Source: Candidatus Methanomethylophilaceae archaeon (lineage in GTDB: Archaea; Thermoplasmatota; Thermoplasmata; Methanomassiliicoccales; Methanomethylophilaceae). From it: 64,000 nt of DNA. The stretch covers positions 186,001 to 250,000 of the forward strand of contig CALUHR010000013.1 in assembly GCA_944320495.1 (NCBI GenBank). Reading direction: 5' to 3'. A model generated the notes under the pieces. It searched no databases. It had not been told where the DNA came from and saw only the letters and a list, made by a program, of their open reading frames with translations. Position numbers and translations under genes: made by a program. Positions 1-64,000 of this stretch are shown in pieces. Position 1 is the first letter of the stretch. Each line of letters begins with the position of its first letter.

Positions 1-484
1 GTTCGATCCTGTGCCCGCGGTAGTCCATCTTCACGGACCTGCGCACCAGGCTCTTCAGCATGGTGGACGAGAGACCGAGCGCCTCGGCGACATCTCCGGA
101 GAACCTTCCCTCCTTGCCGACCTCGGCGAGGATCTTCTCCTCGATGGCTGAATACTCCTCGTCGCTCATCATGGCTGCCGTGAGGACGTCACTGATCTCG
201 TAAACGGGCCACTGGGCGTTGATGCTGAAAGACGTGTAGTAGGTGTGGTAGGACTTCTCGGGATATCCTCCGTCCTTGGAGAGCCAGCGCGTCTCGACCA
301 GCTTCATCTTCTCGAAGAAGATGATTGCATCCCTGCCCTCGGGACCGAACTTGGCCTCGATCTCGTCGGCAGTCCTCCATTCCAAGGTCACCTCTTTCAG
401 AACGTCCCTTTTCACGGGAGTATCAACGGACCTCAGCATCGGGACCAACTCCGACGGCTCGTTGATGACCTTGATCCTGTTCAT
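1..484 (-). CDS. ArsR-like winged-helix transcriptional regulator (C-terminus cut by window edge)
   Basis: About 161 residues are visible, starting MNRIKVINEPSELVPMLRSV and running off the window without a stop. The N-terminal 70 residues read as a winged helix (a segment on preventing or permitting re-entry, then WRTADEIEAKFG). A second helix-turn-helix segment (FSGDVAEALGLSSTMLKSLV) lies near residues 125-150. This resembles small ArsR-type regulators of Thermoplasmata; the target is unknown. A TATA-like element (507-516) sits about 25 bases before the ATG at 484, so a leaderless transcript is likely and fixes the start. Family level is fairly sure, function is not. Confidence 0.6.
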   Translation of the reverse strand, partial: MNRIKVINEPSELVPMLRSVDTPVKRDVLKEVTLEWRTADEIEAKFGPEGRDAIIFFEKMKLVETRWLSKDGGYPEKSYHTYYTSFSINAQWPVYEISDVLTAAMMSDEEYSAIEEKILAEVGKEGRFSGDVAEALGLSSTMLKSLVRRSVKMDYRGHRIE

Positions 485-506
485 GAACAGACTGGATGCG
501 GTCGTA

Positions 507-516
507 GGTATATAAT
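507..516 (-). promoter_or_regulatory. TATA box of the wHTH regulator
   Basis: ATTATATACC on the minus strand is centred about 27 bases upstream of the ATG at 484. This is the spacing expected for archaeal TBP/TFB initiation at or next to the start codon. Confidence 0.55.
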
Positions 517-679
517 GGTTCAACGATTCGCAGGTATATGATATTTAAATCATGAATTATCGATTGCATATTTGATGCTATATTATCAACATAATTGAAC
601 ATAATGGTCCATGTAAACGGGCATCCAGCACCGTGCCGCTGTAATAAGGTTTAATACGGACGCCCCCAATCCGCGCACA

Positions 680-847
680 ATGAAAGCAGAGAAACAGCCC
701 GAACTGGTCTGGCAGTGCCTGAACTGCTACAGGACCTACAAGGGCCCCGACGCGCAGCAGAAGGCTCTCGACTGCTGTGGCTCCGTCACTCAGGGCTGGT
801 GGGCCAACTACAACAAGTGGGGCAAGCAGAAGTGGTACGGCCGCTGA
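680..847 (+). CDS. Small cysteine-rich hypothetical protein (55 aa)
   Basis: This short ORF runs from ATG to TGA with strong G/C bias at third codon positions. It holds a CLNC pair at residues 13-16 and a CC pair at 32-33, which could bind one metal ion. The C-terminal third is rich in Trp, Asn and Lys (QGWWANYNKWGKQKWYGR). No family is recognised. A TTTAATA element about 27 bases upstream (around 649-656) supports expression. It could be a small metal-binding or rubredoxin-like scaffold protein; nothing nearby indicates a pathway. Confidence 0.5.
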   Translation: MKAEKQPELVWQCLNCYRTYKGPDAQQKALDCCGSVTQGWWANYNKWGKQKWYGR

Positions 848-900
848 TCGGCCCCCAGAAACCCCTTACCGTTCTCATTTTCCTATAGGAGTGTGCGCGA

Positions 901-1209
901 TTGACCGAACCCAAGGACCCGGTCGAATCTGTCAACGACGACCTTGAGCTTCTCGAGAGGCACATCTCCATACTTCGGACCGTCCGTGACAACCAGCCCG
1001 TCGGGCTGATACGCCTGTCGGAGATGACCGGCATACCGAAGCACCGCGTCAGGTACTCGCTCAAGATCATGGAGCAGCAGGGCATCATCATCGCCACCCC
1101 CGAGGGCGCCATGGTCTCCGACGGCTACGACGCATTCATGGCCTCCATGGCCGAATCCGTGAAGAGGCTGGCCGAGAAAGTCTGCCTTCTGAGGGATGCT
1201 CTCCGCTGA
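901..1209 (+). CDS. Winged-helix DNA-binding protein (102 aa)
   Basis: An acidic N-terminus with a heptad-like helix (residues 8-30) precedes a compact winged helix. Its recognition part is LIRLSEMTGIPKHRVRYSLKIMEQQGII, given here in two parts: LIRLSEMTGIPKHRV then RYSLKIMEQQGII. A second amphipathic helix closes the protein (FMASMAESVKRLAEKV) and probably dimerises it. This layout is common in small archaeal regulators. The TTG start follows a GGAG ribosome-binding site at 887-890. The 3' end overlaps the convergent zinc-ribbon ORF by 74 bases. The target is unknown. Confidence 0.65.
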   Translation: MTEPKDPVESVNDDLELLERHISILRTVRDNQPVGLIRLSEMTGIPKHRVRYSLKIMEQQGIIIATPEGAMVSDGYDAFMASMAESVKRLAEKVCLLRDALR

Positions 1210-1303
1210 ACCTGGACTCCATCGGCTGCCCACAGTGCGGGCACATGGAGAACGGCATTATGTCCGATATCTCCGCGCCGCAGAACTCGCACCTGTCGCT
1301 CAT
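1136..1303 (-). CDS. Small zinc-ribbon protein (55 aa)
   Basis: The N-terminal half is a textbook zinc ribbon with two CxxC knuckles, CEFC at residues 5-8 and CPHC at 21-24. The codons there show the high third-position GC of neighbouring genes. The C-terminal half (SRFSGEHPSEG onward) lies antisense to the end of the winged-helix gene and is less convincing, so the real protein may effectively end near residue 35. It sits directly downstream of the interrupted nuclease-like ORF and overlaps that ORF's open frame. Specific function is unknown. Confidence 0.45.
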   Translation of the reverse strand: MSDRCEFCGAEISDIMPFSMCPHCGQPMESRFSGEHPSEGRLSRPASSRIRPWRP

Positions 1304-1823
1304 CGCCCCTCCTCCCGAACACGCTGACGAAGCGCTCCGCACATCCTGGATCCGCCGGGACGGCGGACCTGAAGCGGATCGTGTCCAGCGCCTCCACATA
1401 GTACGGCCGGAGATCCGCGCTGGCACTGACCCTCGGTCCCATGGGCCCGCGCTCCGACAGCACCTAGAAGAACCCGTCGGTGGCCATGCCGCGGGGCGTC
1501 CCGTGCCCGCGCATGAAGGCCATGACCTGCCGCAGGGGATCGTCCACGGGACGGTTCATCGGGACCATCGCGAGGATCGTGCCATCGTATCCGCCCAGAC
1601 CGTCGAGGCAGTACTCCGGGTCGCCGTAGCCGATTCCGCGCATCACCGGCATCACCAGCGTGCGCTTGGTCAGCTCGTACGGGGACTCGAACCCGGCCAG
1701 CCCCTTGAAGCCGGGAGTGAAACGGCCGGACACGGCCGCCCCGCACATCCTGACGCCCATGGAGCGGTCCAGCTCGCGCACCGCACCCATGCACACCTCC
1801 GACAGTGGATTCCCGTGGATCAT
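1304..1823 (-). pseudogene. Restriction-nuclease-N-domain-like ORF with internal amber codon (pseudogene or pyrrolysine-containing)
   Basis: The frame opens at ATG 1823 with a TTATGA promoter element about 26 bases upstream. It reads MIHGNPLSEVCMGAVRELDR and onward to MATDGFF, then meets TAG at 1464-1466. After the TAG the same frame continues with normal codon use (VLSERGPMGPRVSAS, then DLRPYYVEALDTIRFRSA) to about 1304. The pattern LGGYDGTILAMV, DDPLRQVMAFMRGHG and ATDGFFxVL recalls type I restriction N-terminal nuclease domains, in which a TDG motif is followed by Trp. TGG to TAG is one base change. Either this is a decayed gene or TAG is read through. Confidence 0.45.
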
Positions 1824-1928
1824 GCCTCTTCGACCCCGCAGGGGTTCATAAGCCGAAGGGGGTGGGTGCGCCGAATGCCATTCTTAAGGAGGAGAGAGCC
1901 AGCATCCGTGTTCCCCACCGTACTGTGA

Positions 1929-2221
1929 ATGGAACATTTGAATGAGCACACGAGCCTGCAGCATGAGGAGATCGATGCGGCGATCGTATCCTCGGATGGC
2001 AATGCGGGGATGTTCGTGGAATGCGGATACCGCGGCGAGACGACCGGTGCCGACGTGCTGAGGATCTCATTCGCAAATCCGAACCGATCGGCATGGGAGA
2101 TCGCAGATGCTGCGTCATGTCCGAATCAGGATTCTCACCGGGACTCGAGGACGAAGCGAGGAGGAGCGGCGCGATGCTCTTGACACTTGAGTACCTGGAT
2201 CCTCCGGAGTATGACGTCTAA
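1929..2221 (+). pseudogene. Frameshifted gene remnant, family unknown
   Basis: One frame runs from ATG 1929 (MEHLNEHTSLQHEEIDAAIV, later ETTGADVLRISFANPN) but loses coding character near 2110. The +1 frame then continues as MSESGFSPGLEDEARRSGAM and ends LLTLEYLDPPEYDV at a TAA. A single indel joins the two parts into one protein of about 97 residues. Codon bias is weaker than in the neighbours, suggesting acquired or decaying DNA. No family is recognised. It lies beside the amber-interrupted ORF, so the two may be remains of one acquired segment. Confidence 0.3.
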
Positions 2222-2225
2222 GCCC

Positions 2226-2235
2226 TTTTATATAG
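2226..2235 (+). promoter_or_regulatory. TATA box of the GT2 gene
   Basis: TTTTATATAG lies about 42 bases before the ATG at 2273, which predicts a leader of roughly 15 bases. A CAGGAG element sits within that leader. Confidence 0.55.
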
Positions 2236-2272
2236 CGTCAAAAATCGTTCGGACATCCAGGAGACCGTACCC

Positions 2273-3052
2273 ATGACCGGAACCTGCACCATCGTGATCC
2301 CGACGTACAACGAGGAGCGGAACATAGCGAACATAGCCAGGGCCATACGCGAGGCGTACCCCGACTACAGGATCCTCTTCATGGACGACAACTCCACGGA
2401 CAGGAGCCGCCAGGAGGTCGAGGCCCTGAACGACCCGCTCGTGACGTTCTACGTCCGCGACCCGGATGCCAGGGGGCTCGGTGCGTCCGTCCTCCAGGGT
2501 TTCGCGCTGGCGCAGACCGACTACGCCATGTGCATGGACTGCGACTTCCAGCACCCTGTGTCCGCGCTCGGAGGCCTCGTCGCCGAGATGGACAAGGGCG
2601 CTGACATCTGCGTCGGGCAGAGGAACAGCAGGATGTCCATGGGTTTCAAGAGGGCCATGGGGTCCGAGGTCGTCGAGGCGTTCTGCAAGGTCCAGTTCTG
2701 GGTGCACGGGAAGCAGACCACCAAGGACATGATGAGCGGGCTGTTCGCGCTCAGGTGCGATGTGTTCAGGCCAATCATCGAGAACAACTGGGACCAGTTC
2801 GAGCTCCGCGGATGGAAGGTCCTGATGGACCTGCTCAAGTTCGCCGACCGCAGGATGAGCGTCTCCTACTACAGATACGACTTCGGCACCCGCGCGGAGG
2901 GCGAGTCCCACCTCAACCCGAAGGTCCCGATCATGACCTTCCACCAGCTCTGGGGGTTCGGGAAGTGGTGCGCCAGGGTCGTCGCCAAGATCTACGGCGT
3001 GGACTACTACGAGATGTACCCCGCCGAGAGGAGACGATGTTCGCCGATGTGA
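2273..3052 (+). CDS. Family 2 glycosyltransferase, dolichol-phosphate mannose/glucose synthase-like
   Basis: This 259-residue soluble GT-A enzyme opens with a beta strand and nucleotide-binding loop (CTIVIPTYNEERNI, residues 5-18). The sugar-nucleotide motif FMDDNSTDRS lies near 38-47, and the DxD region is MDCDFQHP near 84-91. No C-terminal membrane segments are seen, as in short DPM1-type enzymes. Such proteins move a hexose from GDP- or UDP-sugar to a polyprenyl phosphate on the cytosolic face of the membrane. It could supply lipid-linked sugar to the GT-C proteins and GtrA encoded near 25-32 kb. Its stop overlaps the next gene's start by 16 bases, so the two are translationally coupled. 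Confidence 0.8.
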   Translation: MTGTCTIVIPTYNEERNIANIARAIREAYPDYRILFMDDNSTDRSRQEVEALNDPLVTFYVRDPDARGLGASVLQGFALAQTDYAMCMDCDFQHPVSALGGLVAEMDKGADICVGQRNSRMSMGFKRAMGSEVVEAFCKVQFWVHGKQTTKDMMSGLFALRCDVFRPIIENNWDQFELRGWKVLMDLLKFADRRMSVSYYRYDFGTRAEGESHLNPKVPIMTFHQLWGFGKWCARVVAKIYGVDYYEMYPAERRRCSPM

Positions 3053-3933
3053 ACGGCATATCCCTCCGCTACGAGGTGAGGGGTTCCGGGGAGCCCGTGG
3101 TGCTCCTCGGGGGATTCGGCGCGAACGCGGGGTTCTGGGAGCCGATGCTCGGGGATCTGGACGGCTTCCGCATCATCACCATGGACAACCGCGGGGTCGG
3201 GAGCACGCGGTACGACGGAGAATTCTCGATATCCGACATGGCGGACGACGTCGACGCGCTCCTTGAACGTCTCGATGTCGGGGATGCGCACATTCTCGGA
3301 TGGTCCATGGGGTCCCAGATCGCCCAGTGCATAGCGGTACGGCATCCGGACAGGGTGAGGACGCTGACGCTCGTTTCCTCGTATCTCGGATTCCCCGCGA
3401 GGGCGGATTACATCCTCCTCGGTCTGACTCGCATGGCGCTCGAGGGCACGGCGCCGGAGGACTGCCTGGCGATGGCCGTGAACGCCCTGTGTCTCCCGGA
3501 GTCTACGTTCGAGGAGCTGAGGCGGAAGGGACTGGAGATGCCCGTGCCCGAGGACATGGAAGGCCCCGAGGGACTGATGGACCAGCTGGACGCCATGAGG
3601 GCGTACTCCGGCGAGGGACTGGAGAGCATCTCCATCCCCGCACTCGTGATCCATGGGAGAAGGGACGCCATGATCGAACCGGACAACGGCGCGGCGGTGG
3701 CGTCGAGGATCCGCGGGAGCGAGCTCCTCATGGTGGATGCGGGCCACAGCGTCCCGTTCGGGATGTACCGCGACAGGTTCCTGGGATTCATCGGCCAGCG
3801 ACGGTTCGGAGCCTCTTCCGCATCATCACGTGCGGACAGTACTCGTCGAGGTACTCGTCGCCGAACGCCTCGTACCCCAGCGTTTCGTAGAACCCCTTTG
3901 CGCGGACCTGAGCGGAGAGCAGCGATTCCCTGA
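3037..3933 (+). CDS. Alpha/beta-fold hydrolase
   Basis: This is a classic single-domain hydrolase. The oxyanion region is VVLLGGFGANAGFW (residues 22-35) and the nucleophile elbow is GWSMGS (Ser near 92). The late acid sits in VIHGRRDAMIEP and the catalytic His in MVDAGHSVPFG. This matches esterases and C-C hydrolases of about 255-265 residues. The family-typical end falls at FLGFIGQR near 3800, but there is no stop there. The frame continues 40 or so Arg/Ser-rich residues antisense to the GNAT gene before stopping at 3933. Substrate is unknown. It overlaps the upstream GT2 gene. Confidence 0.75.
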   Translation: MFADVNGISLRYEVRGSGEPVVLLGGFGANAGFWEPMLGDLDGFRIITMDNRGVGSTRYDGEFSISDMADDVDALLERLDVGDAHILGWSMGSQIAQCIAVRHPDRVRTLTLVSSYLGFPARADYILLGLTRMALEGTAPEDCLAMAVNALCLPESTFEELRRKGLEMPVPEDMEGPEGLMDQLDAMRAYSGEGLESISIPALVIHGRRDAMIEPDNGAAVASRIRGSELLMVDAGHSVPFGMYRDRFLGFIGQRRFGASSASSRADSTRRGTRRRTPRTPAFRRTPLRGPERRAAIP

Positions 3934-4222
3934 ACCCCATGGACCGGGCCACGTCCTCGGCCTCGGTCACCACCGCAGAGCCTATGCCCCTGCCGCGGTA
4001 CTCCCTGACCACGGCGATCCTGCCTATGTGGCATTCGCCGCCCTCTCCGGGGATGATGCGGCAGACAGCGACGGGGACGTCTCCGTCATAGAGTACGATG
4101 TGCTTCGAGATCGCGTCGTCATCGTCGAACTCGACCACGAAGCCCTGCTCCTCGACGAATACGTCGGTGCGTATGCGGACCTCGTCGTCGGAGATCGAAT
4201 CGGACACGACCGGGCGGAGCAT
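3788..4222 (-). CDS. GNAT family N-acetyltransferase
   Basis: This 144-residue single-domain acetyltransferase shows the acetyl-CoA pyrophosphate loop VREYRGRGIGSAVV (residues 73-86). The N-terminal RTDVFVEEQGFV and the C-terminal GFYETLGYEAFGDEYLDEYC are typical of ElaA/PhnO-like GNATs acting on small amines. An AGGAGG sequence about 10 bases upstream of ATG 4222 fixes the start. It converges on the hydrolase, whose open frame runs across its 3' end. Substrate is not predictable from sequence. Confidence 0.8.
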   Translation of the reverse strand: MLRPVVSDSISDDEVRIRTDVFVEEQGFVVEFDDDDAISKHIVLYDGDVPVAVCRIIPGEGGECHIGRIAVVREYRGRGIGSAVVTEAEDVARSMGFRESLLSAQVRAKGFYETLGYEAFGDEYLDEYCPHVMMRKRLRTVAGR

Positions 4223-4371
4223 CGCAGGGGCCTCCTCGCCATGATGCGTGGTTGTCCGTCCTCGGGGTGCTCCTCCTCGAACACCGCCCCGCGCGTGGCT
4301 TCGGAATCCGGAGTTGTGGCAGAAGGCGTCTCGAAACGGAACATGGAATCACAGAATCAGGGGTATGAAGG

Positions 4372-4444
4372 TGGGCCCGCCCAGATTTGAACTGGAGTTA
4401 CGTGCACCCCAAGCACGAAGGATACCAAGCTACCCCACGGGCCC
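4372..4444 (-). tRNA. tRNA-Pro (anticodon GGG)
   Basis: The 73-base cloverleaf folds cleanly. Acceptor arm GGGCCCG pairs with CGGGCCC, and the discriminator is A. The anticodon stem CGUGC/GCACG closes the loop UUGGGGU with GGG at positions 34-36. The T arm reads CCAG-UUCAAAU-CUGG. The CCA end is not fully encoded (ACC then T). No intron is seen. A TTTTAA promoter element lies about 27-32 bases upstream. Confidence 0.93.
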
Positions 4445-4470
4445 ACTGAAAGGGTGGAACGGGTTTTGAA

Positions 4471-4476
4471 TTAAAA
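4471..4476 (-). promoter_or_regulatory. TATA element of tRNA-Pro
   Basis: TTTTAA on the minus strand, 27-32 bases before the mature 5' end, suits archaeal stable-RNA promoters. Confidence 0.45.
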
Positions 4477-4483
4477 GGTTATG

Positions 4484-4503
4484 CCTCGGGCCGGAGCCCG
4501 AGG
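4484..4503 (-). terminator. GC-rich hairpin after rpoN
   Basis: Perfect 8-bp arms CCTCGGGC/GCCCGAGG close a 4-base loop, 10 bases after the rpoN stop codon. There is no immediate U-run, but a T-rich stretch follows near 4463-4476 on the transcribed strand. It is a candidate 3'-end or stability element of the ribosomal operon. Confidence 0.5.
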
Positions 4504-4512
4504 GAGGGGAGA

Positions 4513-4704
4513 TCATCCCAGAGGGGCGATCTCCTTGATGAGGTCGGCATGTGAGACGATCATCCTGCGGCAGCAGTACCTCTCGAATCCGAGGTCGTCG
4601 AGGACGGCTTTCGGATCCTCGCCCTGCCTGACGCGCTCTATGTAGACGGGGTAGGCGGAGCCTACGACCTTTCCGCATGTAAAGCACCTGACCGGTATTA
4701 TCAT
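4513..4704 (-). CDS. rpoN: DNA-directed RNA polymerase subunit N (Rpb10)
   Basis: This 63-residue protein is full length for archaeal RpoN. It begins [16 protein letters not shown], giving the first zinc knuckle C7-x2-C10. The second ligand pair is the CC of [13 protein letters not shown]. It binds one zinc and helps clamp the large subunits in the polymerase assembly platform. It is the last gene of the L18e-L13-S9-RpoN operon, a conserved archaeal arrangement, with a 12-base gap after rpsI. Confidence 0.97.
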
Positions 4705-4716
4705 GCCACCATCTCC

Positions 4717-5118
4717 TCAACGGTAGGACTTCTGCTTCTTGGCGCGGGCGCCGGGACCCATGGGGTTCTTGGGCAGCTTCCTCCTGTCGTCGTTAATCAG
4801 GAGGGTCCTGTCGTAGGCCCTGAAGATCGCCTCGAGCTCGTCGTCCTTGTAGAAGTCGACGAGGCCCCTGGCGATGGCGGTCCTGGCTGCTGCTGCCTGG
4901 CCCATGACTCCGCCGCCGTTGACGGTGACGGAGATGTCGACCTTCTCGGCCCTCTCGGGAACGAGTCCCAGAGGCTCCTCGATCTTGAGCCTGGCCAGCT
5001 CGGGGGTGAAGACCTCGATGGGGACCTTGTTGATGGTCACCCTGCCGGTGCCCTCCTTGACGACGGCCCTTGCGATGGCGGTCTTCCTCTTTCCGCTAGT
5101 GTTCACGCAGTCAACCAT
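4717..5118 (-). CDS. rps9: 30S ribosomal protein uS9
   Basis: The 133-residue protein starts MVDCVNTSGKRKTAIARAVV, the diagnostic S9 N-terminus. It ends with a basic tail KNPMGPGARAKKQKSYR whose final Tyr-Arg reaches the P-site tRNA. Internal NGGGVMGQAAAARTAIARGL is the S9 core. It is encoded 4 bases downstream of rplM in the same operon. Confidence 0.97.
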   Translation of the reverse strand: MVDCVNTSGKRKTAIARAVVKEGTGRVTINKVPIEVFTPELARLKIEEPLGLVPERAEKVDISVTVNGGGVMGQAAAARTAIARGLVDFYKDDELEAIFRAYDRTLLINDDRRKLPKNPMGPGARAKKQKSYR

Positions 5119-5122
5119 GGGA

Positions 5123-5548
5123 TCATCTCACGTTGGAACCCAGGAATTTGGAAACGGCTCCCAGGGTCGTGTACTTGCCGGTGATCTTCCTGCAGGCGTC
5201 CGTGGGCCTCTCCTTCTCGCAGTCCTGGAACTGCTTGGGGGTGCCGACGAACACGTGGAGCCTCCTGTAGGCCTCCCTGCCGGAGGTGGTGTTCCAGGGG
5301 ATCATTCCCCTGACGCACCTCTTGAACAGGAGATCCGCCCTGCGGGGGTAGAAGGGTCCCTTCCTCTTGGTGGTGTCTCCGCGGTCGACCTTGGCCTTGT
5401 ACGCGGCGAACACCTTGTCCTTGACGCCGGTGATGACGATGGCCTCGGCGTTCAGGACGACGATCTCCTCGCCATCCATGATCCTCTCGGCGACCACGCT
5501 GGCCAGCCTTCCGTGGATCAGGTTCCTTCCGTCGATTACTGTAACCAT
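5123..5548 (-). CDS. rpl13: 50S ribosomal protein uL13
   Basis: The 141-residue protein carries the L13 signatures VIDGRNLIHGRLASVVAERI, VDRGDTTKRKGPFYPRRADL and VRGMIPWNTTSGREAYRRL. The start at 5548 is preferred over an upstream in-frame ATG at 5557 because GAGGTGAT lies 6 bases before it. That Shine-Dalgarno overlaps the end of rpl18e, so the genes are coupled. Confidence 0.96.
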   Translation of the reverse strand: MVTVIDGRNLIHGRLASVVAERIMDGEEIVVLNAEAIVITGVKDKVFAAYKAKVDRGDTTKRKGPFYPRRADLLFKRCVRGMIPWNTTSGREAYRRLHVFVGTPKQFQDCEKERPTDACRKITGKYTTLGAVSKFLGSNVR

Positions 5549-5553
5549 TCGAA

Positions 5554-5913
5554 TCACCTCATGATCCTGACGCCGGTTCCCTTGGGGTTGGCCTCGGCCA
5601 GCTCCTCGATGGTCAGCGTCTTTCCGCCCGCGGCCTCGATGGCCTTGGCTGCAGCGTCCGAGAAGTCGTACGCGGCGACGGTGATCTTCTTGCTAATCGT
5701 GCCTGCGGCGAGAACTTTGCCCGGAACGAGGATGGTCTCCCCGTCCTGTGCATACCTCTCAAGTTTGCTGAGGTTCGCTTCGGCCCAGTTCCTCTTGGGT
5801 TTCTCGAGCCGGAGCGCTACATCTCGCCAGATGGCAGCTTCAGTCTCCCTCGTCTTCGCCTTGAGGTTGTCGATCAGGGCGATGAGCTGAGGATTAGTCT
5901 TAAAGCTCCTCAT
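5554..5913 (-). CDS. rpl18e: 50S ribosomal protein eL18
   Basis: The 119-residue protein matches L18e end to end: KTNPQLIALIDNLKAK, then WRDVALRLEKPKRNWAEANL, then ILVPGKVLAAGTISKKITVA. It is the first gene of its operon. Its own TATA box (5963-5971) lies 50 bases upstream, giving a short leader. Oddly, no in-frame stop separates it from an upstream zinc-ribbon membrane ORF, so naive gene calling would produce a 262-residue fusion. The conserved L18e N-terminus and the promoter argue for starting here. Confidence 0.95.
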   Translation of the reverse strand: MRSFKTNPQLIALIDNLKAKTRETEAAIWRDVALRLEKPKRNWAEANLSKLERYAQDGETILVPGKVLAAGTISKKITVAAYDFSDAAAKAIEAAGGKTLTIEELAEANPKGTGVRIMR

Positions 5914-6342
5914 ATTTCTGACTCTCCCGATGTCTCGGTAATTCGCGCGTATACGGGAGTCACTTATAAAGGTATGCCGAACCCGTCGGCGAAGGCCGAC
6001 CTGCTCCTTCCACAGCCGCCTCGCCGTGATGTTTCCGTAGAGCCACAGCACGAACATCGCGAACACCATCAGGAATCCCGGGAGCGAATCCACACGGACC
6101 CCCATGGAACCGGGCTCGCTGTATCCGTACAGCGCTACCACGAGGACCAGGAGTATGACGCTCGGTATGAACACCTTCAGACCGCGGTCCCTGTCGCCAA
6201 GGTACACGAGGCCCATTCCCGGAAGGACCAGTGACAGTATCATCGCGACCACCTCGCTCTTGCCGCCGTCGACCCAGGTCCCGCATGACGGGCAACGGTG
6301 CAGATTGCTGGGTATCTCGGCTCCGCATTCCCTGCAATACAT
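5914..6342 (-). CDS. Zinc-ribbon membrane protein, open in frame into eL18
   Basis: The protein opens with a zinc ribbon, CREC at residues 3-6 and CPSC at 17-20. Membrane helices follow: VVAMILSLVLPGMGLVYLGD, GLKVFIPSVILLVLVVALYG and GFLMVFAMFVLWLYG. The second resembles TM2-type loops (GMGLVYLGDRDRG). This zinc-ribbon plus TM2-like architecture is common in archaea, often of unknown role. No stop codon occurs before eL18, so the ORF formally continues to 5554. The natural end is probably near residue 125-143. A TATTTAAT element upstream (about 6377-6386) gives it its own promoter. Confidence 0.6.
5963..5971 (-). promoter_or_regulatory. TATA box of the L18e-L13-S9-RpoN operon
   Basis: TTTATAAG on the minus strand lies 50 bases before the eL18 ATG, predicting a leader of about 25 bases. 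It sits inside the open reading frame of the upstream membrane protein. Confidence 0.65.
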
Positions 6343-6621
6343 CGCATCCCCATCTACGTATGGTTGCCGGGGGAATTAAATACATATGGGGGGCCAGATG
6401 TCCTGTCCCCCGATATGGACGGGGCGGCCTATGTGTTGGTGCCTGGTCCAAACGGAACAGGTCGTGCATCCTGTTCCGGACATGATGCCATCGTGTGTAT
6501 CCTCACAGGGATGATGCGCAGATGACTTCCGTACATCCGGAATTGATACGATGGGTGCAAAAACGCCCGAATCCTATTCTCATGAACGTTCGGACACAGC
6601 GCCGTGGAAGCGTTTGGGACC

Positions 6622-6644
6622 GCGAGGGGTGCAGACCCCCTCGC
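6622..6644 (-). terminator. GC-rich hairpin after ilvE
   Basis: Perfect 8-bp arms GCGAGGGG/CCCCTCGC with a 7-base loop lie 11 bases after the ilvE stop codon. No U-run follows. It fits the family of gene-end hairpins in this window. Confidence 0.5.
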
Positions 6645-6654
6645 AGGTCCAGGA

Positions 6655-7584
6655 TCAGTTGACGTAGTACAGCCAGGACTCGTACTGGGGGTCCTTGCCG
6701 GTGGCGATGTCGCGGAACTTGTTGTGGATCCTGGTGGCGACCTCGCCGATCTTGCCCTCGCCGACGGGCTTGCCGTCGATCATGGTGACGGGGGCGATCT
6801 CCGCGGCGGTTCCAGTCATCCAGACCTCCTCGGAGGACATCAGCATGAACCTGGAGACGGGGCACTCGTCGACCTCGTAGCCCATGTCCCTGGCGACCTT
6901 GATGATGGAGTCCCTGGTTATGCCCTCGAGGATGCTCTCGGCGACGGACGGGGTGATGATCTTCCCGTGGCGGTACATGAAGATGTTCTCCCCGGTGCAC
7001 TCCGCGACGTGTCCGACGGAGTTGAGCATGACGGCCTCGTTGGCACCCTGCCTGACGGCCTCCCTCTTGGCGAGGGTGGAGGCGACGTAGGACCCGTTGA
7101 CCTTGGCCCCGGCGGGTCCGCACAGGTTGTCGGGCCTCTGCCACGAGGAGGTGATGAGCTTGGCTCCGGCGGAGGTGGACGGTCCGAGGTAGTCCCCCAT
7201 GTGGATGCAGGTGATCGCGAAGGACGCGGGGACGCCGACTGGGTTGAGGCCGACCTCCTCTCCGCTGAGGAAGACGCAGGGCTTGACGTAGTCGACGGTG
7301 TCGCCGTTGGCGCGGACGGCATCGCGGATGGCGTCCATGACGTCCTGGAGCCCGTACTCCTTGCCGTCGAAGACGAGGTCGATGCCCATGATCCTGCATC
7401 CGTCGAGGAGCCTCTGGGCGTGCTCCTTGAGCCTGAAGATGGCCATGCCCTTGGGGGTGTGGTAGACCCTGATCCCCTCGAACACGCCGGTCCCGTAGTT
7501 GAGGGCGTGTGCGAGGACGTGGACCTTGGCGTCCTCCCAGTTGACGAGCTTGCCGTTCAGCCAGATCTTCTCGGTCTTGTCCAT
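6655..7584 (-). CDS. ilvE: Branched-chain amino-acid aminotransferase
   Basis: A 309-residue fold-type IV PLP aminotransferase, full length for IlvE. The N-terminus (WLNGKLVNWEDAKVHVLAHA) and ALNYGTGVFEGIRVY are diagnostic. The PLP lysine lies in GPAGAKVNGSYVAS near residue 162, and the phosphate region is ECTGENIFMYRHGKI. It converts 2-oxo acids to Leu, Ile and Val with glutamate. It faces no obvious partner here, although an ACT protein of acetolactate-synthase type lies 6 kb away. The gene is flanked by glycan-locus and ribosomal genes. Confidence 0.93.
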   Translation of the reverse strand: MDKTEKIWLNGKLVNWEDAKVHVLAHALNYGTGVFEGIRVYHTPKGMAIFRLKEHAQRLLDGCRIMGIDLVFDGKEYGLQDVMDAIRDAVRANGDTVDYVKPCVFLSGEEVGLNPVGVPASFAITCIHMGDYLGPSTSAGAKLITSSWQRPDNLCGPAGAKVNGSYVASTLAKREAVRQGANEAVMLNSVGHVAECTGENIFMYRHGKIITPSVAESILEGITRDSIIKVARDMGYEVDECPVSRFMLMSSEEVWMTGTAAEIAPVTMIDGKPVGEGKIGEVATRIHNKFRDIATGKDPQYESWLYYVN

Positions 7585-7617
7585 GGAAAATCACCGTTCG
7601 AAGCGCGTTCGGCGCCT

Positions 7618-8700
7618 TTAGTGTTCACACGCGCACGCGAATCGGTGTATATACACGTTTTCGGAGCTTCGCTCGCGGAGAATCGCGTCCACCGCATCGG
7701 AGAACGGGACATCCCCGCCGACGCGGAATGTGCGGCACCCCAGACGGCGACCGAACTCCATGTCGGAGTCGCTGTCGCCGACCATCCACGACCTGGACGG
7801 GTCTATGCCGTACCTGGCCATGGCGGCGAGCCCCATGCCTATCTCCGGCTTGCGGCACGAGCAGTTCTCGTCCGGCCGGTGGGGGCAGTAGAAGATGTCG
7901 TCGATGCGCCCGCCCCCGGCCTCGACGGTGCGCCGGAGCTTGGAGTGGATGGCATCGAGGGTCGCGAGGTCGAAGTAGCCGCGGTTGAGCCCGGACTGGT
8001 TGGTTATCACTATGACCAGGTATCCTGCGCGGTTGAGCCTGGCGATCGCCTCCGGGACGTCGGGGTAGACCTCGAACTTGTCCGGGTCGTCGCAGTAGGG
8101 GACGTTCCTGGCGACGGTGTCGTCCCTGTCGATGAATACGGCTCGGCTGCCGAAGAGCTCCCTCTCGACGATGCCGGCCACGATGTGGCAGGCGCAGAGG
8201 TAGCCCTCCTGGACGTGGGGGGTCTCGGTGGTGGGGATGACGACCGCGTGGTCCGCGATCTCCCTCATCTTCCCGCAGTCGCCGGTGAAGGCGATGGTCA
8301 CGCCTCCGCGGGCCTTGGCCTCCTCCATCGCGAGGATCACGTTCTTGGAGTTGCCGGATGTGGAGAGCCCGACGAGGACGTCCCCCTTCCTGCAGATCCC
8401 CTCGACCTGCCTCTTGAACACGATGTCGTAGCTGTAGTCGTTCCCGATGGCGGTCACGGGGGCGATGTTGGACAGGCACACGCCGGGGAGCGCGGGACGC
8501 TCCATCATGTACCTGCCGGAGAACTCGGCGGCGATGTGCTGCGCGTCTGCGGACGAACCGCCGTTGCCGCAGAATATGACCTGATTGCCGTTGCGGAACG
8601 CATCCCTGATGATGTCCGCAGCTTTCCTGATCTGGGCGGGATCGATCGCGGAGATCGCCGCAGCCGCCTTCCCAAGCTCCGCCGTAATCGCGTCAGTCAT
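7618..8700 (-). CDS. gmhA-gmhB: Bifunctional sedoheptulose-7-P isomerase / heptose-bisphosphate phosphatase (GmhA-GmhB fusion)
   Basis: Two complete domains lie in one 360-residue chain. Residues 1-190 are a SIS isomerase of GmhA type with GNGGSSADAQHIAAEFSGRY, the phosphate loop GLSTSGNSKNV and a late catalytic His (CACHIVAGI). Residues 190-345 are a HAD phosphatase of GmhB type with VFIDRDDTVARN, ITNQSGLNRGYF, the zinc-ligand loop CPHRPDENCSCRKP and VGDSDSDMEFG. Together they would make D-glycero-D-manno-heptose 7-phosphate and, after phosphorylation, heptose 1-phosphate. The stop region overlaps nothing; the start overlaps the upstream HddA gene by 8 bases, so both are co-translated. Confidence 0.9.
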   Translation of the reverse strand: MTDAITAELGKAAAAISAIDPAQIRKAADIIRDAFRNGNQVIFCGNGGSSADAQHIAAEFSGRYMMERPALPGVCLSNIAPVTAIGNDYSYDIVFKRQVEGICRKGDVLVGLSTSGNSKNVILAMEEAKARGGVTIAFTGDCGKMREIADHAVVIPTTETPHVQEGYLCACHIVAGIVERELFGSRAVFIDRDDTVARNVPYCDDPDKFEVYPDVPEAIARLNRAGYLVIVITNQSGLNRGYFDLATLDAIHSKLRRTVEAGGGRIDDIFYCPHRPDENCSCRKPEIGMGLAAMARYGIDPSRSWMVGDSDSDMEFGRRLGCRTFRVGGDVPFSDAVDAILRERSSENVYIHRFACACEH

Positions 8701-9709
8701 TTGGATATCTCCAGGATGTCACGCCCTGGGGCTCGAACATGAAGTCGGTGACCTTCGCGCCCATCTTCCCGAGCTCCTGCGCGACATTGTACTTGCGGTC
8801 GTATTCGCATATGAAGTACATGAACCCGCCACCTCCGGCGCCGGTGACCTTGCCACCTATCGCGCCGGCCGACCGCGCGGCGGAGTACATCGCATCTATC
8901 TGCGGATTGGTGATCTTGTTGGAGAACTGCTTCTTGTAGGTCCAGGCCTCGTCGAGGATCTCCCCGGCGGTCCTGATGTCGCCCCTCTCCATGGCCACGT
9001 TCATGGCCTTCGCCAGCCCCTTGGTCCTGTCCAGGGCCTCCTCGTTCTGACCCTTGTTGAACTTGGAGACCTGGCTCTCGATGATGGAGGCGGACTCGCG
9101 GGTGTGGCCGATGTAGCACAGGAGCGAGCAGTACTGGAGTTCATTGACGGTGTCCGGGTCGATCCTGACGCGGTTGACGTTGACGCCGCTGCTGTTGAAG
9201 AGCATGTAGTTGAAACCGCCAAACACTGCCGCGTACTGGTCCTGCTTGCCTCCCTTGAGACCTATGTCCTCCCTCTCCAGCTTGTAGGCCAGGCTGGCCA
9301 TCTCGTGGCCGGTGAGCCTGATGTTCTGCCACTCGCACATGGCAGCGATGATGGAAACGATGACCGTCGACGAACCCCCGAGGCCGGATCCGGGAGGGGC
9401 CTCGGACTGCAGGAACATCTTGAATCCGTCCGTGACCTCGAAGTGGTTGGTCACGGCCTTGATGAGGTCCATGTTGCCGTCGAGCTTGAGCGGTCCGCCG
9501 TCGAGGGACGCCTCGTACTTCCCGTAGTCGGTGGAGTGGACAGACATGGAGTGGTCGTCGGTCGGGGTTATCGTGCAGTATGCATAGCGGTTGATGGTCG
9601 TGTTGAAGACCGCTCCGCCCTTCTTCGACGCGTACGGGTCGACGTCGGTGCCACCTCCCGCGAGGCCTATCCTCAGTGGCGCCCTAGCCCTGTAGTGCGT
9701 ACCATGCAT
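8693..9709 (-). CDS. hddA: D-glycero-D-manno-heptose-7-phosphate 1-kinase (GHMP family, HddA-like)
   Basis: The 338-residue protein follows the HddA pattern. The N-terminus is RARAPLRIGLAGGGTDVDPY. The GHMP ATP loop is EAPPGSGLGGSSTVIVSIIA (near 105-124). The kinase-specific GLKGGKQDQYAAVFGGFNYM follows, and the C-terminal motif 3 is GGKVTGAGGGGFMYF. It phosphorylates heptose 7-phosphate at C1, the step between the two activities of the downstream GmhA-GmhB fusion. In bacteria the alpha-anomer kinase belongs to the GDP-heptose route rather than the ADP-heptose (HldE) route. An alternative is another sugar kinase of the same subfamily, such as fucokinase-like enzymes. Confidence 0.88.
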   Translation of the reverse strand: MHGTHYRARAPLRIGLAGGGTDVDPYASKKGGAVFNTTINRYAYCTITPTDDHSMSVHSTDYGKYEASLDGGPLKLDGNMDLIKAVTNHFEVTDGFKMFLQSEAPPGSGLGGSSTVIVSIIAAMCEWQNIRLTGHEMASLAYKLEREDIGLKGGKQDQYAAVFGGFNYMLFNSSGVNVNRVRIDPDTVNELQYCSLLCYIGHTRESASIIESQVSKFNKGQNEEALDRTKGLAKAMNVAMERGDIRTAGEILDEAWTYKKQFSNKITNPQIDAMYSAARSAGAIGGKVTGAGGGGFMYFICEYDRKYNVAQELGKMGAKVTDFMFEPQGVTSWRYPND

Positions 9710-9852
9710 CCCATTTACCCCTAGAGACGCCCCGATGTAGACAGGGTGTCTGATTTCGCAATTCTATGGGTAATATATAACAATGAGCGTCGAACCCTGC
9801 GATTTCCACGTGCTGGCACATTATGCGGTAGCGCGAAAGGCCAGTCCTCGCA

Positions 9853-9859
9853 TTTATAA
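9853..9859 (+). promoter_or_regulatory. TATA box deciding the GT4 start
   Basis: TTTATAA lies 23-29 bases upstream of ATG 9882. In-frame ATGs at 9861 and 9783 would lie at or upstream of the predicted transcription start, so they are rejected as starts. Confidence 0.6.
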
Positions 9860-9881
9860 CATGGAAGACGATTGCCGACCG

Positions 9882-11030
9882 ATGCGGATCGCGATGATGA
9901 CCGACAGCTGGTACCCCACGAGGGACGGCGTCGTCACTTCTGTCACCATAATCAAGGAGTCCCTGGAAGCACTGGGGCACGAGGTGTTCATCATAGCCCC
10001 GGAGCCCGAGGAGGAGTTCAGGCAGGACGGGGTCTACTACTTCCCGTCCGTGCGCTTCAAGTCGTACGATGGGTACTACGTGCCGATCTACCCCTCCCAC
10101 AAGAAGAGGATCCTGAAAGAGATCGACCCCGACGTCATCCACATACACGGCGTGGCCACCATGGCCATAAGGGGCCTGATCAGCGGCCACGAGCTGGGGA
10201 TCCCCACGGTCATGACGTTCCACACCATGGTGGACGACGCCGCCCGCTACTATTCCCCGATCAAGATGTCCCCGCAGACCATGGAGAGGCTCATCTGGAT
10301 CTACCTCAGGCAGATCCTGAAGCGCGCCGACGTCGTCGTCACGCCCACGTCGTGCATCGGCAGGGAGCTCGCATCCCACGGCGCCGAGTGCAGGAACCTG
10401 GTGACCATCCCCACGGGGACGGACGTCGCGAAGTTCCACCCCGGGATCGAATCCGGGTACGTCAGGGATAGGTACGGCCTCGAGGGCAGGAGGGTCGTCA
10501 TCCACGTCGGCCGCATATCCTACGAGAAGGATCTGGACATGGTCGTCCGCGCCATGACGAAGGTCGACGCGGTGCTCCTCGTGGCCGGGAAGGGCCCGGC
10601 AAAAGAGGACATCGAACACCTCGTGGACGAGCTGGGCCTCCGGGAGAAGGTCGTTTTCGCCGGCTTCGTCCCCGACGAGGAGCTGCCGGCGTTCTACAAC
10701 GCGGCGGACATAGCCGTCTCCGCGTCCAAGTTCGAGACTCAGGGACTGTCCATCCTGGAGGCCATGGCTTCCGGGAAGCCGGTCGCCTGCAGGAACGGCC
10801 GCGCATTCGCGGAGATCGTGAGGGACGGCGAGAACGGGTACCTCTTCGACGACGTCGATGGGTGCGCCGCCGCCATGGAGAGGGCGTTCGACGCGCCGGC
10901 GGAGGTCCGCGAGGCCTCGTACCGCACCGCACTGGAGAACTCCCGCGAGAGGAGCGCCGAGCTCTACGTCGGGGCGTACGAGCTGGCGAAGAGGACGAGG
11001 GCGGAGAGGATCGGCCATGGGACTGAGTGA
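9882..11030 (+). CDS. Family 4 glycosyltransferase
   Basis: A 382-residue GT-B enzyme. The acceptor domain starts MRIAMMTDSWYPTRDGVVTS and has VIHIHGVATMAIRG and TFHTMVDDAARYY. The donor domain carries VVIHVGRISYEKDLDMV and the GT4 signature KFETQGLSILEAMASGKPV, whose Glu residues hold the nucleotide sugar. It resembles archaeal and bacterial diacylglycerol or lipid glucosyltransferases. It heads a three-gene operon with a DedA-like membrane protein and a second GT4, joined by overlaps of 14 and 4 bases. That points to membrane-lipid or lipid-linked glycan synthesis. Confidence 0.88.
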   Translation: MRIAMMTDSWYPTRDGVVTSVTIIKESLEALGHEVFIIAPEPEEEFRQDGVYYFPSVRFKSYDGYYVPIYPSHKKRILKEIDPDVIHIHGVATMAIRGLISGHELGIPTVMTFHTMVDDAARYYSPIKMSPQTMERLIWIYLRQILKRADVVVTPTSCIGRELASHGAECRNLVTIPTGTDVAKFHPGIESGYVRDRYGLEGRRVVIHVGRISYEKDLDMVVRAMTKVDAVLLVAGKGPAKEDIEHLVDELGLREKVVFAGFVPDEELPAFYNAADIAVSASKFETQGLSILEAMASGKPVACRNGRAFAEIVRDGENGYLFDDVDGCAAAMERAFDAPAEVREASYRTALENSRERSAELYVGAYELAKRTRAERIGHGTE

Positions 11031-11604
11031 GTGGCTGTTCGGGCTGTTCTCCGGCATGGGGGACCCTGGGATCGTCCTGTGCGTTTTCCTGCTCTTCCTG
11101 ATCGACGCCCTGTTCTTCCCCACCTTGCCGGAGCTGTTCATGGTCCTCGGCTTCGGGGCCAACCCCACATTGGAGTTCGCGGTCGTCCTGCTCGGGGTGG
11201 CGATAGTCGCCGAGCTCGTCGGCGTGTTCACGCTGTACTTCGTGGTATCGAGGATCAAGGTGCCGGAGCGCATATCGCGCATCGCGAAGAAATACATCGG
11301 ATTCCTGGTGGTCAGCGACGAGAAGATAATCCTGGTCAACCGCGTGGCGCCCATGATCCCCTTCCTCGGTGCGTTCATCGCCATGATAGACACGTGGGAC
11401 AGGCGCAAGTGCGCGCTGTACATCGTGATCGGCTGCGTGCTGAAGTACGGGGTCATCCTCGCCGCCAGCGGGTTCTTCCTCAACTATCTGGGAAGCGACA
11501 CGGCCCAGAGCGTCACGCTCGTCTTCATATTCGCAGTGCTCATAGTGAGCTTCGTCGCCTCCTTCTACAAGAAGAGGAAGGAGGGCCTGGAGGGATCCGA
11601 ATGA
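11017..11604 (+). CDS. DedA/VTT-like small membrane protein
   Basis: About 195 residues with four to five hydrophobic segments, including GIVLCVFLLFLIDALFFPTL, FAVVLLGVAIVAELVGVFTL and LYIVIGCVLKYGVILAASGF. The sequence around LVNRVAPMIPFLGAFIAMID, with an Arg and Pro in a re-entrant-like segment, recalls DedA/VTT proteins, which handle polyprenyl-phosphate or phospholipid movement. Its start lies inside the upstream GT4 and its TGA overlaps the downstream GT4's ATG. A role in recycling or flipping the lipid carrier used by these transferases is an inference. Confidence 0.65.
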   Translation: MGLSEWLFGLFSGMGDPGIVLCVFLLFLIDALFFPTLPELFMVLGFGANPTLEFAVVLLGVAIVAELVGVFTLYFVVSRIKVPERISRIAKKYIGFLVVSDEKIILVNRVAPMIPFLGAFIAMIDTWDRRKCALYIVIGCVLKYGVILAASGFFLNYLGSDTAQSVTLVFIFAVLIVSFVASFYKKRKEGLEGSE

Positions 11605-12677
11605 GATTCGTGGACGTCAACCCGTTCTTCTATCCGCATCACGGCGGCATCGAGACCCGTATGCACGACACCGCCAGACTGCTGGCCGCCAGAGGGCACG
11701 ACGTCACCATCCTCACCGGAAGGCTCCCGGACACGCCCGAGGAGGAGAGGACCGAGTACGGATACAGGGTCGTCCGCCTGCCCTCGAGGCTCATCAACGT
11801 ATACAACCCCCCGTTCATCTCGTCCAAGGGGGTGTTCGAGACCCTCGAGTCCATGGACGCCGACGTCGTGAACTACAACTACCGCTGGGCCCCGTCCTAC
11901 AACAAGGACCTGAAGAGGTACGACGGCAGGAAGGTGTTCACCTACCACAACATGTGGGGCGAGGGCATAGGCGTGCAGGCGAGGCTGTCGGAGATCAACG
12001 ACAACGGCTTCCGCTCCACCCTGGACACATTCGACCACATCGTCTGCGTCAGCGATTACGTGAAGGGGGACCTGATCCGCAGGGGGATCCCCGCGGAGAG
12101 ACTGACCACCATCCCCACCTGCATGGACATGCCCCCTCTGAGGAACGTCCCCGAAGGCGATTACATCCTCTCGCTCGGAAGGCTCGTGGCCACCAAGGGA
12201 TTGAGCTACCTCATCGATGCGATGGAGGAGATCGACTGTCGGCTGGTTCTCTGCGGCAAGGGCCCGGAGGAGAAGGAGATACGCCGCAGGATCGAGAGGC
12301 TCGGGCTGCAGGACAGGGTCGACATGCGCGGATACGTCCCCGAGGAGGAGAAGGACTCACTGATCGACGGTTGCAGACTGTTCGTCATGCCGTCGCTCTT
12401 CGAATCGTTCGGACTGGCCGCGCTGGAGGTCATGTCGCATGGCAAGCCCCTTGTCTGCACGGACGTCAACGGCCTGCCGGACACCGTCCGCGACGGCGGC
12501 GTCCTGGTGCCGCCGAGGGACTCCCGCGCCATAGCGTCCGCGGTGAACTCGCTGCTTGCGGACGATGGTGGGAGAAAAGAGAAGGGGATGCGGGCCAGGG
12601 CGGTCGCGGAGACCTACACCTGGGACCGCTGGATCCCCGTGTACGAGAAGGTCCTTGCCGACGTCACAGCGCGTTGA
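11601..12677 (+). CDS. Family 4 glycosyltransferase
   Basis: A 358-residue GT-B enzyme. The N-terminal domain opens MRFVDVNPFFYPHHGGIETR, the glycine-rich acceptor loop. The donor domain has YILSLGRLVATKGLSYLIDA and the signature SLFESFGLAALEVMSHGKPL. It couples to the DedA-like gene by ATGA. The stop overlaps the convergent ACT-domain gene by 14 bases, with both stop codons intact. Sugar and acceptor are not predictable; location suggests surface glycan or glycolipid. Confidence 0.88.
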   Translation: MRFVDVNPFFYPHHGGIETRMHDTARLLAARGHDVTILTGRLPDTPEEERTEYGYRVVRLPSRLINVYNPPFISSKGVFETLESMDADVVNYNYRWAPSYNKDLKRYDGRKVFTYHNMWGEGIGVQARLSEINDNGFRSTLDTFDHIVCVSDYVKGDLIRRGIPAERLTTIPTCMDMPPLRNVPEGDYILSLGRLVATKGLSYLIDAMEEIDCRLVLCGKGPEEKEIRRRIERLGLQDRVDMRGYVPEEEKDSLIDGCRLFVMPSLFESFGLAALEVMSHGKPLVCTDVNGLPDTVRDGGVLVPPRDSRAIASAVNSLLADDGGRKEKGMRARAVAETYTWDRWIPVYEKVLADVTAR

Positions 12678-13026
12678 GCGCCTTGACGTAGTGGTCGGGC
12701 TTCATGCGGTCGATGACCTCCTCGACCTCGTCCGACCCTCCGACCAGACCGACGTTGCCGTTGCTGGTCGAGATGAGCGCGTAGGCGGACTGCCCCGACT
12801 CGGGGATGAGCTCCGCCTCGTAGACGTCCTGGAGCTTCTGGAGCCTTCCGATGGCGGTCTGCGCGGCATCGTGGCCGACGACGGACAGGACCATCCTGGA
12901 CTTGCCGGGGAGCTCGCACTTTCCGACGACGATGGTCTCGACGTTGATCTTGTTGCGGGTGAACTCCCCCATGACCCTCTGCATGACCCCGAACTCGTTC
13001 TTGACGATTAGAGAGATGACGTGCAT
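12664..13026 (-). CDS. ACT-domain protein, acetolactate synthase small-subunit-like
   Basis: The 120-residue protein starts MHVISLIVKNEFGVMQRVMG, the ACT fold of IlvN/IlvH. The amino-acid-binding Gly and Asn positions are in FTRNKINVETIVVG. The bacterial C-terminal regulatory half of IlvH is absent. The second half reads like another short ACT-like segment (AELIPESGQSAYALIST). It may regulate acetolactate synthase or act alone as an amino-acid sensor; no large subunit is in the window. It diverges from the GT2 gene across one symmetrical TATA element. Confidence 0.7.
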   Translation of the reverse strand: MHVISLIVKNEFGVMQRVMGEFTRNKINVETIVVGKCELPGKSRMVLSVVGHDAAQTAIGRLQKLQDVYEAELIPESGQSAYALISTSNGNVGLVGGSDEVEEVIDRMKPDHYVKALNAL

Positions 13027-13055
13027 GTTTCCACCGTGGCCGCGAAGGGAATACA

Positions 13056-13064
13056 GATATATTT
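13056..13064. promoter_or_regulatory. Shared bidirectional TATA element
   Basis: GATATATTT lies 26 bases (centre) upstream of the GT2 ATG at 13086 and 34 bases from the ACT ATG at 13026. It is the only AT-rich element in the 59-base divergent gap, so both genes appear to depend on it. Confidence 0.5.
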
Positions 13065-13085
13065 GGCTGTGCTGGGCGACACCGA

Positions 13086-14012
13086 ATGTCTGACGGGAGC
13101 ATGGACGGGAAGGGGTCCGCCGACCCCATTGGTATCTCCATCGGCATCTGCGCCTACAACGAGGAGGGCATCATCGAGAGGTCAATCCGCTCGATATACG
13201 ACCAGAGGCTCGACGGCATAGAGGTCAGGGAGGTGCTGGTCGTCTCCAGCGGGAGCACCGACCGCACCGACGAGATCGTCCGCTCCCTCATGACCGAGTT
13301 CGACAACATCGTGTTCCTTCCCCAGGAGAGGCGCGAGGGCAAGAACTCGGCGATCAACCTCTACCTGGACAACATGACCTCGGACATCGCCGTCATGCTG
13401 AACGCCGACAACCTCTTCGCCTGCGAGGACTCTCTCCAGCGCCTGGTCGAGCCGTTCAGGGACCCGGAGGTCGGGATGGTTGGCGGGCATCCCATACCAA
13501 CCAACGACCCGTCCGACAAGGTGGGATTCGCATCCCGGATGCTGTGGGCGATGCACCACAACGTCGCCATGATCTCCCCCAAGATCGGCGAGCTCGTGGC
13601 ATTCCGTGACATCGGCACCAGGCTCAGGACCGACCTCCAGTCGGACGAGGACATCATCCGTATGAACCTGGAGAAGGCCGGATACAGGATCGTCTACGCC
13701 CCGGATGCCACCATCTACAACCGCGGCCCCGAGACCGAGGAGGACTTCCTCAAGCAGAGGGTCCGCGTGAACATCGGCGAGATCACGATGAGGAAGATCT
13801 ACGGCGACGACTACCGGGTGTCCTCGTGGGACAACAAGGTCCTCGTCAGGGCCTACGTCCAGACGATGCGCGACCTGGGCTTCCATCCGCTGAAGATGCT
13901 CTACATGACCCGCCTGGAGCTGAAGGCCCGCAGGATGGCCAAGGAGCACGTCGCCCGCGGTGACGACAACATGAGCTGCTGGGACCCCGTCACCAGCACC
14001 AAGCGCCTCTGA
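13086..14012 (+). CDS. Family 2 glycosyltransferase
   Basis: A 308-residue GT-A enzyme. The nucleotide motif is ISIGICAYNEEGIIERSIRS, with VVSSGSTDRTDEIV following. The metal-binding region is AVMLNADNLFACEDS and the acceptor-side acid lies in LQSDEDIIRMNLEKAG. No transmembrane helices are present. The start at 13086 is leaderless from the shared TATA element. It lies between the GT4 operon and the heptose nucleotidyltransferase, so it probably adds a sugar to the same surface glycan. Donor sugar is unknown. Confidence 0.85.
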   Translation: MSDGSMDGKGSADPIGISIGICAYNEEGIIERSIRSIYDQRLDGIEVREVLVVSSGSTDRTDEIVRSLMTEFDNIVFLPQERREGKNSAINLYLDNMTSDIAVMLNADNLFACEDSLQRLVEPFRDPEVGMVGGHPIPTNDPSDKVGFASRMLWAMHHNVAMISPKIGELVAFRDIGTRLRTDLQSDEDIIRMNLEKAGYRIVYAPDATIYNRGPETEEDFLKQRVRVNIGEITMRKIYGDDYRVSSWDNKVLVRAYVQTMRDLGFHPLKMLYMTRLELKARRMAKEHVARGDDNMSCWDPVTSTKRL

Positions 14013-14049
14013 GAAGGAGATGAAAGCGGTTTCTCGGGACGGACCCGGG

Positions 14050-15072
14050 TCAGACGCTGCGGCCCTCGTCGAGGACCTCCCCAGCCTTCACGACGGTCCC
14101 GTCCGCCAGGACCGAGTTGGACACCTTCGCGCCCTTCCCTATCCTGCATCCCTCCCCGAGGATCGAGTTGACGATCTCGGCGCCGTGCACCTCGCAGCCG
14201 CTCATCACGAGCGCCCTGTCGAGAGTGGAGTTCCTGACGGATGCTGAATCCAGGATCACCGTGTCGGTGAGCCTGCTCCCGTGGGCGGAGGCCCCGTGCC
14301 CGAGATAGAACGGCCCCTCGATGGCGCAACCGGGCGCCTTCCAGTCCCTGTCGCCGTACTCCGCCTCGGCGATGGCGAGGTTCGCCCTCAGCAGGTCCCT
14401 CGGGCGGCCGACGTCCATCCAGATGCCGTCGACGGTGTGACCCTGGATCCTGCGGCCCTCGGACATCAGCTTCGGGACGAGGTCCTTCGAGAAGTCGTAG
14501 AACGTGTGCTCGGGGACCTCGGAGAGCACGTCCTTCTGCAGGACGTACACTCCGGCATTGATGAGGTTGGAGAACACCTCCTCCGGCTTCGGCTTCTCCT
14601 TGAACTCGCTGATCCTGTTGTCGTCGTCCACGCGGGCGATCCCGAACTCGCACGGGTTGTCCACGGGGGTGAGGGCGATCGTCACGGCGGCGCCGGTCTC
14701 CTGATGGGTGCGGATCTCCGCGGACACGTCCATGGAGACGAACACGTCGCCGTTGGCCGCCACGAACGTGTCGTCCAGACGGTCCTCCACCAGCTTCATC
14801 GCCCCGCCGGTGCCCATGGGCTCGTCCTCATAGGAGTACTGGATGTCGATGCCCAGGTCCGAGCCGTCGCCGATCGTGCGGCGCATGAGCTCGGACTTGT
14901 ACCCGCACGCGAGAATGACCTCCTCTATGCCACCGTAGGCCAGCGACCTGAGCAGGTACCAGAGGCACGGCCTGTCCGCCACGGGCAGTATGATCTTCGG
15001 TCTCGTCTCCGTCAGAGGGAGGAGCCTGGTGCCCTTGCCCCCGACCATCACGACCGCCTGTCTCACCTTCAT
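14050..15072 (-). CDS. Sugar-1-phosphate nucleotidyltransferase with left-handed beta-helix (HddC/ManC-like)
   Basis: The 340-residue protein opens with the nucleotidyltransferase loop VVMVGGKGTRLLPLTETRPK and the lysine of PKIILPV. Product-binding YEDEPMGTGGAMKL and the metal-binding FVAANGDVFVS follow. From about residue 240 hexapeptide repeats form a left-handed beta-helix (IEGPFYLGHGASAHG, VNSILGEGCRIGKGA). Bacterial HddC makes GDP-heptose with the same core. It is the only nucleotidyltransferase able to close the heptose pathway here, though GDP-mannose or UDP-sugar synthesis is possible. It overlaps the DUF89 gene by ATGA. Confidence 0.8.
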   Translation of the reverse strand: MKVRQAVVMVGGKGTRLLPLTETRPKIILPVADRPCLWYLLRSLAYGGIEEVILACGYKSELMRRTIGDGSDLGIDIQYSYEDEPMGTGGAMKLVEDRLDDTFVAANGDVFVSMDVSAEIRTHQETGAAVTIALTPVDNPCEFGIARVDDDNRISEFKEKPKPEEVFSNLINAGVYVLQKDVLSEVPEHTFYDFSKDLVPKLMSEGRRIQGHTVDGIWMDVGRPRDLLRANLAIAEAEYGDRDWKAPGCAIEGPFYLGHGASAHGSRLTDTVILDSASVRNSTLDRALVMSGCEVHGAEIVNSILGEGCRIGKGAKVSNSVLADGTVVKAGEVLDEGRSV

Positions 15073-15953
15073 CTGGATCCCTCCGGCATGACGACCTTCA
15101 CCACGTTTATGTTCTGCGGGACCCCGAGCGCCCTTGCCACCGGGGCGCACTTGGAGCGCAGGATGTGCACGACCGGGACTGGGATGCTCCTGCCGGAGGT
15201 GGCCTCGAAGTTGGCCATGCCCTTGGCGATGATGAGCCCGCATCCATCGATCTCCTCCTGGAGGTCCTGGGGGACGTCGTCCCAATCGATGCCGACGTAG
15301 AACTTCCCGGTGCTGAGCAGCCTGTCGGCGACCCTGTCGATGCCCACGCGCTTCGCGTCCTCCATGGTGACGTCGTTGAGGATCGGCGCTCCGCGGACCA
15401 CGCCGACGACGCGCTTGCCCATTTCCCTGAGCAGCCTCATGAGGACCATGTCCAGGCGGCTCTCGCCGCAGTTGTCGAACATGTAGACCACGCCGGGGAC
15501 CTCGGACAGCAGGTCCTCGAGCATGCCGACGTCGTCCAGGCCCAGGCCCTGCGCGACGATGTCGTCGTAGACCTCGGAGAAGAGGTCGGGATCGTCGATG
15601 GTCGCGCCGGACCCGAAATCCATGACGTTGCCCGCGACGGCTCCCATGATGGCCGTCCTGAGGGGCTCGTCCGATGCCTCGACCATCTCCTCCAGCTGGC
15701 GCTCGAACGGCTCAGCGACGGCGTCCGCCCTGCACTTGAGCTCGAAGTAGGGGTCCTCGGACCTGATCGCGCGGTAGGAGCGCCAGTGGACCTCCGATGA
15801 TATCTTGACGGAATCCACCTCGGGGTCCATCCTGCTGCCGAGGACCTCCGCGGCCGCCTTGACGGCGTCGAACTCCAGGCCGTTGCCGACCAGGCGGGAT
15901 TGGAAGAGGACCCGGCGCATGAGACAGGGTCCGCAGTCTGCGGTGAACTTCAT
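15069..15953 (-). CDS. DUF89/ARMT1-family metal-dependent phosphatase
   Basis: The 294-residue protein starts MKFTADCGPCLMRRVLFQSR with the CxxC seen in archaeal DUF89 proteins. The metal site lies in YMFDNCGESRLDMVLM, and GLIIAKGMANFEAT plus HILRSKCAPVARALGV complete the family signature. DUF89 proteins hydrolyse sugar phosphates and damaged cofactor phosphates. It is coupled by ATGA to the nucleotidyltransferase, so it may remove misphosphorylated heptose or hexose in this pathway. That link is inferred from position only. Confidence 0.85.
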   Translation of the reverse strand: MKFTADCGPCLMRRVLFQSRLVGNGLEFDAVKAAAEVLGSRMDPEVDSVKISSEVHWRSYRAIRSEDPYFELKCRADAVAEPFERQLEEMVEASDEPLRTAIMGAVAGNVMDFGSGATIDDPDLFSEVYDDIVAQGLGLDDVGMLEDLLSEVPGVVYMFDNCGESRLDMVLMRLLREMGKRVVGVVRGAPILNDVTMEDAKRVGIDRVADRLLSTGKFYVGIDWDDVPQDLQEEIDGCGLIIAKGMANFEATSGRSIPVPVVHILRSKCAPVARALGVPQNINVVKVVMPEGSR

Positions 15954-15989
15954 GGAAAAACACGCTCCTATCGGAGAAAAGGTTGTGAT

Positions 15990-16005
15990 GCGGGGTCTCC
16001 CCCGC
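15990..16005 (-). terminator. GC-rich hairpin after EF-1beta
   Basis: 6-bp arms GCGGGG/CCCCGC close a TCTC-type loop 11 bases after the EF-1beta stop. A short CCTTTTC follows about 12 bases later on the transcribed strand. Confidence 0.4.
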
Positions 16006-16015
16006 GTTTACGGTC

Positions 16016-16285
16016 TCAGACGACCGTGTTGGAGACGCACTCGACGTTCTCGATCCCGGGGATGGAGCGGAGCCCGGCCTCGAGCTTTCCGCCGACCTCC
16101 TCGTCGGAGTCGTCGATGAGGAACCCGGCGTAGACCTTCATGAGTCCGAACGCGACGGGCTTGACCTCGGTCTCGAGGACCTTGACACCCTCGGGGACCA
16201 CGTTGTTGAGCTGAGCGATGACCTCATCGAGGTTGACCTCGGTGCTCTCGGGCATGAGGTCGTAAGCTGCGGCGATCTGTCCCAT
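16016..16285 (-). CDS. ef1b: Translation elongation factor 1-beta
   Basis: The 89-residue protein is the full archaeal aEF-1B, equivalent to the guanine-exchange domain of eukaryotic EF-1beta. Diagnostic parts are MPESTEVNLDEVIAQLNNVV, VKPVAFGLMKVYAGFLIDDS and the C-terminal GIENVECVSNTVV. It recharges EF-1alpha with GTP. It lies 9 bases after a tiny zinc-finger gene, a pairing found widely in archaea. Confidence 0.95.
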   Translation of the reverse strand: MGQIAAAYDLMPESTEVNLDEVIAQLNNVVPEGVKVLETEVKPVAFGLMKVYAGFLIDDSDEEVGGKLEAGLRSIPGIENVECVSNTVV

Positions 16286-16294
16286 GTACAGTCC

Positions 16295-16462
16295 TCACGG
16301 GCCGATGAATCCGCATTTCTTGCACTCGTAGGGGACACTCTGGTCGCGGCACTGGGCGCACCTTCCGATCTCGTACTCCCCGCACTTGGGGCACTTGAAG
16401 AAGGTGTTTCCGCGGCCAATCAGCCTCTTCCCGCAGGAAGAGCATATTTTGTCGGCTGCCAT
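16295..16462 (-). CDS. HVO_2753-type two-zinc-finger protein (55 aa)
   Basis: Four CxxC knuckles are visible: CSSC (7-10), CPKC (24-27), CAQC (35-38) and CKKC (47-50). This is the archaeal DUF1610-like double zinc finger, conserved directly upstream of EF-1beta. A haloarchaeal member is linked to biofilm and swarming; the molecular partner is unknown, and RNA or ribosome binding is often suggested. A TATA box at 16483-16493 gives a leaderless start. Confidence 0.9.
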   Translation of the reverse strand: MAADKICSSCGKRLIGRGNTFFKCPKCGEYEIGRCAQCRDQSVPYECKKCGFIGP

Positions 16463-16482
16463 GCGCACGCGATAATTCTTCT

Positions 16483-16493
16483 TATATTTAAAG
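16483..16493 (-). promoter_or_regulatory. TATA box of the zinc-finger/EF-1beta operon
   Basis: TTTAAATATAA on the minus strand is centred about 26 bases before ATG 16462, indicating a leaderless transcript. Confidence 0.65.
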
Positions 16494-16528
16494 AGGCACG
16501 AACTCGGATTATAGAACTGGAGGTCGCC

Positions 16529-18055
16529 TCACCGCATCTCCTCGCGCATGCTGCTGGACAGCTTCTTGGGATCCAGAGCATCCTTGAAGAAGGCCGCGTC
16601 CGAACGGGTGAACTCCCTGAACAGCGCGCTCAGTCCGAAGTGCATCGCCAGACAGAACAGCGAGACAGCGACCAGCGGAAGGAACCCGGAGATGCCCAGG
16701 CAGTGGTCGATGACCAGCAGGACGACCGCATCTATCGCGGCCACGACAAGATGCCTCCACAGGCGCCCGTAGAAGCTGATGCCGGCGTATCTGCGGACGG
16801 AGAGGACCAGCATGATCGCCTGGAACAGGTATCCGACGGACATGGCCAGACCGGCTCCCACCGCACCCAGGCCGCACGCGTATGTCGGGATGAACAGGAG
16901 GAATCCCGCCAGGACGACCGCGATGTACATGGCGGAACAGCGGCCGTATACCTTGGCATTGTTCGTCGAATAGAGGACCTGGGTCATGAGTGCGTTGATG
17001 ACCACGGAGTAGAGCACCATGCACTGTACCGACATGACGTCCCCCGACCTCTCGTATCCGGCTCCGAAGAGCACCACGGCGATCTCGCGTCCGAAGATCA
17101 GCATGACGACCATGACGGGGAAGATCAGCAGTGCCAGGTACCTCTCCGTCTTCCAGATCATGCCCTGCATCTCGGCCCGACCGGTTTCGCTCCCGCGATA
17201 CTCCGACAACTTGGGCAGGATTACGGTGTTCAGGGACTTCCCCAGGTTGGAGAACGTCCATATCACGCCCGCGGATGCCGTGTAGTATCCGACCTCCCTC
17301 CCGTCGAAGCTGAACCCGATTATGACCTTGTCCAGATACTCCACGGCAGTGACCAGCAGCAGTGACACCGCGATAGGGGCCGTGAATGCCAGATAGTCTC
17401 TGAGATAGTCCGGACGGCACAGTCTCAGGTGGGAGTGCCTGAAGATCAGGACGCATGAGATCGACGAGGCCGCTATGCCGACGACGTATCCCAATGCCAG
17501 CACCGGGGCCGACACCTGCATGAAGGCAAGCACCGTGAGCGTGACGGCACGCGCCAGGAACTCGACCATCAGGATGAGCGACGACTTGCCGTTCTCCCCC
17601 TTCCCGTCGAAGGTGTAGGTCATCGACGTCTGCAGGTCCCAGACCAGATAGTAGACGACGAACACCAGGACGACCAGGAACGCCTCGTCGTCCATCGAAT
17701 GGGTGAGGACGTAGCTGACATAGGCCGACAGCAGGGAGAGCGCGGCCATGCCCGCACCCATGACGATCTTGATGGTCAGGAACGTCGAGAAGCACCTGTC
17801 GGGATCCCTGCCCTCGGACACGAACTTGACATTGGTCAGGTTGAAACCCATGTCGGTGACCGCGTTGAACACCGCGACGAACGCCCACGCCCACATCATC
17901 ACGCCGTACTGGTCGCTGACGTAACGCGTCATCACCATGAGAGAGATGAACGAGACGAGCGATGCGAAGACGTTGGAGCCCATCTTCATTACGTACTTGT
18001 GGGCGAGCACGGGACTGCGAGGCGTACCACCAATATGTTTTTGTTCCCAAGACAA
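16529..18055 (-). CDS. Polysaccharide flippase (MOP superfamily, Wzx-like)
   Basis: About 508 residues with roughly 14 hydrophobic segments. The N-terminal signature is NVFASLVSFISLMVMTRYVS with DQYGVMMWAWAFVAVFNAVT, typical of Wzx/RfbX proteins. Later LNTVILPKLSEYRG matches the MOP core. Such proteins flip lipid-linked oligosaccharides across the membrane. The start is uncertain: the frame opens at a TTG (18055), but a GTG at 18010 or ATG at 17989 fits the family better. It is divergent from the acyltransferase gene and belongs to the glycan locus. Confidence 0.87.
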   Translation of the reverse strand: MSWEQKHIGGTPRSPVLAHKYVMKMGSNVFASLVSFISLMVMTRYVSDQYGVMMWAWAFVAVFNAVTDMGFNLTNVKFVSEGRDPDRCFSTFLTIKIVMGAGMAALSLLSAYVSYVLTHSMDDEAFLVVLVFVVYYLVWDLQTSMTYTFDGKGENGKSSLILMVEFLARAVTLTVLAFMQVSAPVLALGYVVGIAASSISCVLIFRHSHLRLCRPDYLRDYLAFTAPIAVSLLLVTAVEYLDKVIIGFSFDGREVGYYTASAGVIWTFSNLGKSLNTVILPKLSEYRGSETGRAEMQGMIWKTERYLALLIFPVMVVMLIFGREIAVVLFGAGYERSGDVMSVQCMVLYSVVINALMTQVLYSTNNAKVYGRCSAMYIAVVLAGFLLFIPTYACGLGAVGAGLAMSVGYLFQAIMLVLSVRRYAGISFYGRLWRHLVVAAIDAVVLLVIDHCLGISGFLPLVAVSLFCLAMHFGLSALFREFTRSDAAFFKDALDPKKLSSSMREEMR

Positions 18056-18126
18056 CCAGATAGATACAAAGCGTTCCCTCGCTGGTGTTCACACCTAGAA
18101 ATATAGAGGCGACCCATGCACATGGC

Positions 18127-19242
18127 ATGGAATGCAGGAGCGGCTTCCGCAGGGACTACCTCGACTACAGGAACACGCTGACGGCGAGATTCCTGATGAT
18201 TGCATCCATCTTCATATTTCACGCAGGACTGTTCTTCGGGTTCTCGGTCCCTAACAACGGCCACACGTGCGTCGCAGTATTCTTCTTCCTGTCCGGATAC
18301 GGACTGGAATACAGTCTCTCCAACAAAACCGGATACATGAGGACATTCCTCCAAAAAAGAGCCCTCGGCCTGTTGATCCAATACTGGCTCATCATGATGC
18401 TCTGCGCGGCTCTAACCGGTGTGGCTTATCTGTCATTCCAGTCCTTCATGCAGGACGCGGACAAGTACCTGTTCGAATACGTCAACTGGTACATCCTGGA
18501 GCTCCTGGTGTTCTACGTCATTTTCTTCATATCCGCCATGTTCCATGAGGTCAGATGGAGGTACCTGTTCGTCCTAGTCACCACGATTGCCTCCATGTAC
18601 ATCCTAGCAGAGAACTTCGACACCAACCTGTATCTGAAGTCGGGACTGGTTTTCATCGTAGGAATGGCATGGTACAGGTACAAGGACCGCATCGATGCCT
18701 TCCTCACTAAGTACTACCCTCTGATCATTATCCCCTTAACAGTGCTGCTCCTGATTCCCGAGAGGAGCGATGTGTTCGCCATCGACATGGTCTACACCGG
18801 CATCACGGCGATACTGCTTGTCATCGTCGGATGCATGGTCCTGATGGCGGACCTCAGGAAGAGATGGTACATCCCCCTTCTGGCGCTAATCGTCGGCGGA
18901 GCGGTCATGTTCAACGGATTGGGCACTGCCCAGAACATTGAGGGGGCATCAATGCTGTTCCTCGCAGGACTATCCTGCGTGATCTATCAGATTCCATCGC
19001 TCTGCAAGGCAATGGTTCCCCTCGGCTCCATGTCGCTAGAACTGTTCCTGCTCCACTACATCACGTTCAAGTGGACCTCTTACTACATCGACGATCTGCT
19101 TGTGATAATGATCCTCTCCACGATCATCACCCTGGTCATCTCGTACGCTGCGTATATCGGGGTCGGCCGCATCATGAAAGCGTACAACAGAGGCGTTGAC
19201 ATACTCTGCACGGAGCAGAGGCCCCCCGAGACGACATCATGA
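18127..19242 (+). CDS. Membrane acyltransferase 3 family protein
   Basis: About 371 residues with ten or so membrane helices. The N-terminal IFHAGLFFGFSVPNNG and VAVFFFLSGYGLEYSL match the acyltransferase-3 (OafA/WecH) signature with its conserved His and FFFLSGY. The C-terminal LGSMSLELFLLHYITFKW is the family's late motif. These enzymes O-acetylate glycans across the membrane. An AAATATAG element at about 18098-18105 favours a leaderless ATG at 18127 over an upstream GTG at 18085. Codon use is somewhat less GC-biased than average, which may indicate later acquisition. Confidence 0.8.
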   Translation: MECRSGFRRDYLDYRNTLTARFLMIASIFIFHAGLFFGFSVPNNGHTCVAVFFFLSGYGLEYSLSNKTGYMRTFLQKRALGLLIQYWLIMMLCAALTGVAYLSFQSFMQDADKYLFEYVNWYILELLVFYVIFFISAMFHEVRWRYLFVLVTTIASMYILAENFDTNLYLKSGLVFIVGMAWYRYKDRIDAFLTKYYPLIIIPLTVLLLIPERSDVFAIDMVYTGITAILLVIVGCMVLMADLRKRWYIPLLALIVGGAVMFNGLGTAQNIEGASMLFLAGLSCVIYQIPSLCKAMVPLGSMSLELFLLHYITFKWTSYYIDDLLVIMILSTIITLVISYAAYIGVGRIMKAYNRGVDILCTEQRPPETTS

Positions 19243-19306
19243 CCCTCCAACACAACACCTATCATGACAGATGTGATTCCCGGAACCTGACTCGGAGGAA
19301 GACGAT

Positions 19307-20683
19307 ATGAGGATGTTCGGAACCAACGGCGTGCGCGGGATAGCGAACGACAGCCTCAGCTGCGAACTGGCACTGCGCATGGGGAAGAGCATCGGGACCG
19401 TGCTCGGCCCGACGATAGCTCTCGCCTATGACACACGGACGTCGTCCCGTATGATCAGGGATGCGGTCCGTTCCGGACTCGTCTCCGTGGGCACGGACGT
19501 CATCGACCTCGGAATGGTCCCTACGCCCGCGCTCCAGCATTATGTGAAGATGCGTCCCGGGATCACCGGGGGGGTCATGATCACCGCCTCCCACAATCCT
19601 CCAGAGTACAACGGCATCAAATGCATCTCCGGCGACGGGACGGAATGCTCCCACGAGGAGGAGCAGAGGATAGAGGATGCGTATGACGGCGACATCCGGT
19701 GCGTAGGATGGGAGTCCATCGGTACAGTCCGCCACGTCCTGGATGCGGCCGAGGAGTATGTGGACTCCATCGTGTCGAAGGTCGACCGCGAATCGATCAG
19801 AGCGGCCCGCCTCACCGTCTGCGTGGACTGCGCCAACGGCGCCTCCGTGGAGACGGCGCCGATGCTCATGAGCAGACTGGGAGTCCGTGCGATCACGATC
19901 AACGGCAACCCGCAGGGCGAGTTCCCCGGCCATCCGAGCGAGCCCACGGAGGAGAACCTGGAGGACCTGAAGAGACTGGTGGTGGACACCGGTGCGGACC
20001 TCGGGATAGCCCATGACGGGGACGCGGACAGATGCGTCTTCGTGACGTCCGATGGACGGTTCGTCAGCGGGGACCTCTCCCTGGCCCTCCTGGCGAGGAA
20101 CGAGCTCTCCAGAAACGGCGGGGGCAGGGTAATGGTTACCGTCGCCACGTCCAAGGTCGTGGAGGACACCGTCGAATCGAACGGCGGAGAGACGGTGTAC
20201 ACGGCGGTCGGGTCCCCCATAGTCGCCCGCGAGATGATCTCAGGGGGAGGGGTCTTCGGCGGGGAGGAGAACGGCGGACTGATCTTCGCCGACCACCAGT
20301 ACTGCCGCGACGGCGGCATGGGAGCCGCGAGGATGCTGGAGTCCATCGCCAGGAACGGCCCCCTGTCCGAACAGGTGGACTCCCTGCCGAGATATCGCAC
20401 CATCAAGAAGGCAGTGAGATGCCCGGACTGCCTCAAGACCGAGGTCATCGAGACCGTGTGCAGGATGCACGAAGACGGCAGGATAGACCGCAGGGACGGG
20501 CTTCGCATCGATTTCGATGACGGCTGGGTCCTGATACGTCCGTCCGGAACGGAACCTAAGTTCAGGATCTACTCCGAATCCAAGGATGATGCGGTCGCCG
20601 AAGCACGCTCCGAATCGTTCGTGAGGGAGATCGAGGACATCATCGGAGAGAGAGCCCGATCGCTCCCTGACGACCTTCCCTAA
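19307..20683 (+). CDS. glmM: Phosphohexomutase (phosphomannomutase/phosphoglucosamine mutase)
   Basis: The 458-residue alpha-D-phosphohexomutase has the four expected sites. N-terminal MFGTNGVRGIAND binds phosphate. The phosphoserine loop is MITASHNPPEYNGIK. The metal loop is HDGDADRCVFV and the sugar/phosphate loop is IRPSGTEPKFRIYSE. GlmM versus ManB specificity is not settled by these motifs. It interconverts hexose 6- and 1-phosphates for nucleotide-sugar synthesis. It abuts the convergent isomerase gene, whose open frame continues antisense into its last 440 bases. Confidence 0.88.
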   Translation: MRMFGTNGVRGIANDSLSCELALRMGKSIGTVLGPTIALAYDTRTSSRMIRDAVRSGLVSVGTDVIDLGMVPTPALQHYVKMRPGITGGVMITASHNPPEYNGIKCISGDGTECSHEEEQRIEDAYDGDIRCVGWESIGTVRHVLDAAEEYVDSIVSKVDRESIRAARLTVCVDCANGASVETAPMLMSRLGVRAITINGNPQGEFPGHPSEPTEENLEDLKRLVVDTGADLGIAHDGDADRCVFVTSDGRFVSGDLSLALLARNELSRNGGGRVMVTVATSKVVEDTVESNGGETVYTAVGSPIVAREMISGGGVFGGEENGGLIFADHQYCRDGGMGAARMLESIARNGPLSEQVDSLPRYRTIKKAVRCPDCLKTEVIETVCRMHEDGRIDRRDGLRIDFDDGWVLIRPSGTEPKFRIYSESKDDAVAEARSESFVREIEDIIGERARSLPDDLP

Positions 20684-21664
20684 CTTCGCCTTGAGCTGCA
20701 TCACCGGCTTCACCTCGGCTGGGTCTATGCCGCGATGCTCCGCCATGTACAATGACATGTAGTCTCCGAGGATGATCGCCCGGAACATGTTCTCGAGCGC
20801 GGACTTCCCTCCGAGCCTGATGACCTTCACCGGTGCGCCGCTGACCTCGAGCTCCTCGGCGACGCCCTCCAACACCCCGGTCCCGCGGCACAGACCGTCG
20901 TCCGCACCGATCAGGAGGATGAACAGGTAGTCCTGACGATCGGTACCGGCCCAGCGGGACACCTCTGGGCATCCCAGCTCCGGAAGCGACTCGCAGAAGG
21001 CCACGAACTTGGAGTTCTCGTTGACCTGGGTCTTCCATCTGAACGCCACCGACTGCATGCTCACATCCGAGCATACGACAGGCACCTTCCCGACCAGGGC
21101 ATCCACCAGCTCATGGGCCAGCGATCCCTCCGCGAGGGCGGCATCGTCCCGGTAGTCGCGGAGCGAGGGGATGAACGCCCTGATCCTCCCGGACAGGTCC
21201 GGTCCACCTGCCGAGCGTATGACGGCCAGCGTGTAACCGATCATGTATCCGATCGCATGCCTGGGATGCATGTCCTTCGGGAGGGGGATGACCTTGTCGC
21301 CTCCGGACTCGGCGGCCTCCCTGAGCAGACCTCCCGACGTCAGCACCACGACCCTGCAGCCGCACGCCTTCGCCTGATGGTACATGTTCATCGTCTCGGC
21401 CGTGTTGCCGGAGTAGCTGGACACTATCGCGAGAGTCCGCGGGCCGACCCAGCTGGGCAGTTCCGGGTACTTCATCAGGCACAGGTACTTGGATGACTCC
21501 GCATAACAGCAATCTGCCGCGAAATCACCGCTGACGGCGGAACCACCGACTCCGCAAAGCAGGATGCTGTCGCAATCGAAGACCTCCCCGGGATCGTATG
21601 ACAATGACTTCTCGAGATCGTCGACGAAATGGTACAGCTGCTCCTTCACGGTGAGACCGGCCAT
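20684..21664 (-). CDS. Bifunctional phosphoglucose/phosphomannose isomerase (PGI/PMI)
   Basis: The 327-residue homologous part has a SIS domain with the phosphate loop IVSSYSGNTAETMN and the Gly-rich LLCGVGGSAVSGDFAADC. A second SIS half carries the family Arg/Glu residues (NENSKFVAFCESLPELG). The late His lies in MAEHRGIDPAEVKPVMQLKA. It interconverts fructose 6-P with glucose 6-P or mannose 6-P. At the family-typical end (LKAKLGKVV) there is no stop; the frame stays open to 20240 through the antisense of the mutase gene. It overlaps the upstream paralogue by TGATG. Confidence 0.85.
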
Positions 21665-22620
21665 CAGTACGCCTCCTCCAGAGCTTCGGCAACCATCAGT
21701 GCGAGTGCCATCGCCCTGATGTTCTTGGTCATGGAGTCGCCTGAGCCCAGGTCCGCGACGATCGCATGCCTCCCGTTCTCCTCCAGGACCTCCAACATGC
21801 ACCGCAGTATCTCCGTGACCAGGCCGCTCCTGACCTCCCCTCTGATGACCAGCAGCCTGAGCTCCGGCGCATGGACGTTCGGATCGGACCAGCCTACCAG
21901 CTCATTGTGGTCGAACTCCGGCAGCTCGCCGAAGAACGATATGTCGGACCTCGCGGATCCGATAATCCGCCTCCAGTAGCGGGAGGATGCGCGGATGTCC
22001 GATGTGCTGTATGCGGCGACTACACCGCCGGACAGCTCGTTGGCCACATCCGCGACCTGTCCCTCGAGATCGTCCCTGGATGCCTCGGCGGACCTCAGGG
22101 CGTCCCTGAGCATGAGAGACGCATCGAACAGACCGGAGGACTGCACCATCGCCGACAGCAGCCCCATGACGAACCATGGGGCCTCGGCCTCATCCACATC
22201 GGACGGTATGGGGAAGACGACACCTCCCGCATCACGACATGAGGCTGTGATCCTCCCCTCCGAGGAGATGCACACGACCTCGCAACCGCGAGACAACAGG
22301 TCATTCAGGATGCGGAGCATGGTCTCGTCGTCGCCGTCATACGATACCAGAACGGCCCTCACGCCTGGGACCACCCATCCGGGGACGCGGTTGTCACAGA
22401 TGTGTGGGACGTATACGGAAGCGGATTCGTTGGCGGCGTCCGAGATCACGTCAGCCGCGACTCCGCAGAAATCGTTGCAGAATACGCACATGCGAGCCGA
22501 TGTCCCCATGTCGACCTGCGTCTCGGCGGCCGCCTTGGCACGGTCGATGAATCCGGACGGCCAGGATGCCCTCGGCATCCCTGTGGCTGAGACTCCCCCA
22601 GCCAGGCTGTTCGTGCGCAT
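21664..22620 (-). CDS. Degenerate PGI/PMI-like SIS protein
   Basis: About 318 residues align in layout with the downstream PGI/PMI: FIDRAKAAAETQVDMGTSAR, a first SIS half and a second half with SSRYWRRIIGSARSDISFFG and FDHNELVGWSD. The phosphate loop SYSGNT is replaced by SYDGDDETML, and CGVGGSA by CVFCNDFCGVA, so catalysis is unlikely. Translational coupling suggests a heteromeric regulatory or structural partner. A longer reading from 22653 is possible, but the promoter element places initiation near 22640, so ATG 22620 (or GTG 22629) is preferred. Confidence 0.65.
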   Translation of the reverse strand: MRTNSLAGGVSATGMPRASWPSGFIDRAKAAAETQVDMGTSARMCVFCNDFCGVAADVISDAANESASVYVPHICDNRVPGWVVPGVRAVLVSYDGDDETMLRILNDLLSRGCEVVCISSEGRITASCRDAGGVVFPIPSDVDEAEAPWFVMGLLSAMVQSSGLFDASLMLRDALRSAEASRDDLEGQVADVANELSGGVVAAYSTSDIRASSRYWRRIIGSARSDISFFGELPEFDHNELVGWSDPNVHAPELRLLVIRGEVRSGLVTEILRCMLEVLEENGRHAIVADLGSGDSMTKNIRAMALALMVAEALEEAY

Positions 22621-22628
22621 CCCATCCA

Positions 22629-22650
22629 CTGAATCACCTGAATGATTCAG
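22629..22650. promoter_or_regulatory. 8-bp inverted repeat in the divergent promoter region
   Basis: CTGAATCA and TGATTCAG are perfect inverted repeats separated by six bases. They lie just downstream of the AT-rich element and before the preferred start of the PGI-like gene. They may be an operator or an mRNA hairpin. Confidence 0.4.
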
Positions 22651-22659
22651 CATACTCTT

Positions 22660-22671
22660 TAGTTATTTATT
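22660..22671. promoter_or_regulatory. AT-rich core promoter shared by SDR and PGI-like genes
   Basis: TAGTTATTTATT is about 26-45 bases from both divergent starts (22620/22629 on minus, 22706 on plus). No other TATA-like element is present in the gap. Confidence 0.4.
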
Positions 22672-22705
22672 CGAAACGCGTCTTCCTTTGACATCGGTTG
22701 AAACC

Positions 22706-23731
22706 ATGAGTGCAACGGACCCCACCCTGCAGCATCTCCCCCTCGATGAGTTGAAAGGCAAGAGGATAGCCATCCTCGGAAGCACTGGATTGATCGCATC
22801 CACCCTCGTGGAGAAGCTATGCGGCCTGGATGATGCGCTGGGTCTAGGCTTGGAACTGATCATCACATACCGCGACAGAGCGAAGGTCGAGAGGAGGTTC
22901 TCCGAACTGCGCACGGGATGCGCCATCGAATACCTGAGGTACGATGTCACGGAACCTTTCCCGGATGTTGATGTGGATTTCATCGTCCATTCCGCCAGCC
23001 CGGCGCATCCGAAGGCGTTTGTCGAGAATCCTGTGGGGGTCATGAAGGCCAACATCGACGGCGTCACCAACGTCCTCGAGCATGCCCGCGCCCATCCGGA
23101 GACCCGTGTGCTGTACGTCTCATCTGGAGAGGTGTACGGGTCGAAGACCGAGAACCGCCCCTACGCCGAGACCGACACCGGCCTCCTGGACCCGCTCAAC
23201 TTCCGCGCGTGCTATCCCGAGAGCAAACGCGCCGCGGAGACGTTGTGCAGATGCTATCTGCACCAGTACGGTGTCGATTCGGTGATCGTCCGCCCCGGGC
23301 ACGTGTACGGCCCCGCCCTGATGTCCGAGAGCACCAGGGTCGATGTCCAGTTCATGAGGAACGCCCTCGCAGGGGAGGACATACTCATGAAGAGCCTTGG
23401 ACTGCAGAGACGCTCGTACATCCATGTGGATGACGTCGTCTCGGGCATGCTATTCGCGATGCTGAAGGGGGGCTCCGGAGAGGCCTACAACATCTCCAAC
23501 CGCCACTCCGACATCACGATCCGCGAGTATGCCGAGATCCTCGCCGGGATAGCGGGTGTTTCGGTGCGCATGGAGGTCGATGCGGCCTCATGCACGGGAT
23601 CGTCCCAGGTGCAGGATTCCACGCTGGACTCGTCCAAGCTCGAGGGGCTGGGGTGGGTCCCGCGCATCCGCATGGAGGGGGGGCTCAGGGGGACTCTCGA
23701 TACCCTGCGCTCCCGCGACCGGGTGCTTTGA
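22706..23731 (+). CDS. NAD-dependent epimerase/dehydratase (extended SDR)
   Basis: The 341-residue Rossmann enzyme has the nucleotide motif IAILGSTGLIASTLVEKL near residue 20-37. The catalytic Ser/Tyr/Lys lie in YVSSGEVYGSKTE and YPESKRAAETLC. Then come SVIVRPGHVYGP and the C-terminal YNISNRHSDITIREYAEIL. It resembles UDP-glucuronate decarboxylase and dTDP-glucose 4,6-dehydratase-like enzymes acting on nucleotide sugars. The exact reaction is unresolved. ATG 22706 is chosen over an in-frame TTG at 22688. Confidence 0.83.
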   Translation: MSATDPTLQHLPLDELKGKRIAILGSTGLIASTLVEKLCGLDDALGLGLELIITYRDRAKVERRFSELRTGCAIEYLRYDVTEPFPDVDVDFIVHSASPAHPKAFVENPVGVMKANIDGVTNVLEHARAHPETRVLYVSSGEVYGSKTENRPYAETDTGLLDPLNFRACYPESKRAAETLCRCYLHQYGVDSVIVRPGHVYGPALMSESTRVDVQFMRNALAGEDILMKSLGLQRRSYIHVDDVVSGMLFAMLKGGSGEAYNISNRHSDITIREYAEILAGIAGVSVRMEVDAASCTGSSQVQDSTLDSSKLEGLGWVPRIRMEGGLRGTLDTLRSRDRVL

Positions 23732-23765
23732 AAACTATATATCGCTAACCGCGGGTTGACGGCCG

Positions 23766-24521
23766 ATGAGCACGGATGAGAAGCTGGTGAAGGTCCGCAA
23801 GACGTCGGACTACGAGTACGGATCGTCCAAGTACATCTACACGCCTCTCAGCAGGCTTTTCACCCGCATCCTGCTGAAGACGCCAGCCACCCCCAACCAG
23901 ATCACGATCTTCTGGGGGCTCCTGATGATCCTGTGCTCGATCGCGTTCGCCTTCGGCGATCTCCTGCTCGGGGTCCTCGGAGGCATCGGCTGGGTCATCT
24001 CCTACGCCCTCGACTACACCGACGGGGACATAGCCCGCTACAAGGACATGAAGTCCAAGCGCGGCCCGTTCCAGGACCTCGTGAACCACAGGGCGACCTA
24101 CCCCCTGCTCATGTTCTGCATCGGATTCGGGGCCTACAAGATTGGAAGGACCGAGTTCTTCGGCATCGCCTTCGACCCCATGTGGTACATCGTACTCGGA
24201 TTCCTGGCCGGCATAGCCATGGTCATCATCATGGACCTCGGCGACGCCTACAACAAGGTGTATCCCGAGGGAAGCATCGACAGCGACCGCGGAAGCGCCG
24301 CCGTGGAGGGGGGTAACGTGGGGAACCGCAGGCTGTTCAAGGCCGTCATGAACTTCAACCCCCTCGTGTTCACGAACATGATGCTCCTGACGCCCGTCTT
24401 CGCCCTGATCGGTCTCACGGACGTGTTCATCATCTTCTACGGTATCTTCTATCCCCTGGCCGCGTTCGGGAGGTACGTCATACTGTATCGCAGACTGCCC
24501 GGCGTATCGAAATCGCAGTGA
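23766..24521 (+). CDS. CDP-alcohol phosphotransferase family membrane protein, altered motif
   Basis: The 251-residue protein has about six helices. The CDP-binding motif reads DYTDGDIARYKDMKSKRG and then PFQDLVNH. Against the family pattern DG-x2-AR-x8-G-x3-D-x3-D, the last Asp is replaced by His. That Asp is the proposed catalytic base in structurally studied members. Such enzymes join a CDP-activated lipid or alcohol to a polyol phosphate or sugar. With an IspD/TarI-like cytidylyltransferase 2.3 kb away, a CDP-polyol branch is conceivable. It converges on an exported-protein gene that lacks its own stop. Confidence 0.75.
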   Translation: MSTDEKLVKVRKTSDYEYGSSKYIYTPLSRLFTRILLKTPATPNQITIFWGLLMILCSIAFAFGDLLLGVLGGIGWVISYALDYTDGDIARYKDMKSKRGPFQDLVNHRATYPLLMFCIGFGAYKIGRTEFFGIAFDPMWYIVLGFLAGIAMVIIMDLGDAYNKVYPEGSIDSDRGSAAVEGGNVGNRRLFKAVMNFNPLVFTNMMLLTPVFALIGLTDVFIIFYGIFYPLAAFGRYVILYRRLPGVSKSQ

Positions 24522-25532
24522 TCGGAGGACGATGCATTCCCCGTACACGGCGCGGGCGGAGCCCACGTACCCGTAGATGCGGAGGTTGTCTCCCGAGAAG
24601 TCGAACACGCCACTGGGGGCATCGTAGGTGTGCCCCTGCTGATAGTCGACTATCGTCGATGTGTAGTCTAGACCGGATGCTATCGTCTGGGCCACGAAAT
24701 GGACCGTGTGGGACTGGTACTCGACGGTCATGCCGAAGTTCATGACCATGCCGTCGTAGGCGCGGTAGATGAGCGCGCAGGCATACCCATCGCTGGACTC
24801 GTTCCCGACAGAGAAGTACTCGCCTATGCCCTCGTACCTTATACCGTAGGAGTACTCATTGAACTGTATGCCCAGGGAATCCTGGACGAGGTCGTTCTGG
24901 ATGTAATCCGTACGGAGGGTGTGTCTGACGTCGTTGAAGCTGGAGTCGTCCATCCCCTCGATGCCCGTGAACAGCTCGGCATACCCCTGGATCTGCTCGA
25001 TGTCATCATCGTCTGGACCGTGGGACACGTACTTGCCCAGGCATCCGGACATGTTCATCACGGTGCCGCCGGACCTCAGCCATTCGACGAGCACGCACGA
25101 GGACGTGCCGTCGTACAGCACGTCCGAGACCGCCCCTGCGGCGATCAGGACGGCGACCGAGGAACGATCGGCATCCGGAAGGGCTTCCGCCAGTTCCTGC
25201 GAGTCGCAGAACACCATTCCCGGCCCCGAACGTATCTCGAGCTGCTCCCCCAGGCCGATGAGCATCGTCTCCTGGAGCTCCCAGTCGTTCATCGCCGCAT
25301 ATTCCGTGTCGAAATACACCAGGATCGTATCGAAATCATATCCCGCGCTGCTCTCGATGAGCGTCGTGTGGGTCTCCATGCCGTAGTTCGACGAGTACGT
25401 GTAATGGATCCCGTCCTCATCTCCCCAGGCGTCCAGGTCGCATCTGTATATGTTCGGACCGTAGGACAGGACCATGCCGACGAGCATGACGGCGACGACT
25501 GCTACAATCACTATGACATCGATGCGCTTCAT
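24522..25532 (-). CDS. Exported hypothetical protein, copy 1 of the GT-C module
   Basis: A 337-residue protein with a single N-terminal membrane anchor (VIVIVAVVAVMLVGMVLSYG) and a long extracytoplasmic domain rich in Tyr, Asp and Gly. It shares with copy 2 (30456-31469) the segment VLYDGTSSCVLVEWLRSGGT and the C-terminal LRIYGYVGSARAVYG, and both have nearly equal length. The core resembles amidotransferase-like/ThuA-type sandwich folds only loosely. No stop is present at this end; the frame continues antisense to the CDP-alcohol transferase as far as 23745. The start lies inside the GT-C gene. Function unknown. Confidence 0.6.
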
Positions 25533-26772
25533 TCGAAAACCTCGGTTTCAGCAGGATGTACGCCGTGGCGATCGCCACCAGTGCGCCGGTTATCGACTTC
25601 AGGAATTCGTATGACAGCGAGTGGCCCTCGAATACTTCCAGAACATCCGCGATGCCATCGATTATGCCTGCCCCGGGCAGCCCGGAATCCACATAGATCA
25701 AACTGCAGAGGTTGATGACCACCAGCAGCGACATCACTGCGAGCAGGCTCATCGACACGTAGGGGATGTACATCTCCTTGGTGAACGCGAAGACCATGAA
25801 CGGGAGCAGGAACAGATAGTACTGCACATTGCCCGGAAGGATGAACATTATCGCCACCGGTAACAGCATGAGGAGCGATAGCGTCCGGAAGTCCTGCACC
25901 CCGTCACGAGCGACCTTGAATCCCATCACGACCGTCAGCAGTACGATCAGCGGCGTCAGGATGATGGAGAGATTGAATGCGGACGTGGATACCCCTGCAT
26001 CCACCCTGCTCGTGAGCCAGTGCATGGACGTCTCGAGGTCGCCGTTGAGGATGACCGGTGCCATCAGGATCAGTGCGGACACGACTGCACCGGCCACACA
26101 TTTGAGCGAGTACCTGATGTCACGGGTCTGCGCATACGAGTACCCCAGCAGGATTATCGCGGCGAAGATGCCGAACTGCTTGGAAAGGAAACATGCTCCC
26201 ATGAGGAGTCCGGCCGGGAACGGCTTCCTGTCCATCAGCATCAGCACAGATGCCAGCAGGAAGAAGATCTCCACGTTCTCGAACATCAGTCTGATGGATG
26301 AGATCGCTATCGTCAGCGGACACAGGAACCATATGGCCGCCATGATGACCGCCTTCCTCTCGTCTCCGCCGGTGACCCTGCATCCGATGCGAAAGATCAG
26401 ATGCGCCACGAGGATGTCGAAGATTATCAGCACGGCGAGGACCATCAGGCTGTACTCGATCGACGGGACGATGACGTCGCAATCCTTGATCGCGGTCCCG
26501 ATATCGTCGTAGTAATGCCCGTAGGGGATCCCCAGGAAATTGGCGAGAGCGGTCATCGCCGCCAGGAAGTATCCCCACACCGGCAGGTAGTAGTACCCGG
26601 GCACGCCGTAGAGGCCCTCCCCGGCCGTCAGGTTCGTTGAGCCCAGTATCCAGTAGTTGTCCTCTATCGGATACGTGTAGAAGAGCCCCAGGACGATCCT
26701 GAGCACCAGGCCGGTCACCAGCACGAGTATTGCCAGACGGCGGGTGCTGAGCGAACCGAACCAGGAGATCAA
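25417..26772 (-). CDS. GT-C fold membrane glycosyltransferase-like protein, copy 1
   Basis: About 451 residues with 10-12 membrane helices. The first outer loop has the acidic motif TYPIEDNYW, equivalent to the catalytic acid of GT-C enzymes. The segment GLYGVPGYYYLPVWGYFL is almost identical to that in copy 2. GT-C enzymes use polyprenyl-phosphate sugars outside the membrane, as in GT39/GT87-type mannosyltransferases. The last 115 bases overlap the exported-protein gene, and the tail after LKPRFSNEAHR is Arg/His-rich and probably not conserved. Confidence 0.72.
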   Translation of the reverse strand: MISWFGSLSTRRLAILVLVTGLVLRIVLGLFYTYPIEDNYWILGSTNLTAGEGLYGVPGYYYLPVWGYFLAAMTALANFLGIPYGHYYDDIGTAIKDCDVIVPSIEYSLMVLAVLIIFDILVAHLIFRIGCRVTGGDERKAVIMAAIWFLCPLTIAISSIRLMFENVEIFFLLASVLMLMDRKPFPAGLLMGACFLSKQFGIFAAIILLGYSYAQTRDIRYSLKCVAGAVVSALILMAPVILNGDLETSMHWLTSRVDAGVSTSAFNLSIILTPLIVLLTVVMGFKVARDGVQDFRTLSLLMLLPVAIMFILPGNVQYYLFLLPFMVFAFTKEMYIPYVSMSLLAVMSLLVVINLCSLIYVDSGLPGAGIIDGIADVLEVFEGHSLSYEFLKSITGALVAIATAYILLKPRFSNEAHRCHSDCSSRRRHARRHGPVLRSEHIQMRPGRLGR

Positions 26773-26781
26773 ACGGACCCC

Positions 26782-27474
26782 TCACTCGTCAGCGGTGTTG
26801 TTCAGAAGGCCCCTGAACAGACATACATCCATGGGCGTCGTTATCTTGATGTTCTCGGGATTGCCCTCCACGGTGTGCAGGGCGCATCCATGACTCGTCA
26901 CTATCGTAGCGGAATCGATGCATGACGTCTGGCCGTTGGCTATGCATATCTCATAGTGCGATATTATCTCCCCGAGACGGAAGGTCTGGGGCGCACGGGC
27001 CATCTGGCACATGTTACGGTCCAGCACCTGCGTACCATCCCCGGATGCCAGGATCACCGTCTCCGTGCACGGGGACACCGTGATGGCGTTACCGAACTCT
27101 GCCGCCACCTGGAGATTCCTGCGGATCGTCTCCCTGCTGACCAGCGGTCTGACACCGTCATGGATCATGACAAGGGACTTCGGATCCAGTCCGGCATCCC
27201 TCATGGAGACCAGACCGTTGTAGATGGACATCTGCCCGGTCTCCCCGCCGGGGACTATGCTGATGACCTTGCGTATGCCGTGATCCGCGATCTGCTTCCT
27301 GAGCTCGTCGATCCAATCGGCGAGACAGACGACCTGGATGCCATCGATCTCGTCCATGCCGTCGAACAGCTCGAGCGTGTGGATGATGATGGACTTCCCA
27401 TTGACCTCTATGAACTGCTTCGGAACCGCCGAACTGTTCATGCGGACCCCGTGTCCGCCGGCGAATATGAGCAC
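26782..27474 (-). CDS. IspD/TarI-like cytidylyltransferase
   Basis: About 230 residues matching the IspD/TarI fold. The CTP loop is LIFAGGHGVRM with SAVPKQFIEVNGKSI. MIHDGVRPLVS, MARAPQTFRL and the C-terminal ENIKITTPMDV are all diagnostic. Archaea make isoprenoids from mevalonate, so a TarI/Bcs1-like role (CDP-ribitol or similar) is more likely than MEP metabolism. The frame continues upstream (DDLNYV) without an ATG. GTG 27474 is taken here, but a CTG nine bases upstream has the better-placed GAGGGTGA element. Confidence 0.78.
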   Translation of the reverse strand: MLIFAGGHGVRMNSSAVPKQFIEVNGKSIIIHTLELFDGMDEIDGIQVVCLADWIDELRKQIADHGIRKVISIVPGGETGQMSIYNGLVSMRDAGLDPKSLVMIHDGVRPLVSRETIRRNLQVAAEFGNAITVSPCTETVILASGDGTQVLDRNMCQMARAPQTFRLGEIISHYEICIANGQTSCIDSATIVTSHGCALHTVEGNPENIKITTPMDVCLFRGLLNNTADE

Positions 27475-27546
27475 GTAATTCAGGTCATCACCCTCGCATC
27501 CAGGCCTGATGTCTATATCGGTCTGCGAGGAGCACGTTTACGTATC

Positions 27547-27555
27547 TATATAAAA
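27547..27555 (-). promoter_or_regulatory. TATA box of the cytidylyltransferase gene
   Basis: TTTTATATA on the minus strand lies about 77 bases before GTG 27474. It predicts a leader of roughly 50 bases. Confidence 0.45.
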
Positions 27556-27589
27556 TACAATCGCACCGATAATCGGCGTTCTCGGAATC

Positions 27590-27618
27590 AAAAATATTGC
27601 AGGGGGGTGGCCCCCTGC
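27590..27618 (-). terminator. Hairpin-plus-U terminator of the malic enzyme gene
   Basis: Arms GCAGGGGG/CCCCCTGC with a 4-base loop start 11 bases after the stop codon and are followed on the transcribed strand by AATATTTTTGA. The layout resembles a bacterial intrinsic terminator, and the U-run alone would suffice in archaea. Confidence 0.6.
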
Positions 27619-27629
27619 GGTTTGTCAGC

Positions 27630-28988
27630 TCACTGGAGGGCGGAGCTGCAGTCCGGGATGTAGCCGTCCTTCATCATCTGGGCGGTGAGGTTCCTGGACC
27701 TGTTGATCATGAACTCGGCCCTGTCGAAGAGCTCCTGCCTGCTCAGCTTGAGCCTGGCGACTCCCTGCTCCTGGGCCTTCATGGCGACGGCGACGGCCTC
27801 CCTCGGGAAGACCTCGGCCTCGGCCATGGTCGGGATGATGTAGTCCTCGCTGATTCCCTTCTCCTCCGCGCAGGCGGCGAGCTCGCGGGCGGCGGCGATG
27901 CACATCTCGTCGGTGATGGTCTTGGCCCTCACGTCGAGCACTCCCCTGAAGATGGCGGGGAAGCCCATGGAGTTGTTGACCTGGTTGGGGAAGTCGGACC
28001 TGCCGGTGGCGAACACCTTGCATCCGTTCTCCTTGGCCTCCCAGGGCCACATCTCCGGGATCGGGTTGGCGGTGGCGAAGACGACCGGGTCGTCCGCCAT
28101 GAGCTTGACGTACTCGGCGGGGATGGTGCCGGGTCCGGGCTTGGATGCGGCGATGACGATGTCCGCGCCCTCCATGGCCTCCTTGATGCCTCCGGACTTT
28201 CCGGCCCCGTTGGTCTTCTCGCAGATCTCCCACTTCTGCCTGAAGCTGTCCTTGACGTCCTCCCTGGCGAGGTTCAGGATTCCCTTGGAGTCGCACATGC
28301 ACATGTGCTTGGGGCTGAATCCGGTGGCGAGGAGGAGCCTGGCGATGGCGATGGAGGCCGCTCCGGCGCCGATGACGGCGATCTGGGCGTCCTCGAGCTT
28401 CTTGCCGACGAGCTTCATGGCGTTGATGGCACCCGCGACCTCGACGGTGGCGGTTCCCTGCTGGTCATCATGCCAGACGGGGATCTTGCAGTCCCTCCTA
28501 AGCTCGTCGAGGATGTCGAAGCACTTGGGGTTCGAGATGTCCTCGAGGTTTATTCCTCCGAAGGAGGGGGCCAGGAGCCTGACGGTCTCGATGATCTTGT
28601 CGGGGTCCTTGGTGTCCAGGCAGATCGGGACGCAGTCCACGCCTCCGAGGTACTTGAACAGCATGGCCTTGCCCTCCATGACGGGCATGGCGGCCTCCGG
28701 CCCTATGTCACCGAGTCCGAGTACACGGGTACCATCGGACACGACGGCGACGGTGTTCCACTTGCAGGTGTGCTCGTACACCATGTCGGGGTTGGCGGCG
28801 ATGTCCTTGCAGGGCTCGGCGACTCCCGGGGAGTACCAGATGGCGAAGTCGTCGAACGACCTGACGCATGCCTTGGGCACGGTCTCGATCTTTCCGTGGT
28901 AGAACTTGTGCAGGACCATCGCGTCCTGTCCGGGCTTCTTCGCCTTCTCAAGGCGCTCCTCGACTGTCATGTTCATGTCGTATGCCAT
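27630..28988 (-). CDS. maeB: Malic enzyme (malate dehydrogenase, oxaloacetate-decarboxylating)
   Basis: The 452-residue protein is a short-form (prokaryotic) malic enzyme. The N-terminal part has the catalytic Tyr in FAIWYSPGVAEPC and Lys in MPVMEGKAMLFKYLGG. The metal site is PVWHDDQQGTATV. The Rossmann part has IAVIGAGAASIAIARLL. It converts malate to pyruvate with NAD(P) reduction. No phosphotransacetylase domain is fused. A GGAGG five bases before ATG 28988 fixes the start over an upstream in-frame codon. It is monocistronic between glycan genes. Confidence 0.93.
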   Translation of the reverse strand: MAYDMNMTVEERLEKAKKPGQDAMVLHKFYHGKIETVPKACVRSFDDFAIWYSPGVAEPCKDIAANPDMVYEHTCKWNTVAVVSDGTRVLGLGDIGPEAAMPVMEGKAMLFKYLGGVDCVPICLDTKDPDKIIETVRLLAPSFGGINLEDISNPKCFDILDELRRDCKIPVWHDDQQGTATVEVAGAINAMKLVGKKLEDAQIAVIGAGAASIAIARLLLATGFSPKHMCMCDSKGILNLAREDVKDSFRQKWEICEKTNGAGKSGGIKEAMEGADIVIAASKPGPGTIPAEYVKLMADDPVVFATANPIPEMWPWEAKENGCKVFATGRSDFPNQVNNSMGFPAIFRGVLDVRAKTITDEMCIAAARELAACAEEKGISEDYIIPTMAEAEVFPREAVAVAMKAQEQGVARLKLSRQELFDRAEFMINRSRNLTAQMMKDGYIPDCSSALQ

Positions 28989-29071
28989 TTCTTGACCTCC
29001 ATAAACTCTGGAATCTACGAATTTCGTAGATTGACTGCGAAATCTAAGACGCACGATTGGCGTGCCCGTAT

Positions 29072-30454
29072 TTAATCGTTGACGGGAGCCCGACTATTCG
29101 AATCATCGCCTGGACGGCGCGAACGGATGGCGCGGAGAAGGTCGTCCCCGTGCATCTGCCACAGCACCATCACGATTCCGAGACACTGGAGAATCGAACC
29201 GAGCCCGAACTGGATGTTCCTCGGCGACAGACCGAGCAGGACCGGATCGTTCCACATGGTGAAGAACGACACCAGGGAGTCGACGTCGAACCATCCCTCC
29301 CAGACGCCCAGCGGGGTGAGGGTGGATGCATTGGACCCGAACACGCATATCACGGCGCCGACGGCCATGATTTTCCAGGACAGTATGAACCTGCGCTCCT
29401 CCGCCGCGATCCAGTATGCCAGGAACGGCACGAGGACGACCATGTACTGCGTGGTCGGCGGATAAACGAGGACCAGCGCCGAGATCAGGAGGCACGACTT
29501 CATCAGCACCCTCGTCGGATCGCCGTCCCTGTTGCGGTACATCACCACGGCCGCATACGCGGATATCACTAGAACGATCGCATAGACGATGATCCTGGAG
29601 AACCCTATGACCGTGTCGAGGAGGGAGCTGTCCACTCCGGACCCGGTGCGGTCGCTGAGGAACTGGAAGCATTCCTCTATGTTGCCCGCCAGGATCTGAG
29701 GCGCGAAGATGATCGCGGCCATCGCCCCGGCACCCACGGCCGCGAGGACCACGTGGGAGACGGCGCGCCTGCGGTCGTCCCTGTTGCGGACGAGGATGTA
29801 CGCGACCAGCACGAATATGAGGAACGCCGGGAAGAACTTGGTCAGGACCGCCAGAGAGAAGGTCATGCCGGCGATGAGCGGGTGGTCCTTCCTGAGCAGG
29901 ATGACCGTGAGCACGGCGAACATCGCCGATATCGTGTCGGGCATGGCGATGATGCCCGTGGACGCCAGGAGAACCGGCGAGAGGAATGCCAGTGCGAATC
30001 CGAGGACCGCCTTGCGGTCGTCTCCGGTGACGTCCCTCACCAGATACCATACGGCGAAGGCCAGCGCCGCGTCGAAGACGTAGAGCGGCACCTTCACCGA
30101 GTACAGGAACGCGACGGACGGGATCGTGGAGCTGAAGTACTGGCCCATCCCCTCGATCGGGATAATCTCCGCGACCTTCACGGCGACCTCGCCGAGATTG
30201 AGCAGCGCATCCTGCAGCACAGCCACCAGCCCCAGGATGTACCCCCACACCGGCGTGTAGTAGTAGCCCTCCACCCCGTAGAGGCCCTGGCCGATCTCGA
30301 TGTTCCTTATGACGAGGGCCCAGTACTCCGAGTCGTAGACTATGGACAGAGGGGCGATGGCGATCCTGATCAGGATCCCAACTACGAGGATCAGAAGCAA
30401 CGGATGCCTGACGTTGGCGATGCGGTCGCACACCTTTGAGAGGACCTCGGACAC
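29072..30454 (-). CDS. GT-C fold membrane glycosyltransferase-like protein, copy 2
   Basis: About 460 residues with 11-12 helices. The outer-loop acid motif is SIVYDSEYW, and GLYGVEGYYYTPVWGYIL matches copy 1 closely. The loop MPDTISAMFAVL and the C-terminal YPPTTQYMVVLVPFLAYW are typical of polyprenyl-phosphate-dependent mannosyltransferase relatives. The GTG start at 30454 falls at codon position 2 of the upstream exported-protein frame, which continues without a stop through this whole gene. It may use the lipid-linked sugar made by the GT2 at 2273 or handled by GtrA. Confidence 0.72.
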   Translation of the reverse strand: MSEVLSKVCDRIANVRHPLLLILVVGILIRIAIAPLSIVYDSEYWALVIRNIEIGQGLYGVEGYYYTPVWGYILGLVAVLQDALLNLGEVAVKVAEIIPIEGMGQYFSSTIPSVAFLYSVKVPLYVFDAALAFAVWYLVRDVTGDDRKAVLGFALAFLSPVLLASTGIIAMPDTISAMFAVLTVILLRKDHPLIAGMTFSLAVLTKFFPAFLIFVLVAYILVRNRDDRRRAVSHVVLAAVGAGAMAAIIFAPQILAGNIEECFQFLSDRTGSGVDSSLLDTVIGFSRIIVYAIVLVISAYAAVVMYRNRDGDPTRVLMKSCLLISALVLVYPPTTQYMVVLVPFLAYWIAAEERRFILSWKIMAVGAVICVFGSNASTLTPLGVWEGWFDVDSLVSFFTMWNDPVLLGLSPRNIQFGLGSILQCLGIVMVLWQMHGDDLLRAIRSRRPGDDSNSRAPVND

Positions 30455-30455
30455 G

Positions 30456-31469
30456 GAACGCGCCCCCGTACTTGGCGAACGTGCCGCCGATGTAGATGTA
30501 CAGCGTCAGATCGGTCGCGTCGCCCTCGAACCCGACGGATCCGGAGACCGTGCCGCGAACCACATCGCCCTCCGAATGCGACACTATCTCGGACGAGACC
30601 GTGATTCCGGATGCGATTATCTGGGTCAGATCGTCCACGCTGTCGAAGTTCTTCGGTCCGGAGACCACGAACATGGACCCCTCGCCGAACGGTATCCCCG
30701 AGACGGAGGCGTACTCCCCATCGGTGAATCCCATCTCGATGGACCCCTCGATCGATGACACGTCCGCGGCGAAACGGATGTTACCGTCCTTGAGGGTCAG
30801 CGCGTCCAGGAAGCCGTTGTCGATCTCGGAGTCCGCATACTCGGGACCGTCGCGGTTGAGGCACTCGGACCCGAAGAGCAGGACCTGGTTGTCCTCCACC
30901 TCGAAGAGCGTCTCCCCGTCTGTGTGGAACCTTCCGGCCTCGGCGGCCGTCCAGTAGACCGTCCCGCCTGCCCTGACCCATTGCAGGAGGAGACAGTCTG
31001 AGGTCCCGTCGTAGACGGATGACGGGAGCGCATAGGACGAGACCACCAGTCCGATTCCGACCGGATCGGCAATAGTCTCCCTGAGTGCGTCCTCCAATTC
31101 GGATGTCCCGCATTCGGAGACGTCGTGGAAGGAACGGACGGCGAGGGCCTCGACGACCTCGTGCGCGTACGGGGACTGCGAGCAGTAATCCACATTGCTC
31201 ATCCGATACGCCTCCCCGTACAGGTCGTCGTACGTCTCATCGACATAGACGAGGACCGAGGACACCGGCGTACGGCCGCCGTTGTCGATGAGAACCGCAT
31301 CATAAACATCCGACCCGGAGGAGCTGACTTCGTAATCCACCTCTCCGTCGGACCATTCGGCGTCGGCGCCGTAGCTGTGCACATCCGCATAGGTAAGCAC
31401 CTCTCCGGCGACGACGACAGCGCAGAGAAGGACTGCGACGATGGCGACGGCATCGGTGCGAATCCTCAT
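30456..31469 (-). CDS. Exported hypothetical protein, copy 2 of the GT-C module
   Basis: A 338-residue protein with an N-terminal anchor (AVAIVAVLLCAVVVAGEVLT) and an acidic extracytoplasmic domain. Shared with copy 1 are VYDGTSDCLLLQWVRAGGTV and the C-terminal LTLYIYIGGTFAKYGGAF. Here the exported gene precedes its GT-C partner, the reverse of copy 1. No stop is found at the homologous end; the same frame stays open to 29103 inside the GT-C gene. It may be a glycan acceptor, a glycan-binding protein or an accessory subunit of the transferase; none is proven. Confidence 0.6.
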
Positions 31470-31638
31470 CGTCCCTCGTAGGGGGTTCTCGTATATAGGC
31501 GACCCTACAACACGCCCCGCCCCCTCTCCGATGATAGCCTGGCGCGCCAAGCGATGGGACGTGTCGGACGGACAATCCGCTGAAGTTGGCGGGAGCTGCA
31601 TCTTCCTTTTTATGTACCATAAGAGGATGACCGTCCAT

Positions 31639-32115
31639 ATGACGGGATGGGTAACACGGATGATGCGCGACCATCGCGAGGCGATGCTGTACATCATCAC
31701 CGGCGGATTCACCACCCTCGTCAACTACGCCGCCTACGGCGCCTTCGTCTGGTGCAACATCGACCCGACCATCAGCAACGTTCTCTCGTGGTTCGTCAGC
31801 GTATCGTTCGCCTTCGTCGTGAACAAATGGATCGTCTTCGAGAGCAGGTCCCTGGAGGGCCGCAAGGTGACGGCCGAACTGGTCGAGTTCTTCGGCGCGA
31901 GGGTGCTGACCCTCGTAGTGTCGGCAATACTGTTCGCGGTCCTCTTCGACCATCTCGGTTCGGAGATGGGCGTCCACATCCTGACCGACGAGCTCTTCGG
32001 CATCCGCGGATCGGAAGGATACGTCACCAAGCTCATCACCAGCTTCATCGAGATCGTCCTCAACTGGGTGCTCAGCAAGTACTGGGTCTTCAGGAAGGCG
32101 AAGTCCGAGGCCTGA
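31639..32115 (+). CDS. GtrA family membrane protein
   Basis: About 158 residues with four helices. The GtrA signature is YIITGGFTTLVNYAAYGAFV, then LSWFVSVSFAFVVNKWIVFE, and at the end LITSFIEIVLNWVLSKYWVF. GtrA proteins are thought to move polyprenyl-phosphate-linked sugars across the membrane. That suits the neighbouring GT-C enzymes. A TTTTTATG element at 31606-31613 makes ATG 31639 nearly leaderless; ATG 31627 is the alternative. It is divergent from the exported-protein gene. Confidence 0.85.
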   Translation: MTGWVTRMMRDHREAMLYIITGGFTTLVNYAAYGAFVWCNIDPTISNVLSWFVSVSFAFVVNKWIVFESRSLEGRKVTAELVEFFGARVLTLVVSAILFAVLFDHLGSEMGVHILTDELFGIRGSEGYVTKLITSFIEIVLNWVLSKYWVFRKAKSEA

Positions 32116-32157
32116 GGCCCGGCATCACATTTTAAGGACCGGACCAATCCCCCGACC

Positions 32158-33849
32158 ATGGGCAGAGAGATCTCCATCCTCCTCATCGACGGATACATCG
32201 ACGACCCGGCCGCGCTCGGCGTGCCGCCGTACATCTCGCCGATGTCCCGCGCCATAGCCGGCGCAGCGCTCGATGCCGGTGCGGACAGGGTGGAGTACCT
32301 CACGATAGACATGGTCCGCAGGGGTGCCAGGATACCCGACGCCGCGGTGAGCGTGGTGCTCTCGGGGAACACCGTCCCGGGGAAGTACCTGCGCTCGATG
32401 CCCATGTCCCAGAAGGAGCTCGTCGCCCTGCTCCCCAGGCTGAAGGGATGGAGGATGGTCGGGGGCTCCGCCGCCGCGTCCCCCGCGGCCGAGGGCTTCG
32501 ATTTCATAGTGAAGCGCGACCTCGCCGCGTCCCTGTACGACGGGATGGTCGGCAAGGAGGTGGGCGAGAGGCTCCGCACCCTCGACGAGTGGAACAGGTG
32601 GATGCTCCTCGGAGCGGACATCGTCACGTCCCATCAGGACTTCCCCGAGCCCCTCGTGGCCGAGGTGGAGTCCTACCGCGGATGCCACCGCTGGGCATCC
32701 GGAGGGTGCTCGTACTGCATCGAGCCCACCAAGGGCAGGCCCCTGATGCGCTCGCCCTCGGACATCATCGCCGAGGCCTCCAGGCTCAGGGAGCTCGGCG
32801 TCAGGAACCTCAGGGTGGGAGGACAGACGTGCATCGTGTCCTACGGCGCCGACCCCGACTCTCCGGTGCCCACCCCGGACCCGGAGGCGATCGGGGAGCT
32901 GTTCGAGGGATTGGCCGCGCTGGATTTCGACGTCCTCCACGTGGACAACGCCAACGCCGCGGTCATCGCGTCCCATCCCGAGGAGGCCGAGAGGGTTCTG
33001 GAGACGCTCGCGTCCAGATGCACCGACGGCAACGTGCTGGCACTCGGCATGGAGTCCGCCGACCCGCGCGTCGTGATGGAGAACAACCTGAACAGCACCG
33101 CCGAGCAGGTGCTCGATGCTGTCCGCATGATCAACCGCATAGGCGGCTCCCGCGGCCCCCGCGGCATGCCGAGGATGCTCCCCGGGATCAACATCGTCTG
33201 CGGGCTGGACGGCGAGACCACCGAGACCTACGACATGGACATGGAGCTGCTCGGGAGGATCCGCGATGAAGGCCTGATGGTCAGGAGGATCAACATCCGC
33301 CAGGTGCTCCCGATACGCAGGGAGTTCTCCGTCAGGGTGGACCAGCGCAGGTTCAAGCGCTTCAAGGAGGATGTCCGCGAGGACGTCGACCGCGTGATGC
33401 TGGAGAGGGTCGCCCCATACGGGACGGTCCTCCGCGACGTGTACATGGAGCTGCAGGACGGGAACACCACCTTTGGAAGGCAGATCGGCTCGTACCCCCT
33501 GCTGGTCGGCGTCCCGTACAAGGTCGATACCGAGCAGTTCCGTGACATCTTCGTCACCGACTGGGGCTTCCGCTCGATCACGGGCGTGACCTATCCGTTC
33601 GACATCAACTCCATGCCCATGTCGGCGCTGGAGGCGCTCCCCGGGATCGGTAAGAAGAGGGCGCAGAGGCTTGCCGCTGAGAGGCCGTTCGAGGGTTTCG
33701 ACGACCTGCTGAGGGTCCTGGAAGACCCGCACGTGGTCGACGGGCTCAGGGACCTGGTGGTGTTCGGGGAGCAGAATGTCCGACGTCCGTTTTGCGGTTC
33801 CTTGAGGACCGACCGGACATCGACGCGGCGGCCTCCCGACCGCACGTAA
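32158..33849 (+). CDS. Archaeal radical SAM protein with C-terminal helix-hairpin-helix (COG1031-like)
   Basis: About 563 residues. The N-terminal domain has SVVLSGNTVPGKYLRSMPMS, a segment typical of COG1031 proteins. The cluster motif is in ESYRGCHRWASGGCSYCIEP, a spaced-out variant of CxxxCxxC. GVRNLRVGGQTCIVSYG and NIVCGLDGETTETY lie on the TIM-barrel. The C-terminal MSALEALPGIGKKRAQRLAA is a helix-hairpin-helix that could bind nucleic acid. An RNA or protein modification role is plausible but not established. The tail after LVVFGEQNV is Arg-rich and probably beyond the conserved end. Confidence 0.8.
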   Translation: MGREISILLIDGYIDDPAALGVPPYISPMSRAIAGAALDAGADRVEYLTIDMVRRGARIPDAAVSVVLSGNTVPGKYLRSMPMSQKELVALLPRLKGWRMVGGSAAASPAAEGFDFIVKRDLAASLYDGMVGKEVGERLRTLDEWNRWMLLGADIVTSHQDFPEPLVAEVESYRGCHRWASGGCSYCIEPTKGRPLMRSPSDIIAEASRLRELGVRNLRVGGQTCIVSYGADPDSPVPTPDPEAIGELFEGLAALDFDVLHVDNANAAVIASHPEEAERVLETLASRCTDGNVLALGMESADPRVVMENNLNSTAEQVLDAVRMINRIGGSRGPRGMPRMLPGINIVCGLDGETTETYDMDMELLGRIRDEGLMVRRINIRQVLPIRREFSVRVDQRRFKRFKEDVREDVDRVMLERVAPYGTVLRDVYMELQDGNTTFGRQIGSYPLLVGVPYKVDTEQFRDIFVTDWGFRSITGVTYPFDINSMPMSALEALPGIGKKRAQRLAAERPFEGFDDLLRVLEDPHVVDGLRDLVVFGEQNVRRPFCGSLRTDRTSTRRPPDRT

Positions 33850-34039
33850 TGTCGGCGACGACCCACCATCCATGAGCCTTCATGGCCCCCGATCCCCAGC
33901 GTCTCGGCCGAGAGATCCGCGACGCTGTCGCAGATGTGGCCGCCCCGGATGTTCCCGGGACGGACAGAAGGCATACCAGGCCTGATGCGAACACGGGGCG
34001 ACGCAGTTATCTATCGGGACAGTCCTCGATTCCGACGCC

Positions 34040-35131
34040 ATGGACTCAGAGCTCATCGCCAAGTTCCCGTTCCTCGAGGAGGCCCGCCAGTTCGTCGACG
34101 ACAGCGGGGCGGACATAGCGGAGCTCATAACGTCTCCGTCCTACGAGCCGGCGCGCGCCCGCGGGGTCCAGCGCATCACCGACGCCCTCGCCCACTCCGA
34201 GGTGTCCTACGTGCCGATGGTCAGGGCCAGCGAGTACGACCGCCTCATGGAGGTGCTCTCCTACCCCTATGCGAGGATGATCGTCTCCGCCGTCGGGGAC
34301 AGGTTCCTCACCAAGCGCTACGCCCTGGCCGAGGCCGTGAGGATGAACCGGATCCTCGTGGGCGAGGGGAGGGAGAACACCATCGAGGTGTCCGAGCAGC
34401 TCAACGCGCCCTCCACGGCGGACGCCGACGGCATAATGCGCATCCGCTTCACCGACTACCTCCGCCTGGCTAACCGCATGAAGAGCGTGGACTGGAAGCT
34501 GATCAACAGCGACATCCACTCCGGCCTGGTGTACCTGCCCCAGGAGAAGTTCAGCCGTCTGATGCAGAACGCCCTCCAGGACCGCATCGAGTCGGAGCTG
34601 CCCCTCATGACCCCCGACGAGTTCAAGCCCTATCTGAGGGGGGACATCAACAAGGTGGAGATGGCCCTCGCCGAGACGAAGGCGAGGTTCAGCCCCACCG
34701 GTGGCGAGGGCATGAAGATTGAGTTCTGCCCGCCGTGCATCAACCACCTGCTGGAGATGTCCAGGCAGGGAGTGAACCTGCCCCACAGCGCCAGGTTCGC
34801 CCTGGTGACGTTCCTGAGCGCCCTCGGGCTCAGCTACGACCAGATCATCACGATATTCTCGGAGTCCCCGGACTTCGACGAATCCATCGCCGGATATCAG
34901 ATCAAGCACATCACCGGCGAGCTCAGCGGCGGGGAGGCGTACACGCCGCCGGAGTGCGCCACCATGAAGACCAACGGCATCTGCTACAACCCGGACAAGA
35001 TCTGCGAGCAGGAGTGGATGACGCATCCGCTGAAGTACTACAGGTTCAAGTCGAAGCCGAGGAGGGACGGCCAGCCGTCGAGGGATGCCGGCGGGAAGAG
35101 TCCGACGGATGCACGGAAAAAGGGCGCCTGA
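34040..35131 (+). CDS. priL: DNA primase large subunit PriL
   Basis: The 363-residue protein has the archaeal/eukaryotic PriL layout. The helical N-terminal part includes DRFLTKRYALAEAVRMNRIL. The C-terminal iron-sulfur domain has FCPPCINHLLEMSRQGVNLP, then PPECATMKTNGICYNPDKIC with the remaining cysteines. It binds a 4Fe-4S cluster and works with PriS to start DNA synthesis. The small subunit is not in this window. A run of seven T immediately after the stop codon is a good archaeal terminator. Confidence 0.93.
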   Translation: MDSELIAKFPFLEEARQFVDDSGADIAELITSPSYEPARARGVQRITDALAHSEVSYVPMVRASEYDRLMEVLSYPYARMIVSAVGDRFLTKRYALAEAVRMNRILVGEGRENTIEVSEQLNAPSTADADGIMRIRFTDYLRLANRMKSVDWKLINSDIHSGLVYLPQEKFSRLMQNALQDRIESELPLMTPDEFKPYLRGDINKVEMALAETKARFSPTGGEGMKIEFCPPCINHLLEMSRQGVNLPHSARFALVTFLSALGLSYDQIITIFSESPDFDESIAGYQIKHITGELSGGEAYTPPECATMKTNGICYNPDKICEQEWMTHPLKYYRFKSKPRRDGQPSRDAGGKSPTDARKKGA

Positions 35132-35138
35132 TTTTTTT
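35132..35138 (+). terminator. Oligo-T terminator of priL
   Basis: Seven consecutive T residues start one base after the priL TGA. Oligo-T alone terminates archaeal RNA polymerase. A short direct repeat, GCACGGAAAAAG, flanks it at both sides. Confidence 0.6.
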
Positions 35139-35199
35139 GGCACGGAAAAAGAGTACATCCTGAATCGGGCACTCATTTTCCGTGTATCCGTACAAACGG

Positions 35200-35877
35200 T
35201 CACTCCGACTTCCCCTCGGGCGGATACATCCTCCCGAGGTTCCTCCAGGTGATGATGGCCCTCTGGATGGCCGTGAGGTTGCCGACGACGGCGAACCACA
35301 GCATCATTATCCCGAGCCAGGTGAGCTCGAATCCGAATATGTCGAACGAGGCGTACTGCCCGTCCGCGACGCAGAGCATCACGAACTGGATGAGCGGGAA
35401 CAGCGTCGACAGCACCACGCGATCGGCCCTCCCGAGCAGACCGGCGTAGAGCCTCGGGGCCCCGATGGCCTGGGCCTGGGTGCCCATGTACGAGGTGAGC
35501 AGCACGCCCACCAGAGCCAGCATGCCCAGGTACGGGTCGCACCACCTCACACAGAACGCGACGCCGCCGATCATGAAGACGTCGGCGTACCTGTCGAAGA
35601 CGTGGTCCAAGTAGTCCCCCTTGGGCCCGGCCTTACCGGAGAGCTTGGCGACCTTGCCGTCCAGGGCGTCGAAGTACCCGGAGACGATGACCATCACCGC
35701 CCCGAGGACGAGCATCCACTCGTTGCCCTCCTCACCGCTGAACCAGAACACCACGCCGCAGAGGAGCGCCAGGATCAGCCCGACCCATGAGATCGTGTTG
35801 GGGTTGACGTTTATCAGCTTCCGCGCGACGGGTGCCAGCGCGAAGTCCACGGTCGATCTCTTGCTGTCTAGAACCAT
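35200..35877 (-). CDS. Archaetidylinositol phosphate synthase-like CDP-alcohol phosphotransferase
   Basis: The 225-residue protein has about six helices. Its motif is DALDGKVAKLSGKAGPKGDY then LDHVFDRYAD, intact for all four aspartates with AR changed to AK. This variant is characteristic of archaeal inositol-phosphate-using enzymes. It would join CDP-archaeol to inositol 1-phosphate for ether lipid synthesis. ATG 35877 lies 10 bases inside the end of the AK6 gene, so the two are coupled. An in-frame extension to 35898 is possible but unneeded. Confidence 0.85.
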   Translation of the reverse strand: MVLDSKRSTVDFALAPVARKLINVNPNTISWVGLILALLCGVVFWFSGEEGNEWMLVLGAVMVIVSGYFDALDGKVAKLSGKAGPKGDYLDHVFDRYADVFMIGGVAFCVRWCDPYLGMLALVGVLLTSYMGTQAQAIGAPRLYAGLLGRADRVVLSTLFPLIQFVMLCVADGQYASFDIFGFELTWLGIMMLWFAVVGNLTAIQRAIITWRNLGRMYPPEGKSE

Positions 35878-36401
35878 GCGTCCATCTCCGGCGTCCAATC
35901 GGTGCCGCCGGGAGGGTAATCCGAAGCGCCACCACTTATGATTTTCTCCGCGATGTCCGCAGCCTCGCTAACAGTCACGGACGTGCAGTCAATCTCCCCC
36001 ACGGGGATGTCCGTCTCCGCAGCCTCGCAGAGAATCTCGTCGAGTATCTCGGCCTGGACGTTCTCCCTAACCTTGTCCTCGGAGTAGCCGCGAGCGCGGA
36101 GGCGCTCCGCCAGGACCGACGGGGCACAGCGAAGGACCACGATCCCGCTGGAATCCATGAAGTGCGACAGGTGGCTGTCCAAGATGTGGACGTCCGGGTC
36201 CTCCCTGAGCGGCTCCAGCGCGTCGTTGAGGGCGTCTAGATCGACCTCGTAGGTGTCGCGCTCCGCGTCGTACTCCCCCAGCAACCCGTTCTCGCGGATG
36301 AACGCCTTCCCGTCGATCACGTCGTGTCCGCGGGACCTCAGCTCGGCGGAGAGCGTGGACTTCCCGGTCCCGGGGGTTCCCGTGAGTGCGAAGAGGACCA
36401 T
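35868..36401 (-). CDS. AK6-type adenylate kinase (Fap7/hCINAP family)
   Basis: The 177-residue P-loop protein has FALTGTPGTGKSTLSAELRS at residues 4-23. The family-specific acid-rich YEVDLDALNDAL, LDSHLSHF and IVVLRCAPSVLAERLRARGY follow. Archaeal and eukaryotic AK6 proteins bind uS11 and act in small-subunit assembly as well as having adenylate kinase activity. Its stop codon is TAG, the only complete gene in this window I see ending that way. If TAG were read through, the frame would end about 17 codons later. Confidence 0.88.
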   Translation of the reverse strand: MVLFALTGTPGTGKSTLSAELRSRGHDVIDGKAFIRENGLLGEYDAERDTYEVDLDALNDALEPLREDPDVHILDSHLSHFMDSSGIVVLRCAPSVLAERLRARGYSEDKVRENVQAEILDEILCEAAETDIPVGEIDCTSVTVSEAADIAEKIISGGASDYPPGGTDWTPEMDAWF

Positions 36402-36426
36402 GCCCTCCGGAACGCTCCTGCCCGTA

Positions 36427-37818
36427 TTAACCGTGTCGAGTCTTCGCCGGTCGGTGGTCCACCGGCACTCCCCGATCCACCAGGACCACGTCCCGCTCGG
36501 ACATCACCCTCTCGTCGAAGCCCGACACGGAGAACAGCCCGAGGGTCACGTCGTAGCCCTCCAGCTCCGGGATGGATGCGACCTTGCGCCTGAGGTGGTT
36601 CAGCACGTGGTTGTCGACGGGATTCCCCTTGTGGTACTTGCATTCGGCCGCGAAGGCCCTCCTCTCCGAATCGTTTATCGCGAGGACGTCCACCTCGACG
36701 ACCCTGGACCAGTACGACCCCACCCTCTCGGGCGTGAATCCGATGATCCCCGACATGGAGCGGGTCTGCTCCCTGCAGATGTCCTCGAAGACGAAGGCCG
36801 CATGGTCCTCCACGAAATGGGCGTCGAACCGGGACATCGCCCACTCGGTGTGCCCCAGCTCCAGCTCCGACATGTACGGGCGGACGAAGCGGAACCAGAA
36901 GGCCGTGTAGTTGTCGGCCACCGAGTACAGACCGCTCCTGCTCCTCTCCGGATTCCTCTCCGTGGCGGGGACCGTCCTCCTCAGGACGCGGATGTCGATC
37001 AGCCTCGAAAGATACGACGTCAGCGTCGTGGCGGGGACCTGGATCGCGGACGCGATGTCGGAGATCCTCCTACTGCCGCCGGCGACGGCCGCCACCACGG
37101 ACATGTACGTGGCGACGTTCTTCACCTCCTCGCCCAGGAGGACCTTCGGATCGTCGAACATCATCGCCAAACGATCCATGACGTTGTCCAGGACGTTCTC
37201 CCTCAGTGAGCGCCCGTCGAAGAGCTCCATATATCTCGGCACACCTCCGAGGACGGCGTATCTCTCCACCGCTTCGGTGAACTCTCCTCCAGTGCTCGCA
37301 TACACGGTGGCGAACGGCAGAGGGTTCACCACGATGTGCCTCGAGAACCTCCCGTAGAGGGGGCTGTCCCTGTCCTTGTCGAGGCTTTCCATCACGGTCA
37401 TGTGCGACCCGCACAGGATCACTGTGGTCGAGCTCTTGGAGAGCACCTCGTCCCAGACCTCCTGGAACATCGAGAGGAATCCCCCCTCTGTGCCGATCAT
37501 GTTCGGGAACTCGTCGATGACCAGGATCTTCCTCCCGTCCGAGGATTCGGCGAACGCCCTGAACGCATCCCTCCAGCGCACGAACTCCCCGTACGTCCTG
37601 CCAGTATGCCTCGAGAGCGCGGCGGAGAAGTCCCTCAGCATCATCGGACCGTTCATCTCCTGGGCGAAGTAGTACATCGCGCCCCTTCCGTCGATGAACT
37701 CCTTGATGAGCCTCGTCTTTCCAACGCGGCGACGTCCGGTCACCAGTATCAGGGAGCTCTCCCTCGCGAGCTCCCCCTTTAGGAGACCCAGCTCCTTCTC
37801 CCTGCCTATGAACTCCAT
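36427..37818 (-). CDS. Archaeal-type ATPase with C-terminal DUF234 nuclease-like domain
   Basis: The 463-residue protein opens FIGREKELGLLKGELA, the archaeal STAND-type ATPase N-terminus. Walker A is VTGRRRVGKTRLIKEF and Walker B ILVIDEFPNM. A middle winged helix has ISDIASAIQVPATTLTSYLS. The C-terminal DUF234 shows VVEVDVLAIN and FAAECKYHKG, the D...ECK pattern of PD-(D/E)XK nucleases. These genes are abundant in archaea and often associated with mobile or toxin-like functions; the role is unknown. An inverted repeat lies in its promoter. Confidence 0.88.
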   Translation of the reverse strand: MEFIGREKELGLLKGELARESSLILVTGRRRVGKTRLIKEFIDGRGAMYYFAQEMNGPMMLRDFSAALSRHTGRTYGEFVRWRDAFRAFAESSDGRKILVIDEFPNMIGTEGGFLSMFQEVWDEVLSKSSTTVILCGSHMTVMESLDKDRDSPLYGRFSRHIVVNPLPFATVYASTGGEFTEAVERYAVLGGVPRYMELFDGRSLRENVLDNVMDRLAMMFDDPKVLLGEEVKNVATYMSVVAAVAGGSRRISDIASAIQVPATTLTSYLSRLIDIRVLRRTVPATERNPERSRSGLYSVADNYTAFWFRFVRPYMSELELGHTEWAMSRFDAHFVEDHAAFVFEDICREQTRSMSGIIGFTPERVGSYWSRVVEVDVLAINDSERRAFAAECKYHKGNPVDNHVLNHLRRKVASIPELEGYDVTLGLFSVSGFDERVMSERDVVLVDRGVPVDHRPAKTRHG

Positions 37819-37832
37819 GATGTCTACCGTTA

Positions 37833-37863
37833 TATTATCCAGATAATTATTATTTGGATAATA
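37833..37863. promoter_or_regulatory. Inverted repeat operator candidate upstream of the DUF234 ATPase
   Basis: TATTATCC and GGATAATA are perfect 8-bp arms with a 15-base AT-rich spacer, 15-45 bases before ATG 37818. They flank the only TATA-like sequence, so a bound protein would block transcription. Confidence 0.5.
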
Positions 37864-37924
37864 ATGTTTTGAAAAATACTATGACCGAATGAAGACCTCA
37901 CGGCCGAGATGGATTGAGGGAGGG

Positions 37925-38839
37925 TCAGTGGACCTCTCCGAAGTAGGGCTCGGCCCTCTCCAGCGCCTGCTCCCAGGTCGGGACGTTGTTCAGGGCACCG
38001 ACCTCCTCCACCGCGAAGGAGGCGACGGACGAGGCGATCACAAGGGCCTCTGGCACATCGTAGCCGCGATACAGCGCGGCGTAGAACCCTGCGCGGTAGT
38101 TGTCACCCGCACCCGTCACGTCGACGGCGCGCCTGGCCTTCACCAGCGGTATGCGGACAGTCTCGTCCCCGACCCTGGCGGTGCTCCCCGAGTCCCCGTC
38201 CGTGCGGACCACGAGCGACGGTCCGGCGTCGAGCACGTCCCCGATGCCGAGATACCTCTGGATGGTGGCGGCCTCCAGCTCGTTGCAGAACAGGGCGTCG
38301 GACATGGGCAGCGCCTCCCTGACGAGCCCCTCGTTCCAGACCCTGTGGACCTCCTGGGCGGGATCCAGCGAGATCGCCGGTCCTCCGCGCAGCTCACGCA
38401 TCAGGGAGACGTAGTACGACGGCTGCCCGGTGCAGAAGTGGACGTGCCTGGACCTGGAGGCCATCCCGGTCAGACGGATCCCCAGGGAATCGGCGTTGCC
38501 CTGAGGCCCCTGGTAGAAGAACACCCTGGTCACTAGGTCCTTGTCGTTGATGATCACGCAGGACGACGTCTCCTGCCCCACGGTGACGACCTCGTCCATG
38601 ATCAGCCCCGAATCCCTCATGAGGTCTAGGTACGCGGCGGGCATGTCCGGCCCGATGAAGGCGCAAAGCGCCGTGGGGCAGCCGAGCCTGGCGGCCGCCA
38701 CGGCTATGTTGGGCCCGGTGCCGCCGAGCGCGGTCTTCTTGGAGAGCGCGTCGGCGGTGATTCCGGGCGGGAGGAACGTGTCGATGCCGAAGATCGTATC
38801 GATCGTGACGTGCCCGTACACCGACACGAAGGGGTCCAT
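37925..38839 (-). CDS. PfkB-family carbohydrate/nucleoside kinase (probable adenosine-type kinase)
   Basis: The 304-residue ribokinase-fold protein has the N-terminal signature GGTGPNIAVAAARLGCPTAL and the C-terminal catalytic motif VDVTGAGDNYRAGFYAALYR with the base Asp. It overlaps the S-adenosylhomocysteinase stop by TGATG. A nucleoside kinase here would remove the adenosine (or inosine) released by that enzyme and pull the reversible reaction forward. Substrate assignment rests on context; PfkB sugar kinases look similar. Confidence 0.75.
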   Translation of the reverse strand: MDPFVSVYGHVTIDTIFGIDTFLPPGITADALSKKTALGGTGPNIAVAAARLGCPTALCAFIGPDMPAAYLDLMRDSGLIMDEVVTVGQETSSCVIINDKDLVTRVFFYQGPQGNADSLGIRLTGMASRSRHVHFCTGQPSYYVSLMRELRGGPAISLDPAQEVHRVWNEGLVREALPMSDALFCNELEAATIQRYLGIGDVLDAGPSLVVRTDGDSGSTARVGDETVRIPLVKARRAVDVTGAGDNYRAGFYAALYRGYDVPEALVIASSVASFAVEEVGALNNVPTWEQALERAEPYFGEVH

Positions 38840-40077
38840 CAGGTCCCCTCCTCCCATCCTCCGATGTAGGAGAGCTGCTCCTCCGTGAGGGCGTCGATCT
38901 CGACGCCCATGGACTCCAGCTTGATCCTGGCTATCTCCTGGTCGATGGCCTCCGGGACGTTGTGGACGCCCTTGGCGAGACCTTTGTAGTTCTTGACCAT
39001 GTGGATGAGGCCCAGGGCCTGGGTGGAGAAGCTCATGTCCATGATCTCGGCGGGGTGTCCCTGGCCGGCGGCCAGGTTCATGAGCCTGCCCTCGGCGATG
39101 AGGTACAGCCTCCTGCCGTCGGCCATGCGGTACTCCTCCACGAAGTCCCTGACGCGCTCCTTGGAGACGCTCATGGCCTCCAGGGCGGTCTTGCTGATCT
39201 CGTTGTCGAAGTGGCCCACGTTGCCCATGACGCATCCGTCCTTGGCTACCTTGAGGGCCTCGGCGGAGACGACGTCCTTGCATCCGGTGACCGTGATGAT
39301 GATGTCCGCCACGGCCGCGGCCTTCACCATGGGCATGACCTCGAACCCGTCCATCTTGGCCTCGATCGCCTTGATGGGGTCGACCTCGGTGACGATGACC
39401 GACGCCCCGAGACCCTTGGCGCGCATGGCGACGCCCTTGCCGCACCAACCGTATCCGGCGACGACGAGCCTCTTCCCCGCGACGATCAGGTTGGTGGCGT
39501 TCATCCATCCGTCGAAGGCGGACTGGCCGGTCCCGTAGCGGTTGTCGAACATGAACTTCATCTTCGCGTCGTTCACGTCCAGCACGGGGAACTCGAGGAC
39601 ACCGTCGTTGGCCATGGCCCTGAGCCTCTGGACGCCGGTGGTGGTCTCCTCGTTCGCCGCCTTCACGTTGGGCAGCGCGTCCCTCCTGGAGGTGTGGACC
39701 ATCGAGATGAGGTCCGCCCCGTCGTCGATGATGAAGTCCGGATGCATATCCAGTACGGTGTTGAGGTTGGCGTAGTACTCCTCCTGGGTCTCCCACTTCT
39801 TGGCGTAGACGTTGAGGCCGTACTCCTCCCTCAGCGCCATGGCGACGGAGTCGTCGGTCGAGAGGGGGTTGCAGCTCGCGAGCCTGACCTCGGCCCCGGC
39901 GTCCGCCAGGGTGACGGCGAGCATTCCGGTCTTCGCCTCGGTGTGGAGGGCCATGCCGACCTTGATGCCGGCCAGGGGCTTCTCCTCGATGAAGCGCTTC
40001 CTGATCGCCATGAGCACGGGCATGTGGTCCGCGGCCCAGTGGAGCCTCAGGGATCCGATCTTCGTGAGGTCGTCCAT
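38839..40077 (-). CDS. ahcY: Adenosylhomocysteinase
   Basis: The 412-residue protein is full length for archaeal SAHase. HMPVLMAIRKRFIEEKPLAG opens the substrate domain. Catalytic and NAD sites include NEETTTGVQRLRAM, KFMFDNRYGTGQSAFDGWMN and VVAGYGWCGKGVAMRAKGLG. MGNVGHFDNEIS and the C-terminal tail complete the fold. It cleaves S-adenosylhomocysteine, relieving product inhibition of methyltransferases. In some methanogens the substrate is S-inosylhomocysteine. It sits in a tight operon with phosphopantothenate synthesis upstream and a nucleoside kinase downstream. Confidence 0.95.
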   Translation of the reverse strand: MDDLTKIGSLRLHWAADHMPVLMAIRKRFIEEKPLAGIKVGMALHTEAKTGMLAVTLADAGAEVRLASCNPLSTDDSVAMALREEYGLNVYAKKWETQEEYYANLNTVLDMHPDFIIDDGADLISMVHTSRRDALPNVKAANEETTTGVQRLRAMANDGVLEFPVLDVNDAKMKFMFDNRYGTGQSAFDGWMNATNLIVAGKRLVVAGYGWCGKGVAMRAKGLGASVIVTEVDPIKAIEAKMDGFEVMPMVKAAAVADIIITVTGCKDVVSAEALKVAKDGCVMGNVGHFDNEISKTALEAMSVSKERVRDFVEEYRMADGRRLYLIAEGRLMNLAAGQGHPAEIMDMSFSTQALGLIHMVKNYKGLAKGVHNVPEAIDQEIARIKLESMGVEIDALTEEQLSYIGGWEEGT

Positions 40078-40081
40078 GATA

Positions 40082-40828
40082 TCACTCGAACTCGGCCTTC
40101 AGGGAGCCGCAGATGGAGTCCACGGTCGCCTTGAGGCATTCGCGGTTGGAGAAACCATCCAACATCTTTAGTCTTGCCGAGCGGTCGTCCCTCATCTCCT
40201 CCACGAAGCGCAGGATGTTGGCTGTCGCGCGGGAGATCTCGTCGCAGATCGGCACGGTGGCGACCCTCGACGTGCGGGACAGGGGGTTGATGTCGATGGA
40301 GATGACCTTCTTCCCCATGGCGATGAGCGCCTGGGCGCGGTCGCCGTCCTCGATCGGCACGAGGATGACGTCGCTGGACCATATGCCCTCCCTGGTGCAC
40401 AGGGCGCGGTCGTGGTCCAGGCCGGGGATCCTCTCCTCGGGGATCCTGCCGAGGACCTCCCTGGCACCATCGGCCTCGAGGAGGGAGATCACGGCCTCCA
40501 TCCTCTCGGGGGTGCGGTGGAACAGGTTCACCTCCACCTTGGCCGGCACCGCCTCGGCGATGGCGATGAGACCCTTCGGATCCAGCGCGGCGGCGTTGCC
40601 GTTGACGCAGATGACGGGGTTCTCGGCCTCGAGGAGCATCGCCGCGGCCGCGCGCTCCGCCTCCTCGGCGGGTCCGATGGTCCTCTCGCCCATCAGGTAG
40701 TCGAACGCCTCCCCGCGCCCGTGGGAGATCAGCCCTGTGGGCGTCACAACGCCCTGCGAGACCATGTCGACCAGGTGCTCCCTGGTCATGAGCGACTTGT
40801 ATCTGGGATGGCTCTTGGGAATCTGCAC
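40082..40828 (-). CDS. 4-phosphopantoate--beta-alanine ligase
   Basis: The 248-residue protein is the archaeal phosphopantothenate synthetase (COG1701). It starts QIPKSHPRYKSLMTREHLVD, a diagnostic N-terminus, and contains LISHGRGEAFDYLMGERT, VEVNLFHRTPERM and the C-terminal NREC segment. It joins phosphopantoate to beta-alanine in the archaeal CoA pathway. The GTG start at 40828 is leaderless from a TATA element at 40850-40856. A longer reading from 40882 is rejected because it begins upstream of that promoter. Confidence 0.92.
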   Translation of the reverse strand: MQIPKSHPRYKSLMTREHLVDMVSQGVVTPTGLISHGRGEAFDYLMGERTIGPAEEAERAAAAMLLEAENPVICVNGNAAALDPKGLIAIAEAVPAKVEVNLFHRTPERMEAVISLLEADGAREVLGRIPEERIPGLDHDRALCTREGIWSSDVILVPIEDGDRAQALIAMGKKVISIDINPLSRTSRVATVPICDEISRATANILRFVEEMRDDRSARLKMLDGFSNRECLKATVDSICGSLKAEFE

Positions 40829-40849
40829 GCCCGCTCGATGTCGGTCACC

Positions 40850-40856
40850 CGTATAT
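40850..40856 (-). promoter_or_regulatory. TATA element of the pantothenate/SAHase operon
   Basis: CATATAC on the minus strand is centred about 25 bases before GTG 40828, indicating leaderless initiation. Confidence 0.5.
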
Positions 40857-40872
40857 GGGTTCCCGTCAAGCG

Positions 40873-40879
40873 TTAATAT
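40873..40879 (+). promoter_or_regulatory. TATA element of the trmJ-like gene
   Basis: TTAATAT is centred about 24 bases before ATG 40900. It supports that start over the in-frame ATG at 40855. Confidence 0.5.
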
Positions 40880-40899
40880 CAAACGGCGATGCGAGACGC

Positions 40900-41619
40900 A
40901 TGGCAGATTTCAGGATCGTCCTCGTGGGACCGAAGTTCCCGGGTAACATAGGCGCTGTGGCCCGCTCGATGGCCAACTTCGGACTCAGGGACCTGGTCCT
41001 GGTCAACCCCGCCTGCGACCTCGACGACGACGCGTACCGCAGGGCGAAGCACGGGTCCTTCATCCTCGACGGAGCGAGGGTCGTGTCCACCTTCGACGAG
41101 GCCCTGGAGGACTGCTTCCTGGTCGCCGGCACCAGCGGCGTCACCACCAAGGGCGAGAGCAACTACACCCGCATCCCGGTTCCCGTCAGGGAGTTCGCCG
41201 AGGGCACCCGCGGATACCGCGAGAAGATCGCCCTCGTGTTCGGAAGGGAGGACATCGGCCTCCTGCAGGAGGAGCTGGAGATGTGCGACGTGCTCGTCTG
41301 GATCCCGACCGGCGACGAGTTCCCGATCCTCAACCTGTCCCACGCCGCGACCATCGCCATGTACGAGATGTACCAGGCGGAGCACGTGCCGCCCAAGACC
41401 CACCCCGCCAACAGGGAGCAGAAGGAGCGCCTGTTCAACACCTTCGACGACCTGATGGAGGAGGTCCGCTATCCGGAGAACCGCAGGAACGGGACCAGAG
41501 TCATGTTCAGGCGCATGATGGGGCGCTCCATCCCCTCGGAGTACGAGTTCCGCACCATCATGGGCGTCCTCGGCGACGCCGTGAGGATCATCAGGAACGG
41601 GAAGCCCTGGGAGAAGTGA
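40900..41619 (+). CDS. SpoU-class RNA 2'-O-methyltransferase (TrmJ-like)
   Basis: The 239-residue SPOUT enzyme has motif 1 PKFPGNIGAVARSMANFGLR (residues 11-30), motif 2 ALVFGREDIGLLQEE and motif 3 PILNLSHAATIAMYEMYQ. These form the trefoil-knot SAM site. It matches TrmH group 1/TrmJ, which in archaea 2'-O-methylates C32 of tRNAs. The C-terminal helical tail (FNTFDDLMEEVRYPENRRNG) is also family-like. Start is leaderless. The 3' end overlaps the convergent FtsZ-like gene by 29 bases. Confidence 0.9.
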   Translation: MADFRIVLVGPKFPGNIGAVARSMANFGLRDLVLVNPACDLDDDAYRRAKHGSFILDGARVVSTFDEALEDCFLVAGTSGVTTKGESNYTRIPVPVREFAEGTRGYREKIALVFGREDIGLLQEELEMCDVLVWIPTGDEFPILNLSHAATIAMYEMYQAEHVPPKTHPANREQKERLFNTFDDLMEEVRYPENRRNGTRVMFRRMMGRSIPSEYEFRTIMGVLGDAVRIIRNGKPWEK

Positions 41620-42400
41620 GACGGACCGGCAGGAAGACGAGGACCTTCGTGTCCTCCCTGTCGTCCCTTTTGACGATATCCGGGATTATCCCGGTGTTGC
41701 TCACCACCGTATGGAATATCTGCTCGAGCTGGGCGGTGCCGAAGCCCGAGCTCACGGTGACGATGAGCTTGCCGTAGGCCGGATCGGTGGGGAAGACCGT
41801 CGCGCCCATCGCGCGCTGGACCGCCTCCGCCGGATCGATGTCGTTGACGTAGGAGAAGGTGTAGGCAGGCTCCGGGAATGTGCTGAAGAACGGCCCGTCC
41901 ACAATCGCCGCCAGATTGTCCATGGACAGGGATATCGTGTGTCCTATGACGCGGAGGCCCGAATCGATCTTCACACCGCCGTTGATCTTCTCGAACATCC
42001 CCATGTCCATCAGGAAGATGCGATCGGCGGTGCCACGTATCGAATCCAAGGTCCCGATCGCCTTTCCACGGCGTTCCTTCTCGATCGGATGAGGAAGTCC
42101 GGCGACGGCAATGACCCTGCAACCGGACCGCCTGGCACATTCAGCCACATGAAGCAGCATCGCCGATCCCGACTCGCCTCCGAGCATCGCATAGACGAAC
42201 GCGACCCTGACGCCCGAGAGGGCGTTCCTTATGGCGTACTCCTCGCCGCGAGACATCGGCGTGCGGAAGTCCGGATTGCCGGCGGCGGCCTCGCGGGGAT
42301 TTATGCGGTACGTCGGTATGCGATCGAACCCCGTGCTCGCGATGATGCGGCATGCGGCACCCCCGCACGCGAAGAGGACCGCATCGTCCAAGTCTCTCAC
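41591..42400 (-). CDS. Divergent FtsZ/tubulin-superfamily-like protein
   Basis: The 269-residue protein resembles the FtsZ GTPase fold. The first loop is FACGGAACRIIASTGFDRIP. The phosphate-loop equivalent is MLGGESGSAMLLHVAECARR (FtsZ: GGGTGTG). RVIAVAGLPHPIEKERRGKA and DSIRGTADRIFLMD follow in FtsZ order. The G-rich tubulin signature is altered and the C-terminal domain short, so GTP hydrolysis or polymerisation is doubtful. It follows an RHH gene, recalling the haloarchaeal cdrS-ftsZ2 pair. Assignment is from layout and motifs. Confidence 0.62.
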   Translation of the reverse strand: MRDLDDAVLFACGGAACRIIASTGFDRIPTYRINPREAAAGNPDFRTPMSRGEEYAIRNALSGVRVAFVYAMLGGESGSAMLLHVAECARRSGCRVIAVAGLPHPIEKERRGKAIGTLDSIRGTADRIFLMDMGMFEKINGGVKIDSGLRVIGHTISLSMDNLAAIVDGPFFSTFPEPAYTFSYVNDIDPAEAVQRAMGATVFPTDPAYGKLIVTVSSGFGTAQLEQIFHTVVSNTGIIPDIVKRDDREDTKVLVFLPVRLTSPRASRS

Positions 42401-42674
42401 CGACGCCCATCCTCTGGCTCAGGTACCTGTCGGCGGCGGCGCGGACCATGTCGTCCAGACTCCTGCCGTCCGGTGTCAGGTCGGAGATGTCGAGGACCTC
42501 CTGGACGTCGTACTCCGGGACCACGCCCTCGGTGATGCGCCCGTCGGCGTAGGAATCGAGGACCGAGCGTACCGCATCGTTGATGGAGCGGAACTCCCCG
42601 CGGGAGACGAGCGCCCTGTAGACGGCGACGGTGTCGGGGGAAAGCCTCAGAACGATCCTCTCGTCATCAGACAT
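42399..42674 (-). CDS. Ribbon-helix-helix transcriptional regulator
   Basis: About 92 residues. The N-terminus DERIVLRLSPDTVAVYRALV then RGEFRSINDAVRSVLDSYAD is a clear ribbon-helix-helix. The acidic C-terminal half (VQEVLDISDLTPDGRSLDDM) may form a dimer or effector domain. No stop appears at the junction with the FtsZ-like gene; the frame stays open to 42141. The downstream GTG lies at codon position 2 of this frame. By analogy with CdrS it may regulate the adjacent FtsZ-like gene. Confidence 0.7.
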
Positions 42675-42712
42675 CGCGGCGCCTCGTTGAAGAAATGAAG
42701 GTAAAGGGTTTG

Positions 42713-42738
42713 AGGTGGGGTCCGGAATCGAACCCCGA
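42713..42738 (-). other. tRNA 3'-half-like fragment after rpl12
   Basis: Directly after the rpl12 stop the minus strand reads GGGGTTCGATTCCGGACCCC and then ACC. This looks like a T arm with its TTCGATT loop, an acceptor strand and a near-complete CCA. The upstream T-stem half does not pair well, and no 5' tRNA half is present. It may be an attachment-site scar or chance similarity. Confidence 0.3.
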
Positions 42739-43053
42739 TCATCCGAAGAGAGCGGAGAGACCGGCGGCGGCCTCTTCCTCGCTGACAGCCTCTTCCTCGG
42801 GCTCGGCCTCTTTGGCGGGAGCCTCGGCGGCCGCGGCGGCGGCAGCGGGGGCGGCGGCAGCGGCGGCAGGCGCAGCGACGGCTGCGCTGGCGATGGCCTC
42901 CTTGATGTCGACTCCGTCCAGAGACGCGACGAGCGCCTTGATCTTGGCTGCGTCAGGCTCGACTCCGGCGGCGGTCAGGATGGCCTGGATGGCATCCTCG
43001 GTGATGTCCTTGCCGGCAGAGTAGAGCACCATAGCGCTGTAGATATACTCCAT
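42739..43053 (-). CDS. rpl12: 50S ribosomal protein P1 (archaeal L12)
   Basis: The 104-residue protein begins [20 protein letters not shown], the archaeal L12 dimerisation domain. An Ala-rich hinge and the acidic tail [19 protein letters not shown] follow. That tail recruits translation GTPases and is repeated almost exactly at the end of P0. It is the last gene of the L1-P0-L12 operon. Confidence 0.97.
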
Positions 43054-43077
43054 ATCAAATCAACTCCTATTGATTGT

Positions 43078-44082
43078 TTAACCGAATAGTGCACTGAGAC
43101 CAGCGGCGGCTTCCTCCTCGCTGACCTCCTCTTCTTCTTCCTCGACCTTCTCCTCGACCGGAGCCTCGGCAGCGGCGCTCGCAACAGGTGCGGCGGCTGC
43201 GGCGGAGCTGAGCCTGGCGGCGATCTCGTCGCTGGTGTATCCGGATGCGGAGGCGAGCGCCAGCATCTGGGCGTCAGCCTTCGCGAGGAGTCTGTCGATG
43301 TTCTCCTTGGTCGGTATCGCGGCCTCAATGGAGAGTCCCATGGACTCCCTGAACGCCTTCGCGATGAGCGGAACGATCGTCTCCTTGGTCGGGAACGCGA
43401 TCGAGACACCCAGAGCAAGGGCGTTGTGAGCGGCCGTAGCGAACATTGTAGCGTAGTAATCCTCGGGGATGTCAAGGACGTCCCTTCCGTAGATGACCCC
43501 GTCCTCGTAGGCGGCCCTGAGGTCCATTCCCACAACCATGGGAAGGATCTCGAGCTTGGGGAGCATCGCGGCCACGGGTCCGGGGATGGGCTCGCCCTCC
43601 TTGACCAGCGTGGTGTCCTTCTTGATTACTATCTTTCCCGCATCGATAGCTGCGGGAAGGCCTATCTTCTGAAGTTCCCCGATGATGGGGCCGGGTCCGA
43701 AGGGTGTGGGTCCCTTGGGGACGACGATGTCGTAGGGCGCGAGCTGACCCTCCTTAGCGGGGGCCGCGGTCATCGTGGCCTCAAGCTTCTTGAAAAGCTT
43801 GAAGGGATCGATGTCCGTAGTGACGATCGCGCACTGTCCGTGCACCGAGTCCTTGAGTCCCAGGATTCCGGGCTTCTCCTTCGCCGCCTCCTCGATGGCC
43901 AGAAGCATGAGCTTGTTCTTGGTCATCTTGAGCTTGGCGTGGGCCCTGAGTCCCGCCCTCATGGACTGGACCTGCTGTCCGGGAATCCCGTGCATGTCGA
44001 CGACGGCGACGACGGGATACTCGCGCATGTCCTGTACCAGCTCCTCGACGAGGTCCTTCTTCCAAGTTGCGACGTGTGCCAT
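43078..44082 (-). CDS. rplP0: 50S ribosomal protein uL10 (P0)
   Basis: About 334 residues. The RNA-binding N-terminus includes VVAVVDMHGIPGQQVQSMRA and RAHAKLKMTKNKLMLLAIEE. The helical spine for L12 dimers follows, and the C-terminal [14 protein letters not shown] tail is shared with L12. It forms the base of the ribosomal stalk. GGAGG lies 7 bases before ATG 44082, which is preferred over ATG 44088 where the spacing would be too short. Confidence 0.96.
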   Translation of the reverse strand: MAHVATWKKDLVEELVQDMREYPVVAVVDMHGIPGQQVQSMRAGLRAHAKLKMTKNKLMLLAIEEAAKEKPGILGLKDSVHGQCAIVTTDIDPFKLFKKLEATMTAAPAKEGQLAPYDIVVPKGPTPFGPGPIIGELQKIGLPAAIDAGKIVIKKDTTLVKEGEPIPGPVAAMLPKLEILPMVVGMDLRAAYEDGVIYGRDVLDIPEDYYATMFATAAHNALALGVSIAFPTKETIVPLIAKAFRESMGLSIEAAIPTKENIDRLLAKADAQMLALASASGYTSDEIAARLSSAAAAAPVASAAAEAPVEEKVEEEEEEVSEEEAAAGLSALFG

Positions 44083-44094
44083 CTTCATGCCTCC

Positions 44095-44733
44095 TTAGAG
44101 GACCCTCTCCGAGGGACCCATGGTGGTCTTGACGTAGGCGGAAGCGATGTTGTGCCTTCCCTTCTCCAGGTGGGACTCGACACGCTTCAGGATGAGATCG
44201 ACGTTCTCGGCGATCTCCTCCGCGGGCATGTCAACGGTTCCGACGGGAGCGTGGAAGGTCTTCCTGTCCTTCGTCCTGATGGTCACAGACTTGCGGAGAC
44301 CCGCGATCATCGCGGCCGGATCGGCTCCGGGGGCGATGGGCTTGGGCATCTTTCCGCGAGGACCGAGAACGGTACCGAGCCTCTTACCGACGACGGCCAT
44401 CAGGGGCGCCTCGGCGATGAAGTAGTCGGTGTTGTTCGCGATCTTCTTGGCCTGCTTCTTGTCGTCCGCGATCGCTCCGAGTTCCTCGGGGGTGATCACG
44501 GAATCGGCCACGTCCTTGGCTTTCAAGGCAAGTTCGCCACCACCAATCACGCAGATCTTGACTTCCTTGCCGCGGCCGTACGGGAGGATGATATCCTCGG
44601 TGATACGGTTCTTCGGCACGGTGAGGTCGACATCTTTGAGATTGATGGCCAACTCAACCGTCTCGGTGAAATTGCGCTTCTTCGCACTCTCCAGTGCCTT
44701 CTGCACAGCCATCACGGTTGGTTTTTCTGCCAA
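44095..44733 (-). CDS. rpl1: 50S ribosomal protein uL1
   Basis: The 212-residue protein carries the L1 signatures LAINLKDVDLTVPKNRITED, VVGKRLGTVLGPRGKMPKPI and the C-terminal NIASAYVKTTMGPSERV. It lines the exit-site stalk. In methanogens L1 represses its own operon by binding mRNA near the start; here the leader holds a small hairpin at 44759-44775. It is first in the L1-P0-L12 operon. Confidence 0.96.
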   Translation of the reverse strand: MAEKPTVMAVQKALESAKKRNFTETVELAINLKDVDLTVPKNRITEDIILPYGRGKEVKICVIGGGELALKAKDVADSVITPEELGAIADDKKQAKKIANNTDYFIAEAPLMAVVGKRLGTVLGPRGKMPKPIAPGADPAAMIAGLRKSVTIRTKDRKTFHAPVGTVDMPAEEIAENVDLILKRVESHLEKGRHNIASAYVKTTMGPSERVL

Positions 44734-44758
44734 TACAATTCCTCCTCGTAGTGCGTAC

Positions 44759-44775
44759 GAGCCCTTTAGGGGCTC
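44759..44775 (-). promoter_or_regulatory. Leader hairpin of the L1-P0-L12 operon
   Basis: GAGCCC and GGGCTC form a 6-bp stem with a 5-base loop in the roughly 50-base leader, upstream of a GAGGAGG Shine-Dalgarno. It could be an L1 autoregulatory site, but the kink-like L1 consensus is not recognised. Confidence 0.3.
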
Positions 44776-44806
44776 TCCTACAAGTGATTGGGGCTATAGG
44801 CATGCC

Positions 44807-44816
44807 CTATTTAAAG
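44807..44816 (-). promoter_or_regulatory. TATA box of the L1-P0-L12 operon
   Basis: CTTTAAATAG on the minus strand lies about 78 bases before the L1 start. It leaves a leader of about 50 bases. Confidence 0.6.
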
Positions 44817-44870
44817 GTAACACCCGGGCCCCCGCGCAACCGATATCTTTGTGCAGACGCATGCGGGGAC

Positions 44871-46184
44871 GTGGTTCAGTACAGGACCCTCGTGGTCGTA
44901 TCCCTGGCGTTGGCCGTCGCCCTGGCGGTCATATCGTTCCTCGCTACGGACTGGATGTGGTTCTGCATCAACATCCTGTGCGCGATGCTCCTCTTCCTGC
45001 CCCGCTGGAAGAAGTTAGGCTACTACTACGACAGGAGGGTCGTCACACTCACAATGGTGGCCCCCGCCCTGATGGTGGTCCTGTTCATTGTAGCGATGTT
45101 CCTGCCCATCAGGGACGTCTATGTCCTGGAGGTGTCGGTGTACACGTACGTCACCGCCATGATACAGACCATCCAGTCCTACACCGCGGGTCTGATGTTC
45201 GCCCTCATCCTCAACAGGTCCGGCGTCGTGCACATGACCACTTCGTGGGTGGCCATCTTCGCCATGGTCTTCTCCATGGCCGTGTCCGCCCTCGACCTGC
45301 TCTTCACGTTCGGGGACATGTACAGCAAGGGCTATCCCGTGTTCAACAAGGACTTCACCGAGGGGGAGGCCATCCTCACCAACAGGATCATGATGTCCTC
45401 ACCCGTGGCCGCGACCTTCGTGTCCCTGGCCCTCACGATAGGGATCTACATCAAGGACGGCGGGAAGGACGCCATGGAATACATCGTCGAGGGAGAGTGC
45501 GCCAAGCCGCAAGCGATCGACACCACGACGGAGTCAGCCGAGGCCTACGAGCCGAAGAGGTTCTGGGCCGATCTGATGAACCTCCTCTCGGTCATCGTCG
45601 CGGTCGCCCTGATGATCGGCGCGCTGACGTCCGAAAAGGGCAACGTCTCCGTGACCACCGTGTTCTGCTGCATCGTCTGCCTCGTGTCTCCGATACTGGG
45701 ATACCTCAGGCTCGTGAGGATACCGCCCGCCCTCACGCTCCTCATCTTCCTGGCCGCGGGGCTCCACGCCTACGGCCTCCTCGCCGAGATCTACGGGTTC
45801 ACCGGAAGCTACGATGTCCTGACCCATACCCTGTCCTCCACGACCATCGGCATCTGCGTGTTCTACACCCTGATGTGCTTCCAGGTCTATTCGGGCGGGA
45901 TGCTGGGGTTCACAGGCAACGGGCTGGCCCTCTTCACGGGTATAATCACTCTCGCGTTCAGCACGTACTGGGAGGTCATCGAATTCTTCTCCGACCTTAT
46001 CACCGGCGCCCATGCGCAATACAGCCCGTACGACACCCTCACGGACATGGTCTGCGACATGTCCGGCATGTTCATCGCATCCTTCGCCGTCGGGATCGCC
46101 CTGAAGAAGCTCACGGTCCCCCAGCTGGTGGCCTCGTTCCGGCTCGACGACCGTCTCAAGTCCAAGCTGGCCAAGAAGGACTGA
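44871..46184 (+). CDS. Multi-span membrane protein, DUF2238-like C-terminal half
   Basis: About 437 residues with 11-12 hydrophobic segments. The second half (residues 290-420) has HAYGLLAEIYGFTGSYDVLT, HTLSSTTIGICVFY, FSTYWEVIEFFSDLI and YDTLTDMVCDMSGMFIASFA. This conserved His/Glu/Asp pattern recalls DUF2238/YjdF membrane proteins. The first half has six helices with no known family. GTG 44871 is leaderless from a GATATCTTT element about 27 bases upstream. It is divergent from the L1 operon. Function is unknown. Confidence 0.62.
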   Translation: MVQYRTLVVVSLALAVALAVISFLATDWMWFCINILCAMLLFLPRWKKLGYYYDRRVVTLTMVAPALMVVLFIVAMFLPIRDVYVLEVSVYTYVTAMIQTIQSYTAGLMFALILNRSGVVHMTTSWVAIFAMVFSMAVSALDLLFTFGDMYSKGYPVFNKDFTEGEAILTNRIMMSSPVAATFVSLALTIGIYIKDGGKDAMEYIVEGECAKPQAIDTTTESAEAYEPKRFWADLMNLLSVIVAVALMIGALTSEKGNVSVTTVFCCIVCLVSPILGYLRLVRIPPALTLLIFLAAGLHAYGLLAEIYGFTGSYDVLTHTLSSTTIGICVFYTLMCFQVYSGGMLGFTGNGLALFTGIITLAFSTYWEVIEFFSDLITGAHAQYSPYDTLTDMVCDMSGMFIASFAVGIALKKLTVPQLVASFRLDDRLKSKLAKKD

Positions 46185-46379
46185 GCCCGGTCGGCCCCTC
46201 CCATATTCTGGGCTTCGGCCCTCCATTATTATACGGCTATCGAAATCGTATTGCCCGTCCGCTTCAATTGGTATGCATCCGACATTTGACAGCATGATCA
46301 CCGTTGCAGTATCCTTGATGGTCGCAGGTGAAATCCTTATCGATAAAAATCTGGGGAATACTACAGCCCTCATAGCAAG
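46185..46379. other. Intergenic, no gene seen
   Basis: This stretch is more AT-rich than average and contains several short TTAT and AAAAT tracts (around 46330-46355) that could be promoter elements for the following remnant. No RNA gene or conserved ORF is seen. Confidence 0.4.
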
Positions 46380-46623
46380 TTGGGCAGGATCGCCGAAGCT
46401 GGATGGGAGATCACCGGGCCCATGCGCAATCTCTACGGGACCGATGCGAACGCCCCGTCGTACCTCGTGGCCAAGGACCACTGCGGACCCTCGTGCATCT
46501 CCTCCGAGTACGCCCTGATGAGACGCAAAGGTCTTCAGGACCCCTCTGGACATGAGGGCCCTCGATATCCTGGATCCGGAGAGCGCCGAGGGTGATGCGG
46601 GAGGCTTCCCCTTCGACGACTAG
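46380..46623 (+). pseudogene. Frameshifted gene remnant, family unknown
   Basis: From TTG 46380 the frame reads GRIAEAGWEITGPMRNLYGT then CGPSCISSEYALMRR with strong third-position GC. Near 46525 coding character moves to another frame that reads KVFRTPLDMRALDILDP, then SAEGDAGGFPFDD, and ends at TAG 46621. One indel would restore a protein of about 80 residues. The N-terminal half looks like a small winged-helix or DNA-binding domain, but no family is recognised. It lies between the membrane-protein gene and rpl11. Confidence 0.35.
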
Positions 46624-46689
46624 TGCCTGGGCCCCTGGTGCCCGCATTACCCCAAGATCCCACCGTGGAGATCGTAGCAGAATGATGAC

Positions 46690-46710
46690 GGGGTGGGGGA
46701 AGCCCACCCC
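46690..46710 (-). terminator. GC-rich hairpin after rpl11
   Basis: Arms GGGGTGGG/CCCACCCC close a 5-base loop 15 bases beyond the rpl11 stop. No U-run follows. Confidence 0.45.
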
Positions 46711-46724
46711 CTGAATGTTTTGAA

Positions 46725-47201
46725 TCACTCGACCAGGAGAGTGTCGTACTCTCCGGCCCTGACGGCGGCCTGGAAGGATTTGGCATCCTTGCCGTCGATG
46801 GTGACGCCCATGGGGATGCAGCTTCCGGCGATCTCCATGGCCTTGGCCTTCATGGTGGCTCCCAAGAGGTCGTCACCCTTCATGCCAACGAGCTTCTTCA
46901 TCTGGTCGATGGTGAGGTTCCCGACCTTCTCCGTCTTGGAGTTGTGGGCACCGATCTCGATTCCGAGCTCTCCCTTGATGAGGGCGGAGATCGGAGGGGT
47001 TCCGACCTTGATGTCGAAGGTCTTGTCGTCGTTGATGAGGATCTTGACAGGGACCTTCATGCCGTCGTAGGCTTTCGTCTTCTCGTTGATTTTCGCAATG
47101 ACCTGGCCGATGTTCACGCCCTTGGGTCCCAGAGCGGGGCCGAGGGGCGGACCTGCGGAGGCCCTGCCCCCGTCAACCAATGCCTCAACAGTGTCTACCA
47201 T
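46725..47201 (-). CDS. rpl11: 50S ribosomal protein uL11
   Basis: The 158-residue protein has the L11 N-terminal domain GRASAGPPLGPALGPKGVNI and the C-terminal RNA-binding domain with GNLTIDQMKKLVGMKGDDLL and AGSCIPMGVTIDGKDAKSFQ. It forms the GTPase-associated centre with 23S RNA. It follows spt5 after 3 bases in the secE-spt5-rpl11 operon. Confidence 0.97.
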   Translation of the reverse strand: MVDTVEALVDGGRASAGPPLGPALGPKGVNIGQVIAKINEKTKAYDGMKVPVKILINDDKTFDIKVGTPPISALIKGELGIEIGAHNSKTEKVGNLTIDQMKKLVGMKGDDLLGATMKAKAMEIAGSCIPMGVTIDGKDAKSFQAAVRAGEYDTLLVE

Positions 47202-47204
47202 TGT

Positions 47205-48008
47205 TCATCTCTCCTTTTCAAGAACCCTGACGCTGTCTCCTTTGACAGTGACGGGTATGGGGACCATGGCCTCGATGAGCTCGACCGTGATCTCCTCCTT
47301 CTCAGAGTCTATCTTCTGGACTCTGGCCTTCTCGCCCTTGAACGGTCCGTTCACGAGCTCGACTATGTCTCCGTCCACGATGCCGACGACGGCGGACACC
47401 GGCGTGAGGTAGGGACTGATCTCTTCGATGCTTGTCTCACCGTCGATGAAGTTCCTTGCCTTCTTGATGTCGCGCGTCTTCTCGTGGAGACGGTCCGTGT
47501 TCATGCCTTCGACGAACACGTATCCCCTGAGCCCGGCGGGGCTGAGGATGGCATAGATGTCCTTCTCTCCCAGGTTGGCCTTGGAGGCGAGGGCGTCTGC
47601 GACGACCTTCTCCTGGTCGATCTGGGTCTTAAGGATCATGATTGATTGGGTGGCGACGGCCTTGAACGAGATCGAGTTCGGCATCCCGTCGTCCGCGGTA
47701 ACCGTGACCTCGACCGTGTCACCGTATCTGGCTCCCTTGGGGCAGATGACCCCGAGGAACAGCTGCTTCTGACCCTTTCCGGGGGTCTCGACCGTGATCT
47801 CAGTGGCATTGCGGTAGTTGCTCCAGAGCTCCTCGTGCGCCGCATCGTAGAGGACGACGTCCCAGTCGGGAGCGCTCTCGTCGGGCCCGGTCGTGATGGA
47901 GAACGCGATCTTCACGTTGGGTCCGTCCGTCGATACGGTGAAGGGCCACTCCGCGGAGCTTCCCGCGTGGACCTTCTGGATTGCACCGTCTCCTGAAACT
48001 GATGCCAT
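47205..48008 (-). CDS. spt5: Transcription elongation factor Spt5 with N-terminal beta-domain extension
   Basis: The C-terminal 145 residues are archaeal Spt5: NGN domain with ILSPAGLRGYVFVEGMNTDR and a KOW domain with GDIVELVNGPFKGEKARVQK. It binds the polymerase clamp with Spt4 for processivity. The first 120 residues are an added beta-rich domain (VHAGSSAEWPFTVSTDG, DWDVVLYDAAHEELWSN, KQLFLGVICPKGARYGDTVE) resembling extracellular-type beta-sandwich modules. Typical archaeal Spt5 is about 150 residues, so this roughly 267-residue form is a fusion. Start at 48008 avoids a TTG nine bases upstream. Confidence 0.93.
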   Translation of the reverse strand: MASVSGDGAIQKVHAGSSAEWPFTVSTDGPNVKIAFSITTGPDESAPDWDVVLYDAAHEELWSNYRNATEITVETPGKGQKQLFLGVICPKGARYGDTVEVTVTADDGMPNSISFKAVATQSIMILKTQIDQEKVVADALASKANLGEKDIYAILSPAGLRGYVFVEGMNTDRLHEKTRDIKKARNFIDGETSIEEISPYLTPVSAVVGIVDGDIVELVNGPFKGEKARVQKIDSEKEEITVELIEAMVPIPVTVKGDSVRVLEKER

Positions 48009-48018
48009 TGTGACCAAC

Positions 48019-48243
48019 TCAGAAAGACTCGGGGAGAATGGTCATGAGCCACCAGATGGCGAAACCGATCGCTCCGATGAGTATGATCCCCACTGCAGTG
48101 ATGGTCAGAGTCTTGGCGTACTCATCCCTGGAGGGCGTGTGCGCCATCTTCAGGATCCTGCCGTACTTGCCCTTTCCGAAACCTTTGGCCTTGGACTCGA
48201 ACTCGTCCTGGAGCTCGTATGCCATGGACTCTTCTTCTGCCAT
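48019..48243 (-). CDS. secE: Preprotein translocase subunit SecE
   Basis: The 74-residue protein has an amphipathic helix (LQDEFESKAKGFGKGKYGRI), the conserved HTPSRDEYAKTL and a single transmembrane helix (TAVGIILIGAIGFAIWWLMT). This is the Sec61gamma/SecE pattern. The family starts close to MAEEESMAYELQ; an upstream in-frame extension to 48303 is rejected. It heads the operon with spt5 and rpl11, the conserved archaeal order. Confidence 0.93.
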   Translation of the reverse strand: MAEEESMAYELQDEFESKAKGFGKGKYGRILKMAHTPSRDEYAKTLTITAVGIILIGAIGFAIWWLMTILPESF

Positions 48244-48438
48244 TTTATCGTTCTCCCCCGCTGCGCGGGCCTTCCTCGTTACCACTGAAGGATAACGGGT
48301 CAAGGTTGCCCTTTATTAAGGAGTCTATTAAAAATCTTTCGTCGGAGGGAACACCTGGCCGCAATCGGCCCGACGACTCGTCCCATTCCCTCCTTATAAT
48401 GATTCAAATATCTAACGGGCCCGCCGATGACTGGTTCA

Positions 48439-48447
48439 TTTTTATAT
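48439..48447 (+). promoter_or_regulatory. TATA box of the 48.5 kb operon
   Basis: TTTTTATAT lies about 48 bases before ATG 48491, giving a leader of about 20 bases that holds a GGGGGA element. Confidence 0.5.
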
Positions 48448-48490
48448 GAGATTCGGGTACGGGCAGTTAATACCCCAGGGGGAACACTTA

Positions 48491-48658
48491 ATGGAAGAAG
48501 AAGTGCTTTGCAACGTTGAACTCGTCAAAGACAACAATGATTTCGTCATCAAGATCCAGAGCGACCTCGGCGGAGTCAGGGAATACAGGTCATCCAACTT
48601 CGAGGAAGTCCTCGAGCAGCTGATGCAGGACCTGCAGGAAGAGTTCGAGTCCCTCTGA
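48491..48658 (+). CDS. Small acidic hypothetical protein (55 aa)
   Basis: The protein reads MEEEVLCNVELVKDNNDFVI, then SDLGGVREYRSSNFEEVLEQ and ends LMQDLQEEFESL. A short beta hairpin followed by a long amphipathic helix is predicted. No family is recognised by name. It is 17 bases upstream of a UPF0147 gene, and the two share a promoter. The helix could be a dimerisation or docking element. Confidence 0.7.
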   Translation: MEEEVLCNVELVKDNNDFVIKIQSDLGGVREYRSSNFEEVLEQLMQDLQEEFESL

Positions 48659-48675
48659 ATACATGGAGTGATTTC

Positions 48676-48936
48676 ATGGCTGCAGATAAGATCAAACAGG
48701 TCACCGACGTCCTCGACATGCTCGCCGAGGACACTTCCATCCCCAGGAACATCAGGAAGGGTGCCACCGACGCCAAGGCCCGCCTTCTCGACACCAAGGA
48801 GTCCATGGATGTCCGCGCCACCGGCGCCATCGTCATCCTCGACGACCTCGCCAACGACCCCAACATACCTCTGCACGGCAGGACCATCATCTGGAACGTC
48901 ATCAGCCAGCTCGAGGTCCTGAGCCAGCAGAACTGA
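48676..48936 (+). CDS. UPF0147 family protein
   Basis: The 86-residue protein matches UPF0147 over its length: VTDVLDMLAEDTSIPRNIRK, GATDAKARLLDTKE and AIVILDDLANDPNIPLHGRT. It is all-helical, archaeal-specific and of unknown function. It ends 32 bases before the convergent guaA amidotransferase gene. Confidence 0.92.
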   Translation: MAADKIKQVTDVLDMLAEDTSIPRNIRKGATDAKARLLDTKESMDVRATGAIVILDDLANDPNIPLHGRTIIWNVISQLEVLSQQN

Positions 48937-48968
48937 TCCCCTTCTAACCCCGTCGTGCCGGGCGGCGC

Positions 48969-49544
48969 TCAGCGGCGCCGCTCGGCCACGATGTCCAGGA
49001 AGTTCTGGAATATCTCCGGGCCGTGCTCGGTGTTCTCGACCTCCGGATGGAACTGCACGCCGTAGATCGGCCTGTCGATGCATCTGACCGCCTCGTGCGG
49101 GCACGTGTCGGATGATGCGGTTATCTCGAACCCCTCCGGGATCCTCTTGACCTCGTCGTTGTGGGACGCCCACACCTGGAACGTGTCCGGAAGACCCTTG
49201 AAGAGGTCGTCGTGGGACCTGACCCTCAGACCGACCGGGCCGAACTCCGGGACGGACCCTGGGCCCAGCTCCCCGCCGAAGTGCTCGCAGAGGAACTGCA
49301 TGCCGGCGCAGATGCCCAGAATGGGGAAGTCCGCCCTGTCGAGGTACTCGCCGTTGTTGCCCATGCGGGCGGCGTCGCTGGCGACGTTGGGGGCCCCTCC
49401 GGAGAGGATGAGCCCGTCCACGTCGGCGATCTCCTCGAACGGCGTGGTGTTGGGGACGATCTTGGTCTCCACCTTCAGGTATCTGAGGACGCGCCACTCG
49501 CGGTGGGTCCACTGCCCACCGTTGTCGACGACGTAGACTTTCAT
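48969..49544 (-). CDS. guaAA: GMP synthase glutamine amidotransferase subunit
   Basis: The 191-residue class I amidotransferase has the nucleophile loop ILGICAGMQFLCEHFGG and the late His/Glu in YGVQFHPEVENTEHGPEIFQ. The oxyanion strand is GLILSGGAPNVASDA. It feeds ammonia to a separate ATP-pyrophosphatase subunit, as is usual in archaea. Two such subunits are encoded 2-4 kb away (51670 and 52718), with an aldehyde dehydrogenase and a PH protein between. Confidence 0.93.
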   Translation of the reverse strand: MKVYVVDNGGQWTHREWRVLRYLKVETKIVPNTTPFEEIADVDGLILSGGAPNVASDAARMGNNGEYLDRADFPILGICAGMQFLCEHFGGELGPGSVPEFGPVGLRVRSHDDLFKGLPDTFQVWASHNDEVKRIPEGFEITASSDTCPHEAVRCIDRPIYGVQFHPEVENTEHGPEIFQNFLDIVAERRR

Positions 49545-49580
49545 GCTCTGCCGTAGAAAAACAGCGTATAAGTTTGTGAT

Positions 49581-49598
49581 GCCCGGGTCGCCCCGGGC
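49581..49598 (-). terminator. GC-rich hairpin after the aldehyde dehydrogenase
   Basis: 7-bp arms GCCCGGG/CCCGGGC with a 4-base loop lie 28 bases beyond the stop. No U-run follows directly. Confidence 0.45.
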
Positions 49599-49625
49599 TT
49601 AAGGTCGGGCGGATGCCCGTTCGCC

Positions 49626-51116
49626 TCACGGATAGAATCCCGTGGGGGCCTCCTTGAGGTCTATGACTATGTTCTTGGTCTGGGTGTAGGCGTTCATGAT
49701 CATCTTGTGGGTCTCGCGACCGATGCCCGACTCCTTGTATCCGCCGAACGGCATGCCCGCGGGGAGCTGGTTGTAGCAGTTCACCCACATGCGACCGGTC
49801 TCCACACCCCTCGCGACGCGGATGGCCCTGTTGATGTCCTTCGTCCAGACGGCACCGCCGAGTCCGTAGACGGAGTCGTTGGCCATGGCGATGACCTCCT
49901 CCTCGGAGTGGAACTTGATGACCACGGCCACGGGCCCGAAGATCTCCTCCTGGGCAACGCGCATGTTGTTGGTGACGTCCACGAGCAGGGTCGGCTCCAT
50001 GAAGCATCCGTCCGCGCAGGCGCCCTTGGTGCAGCGCTTGCCGCCGACGGCGACCTTGGCGCCCTCGGCCTTGCCGATCTCGATGTAGTCCAGCACCCTC
50101 TGGACCTGCCCCTCGTTGATGCAGGCGCCCATCTGGGTGGCGGGATCCATCGGGTCCCCGACCTTGACCTTCTTGAACGCCTTGACGGCGTCCTTCACGA
50201 ACCTGTCGTAGATCGTGTCCTGCACGAACACGCGGGACCCGGCGCAGCACACCTGACCCTGGTTGAACAGGATGCCCATCTGGAGACCGTCGATGGCCTT
50301 GTCCCACTGGCAGTCCTCGAAGTAGATGTTGGCGCTCTTTCCTCCGAGCTCCAGGGTCGCCGGTATGAGCTTCTCGGCCGCGGCCTTGCTGACGCTCAGC
50401 CCGACCTCGGTGGATCCGGTGAAGGCGAGCTTCCTGAATCCGGGGTGGTCGAGCATGTACTGCCCGGACTTGGACCCCTTGCCGGAGATTATGTTCACGA
50501 CGCCGGGAGGCAGCAGGTCCCCGATCACATCCATCAGGACGTAGGCGCTGAGCGGCGTTGTGGACGACGATTTCAGCACGATGCAGTCCCCCGCGGCGAG
50601 AGCGGGTGCGAGCTTCCATGCGACCATCAGGAACGGGAAGTTCCATGGGACGATCATCCCGACCACACCTATGGGCTCCCTGAGGATAAGGCTGACGAGG
50701 TCCCCGTCGAGGACGCTGGCCGATCCCTCCTCCGACCTGATGACGCCGGCGAAGTACCGGAAGTGGTCCACCGCCAGCGGGACGTCGACGCCCTTGGTCT
50801 CCCTGATGGGTTTGCCGTTGTCGAGCGTCTCCACCTCCGCCAGGAGGTCCGCGTTGGCCTCGATGCGGTCCGCTATGTCCAGGAGGATCTTCGACCTGAC
50901 CGACGGGTCGACCCTCTTCCAGGAATCGAATGCCTTCCACGCGGCCTTCACGGCCTTGTCCACGTCCTTCTTCGTCGCTTCGGCGCAGTCGGCGAGCTTC
51001 TCGCCATTCGCGGGATTGTGCGTCTCGAACGTGCCCTTGTCCGATGCCGCCACCCACTTGCCGTTGATGTACAATCCGTAGCTTTCCTTGAGTTTGGGTT
51101 TGGATGCTTTTGCCAA
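49626..51116 (-). CDS. NAD(P)-dependent aldehyde dehydrogenase
   Basis: The 496-residue ALDH is complete. The N-terminal YINGKWVAASDKGTFETHNP and VPWNFPFLMVAWKLAPALAA open the cofactor domain. The Gly-rich FTGSTEVGLSVSKAAAEKLI, the general base in LELGGKSANIYFED and the catalytic Cys in FNQGQVCCAGSRVF follow. It looks like class 1/2 (betaine or acetaldehyde type) enzymes of bacteria and eukaryotes, so transfer from bacteria is possible. TTG 51116 is chosen because GGAGG precedes it by seven bases. Physiological aldehyde is unknown. Confidence 0.9.
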   Translation of the reverse strand: MAKASKPKLKESYGLYINGKWVAASDKGTFETHNPANGEKLADCAEATKKDVDKAVKAAWKAFDSWKRVDPSVRSKILLDIADRIEANADLLAEVETLDNGKPIRETKGVDVPLAVDHFRYFAGVIRSEEGSASVLDGDLVSLILREPIGVVGMIVPWNFPFLMVAWKLAPALAAGDCIVLKSSSTTPLSAYVLMDVIGDLLPPGVVNIISGKGSKSGQYMLDHPGFRKLAFTGSTEVGLSVSKAAAEKLIPATLELGGKSANIYFEDCQWDKAIDGLQMGILFNQGQVCCAGSRVFVQDTIYDRFVKDAVKAFKKVKVGDPMDPATQMGACINEGQVQRVLDYIEIGKAEGAKVAVGGKRCTKGACADGCFMEPTLLVDVTNNMRVAQEEIFGPVAVVIKFHSEEEVIAMANDSVYGLGGAVWTKDINRAIRVARGVETGRMWVNCYNQLPAGMPFGGYKESGIGRETHKMIMNAYTQTKNIVIDLKEAPTGFYP

Positions 51117-51240
51117 GGTGTACCCTCCTGTTTTGTAATCGCGGCGTACGGGCTTAAAAGGAACCGTGGTTGGATGGGTGGGGGCACCCCGCCCAGGCAC
51201 ATGCGCGTCATATTTGAATCGGAGACGCCATTCGTCATGC

Positions 51241-51621
51241 ATGCCGATGACATTCGAGAACAAGGAGTACCTCAAGCTGAAGGAGACGAAGGATGACGAG
51301 TTCTCCGACCTCATAGGGGGCATCCTGGTGAGCGGCGAGACCATCGTCCATACCTACAGGAGCGTCCGCGACGGGATCGTCTTCACCAACAAGAGGCTGA
51401 TCGCGATCGACATCCAGGGGATCACTGGCAAGAAGAAGAACATCACGATACTGCCCTTCGACCGCATCCAGGCGTTCAGCGTGCAGACCGCGGGCGTGAT
51501 CGACATCGACAGCGAGCTGTACCTCTGGTTCGCCGGCATGGGCGAGGTGAAGTTCGAGTTCACCGCCAGGACCGACGTGTCCAGGATCTGCCGCTGCATC
51601 AGCGAGTGCATCCTGGACTGA
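51241..51621 (+). CDS. PH-domain (bPH) protein
   Basis: The 126-residue protein matches the bacterial PH-domain family: LIGGILVSGETIVHTYRSVR, DGIVFTNKRLIAIDIQGITG, ITILPFDRIQAFSVQTAGVI and a C-terminal helix FTARTDVSRICRCISECILD. These form homo-oligomeric rings of unknown function. The start is leaderless from a CATATTTGA element at about 51209-51217; ATG 51247 is an alternative. It lies between and apart from the purine genes. Confidence 0.85.
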   Translation: MPMTFENKEYLKLKETKDDEFSDLIGGILVSGETIVHTYRSVRDGIVFTNKRLIAIDIQGITGKKKNITILPFDRIQAFSVQTAGVIDIDSELYLWFAGMGEVKFEFTARTDVSRICRCISECILD

Positions 51622-51636
51622 AACGATGATTTAGAA

Positions 51637-51657
51637 GGCGGGGCCTCGGGCCCCGCC
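51637..51657. terminator. Bidirectional GC-rich hairpin between PH and guaAB genes
   Basis: 9-bp arms GGCGGGGCC/GGCCCCGCC with a 3-base loop lie between two convergent stops, followed by GTTTAT on the plus strand. It can serve both genes. Confidence 0.5.
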
Positions 51658-51669
51658 GTTTATCGGCCG

Positions 51670-52650
51670 TCACTCCCACTCGATGGTTCCCGGGGGCTTG
51701 GCCGTCACATCGTAGACGACGCGGTTTATGCCGGGGACCTCCGCGGTGATGCGGGCCGCGATCCTCTTCAGGAGGGGGTACGGGATCTCCTCCACCTCGG
51801 CAGTCATGGCGTCGGTGGTGTTGACCGCGCGAATGATGACCGGGCGCTCGAAGGTGCGGTTGCCGTCGCGTACGCCCACGGACCTGAAGTCAGGGACGAC
51901 GGTGAAGTACTGCCACACCTTGCCCTCGAGACCGTTCGCGGCGAACTCCTCGCGGAGGATGGCGTCGGACTCCCTGACCATCTCGAGCCTGTCCCTGGTG
52001 ATCGCGCCTAGGCAGCGGACGCCGAGGCCGGGTCCGGGGAAGGGCTGGCGGTAGACCATGGAGTCGGGGAGGCCGAGGGTCTTCCCGACCACGCGGACCT
52101 CGTCCTTGAACAGGAACTTCACGGGCTCGACCAGCTTGAACTTCAGGTCCTCGGGGAGGCCGCCGACGTTGTGGTGGGCCTTCACGGTGCCGCTCTCGAG
52201 GATGTCGGGGTAGATCGTCCCCTGTGCCAGGAACTCGACGCCCTCCTGCTTGCGGGCCTCCTCCTCGAACACGCGGATGAACTCCGCTCCGATGATCTTC
52301 CTCTTCTGCTCGGGCTCGGATACCCCGGCCAGCTTGTCTAGGAAGCGGTCGACGGCGTCGACGTAGACGAGGTTGGCGTCCATCTGGTTGCGGAACACCT
52401 CCACGACCTGCTCCGGCTCCCCCTTCCTGAGGAGGCCGTGGTTCACGTGAACGCACACAAGGTTCTTCCCGATGGCGCGGATGAGGAGGGCGGCCACGAC
52501 GGAGGAGTCGACCCCTCCGCTTAGGGCGAGCAGGACCTTGCCGTCCCCTACCTGGGCCTTGATCTCGGCGATCTTCTCGGCGATGAACGCCTCGGCCAGT
52601 TCGGGCGTCGTGATTCTCTGCATGTCGTCCGGACGTTTGTTGCAGTCCAT
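51670..52650 (-). CDS. guaAB: GMP synthase ATP-pyrophosphatase subunit, paralogue 1
   Basis: The 326-residue protein has the PP-loop [19 protein letters not shown] and the C-terminal dimerisation domain with [20 protein letters not shown] and [14 protein letters not shown]. It adenylates XMP and aminates it with ammonia from the amidotransferase subunit. A tandem second copy follows upstream. ATG 52650 is leaderless from TTTTTACATC at 52676-52685. A 74-base gap separates it from paralogue 2. Confidence 0.9.
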
Positions 52651-52675
52651 GTTATCGGACCGGCAAAGCCGTACG

Positions 52676-52685
52676 GATGTAAAAA
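52676..52685 (-). promoter_or_regulatory. TATA element of guaAB paralogue 1
   Basis: TTTTTACATC is centred about 29 bases before ATG 52650. The same T-run is the tail of the terminator hairpin of the upstream gene, so one sequence ends one transcript and starts the next. Confidence 0.45.
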
Positions 52686-52705
52686 GGGGGCGGAGGACCG
52701 CCCCC
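52681..52705 (-). terminator. Intrinsic-type terminator of guaAB paralogue 2
   Basis: 8-bp arms GGGGGCGG/CCGCCCCC with a TCCT loop are followed at once by TTTTT on the transcribed strand, 13 bases after the stop codon. Confidence 0.65.
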
Positions 52706-52717
52706 GCGGAAGGCGTT

Positions 52718-53665
52718 TCACTCCCACTCGATGGTCGCGGGAGGCTTGTTCGTGATGTCGTAGACGACACGGTTGACGGAATCCTTCATCGTGTTCGTGA
52801 TGCGGACCGAGATGGCGTCGAGCACGTCCAGCGGGATGCGGGCATAGGTGGCGGTCATGCCGTCGACGGAGGCGACGGCGCGGACGGCGATGGTCCTTCC
52901 GTACGCCCTCCTGTCGCCCTGCACGCCGACGGACCTGGACGGGAGGAGGACAGCGAAGTACTGCCACGGCATCTCCATCTTGCCGGCCTCGGCGGCCTTG
53001 CGGATCTCGTCCTCGACGATGTGGCAGGCCTCGCGGACGATCGCGATGCCCTCGGGTGTGACCTCACCGAGGCACCTGACTGCCAGTGCGGGGCCGGGGA
53101 AGGGCTGCCTCTCGGACGCCTTGACGCCGAGCAGTCTGGCAACATCCCTGACCTCGTCCTTGTAGAGGTCCCTGAGGGGCTCGACCAGCGTCATGCCCAT
53201 GTCCTTGGGGAGCCCGCCGACGTTGTGGTGGGACTTGATGGTGTCCCTGACACCGTCGCCGCTCTCGATCCAGTCGGGGGCGATGGTCCCCTGGACGAGG
53301 TACTCCGCGCCGAAGTCCCTGGCCTCCCTCTCGAAGACCCTGATGAACTTCTCGCCGATGATCTTCCTCTTCCTCTCGGGGTCGGAGACGCCCTTCAGGG
53401 CGTCGAAGAACTCCTGGCCGGAGGAGGCGATCCTGTAGTTGATGCCCATGTCCCTGAGCATCCCCTCGACCTCCTCGGTCTCCCCCTTCCTCATGAGGCC
53501 GTTGTCCACGTAGACGGCGAGCAGCCTGTCGCCGATGGCCTTGCTGGCCAGAGTGGCGGCGACCATGCTGTCGACGCCGCCGGAGCAGGCGATGATGGCC
53601 CTGCCCTGTATCCTGGACCTGAGGTCCTCGACGGTCTCCTCGATGAAGTCCTCGGCACCCAGCAT
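52718..53665 (-). CDS. guaAB: GMP synthase ATP-pyrophosphatase subunit, paralogue 2
   Basis: The 315-residue protein has the PP-loop [58 protein letters not shown] and the C-terminal [14 protein letters not shown]. It is clearly related to but distinct from paralogue 1. Which copy makes GMP, or whether one serves another substrate, is not clear from motifs. An AGGTGG lies about 8 bases before its ATG, inside the end of purE. Confidence 0.9.
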
Positions 53666-53666
53666 C

Positions 53667-54131
53667 CTGAACCACCTTCTCGGAATCGGCGACGACCTTG
53701 TCCGCCTGCTCCCTCCTGTACGCGACCAGCGCGTCCCTGACGGCCGCGTCGTTCACGGCGATGATCTCGCAGGCGAGGATCGCCGCGTTGTCGCCGCGGT
53801 CGAGGCCGACACAGGCGACCGGGATGCCCGGGGGCATCTGGACGATCGAGAGGATCGCGTCCAGGTTCATGGCCCCGCTGACGGGGACGCCGATGACGGG
53901 CTTGACTGTGAACGATGCTACGACTCCGGGGAGGGCCGCCGAGAGGCCCGCGATGGCGACGAAGGCGTCGGCGTCGCTGCCCTTGACGAGCTCCTCTACC
54001 CTGGCGGGGGTCCTGTGGGCGGATGCAACCGCGATGTCGAAGGCGACGCCCAGCTTCTTCAGGACGTTGATCGCCTTCTCCGCCACGGGCATGTCGCTCT
54101 TGCTACCCAGGATGATGGAGACCTTTGACAT
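53667..54131 (-). CDS. purE: N5-carboxyaminoimidazole ribonucleotide mutase (PurE)
   Basis: The 155-residue conserved part starts [20 protein letters not shown], the PurE phosphate-binding loop. It has [39 protein letters not shown] and [20 protein letters not shown]. It makes carboxyaminoimidazole ribonucleotide in purine synthesis. No stop occurs at the usual end; the frame remains open to 53064 inside the downstream guaAB gene, whose ATG is at codon position 2. ATG 54131 is leaderless from GATTTTAATC (54153-54162). Confidence 0.9.
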
Positions 54132-54152
54132 TGTGTCTGCCATCCCCTCATC

Positions 54153-54162
54153 GATTAAAATC
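54153..54162 (-). promoter_or_regulatory. TATA box of purE
   Basis: GATTTTAATC is centred 26 bases upstream of ATG 54131, favouring that start over the in-frame ATG at 54143. Confidence 0.55.
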
Positions 54163-54236
54163 TATTGTAAAGACGGAAAAGCGAACGGGTGCAGAAGGGT
54201 GAAGGATGTTTTGGTAAGGGGTTTCTCCGAGTCCGA

Positions 54237-54545
54237 TCAGCTCTTGAGAACGACGACCAGGAAGATGCCGACGGCGATGAGGGCTCCGATCAGGATTCCG
54301 ATGAGGTCGATGATCGCGGTGTAGATGAGATCGAACGCATCGACTTCGTCGAAGACGGAGATGCTGCCATCAGCAAGCAGGTAGGCCCAGATGATTCCGA
54401 TGACGAGACCGAGGACGGCCATGCACGCGCCTGCGGACCTGCTCTTACCAGATCCGAAGTACGCGGAGAAGATACCCGCCACCAGCATGACCAAGGCGAA
54501 TGCGAAAACCACCAGGGTCAGGAAGGCCATAAGGGTGAATTCCAT
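54237..54545 (-). CDS. Small three-helix membrane protein
   Basis: The 102-residue protein has three hydrophobic segments: LMAFLTLVVFAFALVMLVAG, AGACMAVLGLVIGIIWAYLL and LIGILIGALIAVGIFLVVVL. A short basic loop (SGKSRSAG) and an acidic loop (FDEVDAFD) separate them. No family is recognised. It is monocistronic with an AT-rich upstream region, so it may be strongly expressed. Confidence 0.7.
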   Translation of the reverse strand: MEFTLMAFLTLVVFAFALVMLVAGIFSAYFGSGKSRSAGACMAVLGLVIGIIWAYLLADGSISVFDEVDAFDLIYTAIIDLIGILIGALIAVGIFLVVVLKS

Positions 54546-54844
54546 GTCTTAAACCTCCGATTTGGCCCGCAGAGCGGGCTCCGTTAGGTGCGCAACACAA
54601 TCGTTATTATAAAAATAATTGGACAGGGGAACAGTCTGGCTCCCTGATGCACCATCCGGTCCATTCGGATATTACGTACGTATCCTGGATATACTGTGGC
54701 TGACCCATCCAAGAATCACAACAGTTAAAGTCGCAACGATCGACTTTTCGCTCAAAGTATAATAAATAAAGCCAAAGTTTTAAATAAAATACCAATATTC
54801 CTCTTATAACATTGTTGTCGTTCGAACTGGACTGCGTGATTCCG
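54546..54844. other. AT-rich divergent intergenic region
   Basis: The region has TATTATAAAAATAATT near 54605-54620 (promoter of the small membrane protein on the minus strand) and CTTATAAC at about 54802-54809 (promoter of gar1). Between them lies a 150-base low-GC stretch with no ORF of convincing codon use and no recognisable RNA gene. A non-coding RNA or large regulatory region cannot be excluded. Confidence 0.4.
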
Positions 54845-55144
54845 ATGGATATTCTGGGTGTTGTCGAGGAAACGACCTGCGATGGCAGGATCATCATCCG
54901 CTGCGACGCCCTGCCAGACATCGGAGACTCGGTGTTCGCCAAGGGTGGGAGGCTGGGCACCGTCGGCAGGGTGTTCGGACCGGTCGACAGCCCATACGCA
55001 TCCGTGAACCCCGTCGGGGGCGCCACGGCCGCGAAGGGCACAAGGACGTCTTTCAAGGGGAGAAAGCACGATGCCAAAAGTAAGAGAGGAAACAGAAGAG
55101 ATCGAAGTCTGTCCCGAGTGCGGAAGCCACCACCTCATCCGTGA
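54845..55144 (+). CDS. gar1: H/ACA RNP component Gar1
   Basis: About 75 conserved residues: [40 protein letters not shown] and [17 protein letters not shown]. This six-stranded barrel is Gar1, which binds Cbf5 and speeds turnover of H/ACA-guided pseudouridylation. The tail after [15 protein letters not shown] runs 74 bases into the TFB gene without a stop until 55142. A GTG at 54836 is an alternative start. Linkage of Gar1 to TFB is conserved in many archaea. Confidence 0.87.
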
Positions 55145-56003
55145 TTACGAGCGCGGAGAGCTGCTGTGCGAGGACTGCGGACTGGTCCTCGACGACCAGT
55201 TCATCGATCAGGGACCCGAGTGGAGGGCCTTCGATGTCGAGCAGGGCGAAAAGCGCGCACGCACCGGAGCCCCGATGACGTACACCATCCACGACAAGGG
55301 TCTGTCCACCGAGATCTCCTGGAAGAACAAGGACAGCTACGGCAAGAGCATCCCCACCAGGAACAGGGCCCAGCTGTACAGGCTGAGGAAGTGGCAGAGG
55401 AGGATCCGTGTCTCCAACGCCACCGAGAGGAACCTCGCGTTCGCCCTGTCCGAGCTGGACAGGATGGCATCCGCCATGGGACTCCCCAGGAACGTCAGGG
55501 AGACGGCCGCCATGATCTACAGGAAGGCCGTCAACAAGAACCTGATCAGAGGAAGGTCCATCGAAGGCGTCGTGGCCGCGTCGCTCTACGCCGCCTGCAG
55601 GCAGTGCGGTGTCCCGAGGACGCTCGACGAGGTCGCCAACTCCAGCCGTGTCGGCAGGAAGGAGATCGGCAGGACCTACAGGTTCATGACCCGCGAGCTG
55701 AAGCTCAAGCTGATGCCCACCAAGCCCCAGGACTACGTCCAGAGGTTCTGCTCCGAGCTCAAGCTGAGCGGGGAGGTCCAGAGCAAGGCCGCCGAGATCC
55801 TCAAGGACGCCTCCGAGAAGGAGCTCACCTCCGGCAGGGGACCCACCGGCGTCGCCGCCGCGGCCATCTACATCTCCTCCATCCTGTGCAACGAGCGCAG
55901 GACCCAGAGGGAGGTGGCCGACGTCGCGGGAGTGACCGAGGTCACCATCAGGAACCGCTACAAGGAGCTCACCGAGAAGCTGGGCATCGAGATCCAGCTC
56001 TGA
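55071..56003 (+). CDS. tfb: Transcription initiation factor B (TFB)
   Basis: The 310-residue factor has the N-terminal zinc ribbon [20 protein letters not shown] with EDCG, and the B-finger [19 protein letters not shown]. Two cyclin repeats follow, the first with [20 protein letters not shown] and the second with [19 protein letters not shown]. The recognition helix of BRE lies in [20 protein letters not shown]. It recruits RNA polymerase to TBP-bound promoters. The ATG lies at codon position 2 of the gar1 frame. Confidence 0.96.
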
Positions 56004-56027
56004 GCGCCAGAGGCGCAAACACTCACG

Positions 56028-56063
56028 CCTGTCCGTCGCCCCCAGACGGACAGGTTTAATTTT
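56028..56063 (+). terminator. Hairpin-plus-T terminator of tfb
   Basis: 10-bp perfect arms CCTGTCCGTC/GACGGACAGG with a 7-base loop are followed by TTTAATTTT. The structure starts 24 bases after the tfb stop. The T-rich tail overlaps the promoter of the next gene. Confidence 0.6.
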
Positions 56064-56083
56064 GGTATGCCTTAACATCCTGC

Positions 56084-56422
56084 ATGGAACAGCAGGACCA
56101 GAGACCCAGCAGACATGTCTGCCTCACACGCAGGGCGCCGCTCGGCATATCGTCGGACCCGGAGCTGGACATGCTCCAGGCCCTGGCCGACCCGGACGTG
56201 CTGACGATGGTACGCGGGCTGGCGAGAGAGGAGGCCAGGTCCCCGTTCCCCGACGGACTGTTCGGACTGGACTCGCCGAGGACCAACGCCGCGATCAGGA
56301 GGATGAGGGATGCGGGACTGATCTCCTCGCGCAGGGACGGCAACGATCACGTCTACTTCCTCAACGCCCCCAGGTTCCGCGACTTGGAGCACTTCATATC
56401 GGGACTGATCGCGAAGGACCGA
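56084..56422 (+). CDS. Winged-helix regulator
   Basis: The 113-residue conserved part has LDMLQALADPDVLTMVRGLA, then SPRTNAAIRRMRDAGLISSR and the wing RDGNDHVYFLNAPRF. This is an ArsR/MarR-like winged helix ending in a helix (LEHFISGLIAKDRSRL). The domain ends exactly where the convergent endA gene stops, yet there is no stop in this frame until 57535. It may respond to a small ligand or act constitutively; target unknown. TTTAATTTT 25-30 bases upstream is the promoter. Confidence 0.65.
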
Positions 56423-57478
56423 TCACGGCTTGAACCAGCGGAACTCGAGGTACTCGACCCTGTTCCTCCTGACCAAACCGAAGAGGATCTCCTTCTTCAC
56501 GCCGCCCGAGAGACGCACGGTCCTGGATATCTCCGGCCACATCCTGAGGCCGTCCTCCGTCACGGCGTGCACCAGGTAGCGCGCATGGGAGTCGTCGGGG
56601 GACGTCTGGTACACCCTGAAGTGAGTGCCGTACTTGAACCCGGTCTTGACCACGAGGCCCCTCTCACGGAGGTCGGAGTAGACCAGGTACCTGATCCTGA
56701 ACTCGTCCTGGATCCTCTCGCCGAACTCCATGAGGTCGTCGAAGGTCACAGGATTGTCGTCCTGGTCCAGGACGGTGAGCCTGCCCTTTCCCATGAGGTG
56801 TACGCTCTCGATCAGCGACAGTTGCAGGGCCTCGCTCATCGACTTGCCGTAGTAGCCGTAGTCCCTGAGGGCCTCCGAATGCCCGCGGTCGAACACGAAC
56901 ACCCTGTCCCTGACCAGACGTCCGACAGGCTTGGCGGACATGGGTTCGGGATACACCCTCCCGGACGGGTCGCGGAGATCAAGGGTGTAGTAGGTCAGGT
57001 CGCCCTCCTCGTCCACGACGCCGTAGAGCAGCTTCTTCCTCCTCTCGGAGACGTCGGAGACCTGCCTGACGAGGCCGGCGATGCCGACCGCGTTCCTCTC
57101 GGACACGGCACGGACCATGAACTCCGGACGGGAGTTGCTCATCGTCTTGCCGCGGGGGAAGACGGAGATGTCGTAGTCCCCCGACTCGATCTTGACGACG
57201 AATCCGCGGTTCCTCAGGTCGCGGTAGACCATGTACTTGATGTCGAAGCCCTCGAACTCGGCCGCGGCGCGGCAGAGAAGCTCCTCGAAATGGACGGGCT
57301 CGCCCTCGGGGGTGACCACCTCGAGCCTGCGGCACTCGGTGAGGTAGACGGCCTCCACGAGGTCAAGGTCGACCCCTCCGCCACTGCGGGGGTACCCGAA
57401 ATTACCCCTGGTGTAGAGCCTGCTGCCCTCGCTCTGCTCCCTGACCTCGACACGGTCCGCAAGAAGAATGCCCGCCAT
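56423..57478 (-). CDS. endA: tRNA-splicing endonuclease EndA (tandem-repeat dimeric type)
   Basis: The 351-residue protein has two endonuclease repeats, the fused homodimer form. The C-terminal repeat keeps the catalytic triad: Tyr and His in TGFKYGTHFRVYQTS and Lys in GGVKKEILFGLV. The N-terminal repeat (FDIKYMVYRDLRNRGFVVKI then SGDYDISVFPRG) lacks the His and is structural. It cuts bulge-helix-bulge motifs in pre-tRNAs. ATG 57478 is leaderless from the TATATAAG box at 57501-57508. Confidence 0.93.
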   Translation of the reverse strand: MAGILLADRVEVREQSEGSRLYTRGNFGYPRSGGGVDLDLVEAVYLTECRRLEVVTPEGEPVHFEELLCRAAAEFEGFDIKYMVYRDLRNRGFVVKIESGDYDISVFPRGKTMSNSRPEFMVRAVSERNAVGIAGLVRQVSDVSERRKKLLYGVVDEEGDLTYYTLDLRDPSGRVYPEPMSAKPVGRLVRDRVFVFDRGHSEALRDYGYYGKSMSEALQLSLIESVHLMGKGRLTVLDQDDNPVTFDDLMEFGERIQDEFRIRYLVYSDLRERGLVVKTGFKYGTHFRVYQTSPDDSHARYLVHAVTEDGLRMWPEISRTVRLSGGVKKEILFGLVRRNRVEYLEFRWFKP

Positions 57479-57500
57479 CGGCGGGTCCACGCCATCGCCG

Positions 57501-57508
57501 TATATAAG
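57501..57508 (-). promoter_or_regulatory. TATA box of endA
   Basis: CTTATATA on the minus strand is centred 26 bases before ATG 57478, fixing that start. Confidence 0.65.
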
Positions 57509-57534
57509 GGAAAAGGGGTCTGGGATGGAATTTA

Positions 57535-57551
57535 AATTACACAATGTAATT
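57535..57551. promoter_or_regulatory. Inverted-repeat operator candidate before the CMD-cupin gene
   Basis: AATTACA and TGTAATT are perfect 7-bp arms with a 3-base spacer. The element overlaps the TTAAATTA/AATTAAATA core promoter about 25 bases before the likely transcription start. Such TTACA-TGTAA sites suit winged-helix dimers such as MarR or HxlR. Confidence 0.5.
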
Positions 57552-57601
57552 AAATAAGCCCGTGACCATGTCCCTGCGTCCGCAAGGACGGATGATGTCA
57601 T

Positions 57602-58351
57602 ATGGTGAAGCAGACCGCTGGAAGGGATTCGCTCGGGGATTTCGCACCGAAGTTCGCCGAGCTGAACGACGATGTGCTGTTCGGGGAGGTGTGGTCCAGG
57701 GAGAACGGGCTGTCGCTGCGCGACAGGTCGCTGGTGACGGTCGTATCCCTGATGTCCCAGGGACTCACGGACTCGTCGTTCAGGTACCATCTGGAATCAG
57801 CGAGGAGGAACGGGATCACCAGGACGGAGATCGCCGAGATCCTCACGCATGCGGCGTTCTACGCCGGCTGGCCGAAGGCCTGGGCCGCGTTCAACATGGC
57901 CAAGGAGGTCTGGGCCGAGGAGCCGGCGGACGATGCCAGGGCAAGGCACCAGACAGAGATGGTCTTCCCGATCGGGGAGCTCAACGATTCGTATGCGCGG
58001 TACTTCACCGGAAGGAGCTACCTGGCGCCCGTGTCCACGTCCCAGATCGGGGTGTTCAACGTGACCTTCGAGCCGGGCTGCAGGAACAACTGGCACATAC
58101 ACCACGCGGAGACCGGCGGAGGGCAGATACTCATCTGCGTCGCGGGGAGGGGGCGCTACCAGGAATGGGGCGGCGAGATCCGCGAGCTGAATCCCGGGGA
58201 CGTCGTCAACATCCCCGCCAACGTGAAGCACTGGCACGGGGCGGCGCCGGACAGCTGGTTCTCCCATCTTGCGATAGAGGTCCCCGGAACGGGGACGTCG
58301 AACGAATGGTGCGAGCCCGTGGACGACTCGCAGTACCGCCGACCGCGATGA
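57602..58351 (+). CDS. Carboxymuconolactone decarboxylase-like / cupin fusion protein
   Basis: The 249-residue protein has two domains. Residues 20-105 are CMD-like (SLRDRSLVTVVSLMSQGLTD, EIAEILTHAAFYAGWPKAWA) but lack the CxxC of AhpD peroxidases. Residues 120-235 are a cupin with metal ligands NNWHIHHAETGGGQILICVA and VVNIPANVKHWHGAAPDSWF. Such fusions are annotated as detoxifying or quorum-sensing-like oxidoreductases in bacteria. The likely operator and the adjacent nitroreductase suggest an inducible redox-stress or xenobiotic response. Confidence 0.88.
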   Translation: MVKQTAGRDSLGDFAPKFAELNDDVLFGEVWSRENGLSLRDRSLVTVVSLMSQGLTDSSFRYHLESARRNGITRTEIAEILTHAAFYAGWPKAWAAFNMAKEVWAEEPADDARARHQTEMVFPIGELNDSYARYFTGRSYLAPVSTSQIGVFNVTFEPGCRNNWHIHHAETGGGQILICVAGRGRYQEWGGEIRELNPGDVVNIPANVKHWHGAAPDSWFSHLAIEVPGTGTSNEWCEPVDDSQYRRPR

Positions 58352-58470
58352 ACGGGCCTCAGACGATCGCCCGTGCTGGACGAAGCTCCGTTCAGACCGC
58401 TTAAATACAGAACGACAGAAGTCGGATTGGGCCGGACGAAGGAATTCTTCCGGACCCAGGGCGTGGAATC

Positions 58471-59157
58471 ATGGATGAGATCGACATGATGGAGGCGATC
58501 AGGGAGAGACACTCCGTCAGGAGGTACACGAACAGGAGGATCGAGGATCCCGAGAGGAGCCGGCTCCAGGAGGTTGTAGAAGCCTGCAACGCGCAGGGCG
58601 GCCTCAGGTTCCAGCTGTTCACCGACTCTCCGGGCGCCTTCGACGGCATCCTCTCCGGGGGGTTCAGGAACGTCGTGAACTACGTCGCCCTCGTCAAGAA
58701 GATCTCCGAGCCCGACGAGAAGGTCGGGTACTACGGAGAGGAGGTGGCACTCCGCGCACAGCAGCTGGGTCTGAGGACCTGCTGGGTCGGGCTCTCCTAC
58801 AGCAAGAGGAGGTGCAGGGCGGAGATCGCCGACGACGAGAAGCTGGTATGCTTGCTGGCCGTCGGGTACGGAGAGAACGATGGGACGGCCCACAGGAGCA
58901 GGCCCGCGGACCAGATCGGAAGATGCGAGGGGGATGCCCCGGAATGGTTCTCAAAGGGCATCGAGGCCGTGATGCTGGCGCCCTCGGCCATGAACAGGCA
59001 GAGGTTCAGATTCGTCCTCCAGGGGGACGGGCGCGTAAGAGCGGAGACCTCTGGGGGCGCCTACTCCGAGGTGGACCGGGGCATAGCGAAGCTGCACTTC
59101 GAGATCGGCGCCGGGACCGACAACTTCGAGTGGGCCCGACGACGGGATCGGGGTTTG
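58471..59157 (+). CDS. Nitroreductase family flavoprotein
   Basis: About 229 residues of nitroreductase fold. IRERHSVRRYTNRRIEDPER is the FMN-phosphate arm. ALRAQQLGLRTCWVGLSYSK and MLAPSAMNRQRFRFVLQGDG are internal family motifs, the latter the second half of a doubled fold seen in short archaeal members. IAKLHFEIGAGTDNFEWA is the usual C-terminus. No stop follows; the frame stays open to 60555, antisense to trpB. A TTAAATA element at 58400-58407 is its promoter. Probable substrates are quinones or nitro compounds. Confidence 0.8.
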
Positions 59158-59160
59158 AAG

Positions 59161-59186
59161 GGCCCCGCCCTGAATCGGGCGGGGCC
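59161..59186. terminator. GC-rich hairpin between nitroreductase and trpB
   Basis: 10-bp arms GGCCCCGCCC/GGGCGGGGCC with a 6-base loop lie 8 bases after the trpB stop. The same structure can be read on the plus strand at the end of the nitroreductase. Confidence 0.5.
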
Positions 59187-59193
59187 GTCTGAT

Positions 59194-60519
59194 TCAGTCG
59201 TCGATCGACGAGGACTGCATGGTGCCCTCGAGATACTGGTCGTAGCCGTAGAGGTCGAGGAACCCGTGGCCGGAGAGGCAGAACACGATGGTCTTCTCCT
59301 CGCCGGTGGCCTTGCACTCCAGGGCCTTGTCGATGGCCGCCTTGATCGCATGGCAGGACTCTGGCGCTGCCACGATGCCCTCGGTCTTCGCGAAGAGAAC
59401 GCCGGCCTCGAACGTCTCGGTCTGGTCGTACGCCACCGCCGTCAGGAGGTTCTGGTCGTACGCGGCGGACACGAGCGGGGACATGCCGTGGTATCTGAGG
59501 CCTCCGGCGTGGATACTCTTGGGGATGAACTCGGACCCGAGGGTGTACATCATCAGAAGGGGCGTGACGCCGGCGGTGTCGCCGTAGTCGTACCTGAACT
59601 CCCCCTCGGTGAGCGAGGGCGCGGCCTTGGGCTCGACGGCGATGATCTCGGTCTCGCTCCTGCCCTTGATCTTCTCGTGCATCATGGGGAAGGTGAATCC
59701 GGCGAAGTTCGAACCGCCGCCGACACAGGCGATCATGTAGTCCGGGGTAATCTCGGCCTTCTGCATCTGCAGCATGGCCTCCTCCCCGATGACGGTCTGA
59801 TGCAGCATCACATGGTTCAGGACGCTGCCGAGGGCGTAGCACGTGCCCTCGTCCTTCATTGCGAGCTCGCAGGCCTCGGAGATTGCGATGCCCAGGGACC
59901 CTGTGGTGTCCGGATGCTCCTTGAGGATCTTCTTCCCGAACTCGGTGTACTCGGACGGGGAAGCGTAGACCTCGGCACCGTACATGTGCATCAGGGTCTT
60001 CCTGAAGGGCTTCTGGTTGTAGCTGCCCTTGACCATGAACACCGTGGTGTCTATGTCGAAGAGATTGGACACCATGGCGAGGGCTGTGCCCCACTGACCG
60101 GCGCCGGTCTCGGTGGTGAGTGTGTGGATGCCCGACTCCGCGTTGTAGTACGCCTGTGCGAGGGCTGTGTTGCCCTTGTGGCTGCCCAGGGGGCTCATGT
60201 CCTCCCTCTTGAAGTAGATCTTCGCGGGGGTCTTGAGGTACCTCTCGAGGCGGTAGGCCCTCTGGAGGGGCGACGGCCTGTTGAGGGCGACAAGGTTGTC
60301 CCTGACCTCCTCGGGAATGTCGATGTACCTCTCGGTGGAGGCCTCCTGCTGGATGATGGGCTTGCAGAAGATCGCCTCGAAGTCCTGCGGCTTGGCGGGC
60401 TCCTTCGTGACGGGATTGAGCGGGGGCTTGATCTCCGGGAGGTCCGCGGCGAGGTTGTACCAGCGCTTGGGGATCTCCTCGGGATCGAGTGTGATGCGAA
60501 CGTCCTTCGGTATTGCCAT
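59194..60519 (-). CDS. trpB2: Tryptophan synthase beta chain, TrpB2 type
   Basis: The 441-residue PLP enzyme has the TrpB2-specific N-terminal region (KRWYNLAADLPEIKPPLNPV). The PLP lysine is in PLGSHKGNTALAQAYYN, the substrate carboxylate loop is TETGAGQWGTALAMV, and the phosphate loop is CVGGGSNFAGFTFP. TrpB2 enzymes condense serine with indole without needing TrpA. No other trp genes are adjacent, so it may salvage indole. The AT-rich promoter carries two TGTATA boxes 20 bases apart. Confidence 0.93.
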   Translation of the reverse strand: MAIPKDVRITLDPEEIPKRWYNLAADLPEIKPPLNPVTKEPAKPQDFEAIFCKPIIQQEASTERYIDIPEEVRDNLVALNRPSPLQRAYRLERYLKTPAKIYFKREDMSPLGSHKGNTALAQAYYNAESGIHTLTTETGAGQWGTALAMVSNLFDIDTTVFMVKGSYNQKPFRKTLMHMYGAEVYASPSEYTEFGKKILKEHPDTTGSLGIAISEACELAMKDEGTCYALGSVLNHVMLHQTVIGEEAMLQMQKAEITPDYMIACVGGGSNFAGFTFPMMHEKIKGRSETEIIAVEPKAAPSLTEGEFRYDYGDTAGVTPLLMMYTLGSEFIPKSIHAGGLRYHGMSPLVSAAYDQNLLTAVAYDQTETFEAGVLFAKTEGIVAAPESCHAIKAAIDKALECKATGEEKTIVFCLSGHGFLDLYGYDQYLEGTMQSSSIDD

Positions 60520-60546
60520 GAGAGGATGATGGCCATCGCTGATATT

Positions 60547-60572
60547 TGTATATAATGGTATGTTGGTGTATA
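60547..60572. promoter_or_regulatory. Two TGTATA boxes at the trpB2 promoter
   Basis: TGTATA occurs at 60547-60552 and 60567-60572, two helical turns apart, the first overlapping the TATA region for trpB2. The spacing and core resemble TRP boxes (TGTACA) bound by TrpY in other methanogens. Confidence 0.4.
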
Positions 60573-60601
60573 ATATTATTCAATATTTGACTTGTTAATG
60601 A

Positions 60602-60998
60602 TTAAATGTCTGATGACCATATACCAATGAACGTGGATGTCATGAGACCACCTTTTCGGGATGAACAATCGTAGCGTGCGCGGGCGATCGCCTCGAAGAA
60701 TGGGGACGGCAGCCGCCTGAGGATCATCCAGAGCCAATGCTCGGACGTCTCGTACGGGAATCGGCGGCGAGGCGCGAATGCGACCTCGGGGAAGGCATTC
60801 GTGGATCCGATGGGGGCGGGATCGGCATCATCCTGCAGATTCGAGGCTCCTAACGGCGCGATCCTCGTGAGGCATGTCGCAGGCCGCTGCCTCCACCTCG
60901 TCCATGGTCCTTCCCCAGCCGACCGCCTTTCCATCCCGGCGACCGGGTCGCATCCCATCCCAGCTCCGGGAATCCCACAGGCCAGGCGATGTGGCACA
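60602..60998 (-). pseudogene. Multiply frameshifted gene remnant
   Basis: Behind a TTTAATA promoter element (about 61008-61016), ATG 60998 opens MCHIAWPVGFPELGWDATRS. Coding character then passes to MDEVEAAACDMPHEDRAVRS in a second frame and to STNAFPEVAFAPRRRFPYET plus LWMILRRLPSPFFEAIARAR in a third. All pieces show the genome's third-position GC bias. At least two indels would be needed to restore one protein of about 120 residues. The family is not recognised. Confidence 0.35.
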
Positions 60999-61190
60999 TA
61001 GCGTACCCGTATTAAAGGCAATTCGCCTAACATGAACGAATAAAATATGTGATGTAGCTCAATATAATGGTCTGTCGGAATTGTCTGGCACTGTCCGAGA
61101 CCGAGGGATCCCTCATGGGTCAATCATCTCGCGGATGCCAGGTCGGACCCATCGGCCATCGCGGCGTTCGCGTCGCGGGCGGGCGCGCCT
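60999..61190. other. Intergenic, no gene seen
   Basis: This stretch separates the remnant from lysS. It holds one AT-rich block (about 61035-61065) that looks promoter-like in both directions, and no convincing ORF or RNA gene. Confidence 0.35.
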
Positions 61191-61194
61191 TTTA

Positions 61195-61210
61195 GATTAA
61201 ATATTTAATC
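61195..61210. promoter_or_regulatory. 16-bp perfect palindrome at the lysS promoter
   Basis: GATTAAATATTTAATC is a perfect palindrome coincident with the TATA box, ending 27 bases before ATG 61238. It may simply be a strong symmetrical TATA element or an operator. Confidence 0.5.
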
Positions 61211-61237
61211 AAAGCACCCATCGCACCGCCGATTAGC

Positions 61238-62782
61238 ATGCACTGGGCAGACGTTATTGCCAAGGATGTCGTGGACAACTGCGACCATCCGCTCATCGCG
61301 ACCGGGATCAGCCCGACGGGTATCCTGCATGTGGGCAGCCTCAGGGAGGCCATCACCGGCGAGTCCATCCGCAGCGCCGTCGAGGCCATGGGGAAGGAAG
61401 TCAGACTCATCTACCTCATCGACGACTTCGACCCCCTGAGGAAACGCTACCCGTTCCTCCCCGAGGAGTATGAGCAGTACGTCGGGATGCCCATCTGCCG
61501 CATCCCCTGCCCCTGCGGGAAGCACCAGAACTACGCCCACCACTTCATCCAGCCGTTCCTCGACACCATCGAGACCCTGGGCATGCACTGCGAGGTGGTC
61601 TGGACCCACGAGCTCTACGAGAAGGGCGAGTTCGCCGAGTGCATCGACAAGGCCCTGACCAAGAGGGACGAGGTGATCGAGATCCTCCACGAGGTCACCG
61701 GCAAGGCGGCGGACCCCAACTACGCCCCTTACAACCCCATCTGCAGCAAGTGCGGGCGCTTCTGCCACCCCAAGTTCGACACCTACAAGTTCCCCCACCT
61801 GGAGTACGAGTGCACCTGCGGGAACAAGGGCGTCGCCAACGTCTCCAAGGGCGAGGGGAAGCTGACCTGGAGGCTCGAGTGGCCCGCCAAGTGGTCCATC
61901 TTCGGCACCTCCGCGGAGCCCTTCGGCAAGGACCACGCCGCGGCCGGCGGATCCTACGAGTCCGGCAAGATCATCATGGAGAGGATCTACGGCGGCAAGG
62001 CACCGTTCCCCATACCCTACGAGTTCGTCCAGCTCAAGGGGATCGGGCAGATGCACAAGTCCCTGGGGAGCCCCGTCACCGGCCTCGACGCCATCAATAT
62101 GATGCCCCCGGAGGTCCTGAACTACCTGTTCCTCAGGGTCAACCCCCCGAAGAGCATCGACTTCGACCCCGGGCTCGGAGTCCTGGACATGATCGACGAG
62201 TACGACAGGATGGAGAGGCTCTACTTCGGCGGCGAGTGGTCCGAGTCCGAGGAGAACTCCGTCGCGGCGTACAAGATCGCCCAGCACAACCGCATCCCCT
62301 CCAAGCTTCCCCTGCAGATCCCCTGCAGGCACCTGATCAACGTCATCCAGATGGCCAACTCCTTCGACGAGGTCGTCGAGATCCTGAAGAGGACCATCGA
62401 CCTGTCCCAGGCCACCATGGAGGACATGGACAGGCTCAGGACCAGGGTCGACTGCCTCAGGTACTGGCTCAACGGATTCGCACCCGACATGGTGAAGTTC
62501 AGCATCCGCCAGACCATCCCGACCTCCGTCGAGCTGACCATGAACGACAAGACGTTCTACCAGGCCCTCGTCCAGAGGTTCAACGACATCAACTGGGACG
62601 TCGACTCGATCAACACGGCCTTCAACGAGGTCGCCAAGACCATGCCCGTCGGATCCAAGGGCGCCTACAAGGCGATGTACAAGATCCTCATCGCCAAGGA
62701 GGCGGGACCCAGGCTCGCGCTCTTCCTTGCCAGCATGGACAAGAAGTTCGTCATCAACAGGCTCATCCAGGCCTGCCAGTGA
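61238..62782 (+). CDS. lysS: Lysyl-tRNA synthetase, class I
   Basis: The 514-residue class I enzyme has the HIGH-equivalent ISPTGILHVGSLREAITGES near residues 24-43. A zinc insert has CGKHQNYAHHF, CSKCGRFCHPKF and CTCGNKG. The second signature is unusual: KGIGQMHKSLGSPVTG replaces KMSxSKG, keeping only Met, one Lys and Ser. The C-terminal helical cage (FDEVVEILKRTIDLSQATME) is family-like. It charges tRNA-Lys. Class I LysRS is typical of archaea and distinct from class II and pyrrolysyl enzymes. Confidence 0.95.
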   Translation: MHWADVIAKDVVDNCDHPLIATGISPTGILHVGSLREAITGESIRSAVEAMGKEVRLIYLIDDFDPLRKRYPFLPEEYEQYVGMPICRIPCPCGKHQNYAHHFIQPFLDTIETLGMHCEVVWTHELYEKGEFAECIDKALTKRDEVIEILHEVTGKAADPNYAPYNPICSKCGRFCHPKFDTYKFPHLEYECTCGNKGVANVSKGEGKLTWRLEWPAKWSIFGTSAEPFGKDHAAAGGSYESGKIIMERIYGGKAPFPIPYEFVQLKGIGQMHKSLGSPVTGLDAINMMPPEVLNYLFLRVNPPKSIDFDPGLGVLDMIDEYDRMERLYFGGEWSESEENSVAAYKIAQHNRIPSKLPLQIPCRHLINVIQMANSFDEVVEILKRTIDLSQATMEDMDRLRTRVDCLRYWLNGFAPDMVKFSIRQTIPTSVELTMNDKTFYQALVQRFNDINWDVDSINTAFNEVAKTMPVGSKGAYKAMYKILIAKEAGPRLALFLASMDKKFVINRLIQACQ

Positions 62783-62793
62783 AACACGTTCCA

Positions 62794-62815
62794 GGAGGGG
62801 TGGATATGCCCCTCC
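62794..62815 (+). terminator. GC-rich hairpin after lysS
   Basis: 7-bp arms GGAGGGG/CCCCTCC with an 8-base loop start 12 bases after the lysS stop. A weak CCTTCT follows. Confidence 0.45.
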
Positions 62816-62866
62816 GCAACCCTTCTCCGTCGATACCATTACAATGGTGACCCCGATACGGCGGTC

Positions 62867-63340
62867 ATGGAACTGACCCCCAAGAGATTCTTCATCACGC
62901 ACAGCTCGGCCACCAGCGAGGTCTCCGACCTCAACGCGTTCGACAGGGCGCTGATCAAGGCAGGCATAGGGGAGCAGAACCTCGTGTCAGTGTCGTCGGT
63001 CATCCCCATCGACGCTGAGCGCGTCGAGATCTGCGAGATGCCCATGGGGGCTGTCACGCACTGCGTGCTCGCGCAGATGAGAGGGACCGAGGGGGAGATG
63101 ATCGCAGCCGGGATCGCCTACGCCTTCAGAAAGGACGGCAAGGGCGGATACGTGGCCGAGGGACACATCCACGGATCGGCGGAGTCCCTGAGGGAGAACC
63201 TCGCCTGGAAGATGAGGGAGATGTCCAACATCAGGGGAGTGGAATTCGGGGAGGTCCAGTTCGCCCTGGAGGAGCTCCGCATCCCCAAGGACATGTACGG
63301 GTGCTGCGTGGCGGCGCTGGTGTTCACCGAGTACAGGTGA
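62867..63340 (+). CDS. pdaD: Pyruvoyl-dependent arginine decarboxylase
   Basis: The 157-residue proenzyme starts PKRFFITHSSATSEVSDLNA. The self-cleavage site is in LVSVSSVIPIDAERVE, where a Ser-Ser bond splits to give the pyruvoyl group. AGIAYAFRKDGKGGYVAEGH and the C-terminal CCVAALVFTEYR complete the family. It makes agmatine, the archaeal precursor of putrescine and of agmatidine in tRNA-Ile2. It is monocistronic and converges on a transposase remnant. Confidence 0.95.
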   Translation: MELTPKRFFITHSSATSEVSDLNAFDRALIKAGIGEQNLVSVSSVIPIDAERVEICEMPMGAVTHCVLAQMRGTEGEMIAAGIAYAFRKDGKGGYVAEGHIHGSAESLRENLAWKMREMSNIRGVEFGEVQFALEELRIPKDMYGCCVAALVFTEYR

Positions 63341-63397
63341 ACAGAGAGGTCCATATTTCGATGGCACGGGCAATAGACTGGGGATTCCACTTCGTTC

Positions 63398-64000
63398 GAC
63401 CCTAGCTACAACATCGAAATCGTCACTAACGCCCAGAGCCTCGAACAGCCTTGGCACTCTCCTGTCCCGCGACCCTCTGATCAATCCATTGACCGTAATC
63501 GTCGCCTTGTATGTCGAGGCCATGAGGAACGCCCTGGAGACGTCGACATCCTTCATACCGGCGGCGTCGAGAGTCCTCTGTATCTCCGAGTAGATCGTTA
63601 TCGCGATGAACTCGATGAACAGATGCGGTTCTGTGCGGACGCCCTTGCAGATATAACGCTTCAGCTGCCTGGAGCCACCATTGAACTGGGCTATCGCCCT
63701 GGAGATCGCGGTCCTCGCCACGCGCCCGGACACCACGTCATCCCATTCAGCCGAGCGCAGGACGACAAACGTCTTCCCCGCATCGGTCCTGAACTCAGAA
63801 ATCCTGCCGCGCCTTCTGATGAGACTCATGGTCCCATCCTCATCGATGACGTAGCGTAGGAACCGCTCGAACCGCCCTGCGACCTTCTCGAAGGCCTCCG
63901 CCGGATACTCGAACACCTTCCCCTCCAGACGGAATTCTATGTCAGAGAGGGCATCCCTCAGGGCCACGACCTCCTCCGCCCTCATACGCGGGTCGTAACA
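63398..64000 (-). mobile_element. IS4/IS1634-like transposase, C-terminal part (cut by window edge)
   Basis: About 200 residues are visible, open past the window edge (YDPRMRAEEVVALRDALSDI). The C-terminal segment LKRYICKGVRTEPHLFIEFI with AITIYSEIQRTLDAAG and RVPRLFEALGVSDDFDV matches the end of DDE transposases of the IS4/IS1634 group. The catalytic core is expected beyond the window. No stop is found at the normal end; the frame continues antisense into the decarboxylase to 62987. No terminal inverted repeat could be confirmed between the two genes. Confidence 0.65.

What the first reader, a model, noticed from the sequence alone, without database searches (positions are those of the whole stretch)
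7618..15072. Apparent nucleotide-heptose pathway in an archaeon
A GmhA-GmhB fusion, an HddA-type kinase and an HddC/ManC-like nucleotidyltransferase lie within 7.5 kb, with glycosyltransferases between. Together they cover isomerase, 1-kinase, 7-phosphatase and nucleotidyl transfer for D-glycero-alpha-D-manno-heptose. The pathway is established in bacteria (LPS, S-layer glycans). A compact archaeal version with fused first and third steps looks little described.
Basis: partly seen in the sequence, partly recalled or inferred. Interest (0 to 1): 0.75.

Follow-up and report, generated by a model that had tools for sequence, protein, structure and literature searches.

The report
Heptose-sugar pathway in gut-type methanogens
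A methane-producing archaeon, like about two thirds of its order, carries genes that should turn a common seven-carbon sugar phosphate into an activated heptose, a sugar known mainly from bacterial cell surfaces, with two of the enzymes fused into one protein.

Summary
7618-8700(-) is a 360-aa GmhA-GmhB fusion with both catalytic sites intact. 8693-9709(-) is a GHMP kinase inside the HddA radiation, directly upstream, overlapping the fusion start by 8 nt. 14050-15072(-) is a sugar-1-phosphate nucleotidyltransferase (NTase). The genome belongs to Methanomassiliicoccales.

In 147 genomes of that order, kinase and isomerase/phosphatase co-occur almost perfectly (99 both, 0 kinase only, 2 other only, 46 neither). 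They are adjacent in 83 of the 86 genomes with a one-frame fusion. In 42 genomes the NTase is immediately upstream of the kinase, the order of bacterial NT-hddA-gmhA-gmhB operons. Transketolase and transaldolase can supply sedoheptulose 7-phosphate.

Correction: the NTase is not an HddC orthologue. It forms its own ManC/GMPP-like clade, persists in relatives lacking the heptose genes, and is this genome's only NTP_transferase hit. It was probably recruited, perhaps also serving mannose-1-P.

Archaeal heptose itself is not new: an ADP-heptose cluster was predicted in 2013, archaeal enzymes were assayed in 2024, and a heptose is reported in Thermoplasma N-glycan. New here are the order-wide HddA-type module, the GmhA-GmhB fusion and the recruited fourth step. 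No activity has been tested.

The parts
7618..8700 (-). GmhA-GmhB fusion (SIS isomerase about residues 1-183, HAD-IIIA phosphatase about 185-345): predicted sedoheptulose-7-phosphate isomerase / heptose-1,7-bisphosphate 7-phosphatase
   Evidence: Pfam/NCBIfam/PDB hits; active-site columns conserved in order members; AF2 pLDDT 88.3, two domains matching GmhA (TM 0.87 to target) and GmhB 3l8h (TM 0.80)
8693..9709 (-). HddA-type heptose-7-phosphate 1-kinase (GHMP), first gene of the pair, overlaps the fusion start by 8 nt
   Evidence: PDB 3k85/4n3o/4usk 1e-76 to 1e-69; tree; adjacent to the fusion in 83 of 86 genomes
14050..15072 (-). ManC/GMPP-like sugar-1-phosphate nucleotidyltransferase with C-terminal hexapeptide region; candidate step 4 by context
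   Evidence: PF00483 4e-49, GMPPB 9e-40; immediately upstream of the kinase in 42 genomes; separate from the HddC clade; only PF00483 hit in the genome
15069..15953 (-). DUF89/ARMT1-like damage-control phosphatase, upstream of and overlapping the NTase; role unknown
   Evidence: PF01937 2e-51; paired with the NTase in most loci read
13086..14012 (+). GT2 glycosyltransferase; in many relatives lies convergently right behind the fusion; weak candidate heptosyltransferase
   Evidence: PF00535 2e-24; synteny; but also present in relatives without kinase and fusion
9783..11030 (+). GT4 glycosyltransferase
   Evidence: PF00534/PF13439
11020..11604 (+). small hydrophobic protein conserved between the two GT4 genes; no Pfam or NCBIfam family
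11604..12677 (+). GT4 glycosyltransferase
   Evidence: PF00534/PF13439
16529..18055 (-). polysaccharide flippase-like membrane protein
   Evidence: PF13440 9e-21, PF01943 2e-17
18085..19242 (+). membrane acyltransferase (Acyl_transf_3)
   Evidence: PF01757 1e-13
19307..20683 (+). archaeal GlmM/phosphomannomutase-type mutase: possible hexose-1-phosphate supply for the same NTase
   Evidence: TIGR03990 543 bits, cut-off 439; PGM_PMM domains
20681..21661 (-). phosphoglucose/phosphomannose isomerase-like protein; a weaker match of the same family at 21667-22653(-)
   Evidence: PF10432; TIGR02128 186 bits, below the 214-bit cut-off
22688..23731 (+). NAD-dependent nucleotide-sugar epimerase/dehydratase; could modify an activated sugar
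   Evidence: PF01370 1e-43; no NCBIfam equivalog cut-off reached

Best explanation
The module makes nucleotide-activated D,D-heptose for the cell-surface glycan. The GmhA half of the fusion isomerises sedoheptulose 7-phosphate to D-glycero-D-manno-heptose 7-phosphate; the HddA-type kinase phosphorylates C1 (alpha); the GmhB half removes the 7-phosphate, giving D-glycero-alpha-D-manno-heptose 1-phosphate. A resident ManC/GMPP-like nucleotidyltransferase, not an HddC, then makes NDP-heptose (probably GDP, perhaps alongside GDP-mannose), and glycosyltransferases of the same island pass heptose to a surface glycan. Shown by computation: family identities, intact active sites, operon linkage, co-occurrence, and genes for making sedoheptulose 7-phosphate. 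Inferred: substrate, anomer, nucleotide and glycan destination.
For: Sequence and fold matches to solved GmhA, GmhB and HddA. GmhA His61, Glu65, Gln172, His180 (E. coli numbering) in 23/23 order members, while E. coli DiaA lacks Glu65 and His180; GmhB D11/D13, zinc ring C92/H94/C107/C109, R110/K111 and D140 in 24/24. Order kinases form one clade (support 100) among HddAs, its inner branches largely following the families. Co-occurrence 99/0/2/46. NTase-kinase-fusion order in 42 genomes equals bacterial NT-kinase-SIS-HAD operons L082 and L102. Transketolase and transaldolase lie about 1 kb apart on the same contig.
Against: No biochemistry. NCBIfam equivalog cut-offs are not reached (HddA 294 of 600 bits, gmhA 176 of 209). 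The NTase is not HddC by tree and occurs in genomes without the module. The GT2 is likewise not confined to module carriers, and no GT9-type heptosyltransferase was found. The co-occurrence count is not corrected for shared ancestry.
Confidence: 0.68

Rival explanations
1. Steps 1-3 are right, but the NTase is only a GDP-mannose (or other hexose) pyrophosphorylase; heptose 1-phosphate is activated by an enzyme elsewhere in the genome, of another family or on missing sequence.
For: NTase closest to GMPP/ManC, kept where the heptose module is absent; isomerase and mutase genes that could supply a hexose 1-phosphate lie in the same island. The genome is only about 91% complete.
Against: It is the only PF00483 hit found in the genome and sits directly upstream of the kinase in 42 genomes of many genera.
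Confidence: 0.2
2. A beta-type route: the module feeds ADP-heptose as in E. coli or the reported archaeal ADP-heptose systems.
For: Archaeal ADP-heptose synthesis is documented (PMC11461863, PMC11573728). The beta-named models PRK08942 and GmhB_yaeD score above the alpha-named model NF050049 for the HAD half.
Against: The kinase is a GHMP HddA-type protein, not a PfkB-type HldE kinase, and the NTase is PF00483 rather than an HldE-type domain (HldE architecture from memory). HldE was not searched genome-wide.
Confidence: 0.06
3. The SIS-HAD/kinase pair acts on a different sugar phosphate, and the heptose label is carried over from bacteria.
For: Identity to the solved bacterial enzymes is only about 37-47%; a second, divergent kinase/SIS pair exists in some genomes of the order, showing that the families diversify.
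Against: The tested catalytic residues are kept; three families are linked just as in bacterial heptose operons; a source of sedoheptulose 7-phosphate is present.
Confidence: 0.06

Closest known systems
GDP-D-glycero-alpha-D-manno-heptose pathway of bacteria (GmhA, HddA, GmhB, HddC)
   Same: Same first three enzyme families; same gene order NT-kinase-isomerase-phosphatase as in clostridial operons L082 and L102.
   Different: Isomerase and phosphatase are fused; the fourth enzyme is a ManC/GMPP-like NTase with a hexapeptide tail instead of HddC.
Archaeal ADP-heptose enzymes (Methanococcus maripaludis; [quoted passage not shown]
   Same: Archaeal nucleotide-heptose synthesis; the Iplasma cluster was likewise linked to surface glycosylation.
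   Different: Described as ADP/beta routes; here the kinase is HddA-type, which points to the alpha route.
Thermoplasma acidophilum N-glycan with D-glycero-D-galacto-heptose (Vinogradov 2012, as cited in PMC12448462)
   Same: A heptose in the surface glycan of an archaeon of the class Thermoplasmata.
   Different: Different heptose configuration; no genes assigned to it in the passages I read.
Bacterial fusions of the same pathway: HddC-GmhB (L113, L114, L117, L124, L138, L140, L142, L144) and GmhB-GmhA in reverse order (Lachnospiraceae, L120)
   Same: Pathway enzymes fused into one protein.
   Different: Different partners or domain order; GmhA-then-GmhB was seen only in Methanomassiliicoccales among the 80 loci.

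Membership tests
GmhA (sedoheptulose-7-phosphate isomerase) | Catalytic Glu65 and His180 with His61, Gln172 and Ser/Thr 119-124 (E. coli numbering; roles from memory) | tested here: met
   Present in the window protein and in 23/23 order members except one T120A; DiaA lacks E65 and H180
GmhA (sedoheptulose-7-phosphate isomerase) | SIS domain groups with GmhA sequences | tested here: met
   Best solved match GmhA 2xbl 1e-47; within the GmhA radiation in the tree, whose deep branches are poorly resolved and also hold E. coli DiaA
GmhA (sedoheptulose-7-phosphate isomerase) | NCBIfam equivalog cut-off (TIGR00441) | tested here: not met
   176 bits against 209, still the best family; so the claim is a GmhA-type enzyme, not a curated equivalog
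GmhB (heptose-1,7-bisphosphate 7-phosphatase) | HAD DxD motif, zinc ring CxH...CxC, Arg-Lys pair | tested here: met
   Conserved in 24/24; shared with HisB-N, so not specific alone; GmhB 4pnh 7e-37 against HisB 3e-22
GmhB (heptose-1,7-bisphosphate 7-phosphatase) | Preference for the alpha anomer | not testable with these tools
   needs assay; model scores favour the beta-named models
HddA (heptose-7-phosphate 1-kinase) | Groups with solved HddA rather than fucokinase or galactokinase | tested here: met
   262/248/239 bits to 3k85, 4n3o and 4usk, 86 to fucokinase, up to 48 to galactokinases; tree (long fucokinase and galactokinase branches not reliably placed)
HddA (heptose-7-phosphate 1-kinase) | NCBIfam equivalog cut-off (NF049969) | tested here: not met
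   294.5 bits, by far the best family, against a cut-off of 600
HddA (heptose-7-phosphate 1-kinase) | Kinase activity on heptose 7-phosphate | not testable with these tools
   needs assay
HddC (heptose-1-phosphate guanylyltransferase) | Groups with HddC | tested here: not met
   Own clade outside the group with Campylobacter HddC; 111 bits to the HddC model against 244 to a mannose-1-P guanylyltransferase model
HddC (heptose-1-phosphate guanylyltransferase) | Lies in the operon with the kinase | tested here: met
   Immediately upstream of the kinase in 42 genomes; in the window 4.3 kb away
ADP-heptose (HldE, beta) pathway | HldE-type kinase/nucleotidyltransferase | not tested
   None among the cluster genes annotated; no genome-wide search was run (cap reached)

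The most novel reading that the evidence does not exclude
An order-wide archaeal alpha-heptose pathway in which one resident GDP-mannose-type nucleotidyltransferase activates both mannose 1-phosphate and heptose 1-phosphate, with a GmhA-GmhB fusion that keeps the isomerase and phosphatase together, giving heptose-bearing surface glycans in gut methanogens.
Probability: 0.4. Interest if true: 0.62.

Novelty: new variant of a known kind. Interest (0 to 1): 0.48.

Why it matters
Heptoses are often treated as bacterial sugars, and their beta forms trigger ALPK1-dependent innate immunity (PMC11461863). Methanomassiliicoccales include gut members. If most of the order makes an HddA-type activated heptose, that shapes what their surface looks like and raises the question whether the host senses it. 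It is also a clear case of a pathway that kept three enzyme families, fused two of them, and probably took its last step from a resident enzyme. Species of one genus with and without the module make the glycan question directly testable.

Tried and rejected
(1) A swap of a mannose module (PGI/PMI plus mutase) for the heptose module at one locus, suggested by G077 and G078: rejected, since the window genome has both. (2) NTase and GT2 as heptose-dedicated because of synteny: rejected, since both occur in genomes without kinase and fusion. (3) Fusions outside the order (G147, G301): the tblastn match bridged two neighbouring ORFs; they are separate genes. (4) Apparent fusions on Rhizobium and Indioceanicola plasmids: separate adjacent ORFs. 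(5) The fusion as an assembly artefact: rejected by 86 genomes with a one-frame match. (6) The fucokinase position in the kinase tree: a partial sequence on a long branch, not used; bit scores used instead. (8) Searches for papers on the HddA route or a GmhA-GmhB fusion in archaea gave nothing relevant.
Full report
OBSERVATION. 7618-8700(-) encodes 360 aa: residues 17-140 match SIS_2 (6e-27), the C-terminal half matches HAD-IIIA/histidinol-phosphatase-type families, and the closest solved proteins are GmhA (1e-47) and GmhB (7e-37). 8693-9709(-) is a GHMP kinase nearest the solved HddAs 3k85 and 4n3o and the sugar kinase 4usk (Burkholderia WcbL, name from memory). 14050-15072(-) is a PF00483 nucleotidyltransferase with a hexapeptide-type tail. 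The kinase ends inside the start of the fusion (ATGACTGA, 8 nt). An AlphaFold model of the fusion (mean pLDDT 88.3) has two well-formed domains that match GmhA (TM 0.87 to target) and GmhB (TM 0.80) structures; the last 13 residues are of low confidence.

WHOSE GENOME. The window is part of a 1.77-Mb genome, about 91% complete. One member of the same family, G049, is 100% identical over 12,990 bp to a contig titled Methanomassiliicoccaceae archaeon Th196P4bin34, and a kinase titled Methanomassiliicoccus falls in the same clade. The order is therefore Methanomassiliicoccales.

CONSERVATION. Of 147 genomes of the order, 102 match the fusion or parts of it and 99 match the kinase. Tallied by genome, 99 have both, none has the kinase alone, two have the isomerase/phosphatase alone and 46 have neither (Fisher p about 3e-36, but not corrected for shared ancestry). 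86 genomes give a one-frame match over both domains, and in 83 of these the kinase is immediately upstream. In 42 genomes of many genera the NTase is immediately upstream of the kinase, and in most loci read a DUF89 gene precedes it: DUF89 - NTase - kinase - fusion, often with a GT2 gene convergent right behind. The window's arrangement, with glycosyltransferases between, looks like a later rearrangement (inference). The bacterial loci L082 and L102 have the same order NT - kinase - gmhA - gmhB as separate genes, so the fusion probably arose from neighbouring genes of such an operon (inference).

ACTIVE SITES AND TREES. GmhA His61, Glu65, Gln172 and His180 (E. coli numbering) are present in 23/23 order members; E. 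coli DiaA lacks Glu65 and His180. The GmhB catalytic aspartates D11/D13, the zinc ring and the Arg-Lys pair are present in 24/24. The order's kinases form one clade (support 100) inside a mixed bacterial and archaeal HddA tree that also holds the Bacteroides, Campylobacter and Burkholderia proteins, and branches inside it largely follow the families. The module was thus probably in an ancestor of the order and lost several times (inference). Fucokinase and galactokinases are far behind in score; their tree positions are unreliable.

THE FOURTH STEP. The NTase does not belong with HddC. The order's NTases form a clade (support 99) apart from the group that holds Campylobacter HddC and the NTs beside bacterial hddA genes. 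Its best models and structures are mannose-1-phosphate guanylyltransferases, whereas a bacterial NT beside hddA is closest to HddC. Relatives at E <= 1e-15 are present in 135 of 147 genomes, including close relatives without kinase and fusion, where it stays paired with DUF89 in a general glycan locus. In the window's genome it is the only PF00483 hit, while mutase and isomerase genes that could supply a hexose 1-phosphate lie in the same island. The simplest reading is one enzyme serving both sugars; that is a hypothesis.

SUPPLY AND USE. Transketolase (C13:391891-392655, N-terminal part) and transaldolase (C13:393635-394270) lie about 1 kb apart, so sedoheptulose 7-phosphate can probably be made. 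No GT9-type heptosyltransferase was found; candidate transferases are the GT2 and GT4 genes of the island, with a flippase-like gene at 16529-18055. The GT2 also occurs without the module, so its assignment to heptose is weak.

KNOWN AND NEW. [quoted passage not shown] PMC3750248), an ADP-heptose cluster is described in Methanococcus maripaludis strains (PMC12667266), and archaeal ADP-heptose enzymes were assayed in 2024 (commentaries PMC11461863 and PMC11573728; I did not read the Science paper itself). D-glycero-D-galacto-heptose is part of the Thermoplasma acidophilum glycan (PMC12448462, citing Vinogradov 2012). I found no paper on an HddA-type module or GmhA-GmhB fusion in Methanomassiliicoccales, but only open-access papers are held. 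Fusions of pathway enzymes also occur in bacteria: HddC-GmhB in eight of the loci scanned, and GmhB-GmhA in reverse order in one Lachnospiraceae genome. The verdict is a new variant of a known kind, of moderate interest.

WHAT REMAINS OPEN. Substrate, anomer, nucleotide and final glycan are all inferred. The beta route was not excluded by a genome-wide search for HldE. The co-occurrence was not tested on a tree.

Noticed in passing
G076 C1:1861558 and C1:1869209; G120 C30:14053 and 14723; G038 C3:211247/212804 and 230408/232363; also G056, G072, G098, G099: Some relatives carry a second stand-alone SIS protein (31-42% identical) and a divergent HddA-like kinase (30-35%); similar kinases occur in other Thermoplasmata (L052-L055) and in a Rhizobium operon. 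Possibly a second heptose-type sugar.
   Followed up: partly
L039 (G034) 9897-11091; similar split matches in G037, G039, G040, G046: The fusion is split: the GmhB half stands alone, and the SIS gene next to it in G034 groups with Lachnospiraceae-type GmhA, suggesting replacement by transfer from gut bacteria.
   Followed up: partly
window 15069-15953; L035-L045 and L153-L164: A DUF89/ARMT1-like damage-control phosphatase is paired with the NTase in most loci read, with or without the heptose genes; its role beside a sugar nucleotidyltransferase is unexplained.
   Followed up: partly
L071 2248-5775 (Rhizobium jaguaris plasmid pRCCGE525c): Operon of an HddA-like kinase, NTase, SIS, HAD and a transaldolase-like gene: a bacterial heptose-type operon that may bring its own sugar-phosphate supply.
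   Followed up: no
L120 7121-8392: A 423-aa GmhB-GmhA fusion in reverse domain order in a Lachnospiraceae genome.
   Followed up: yes
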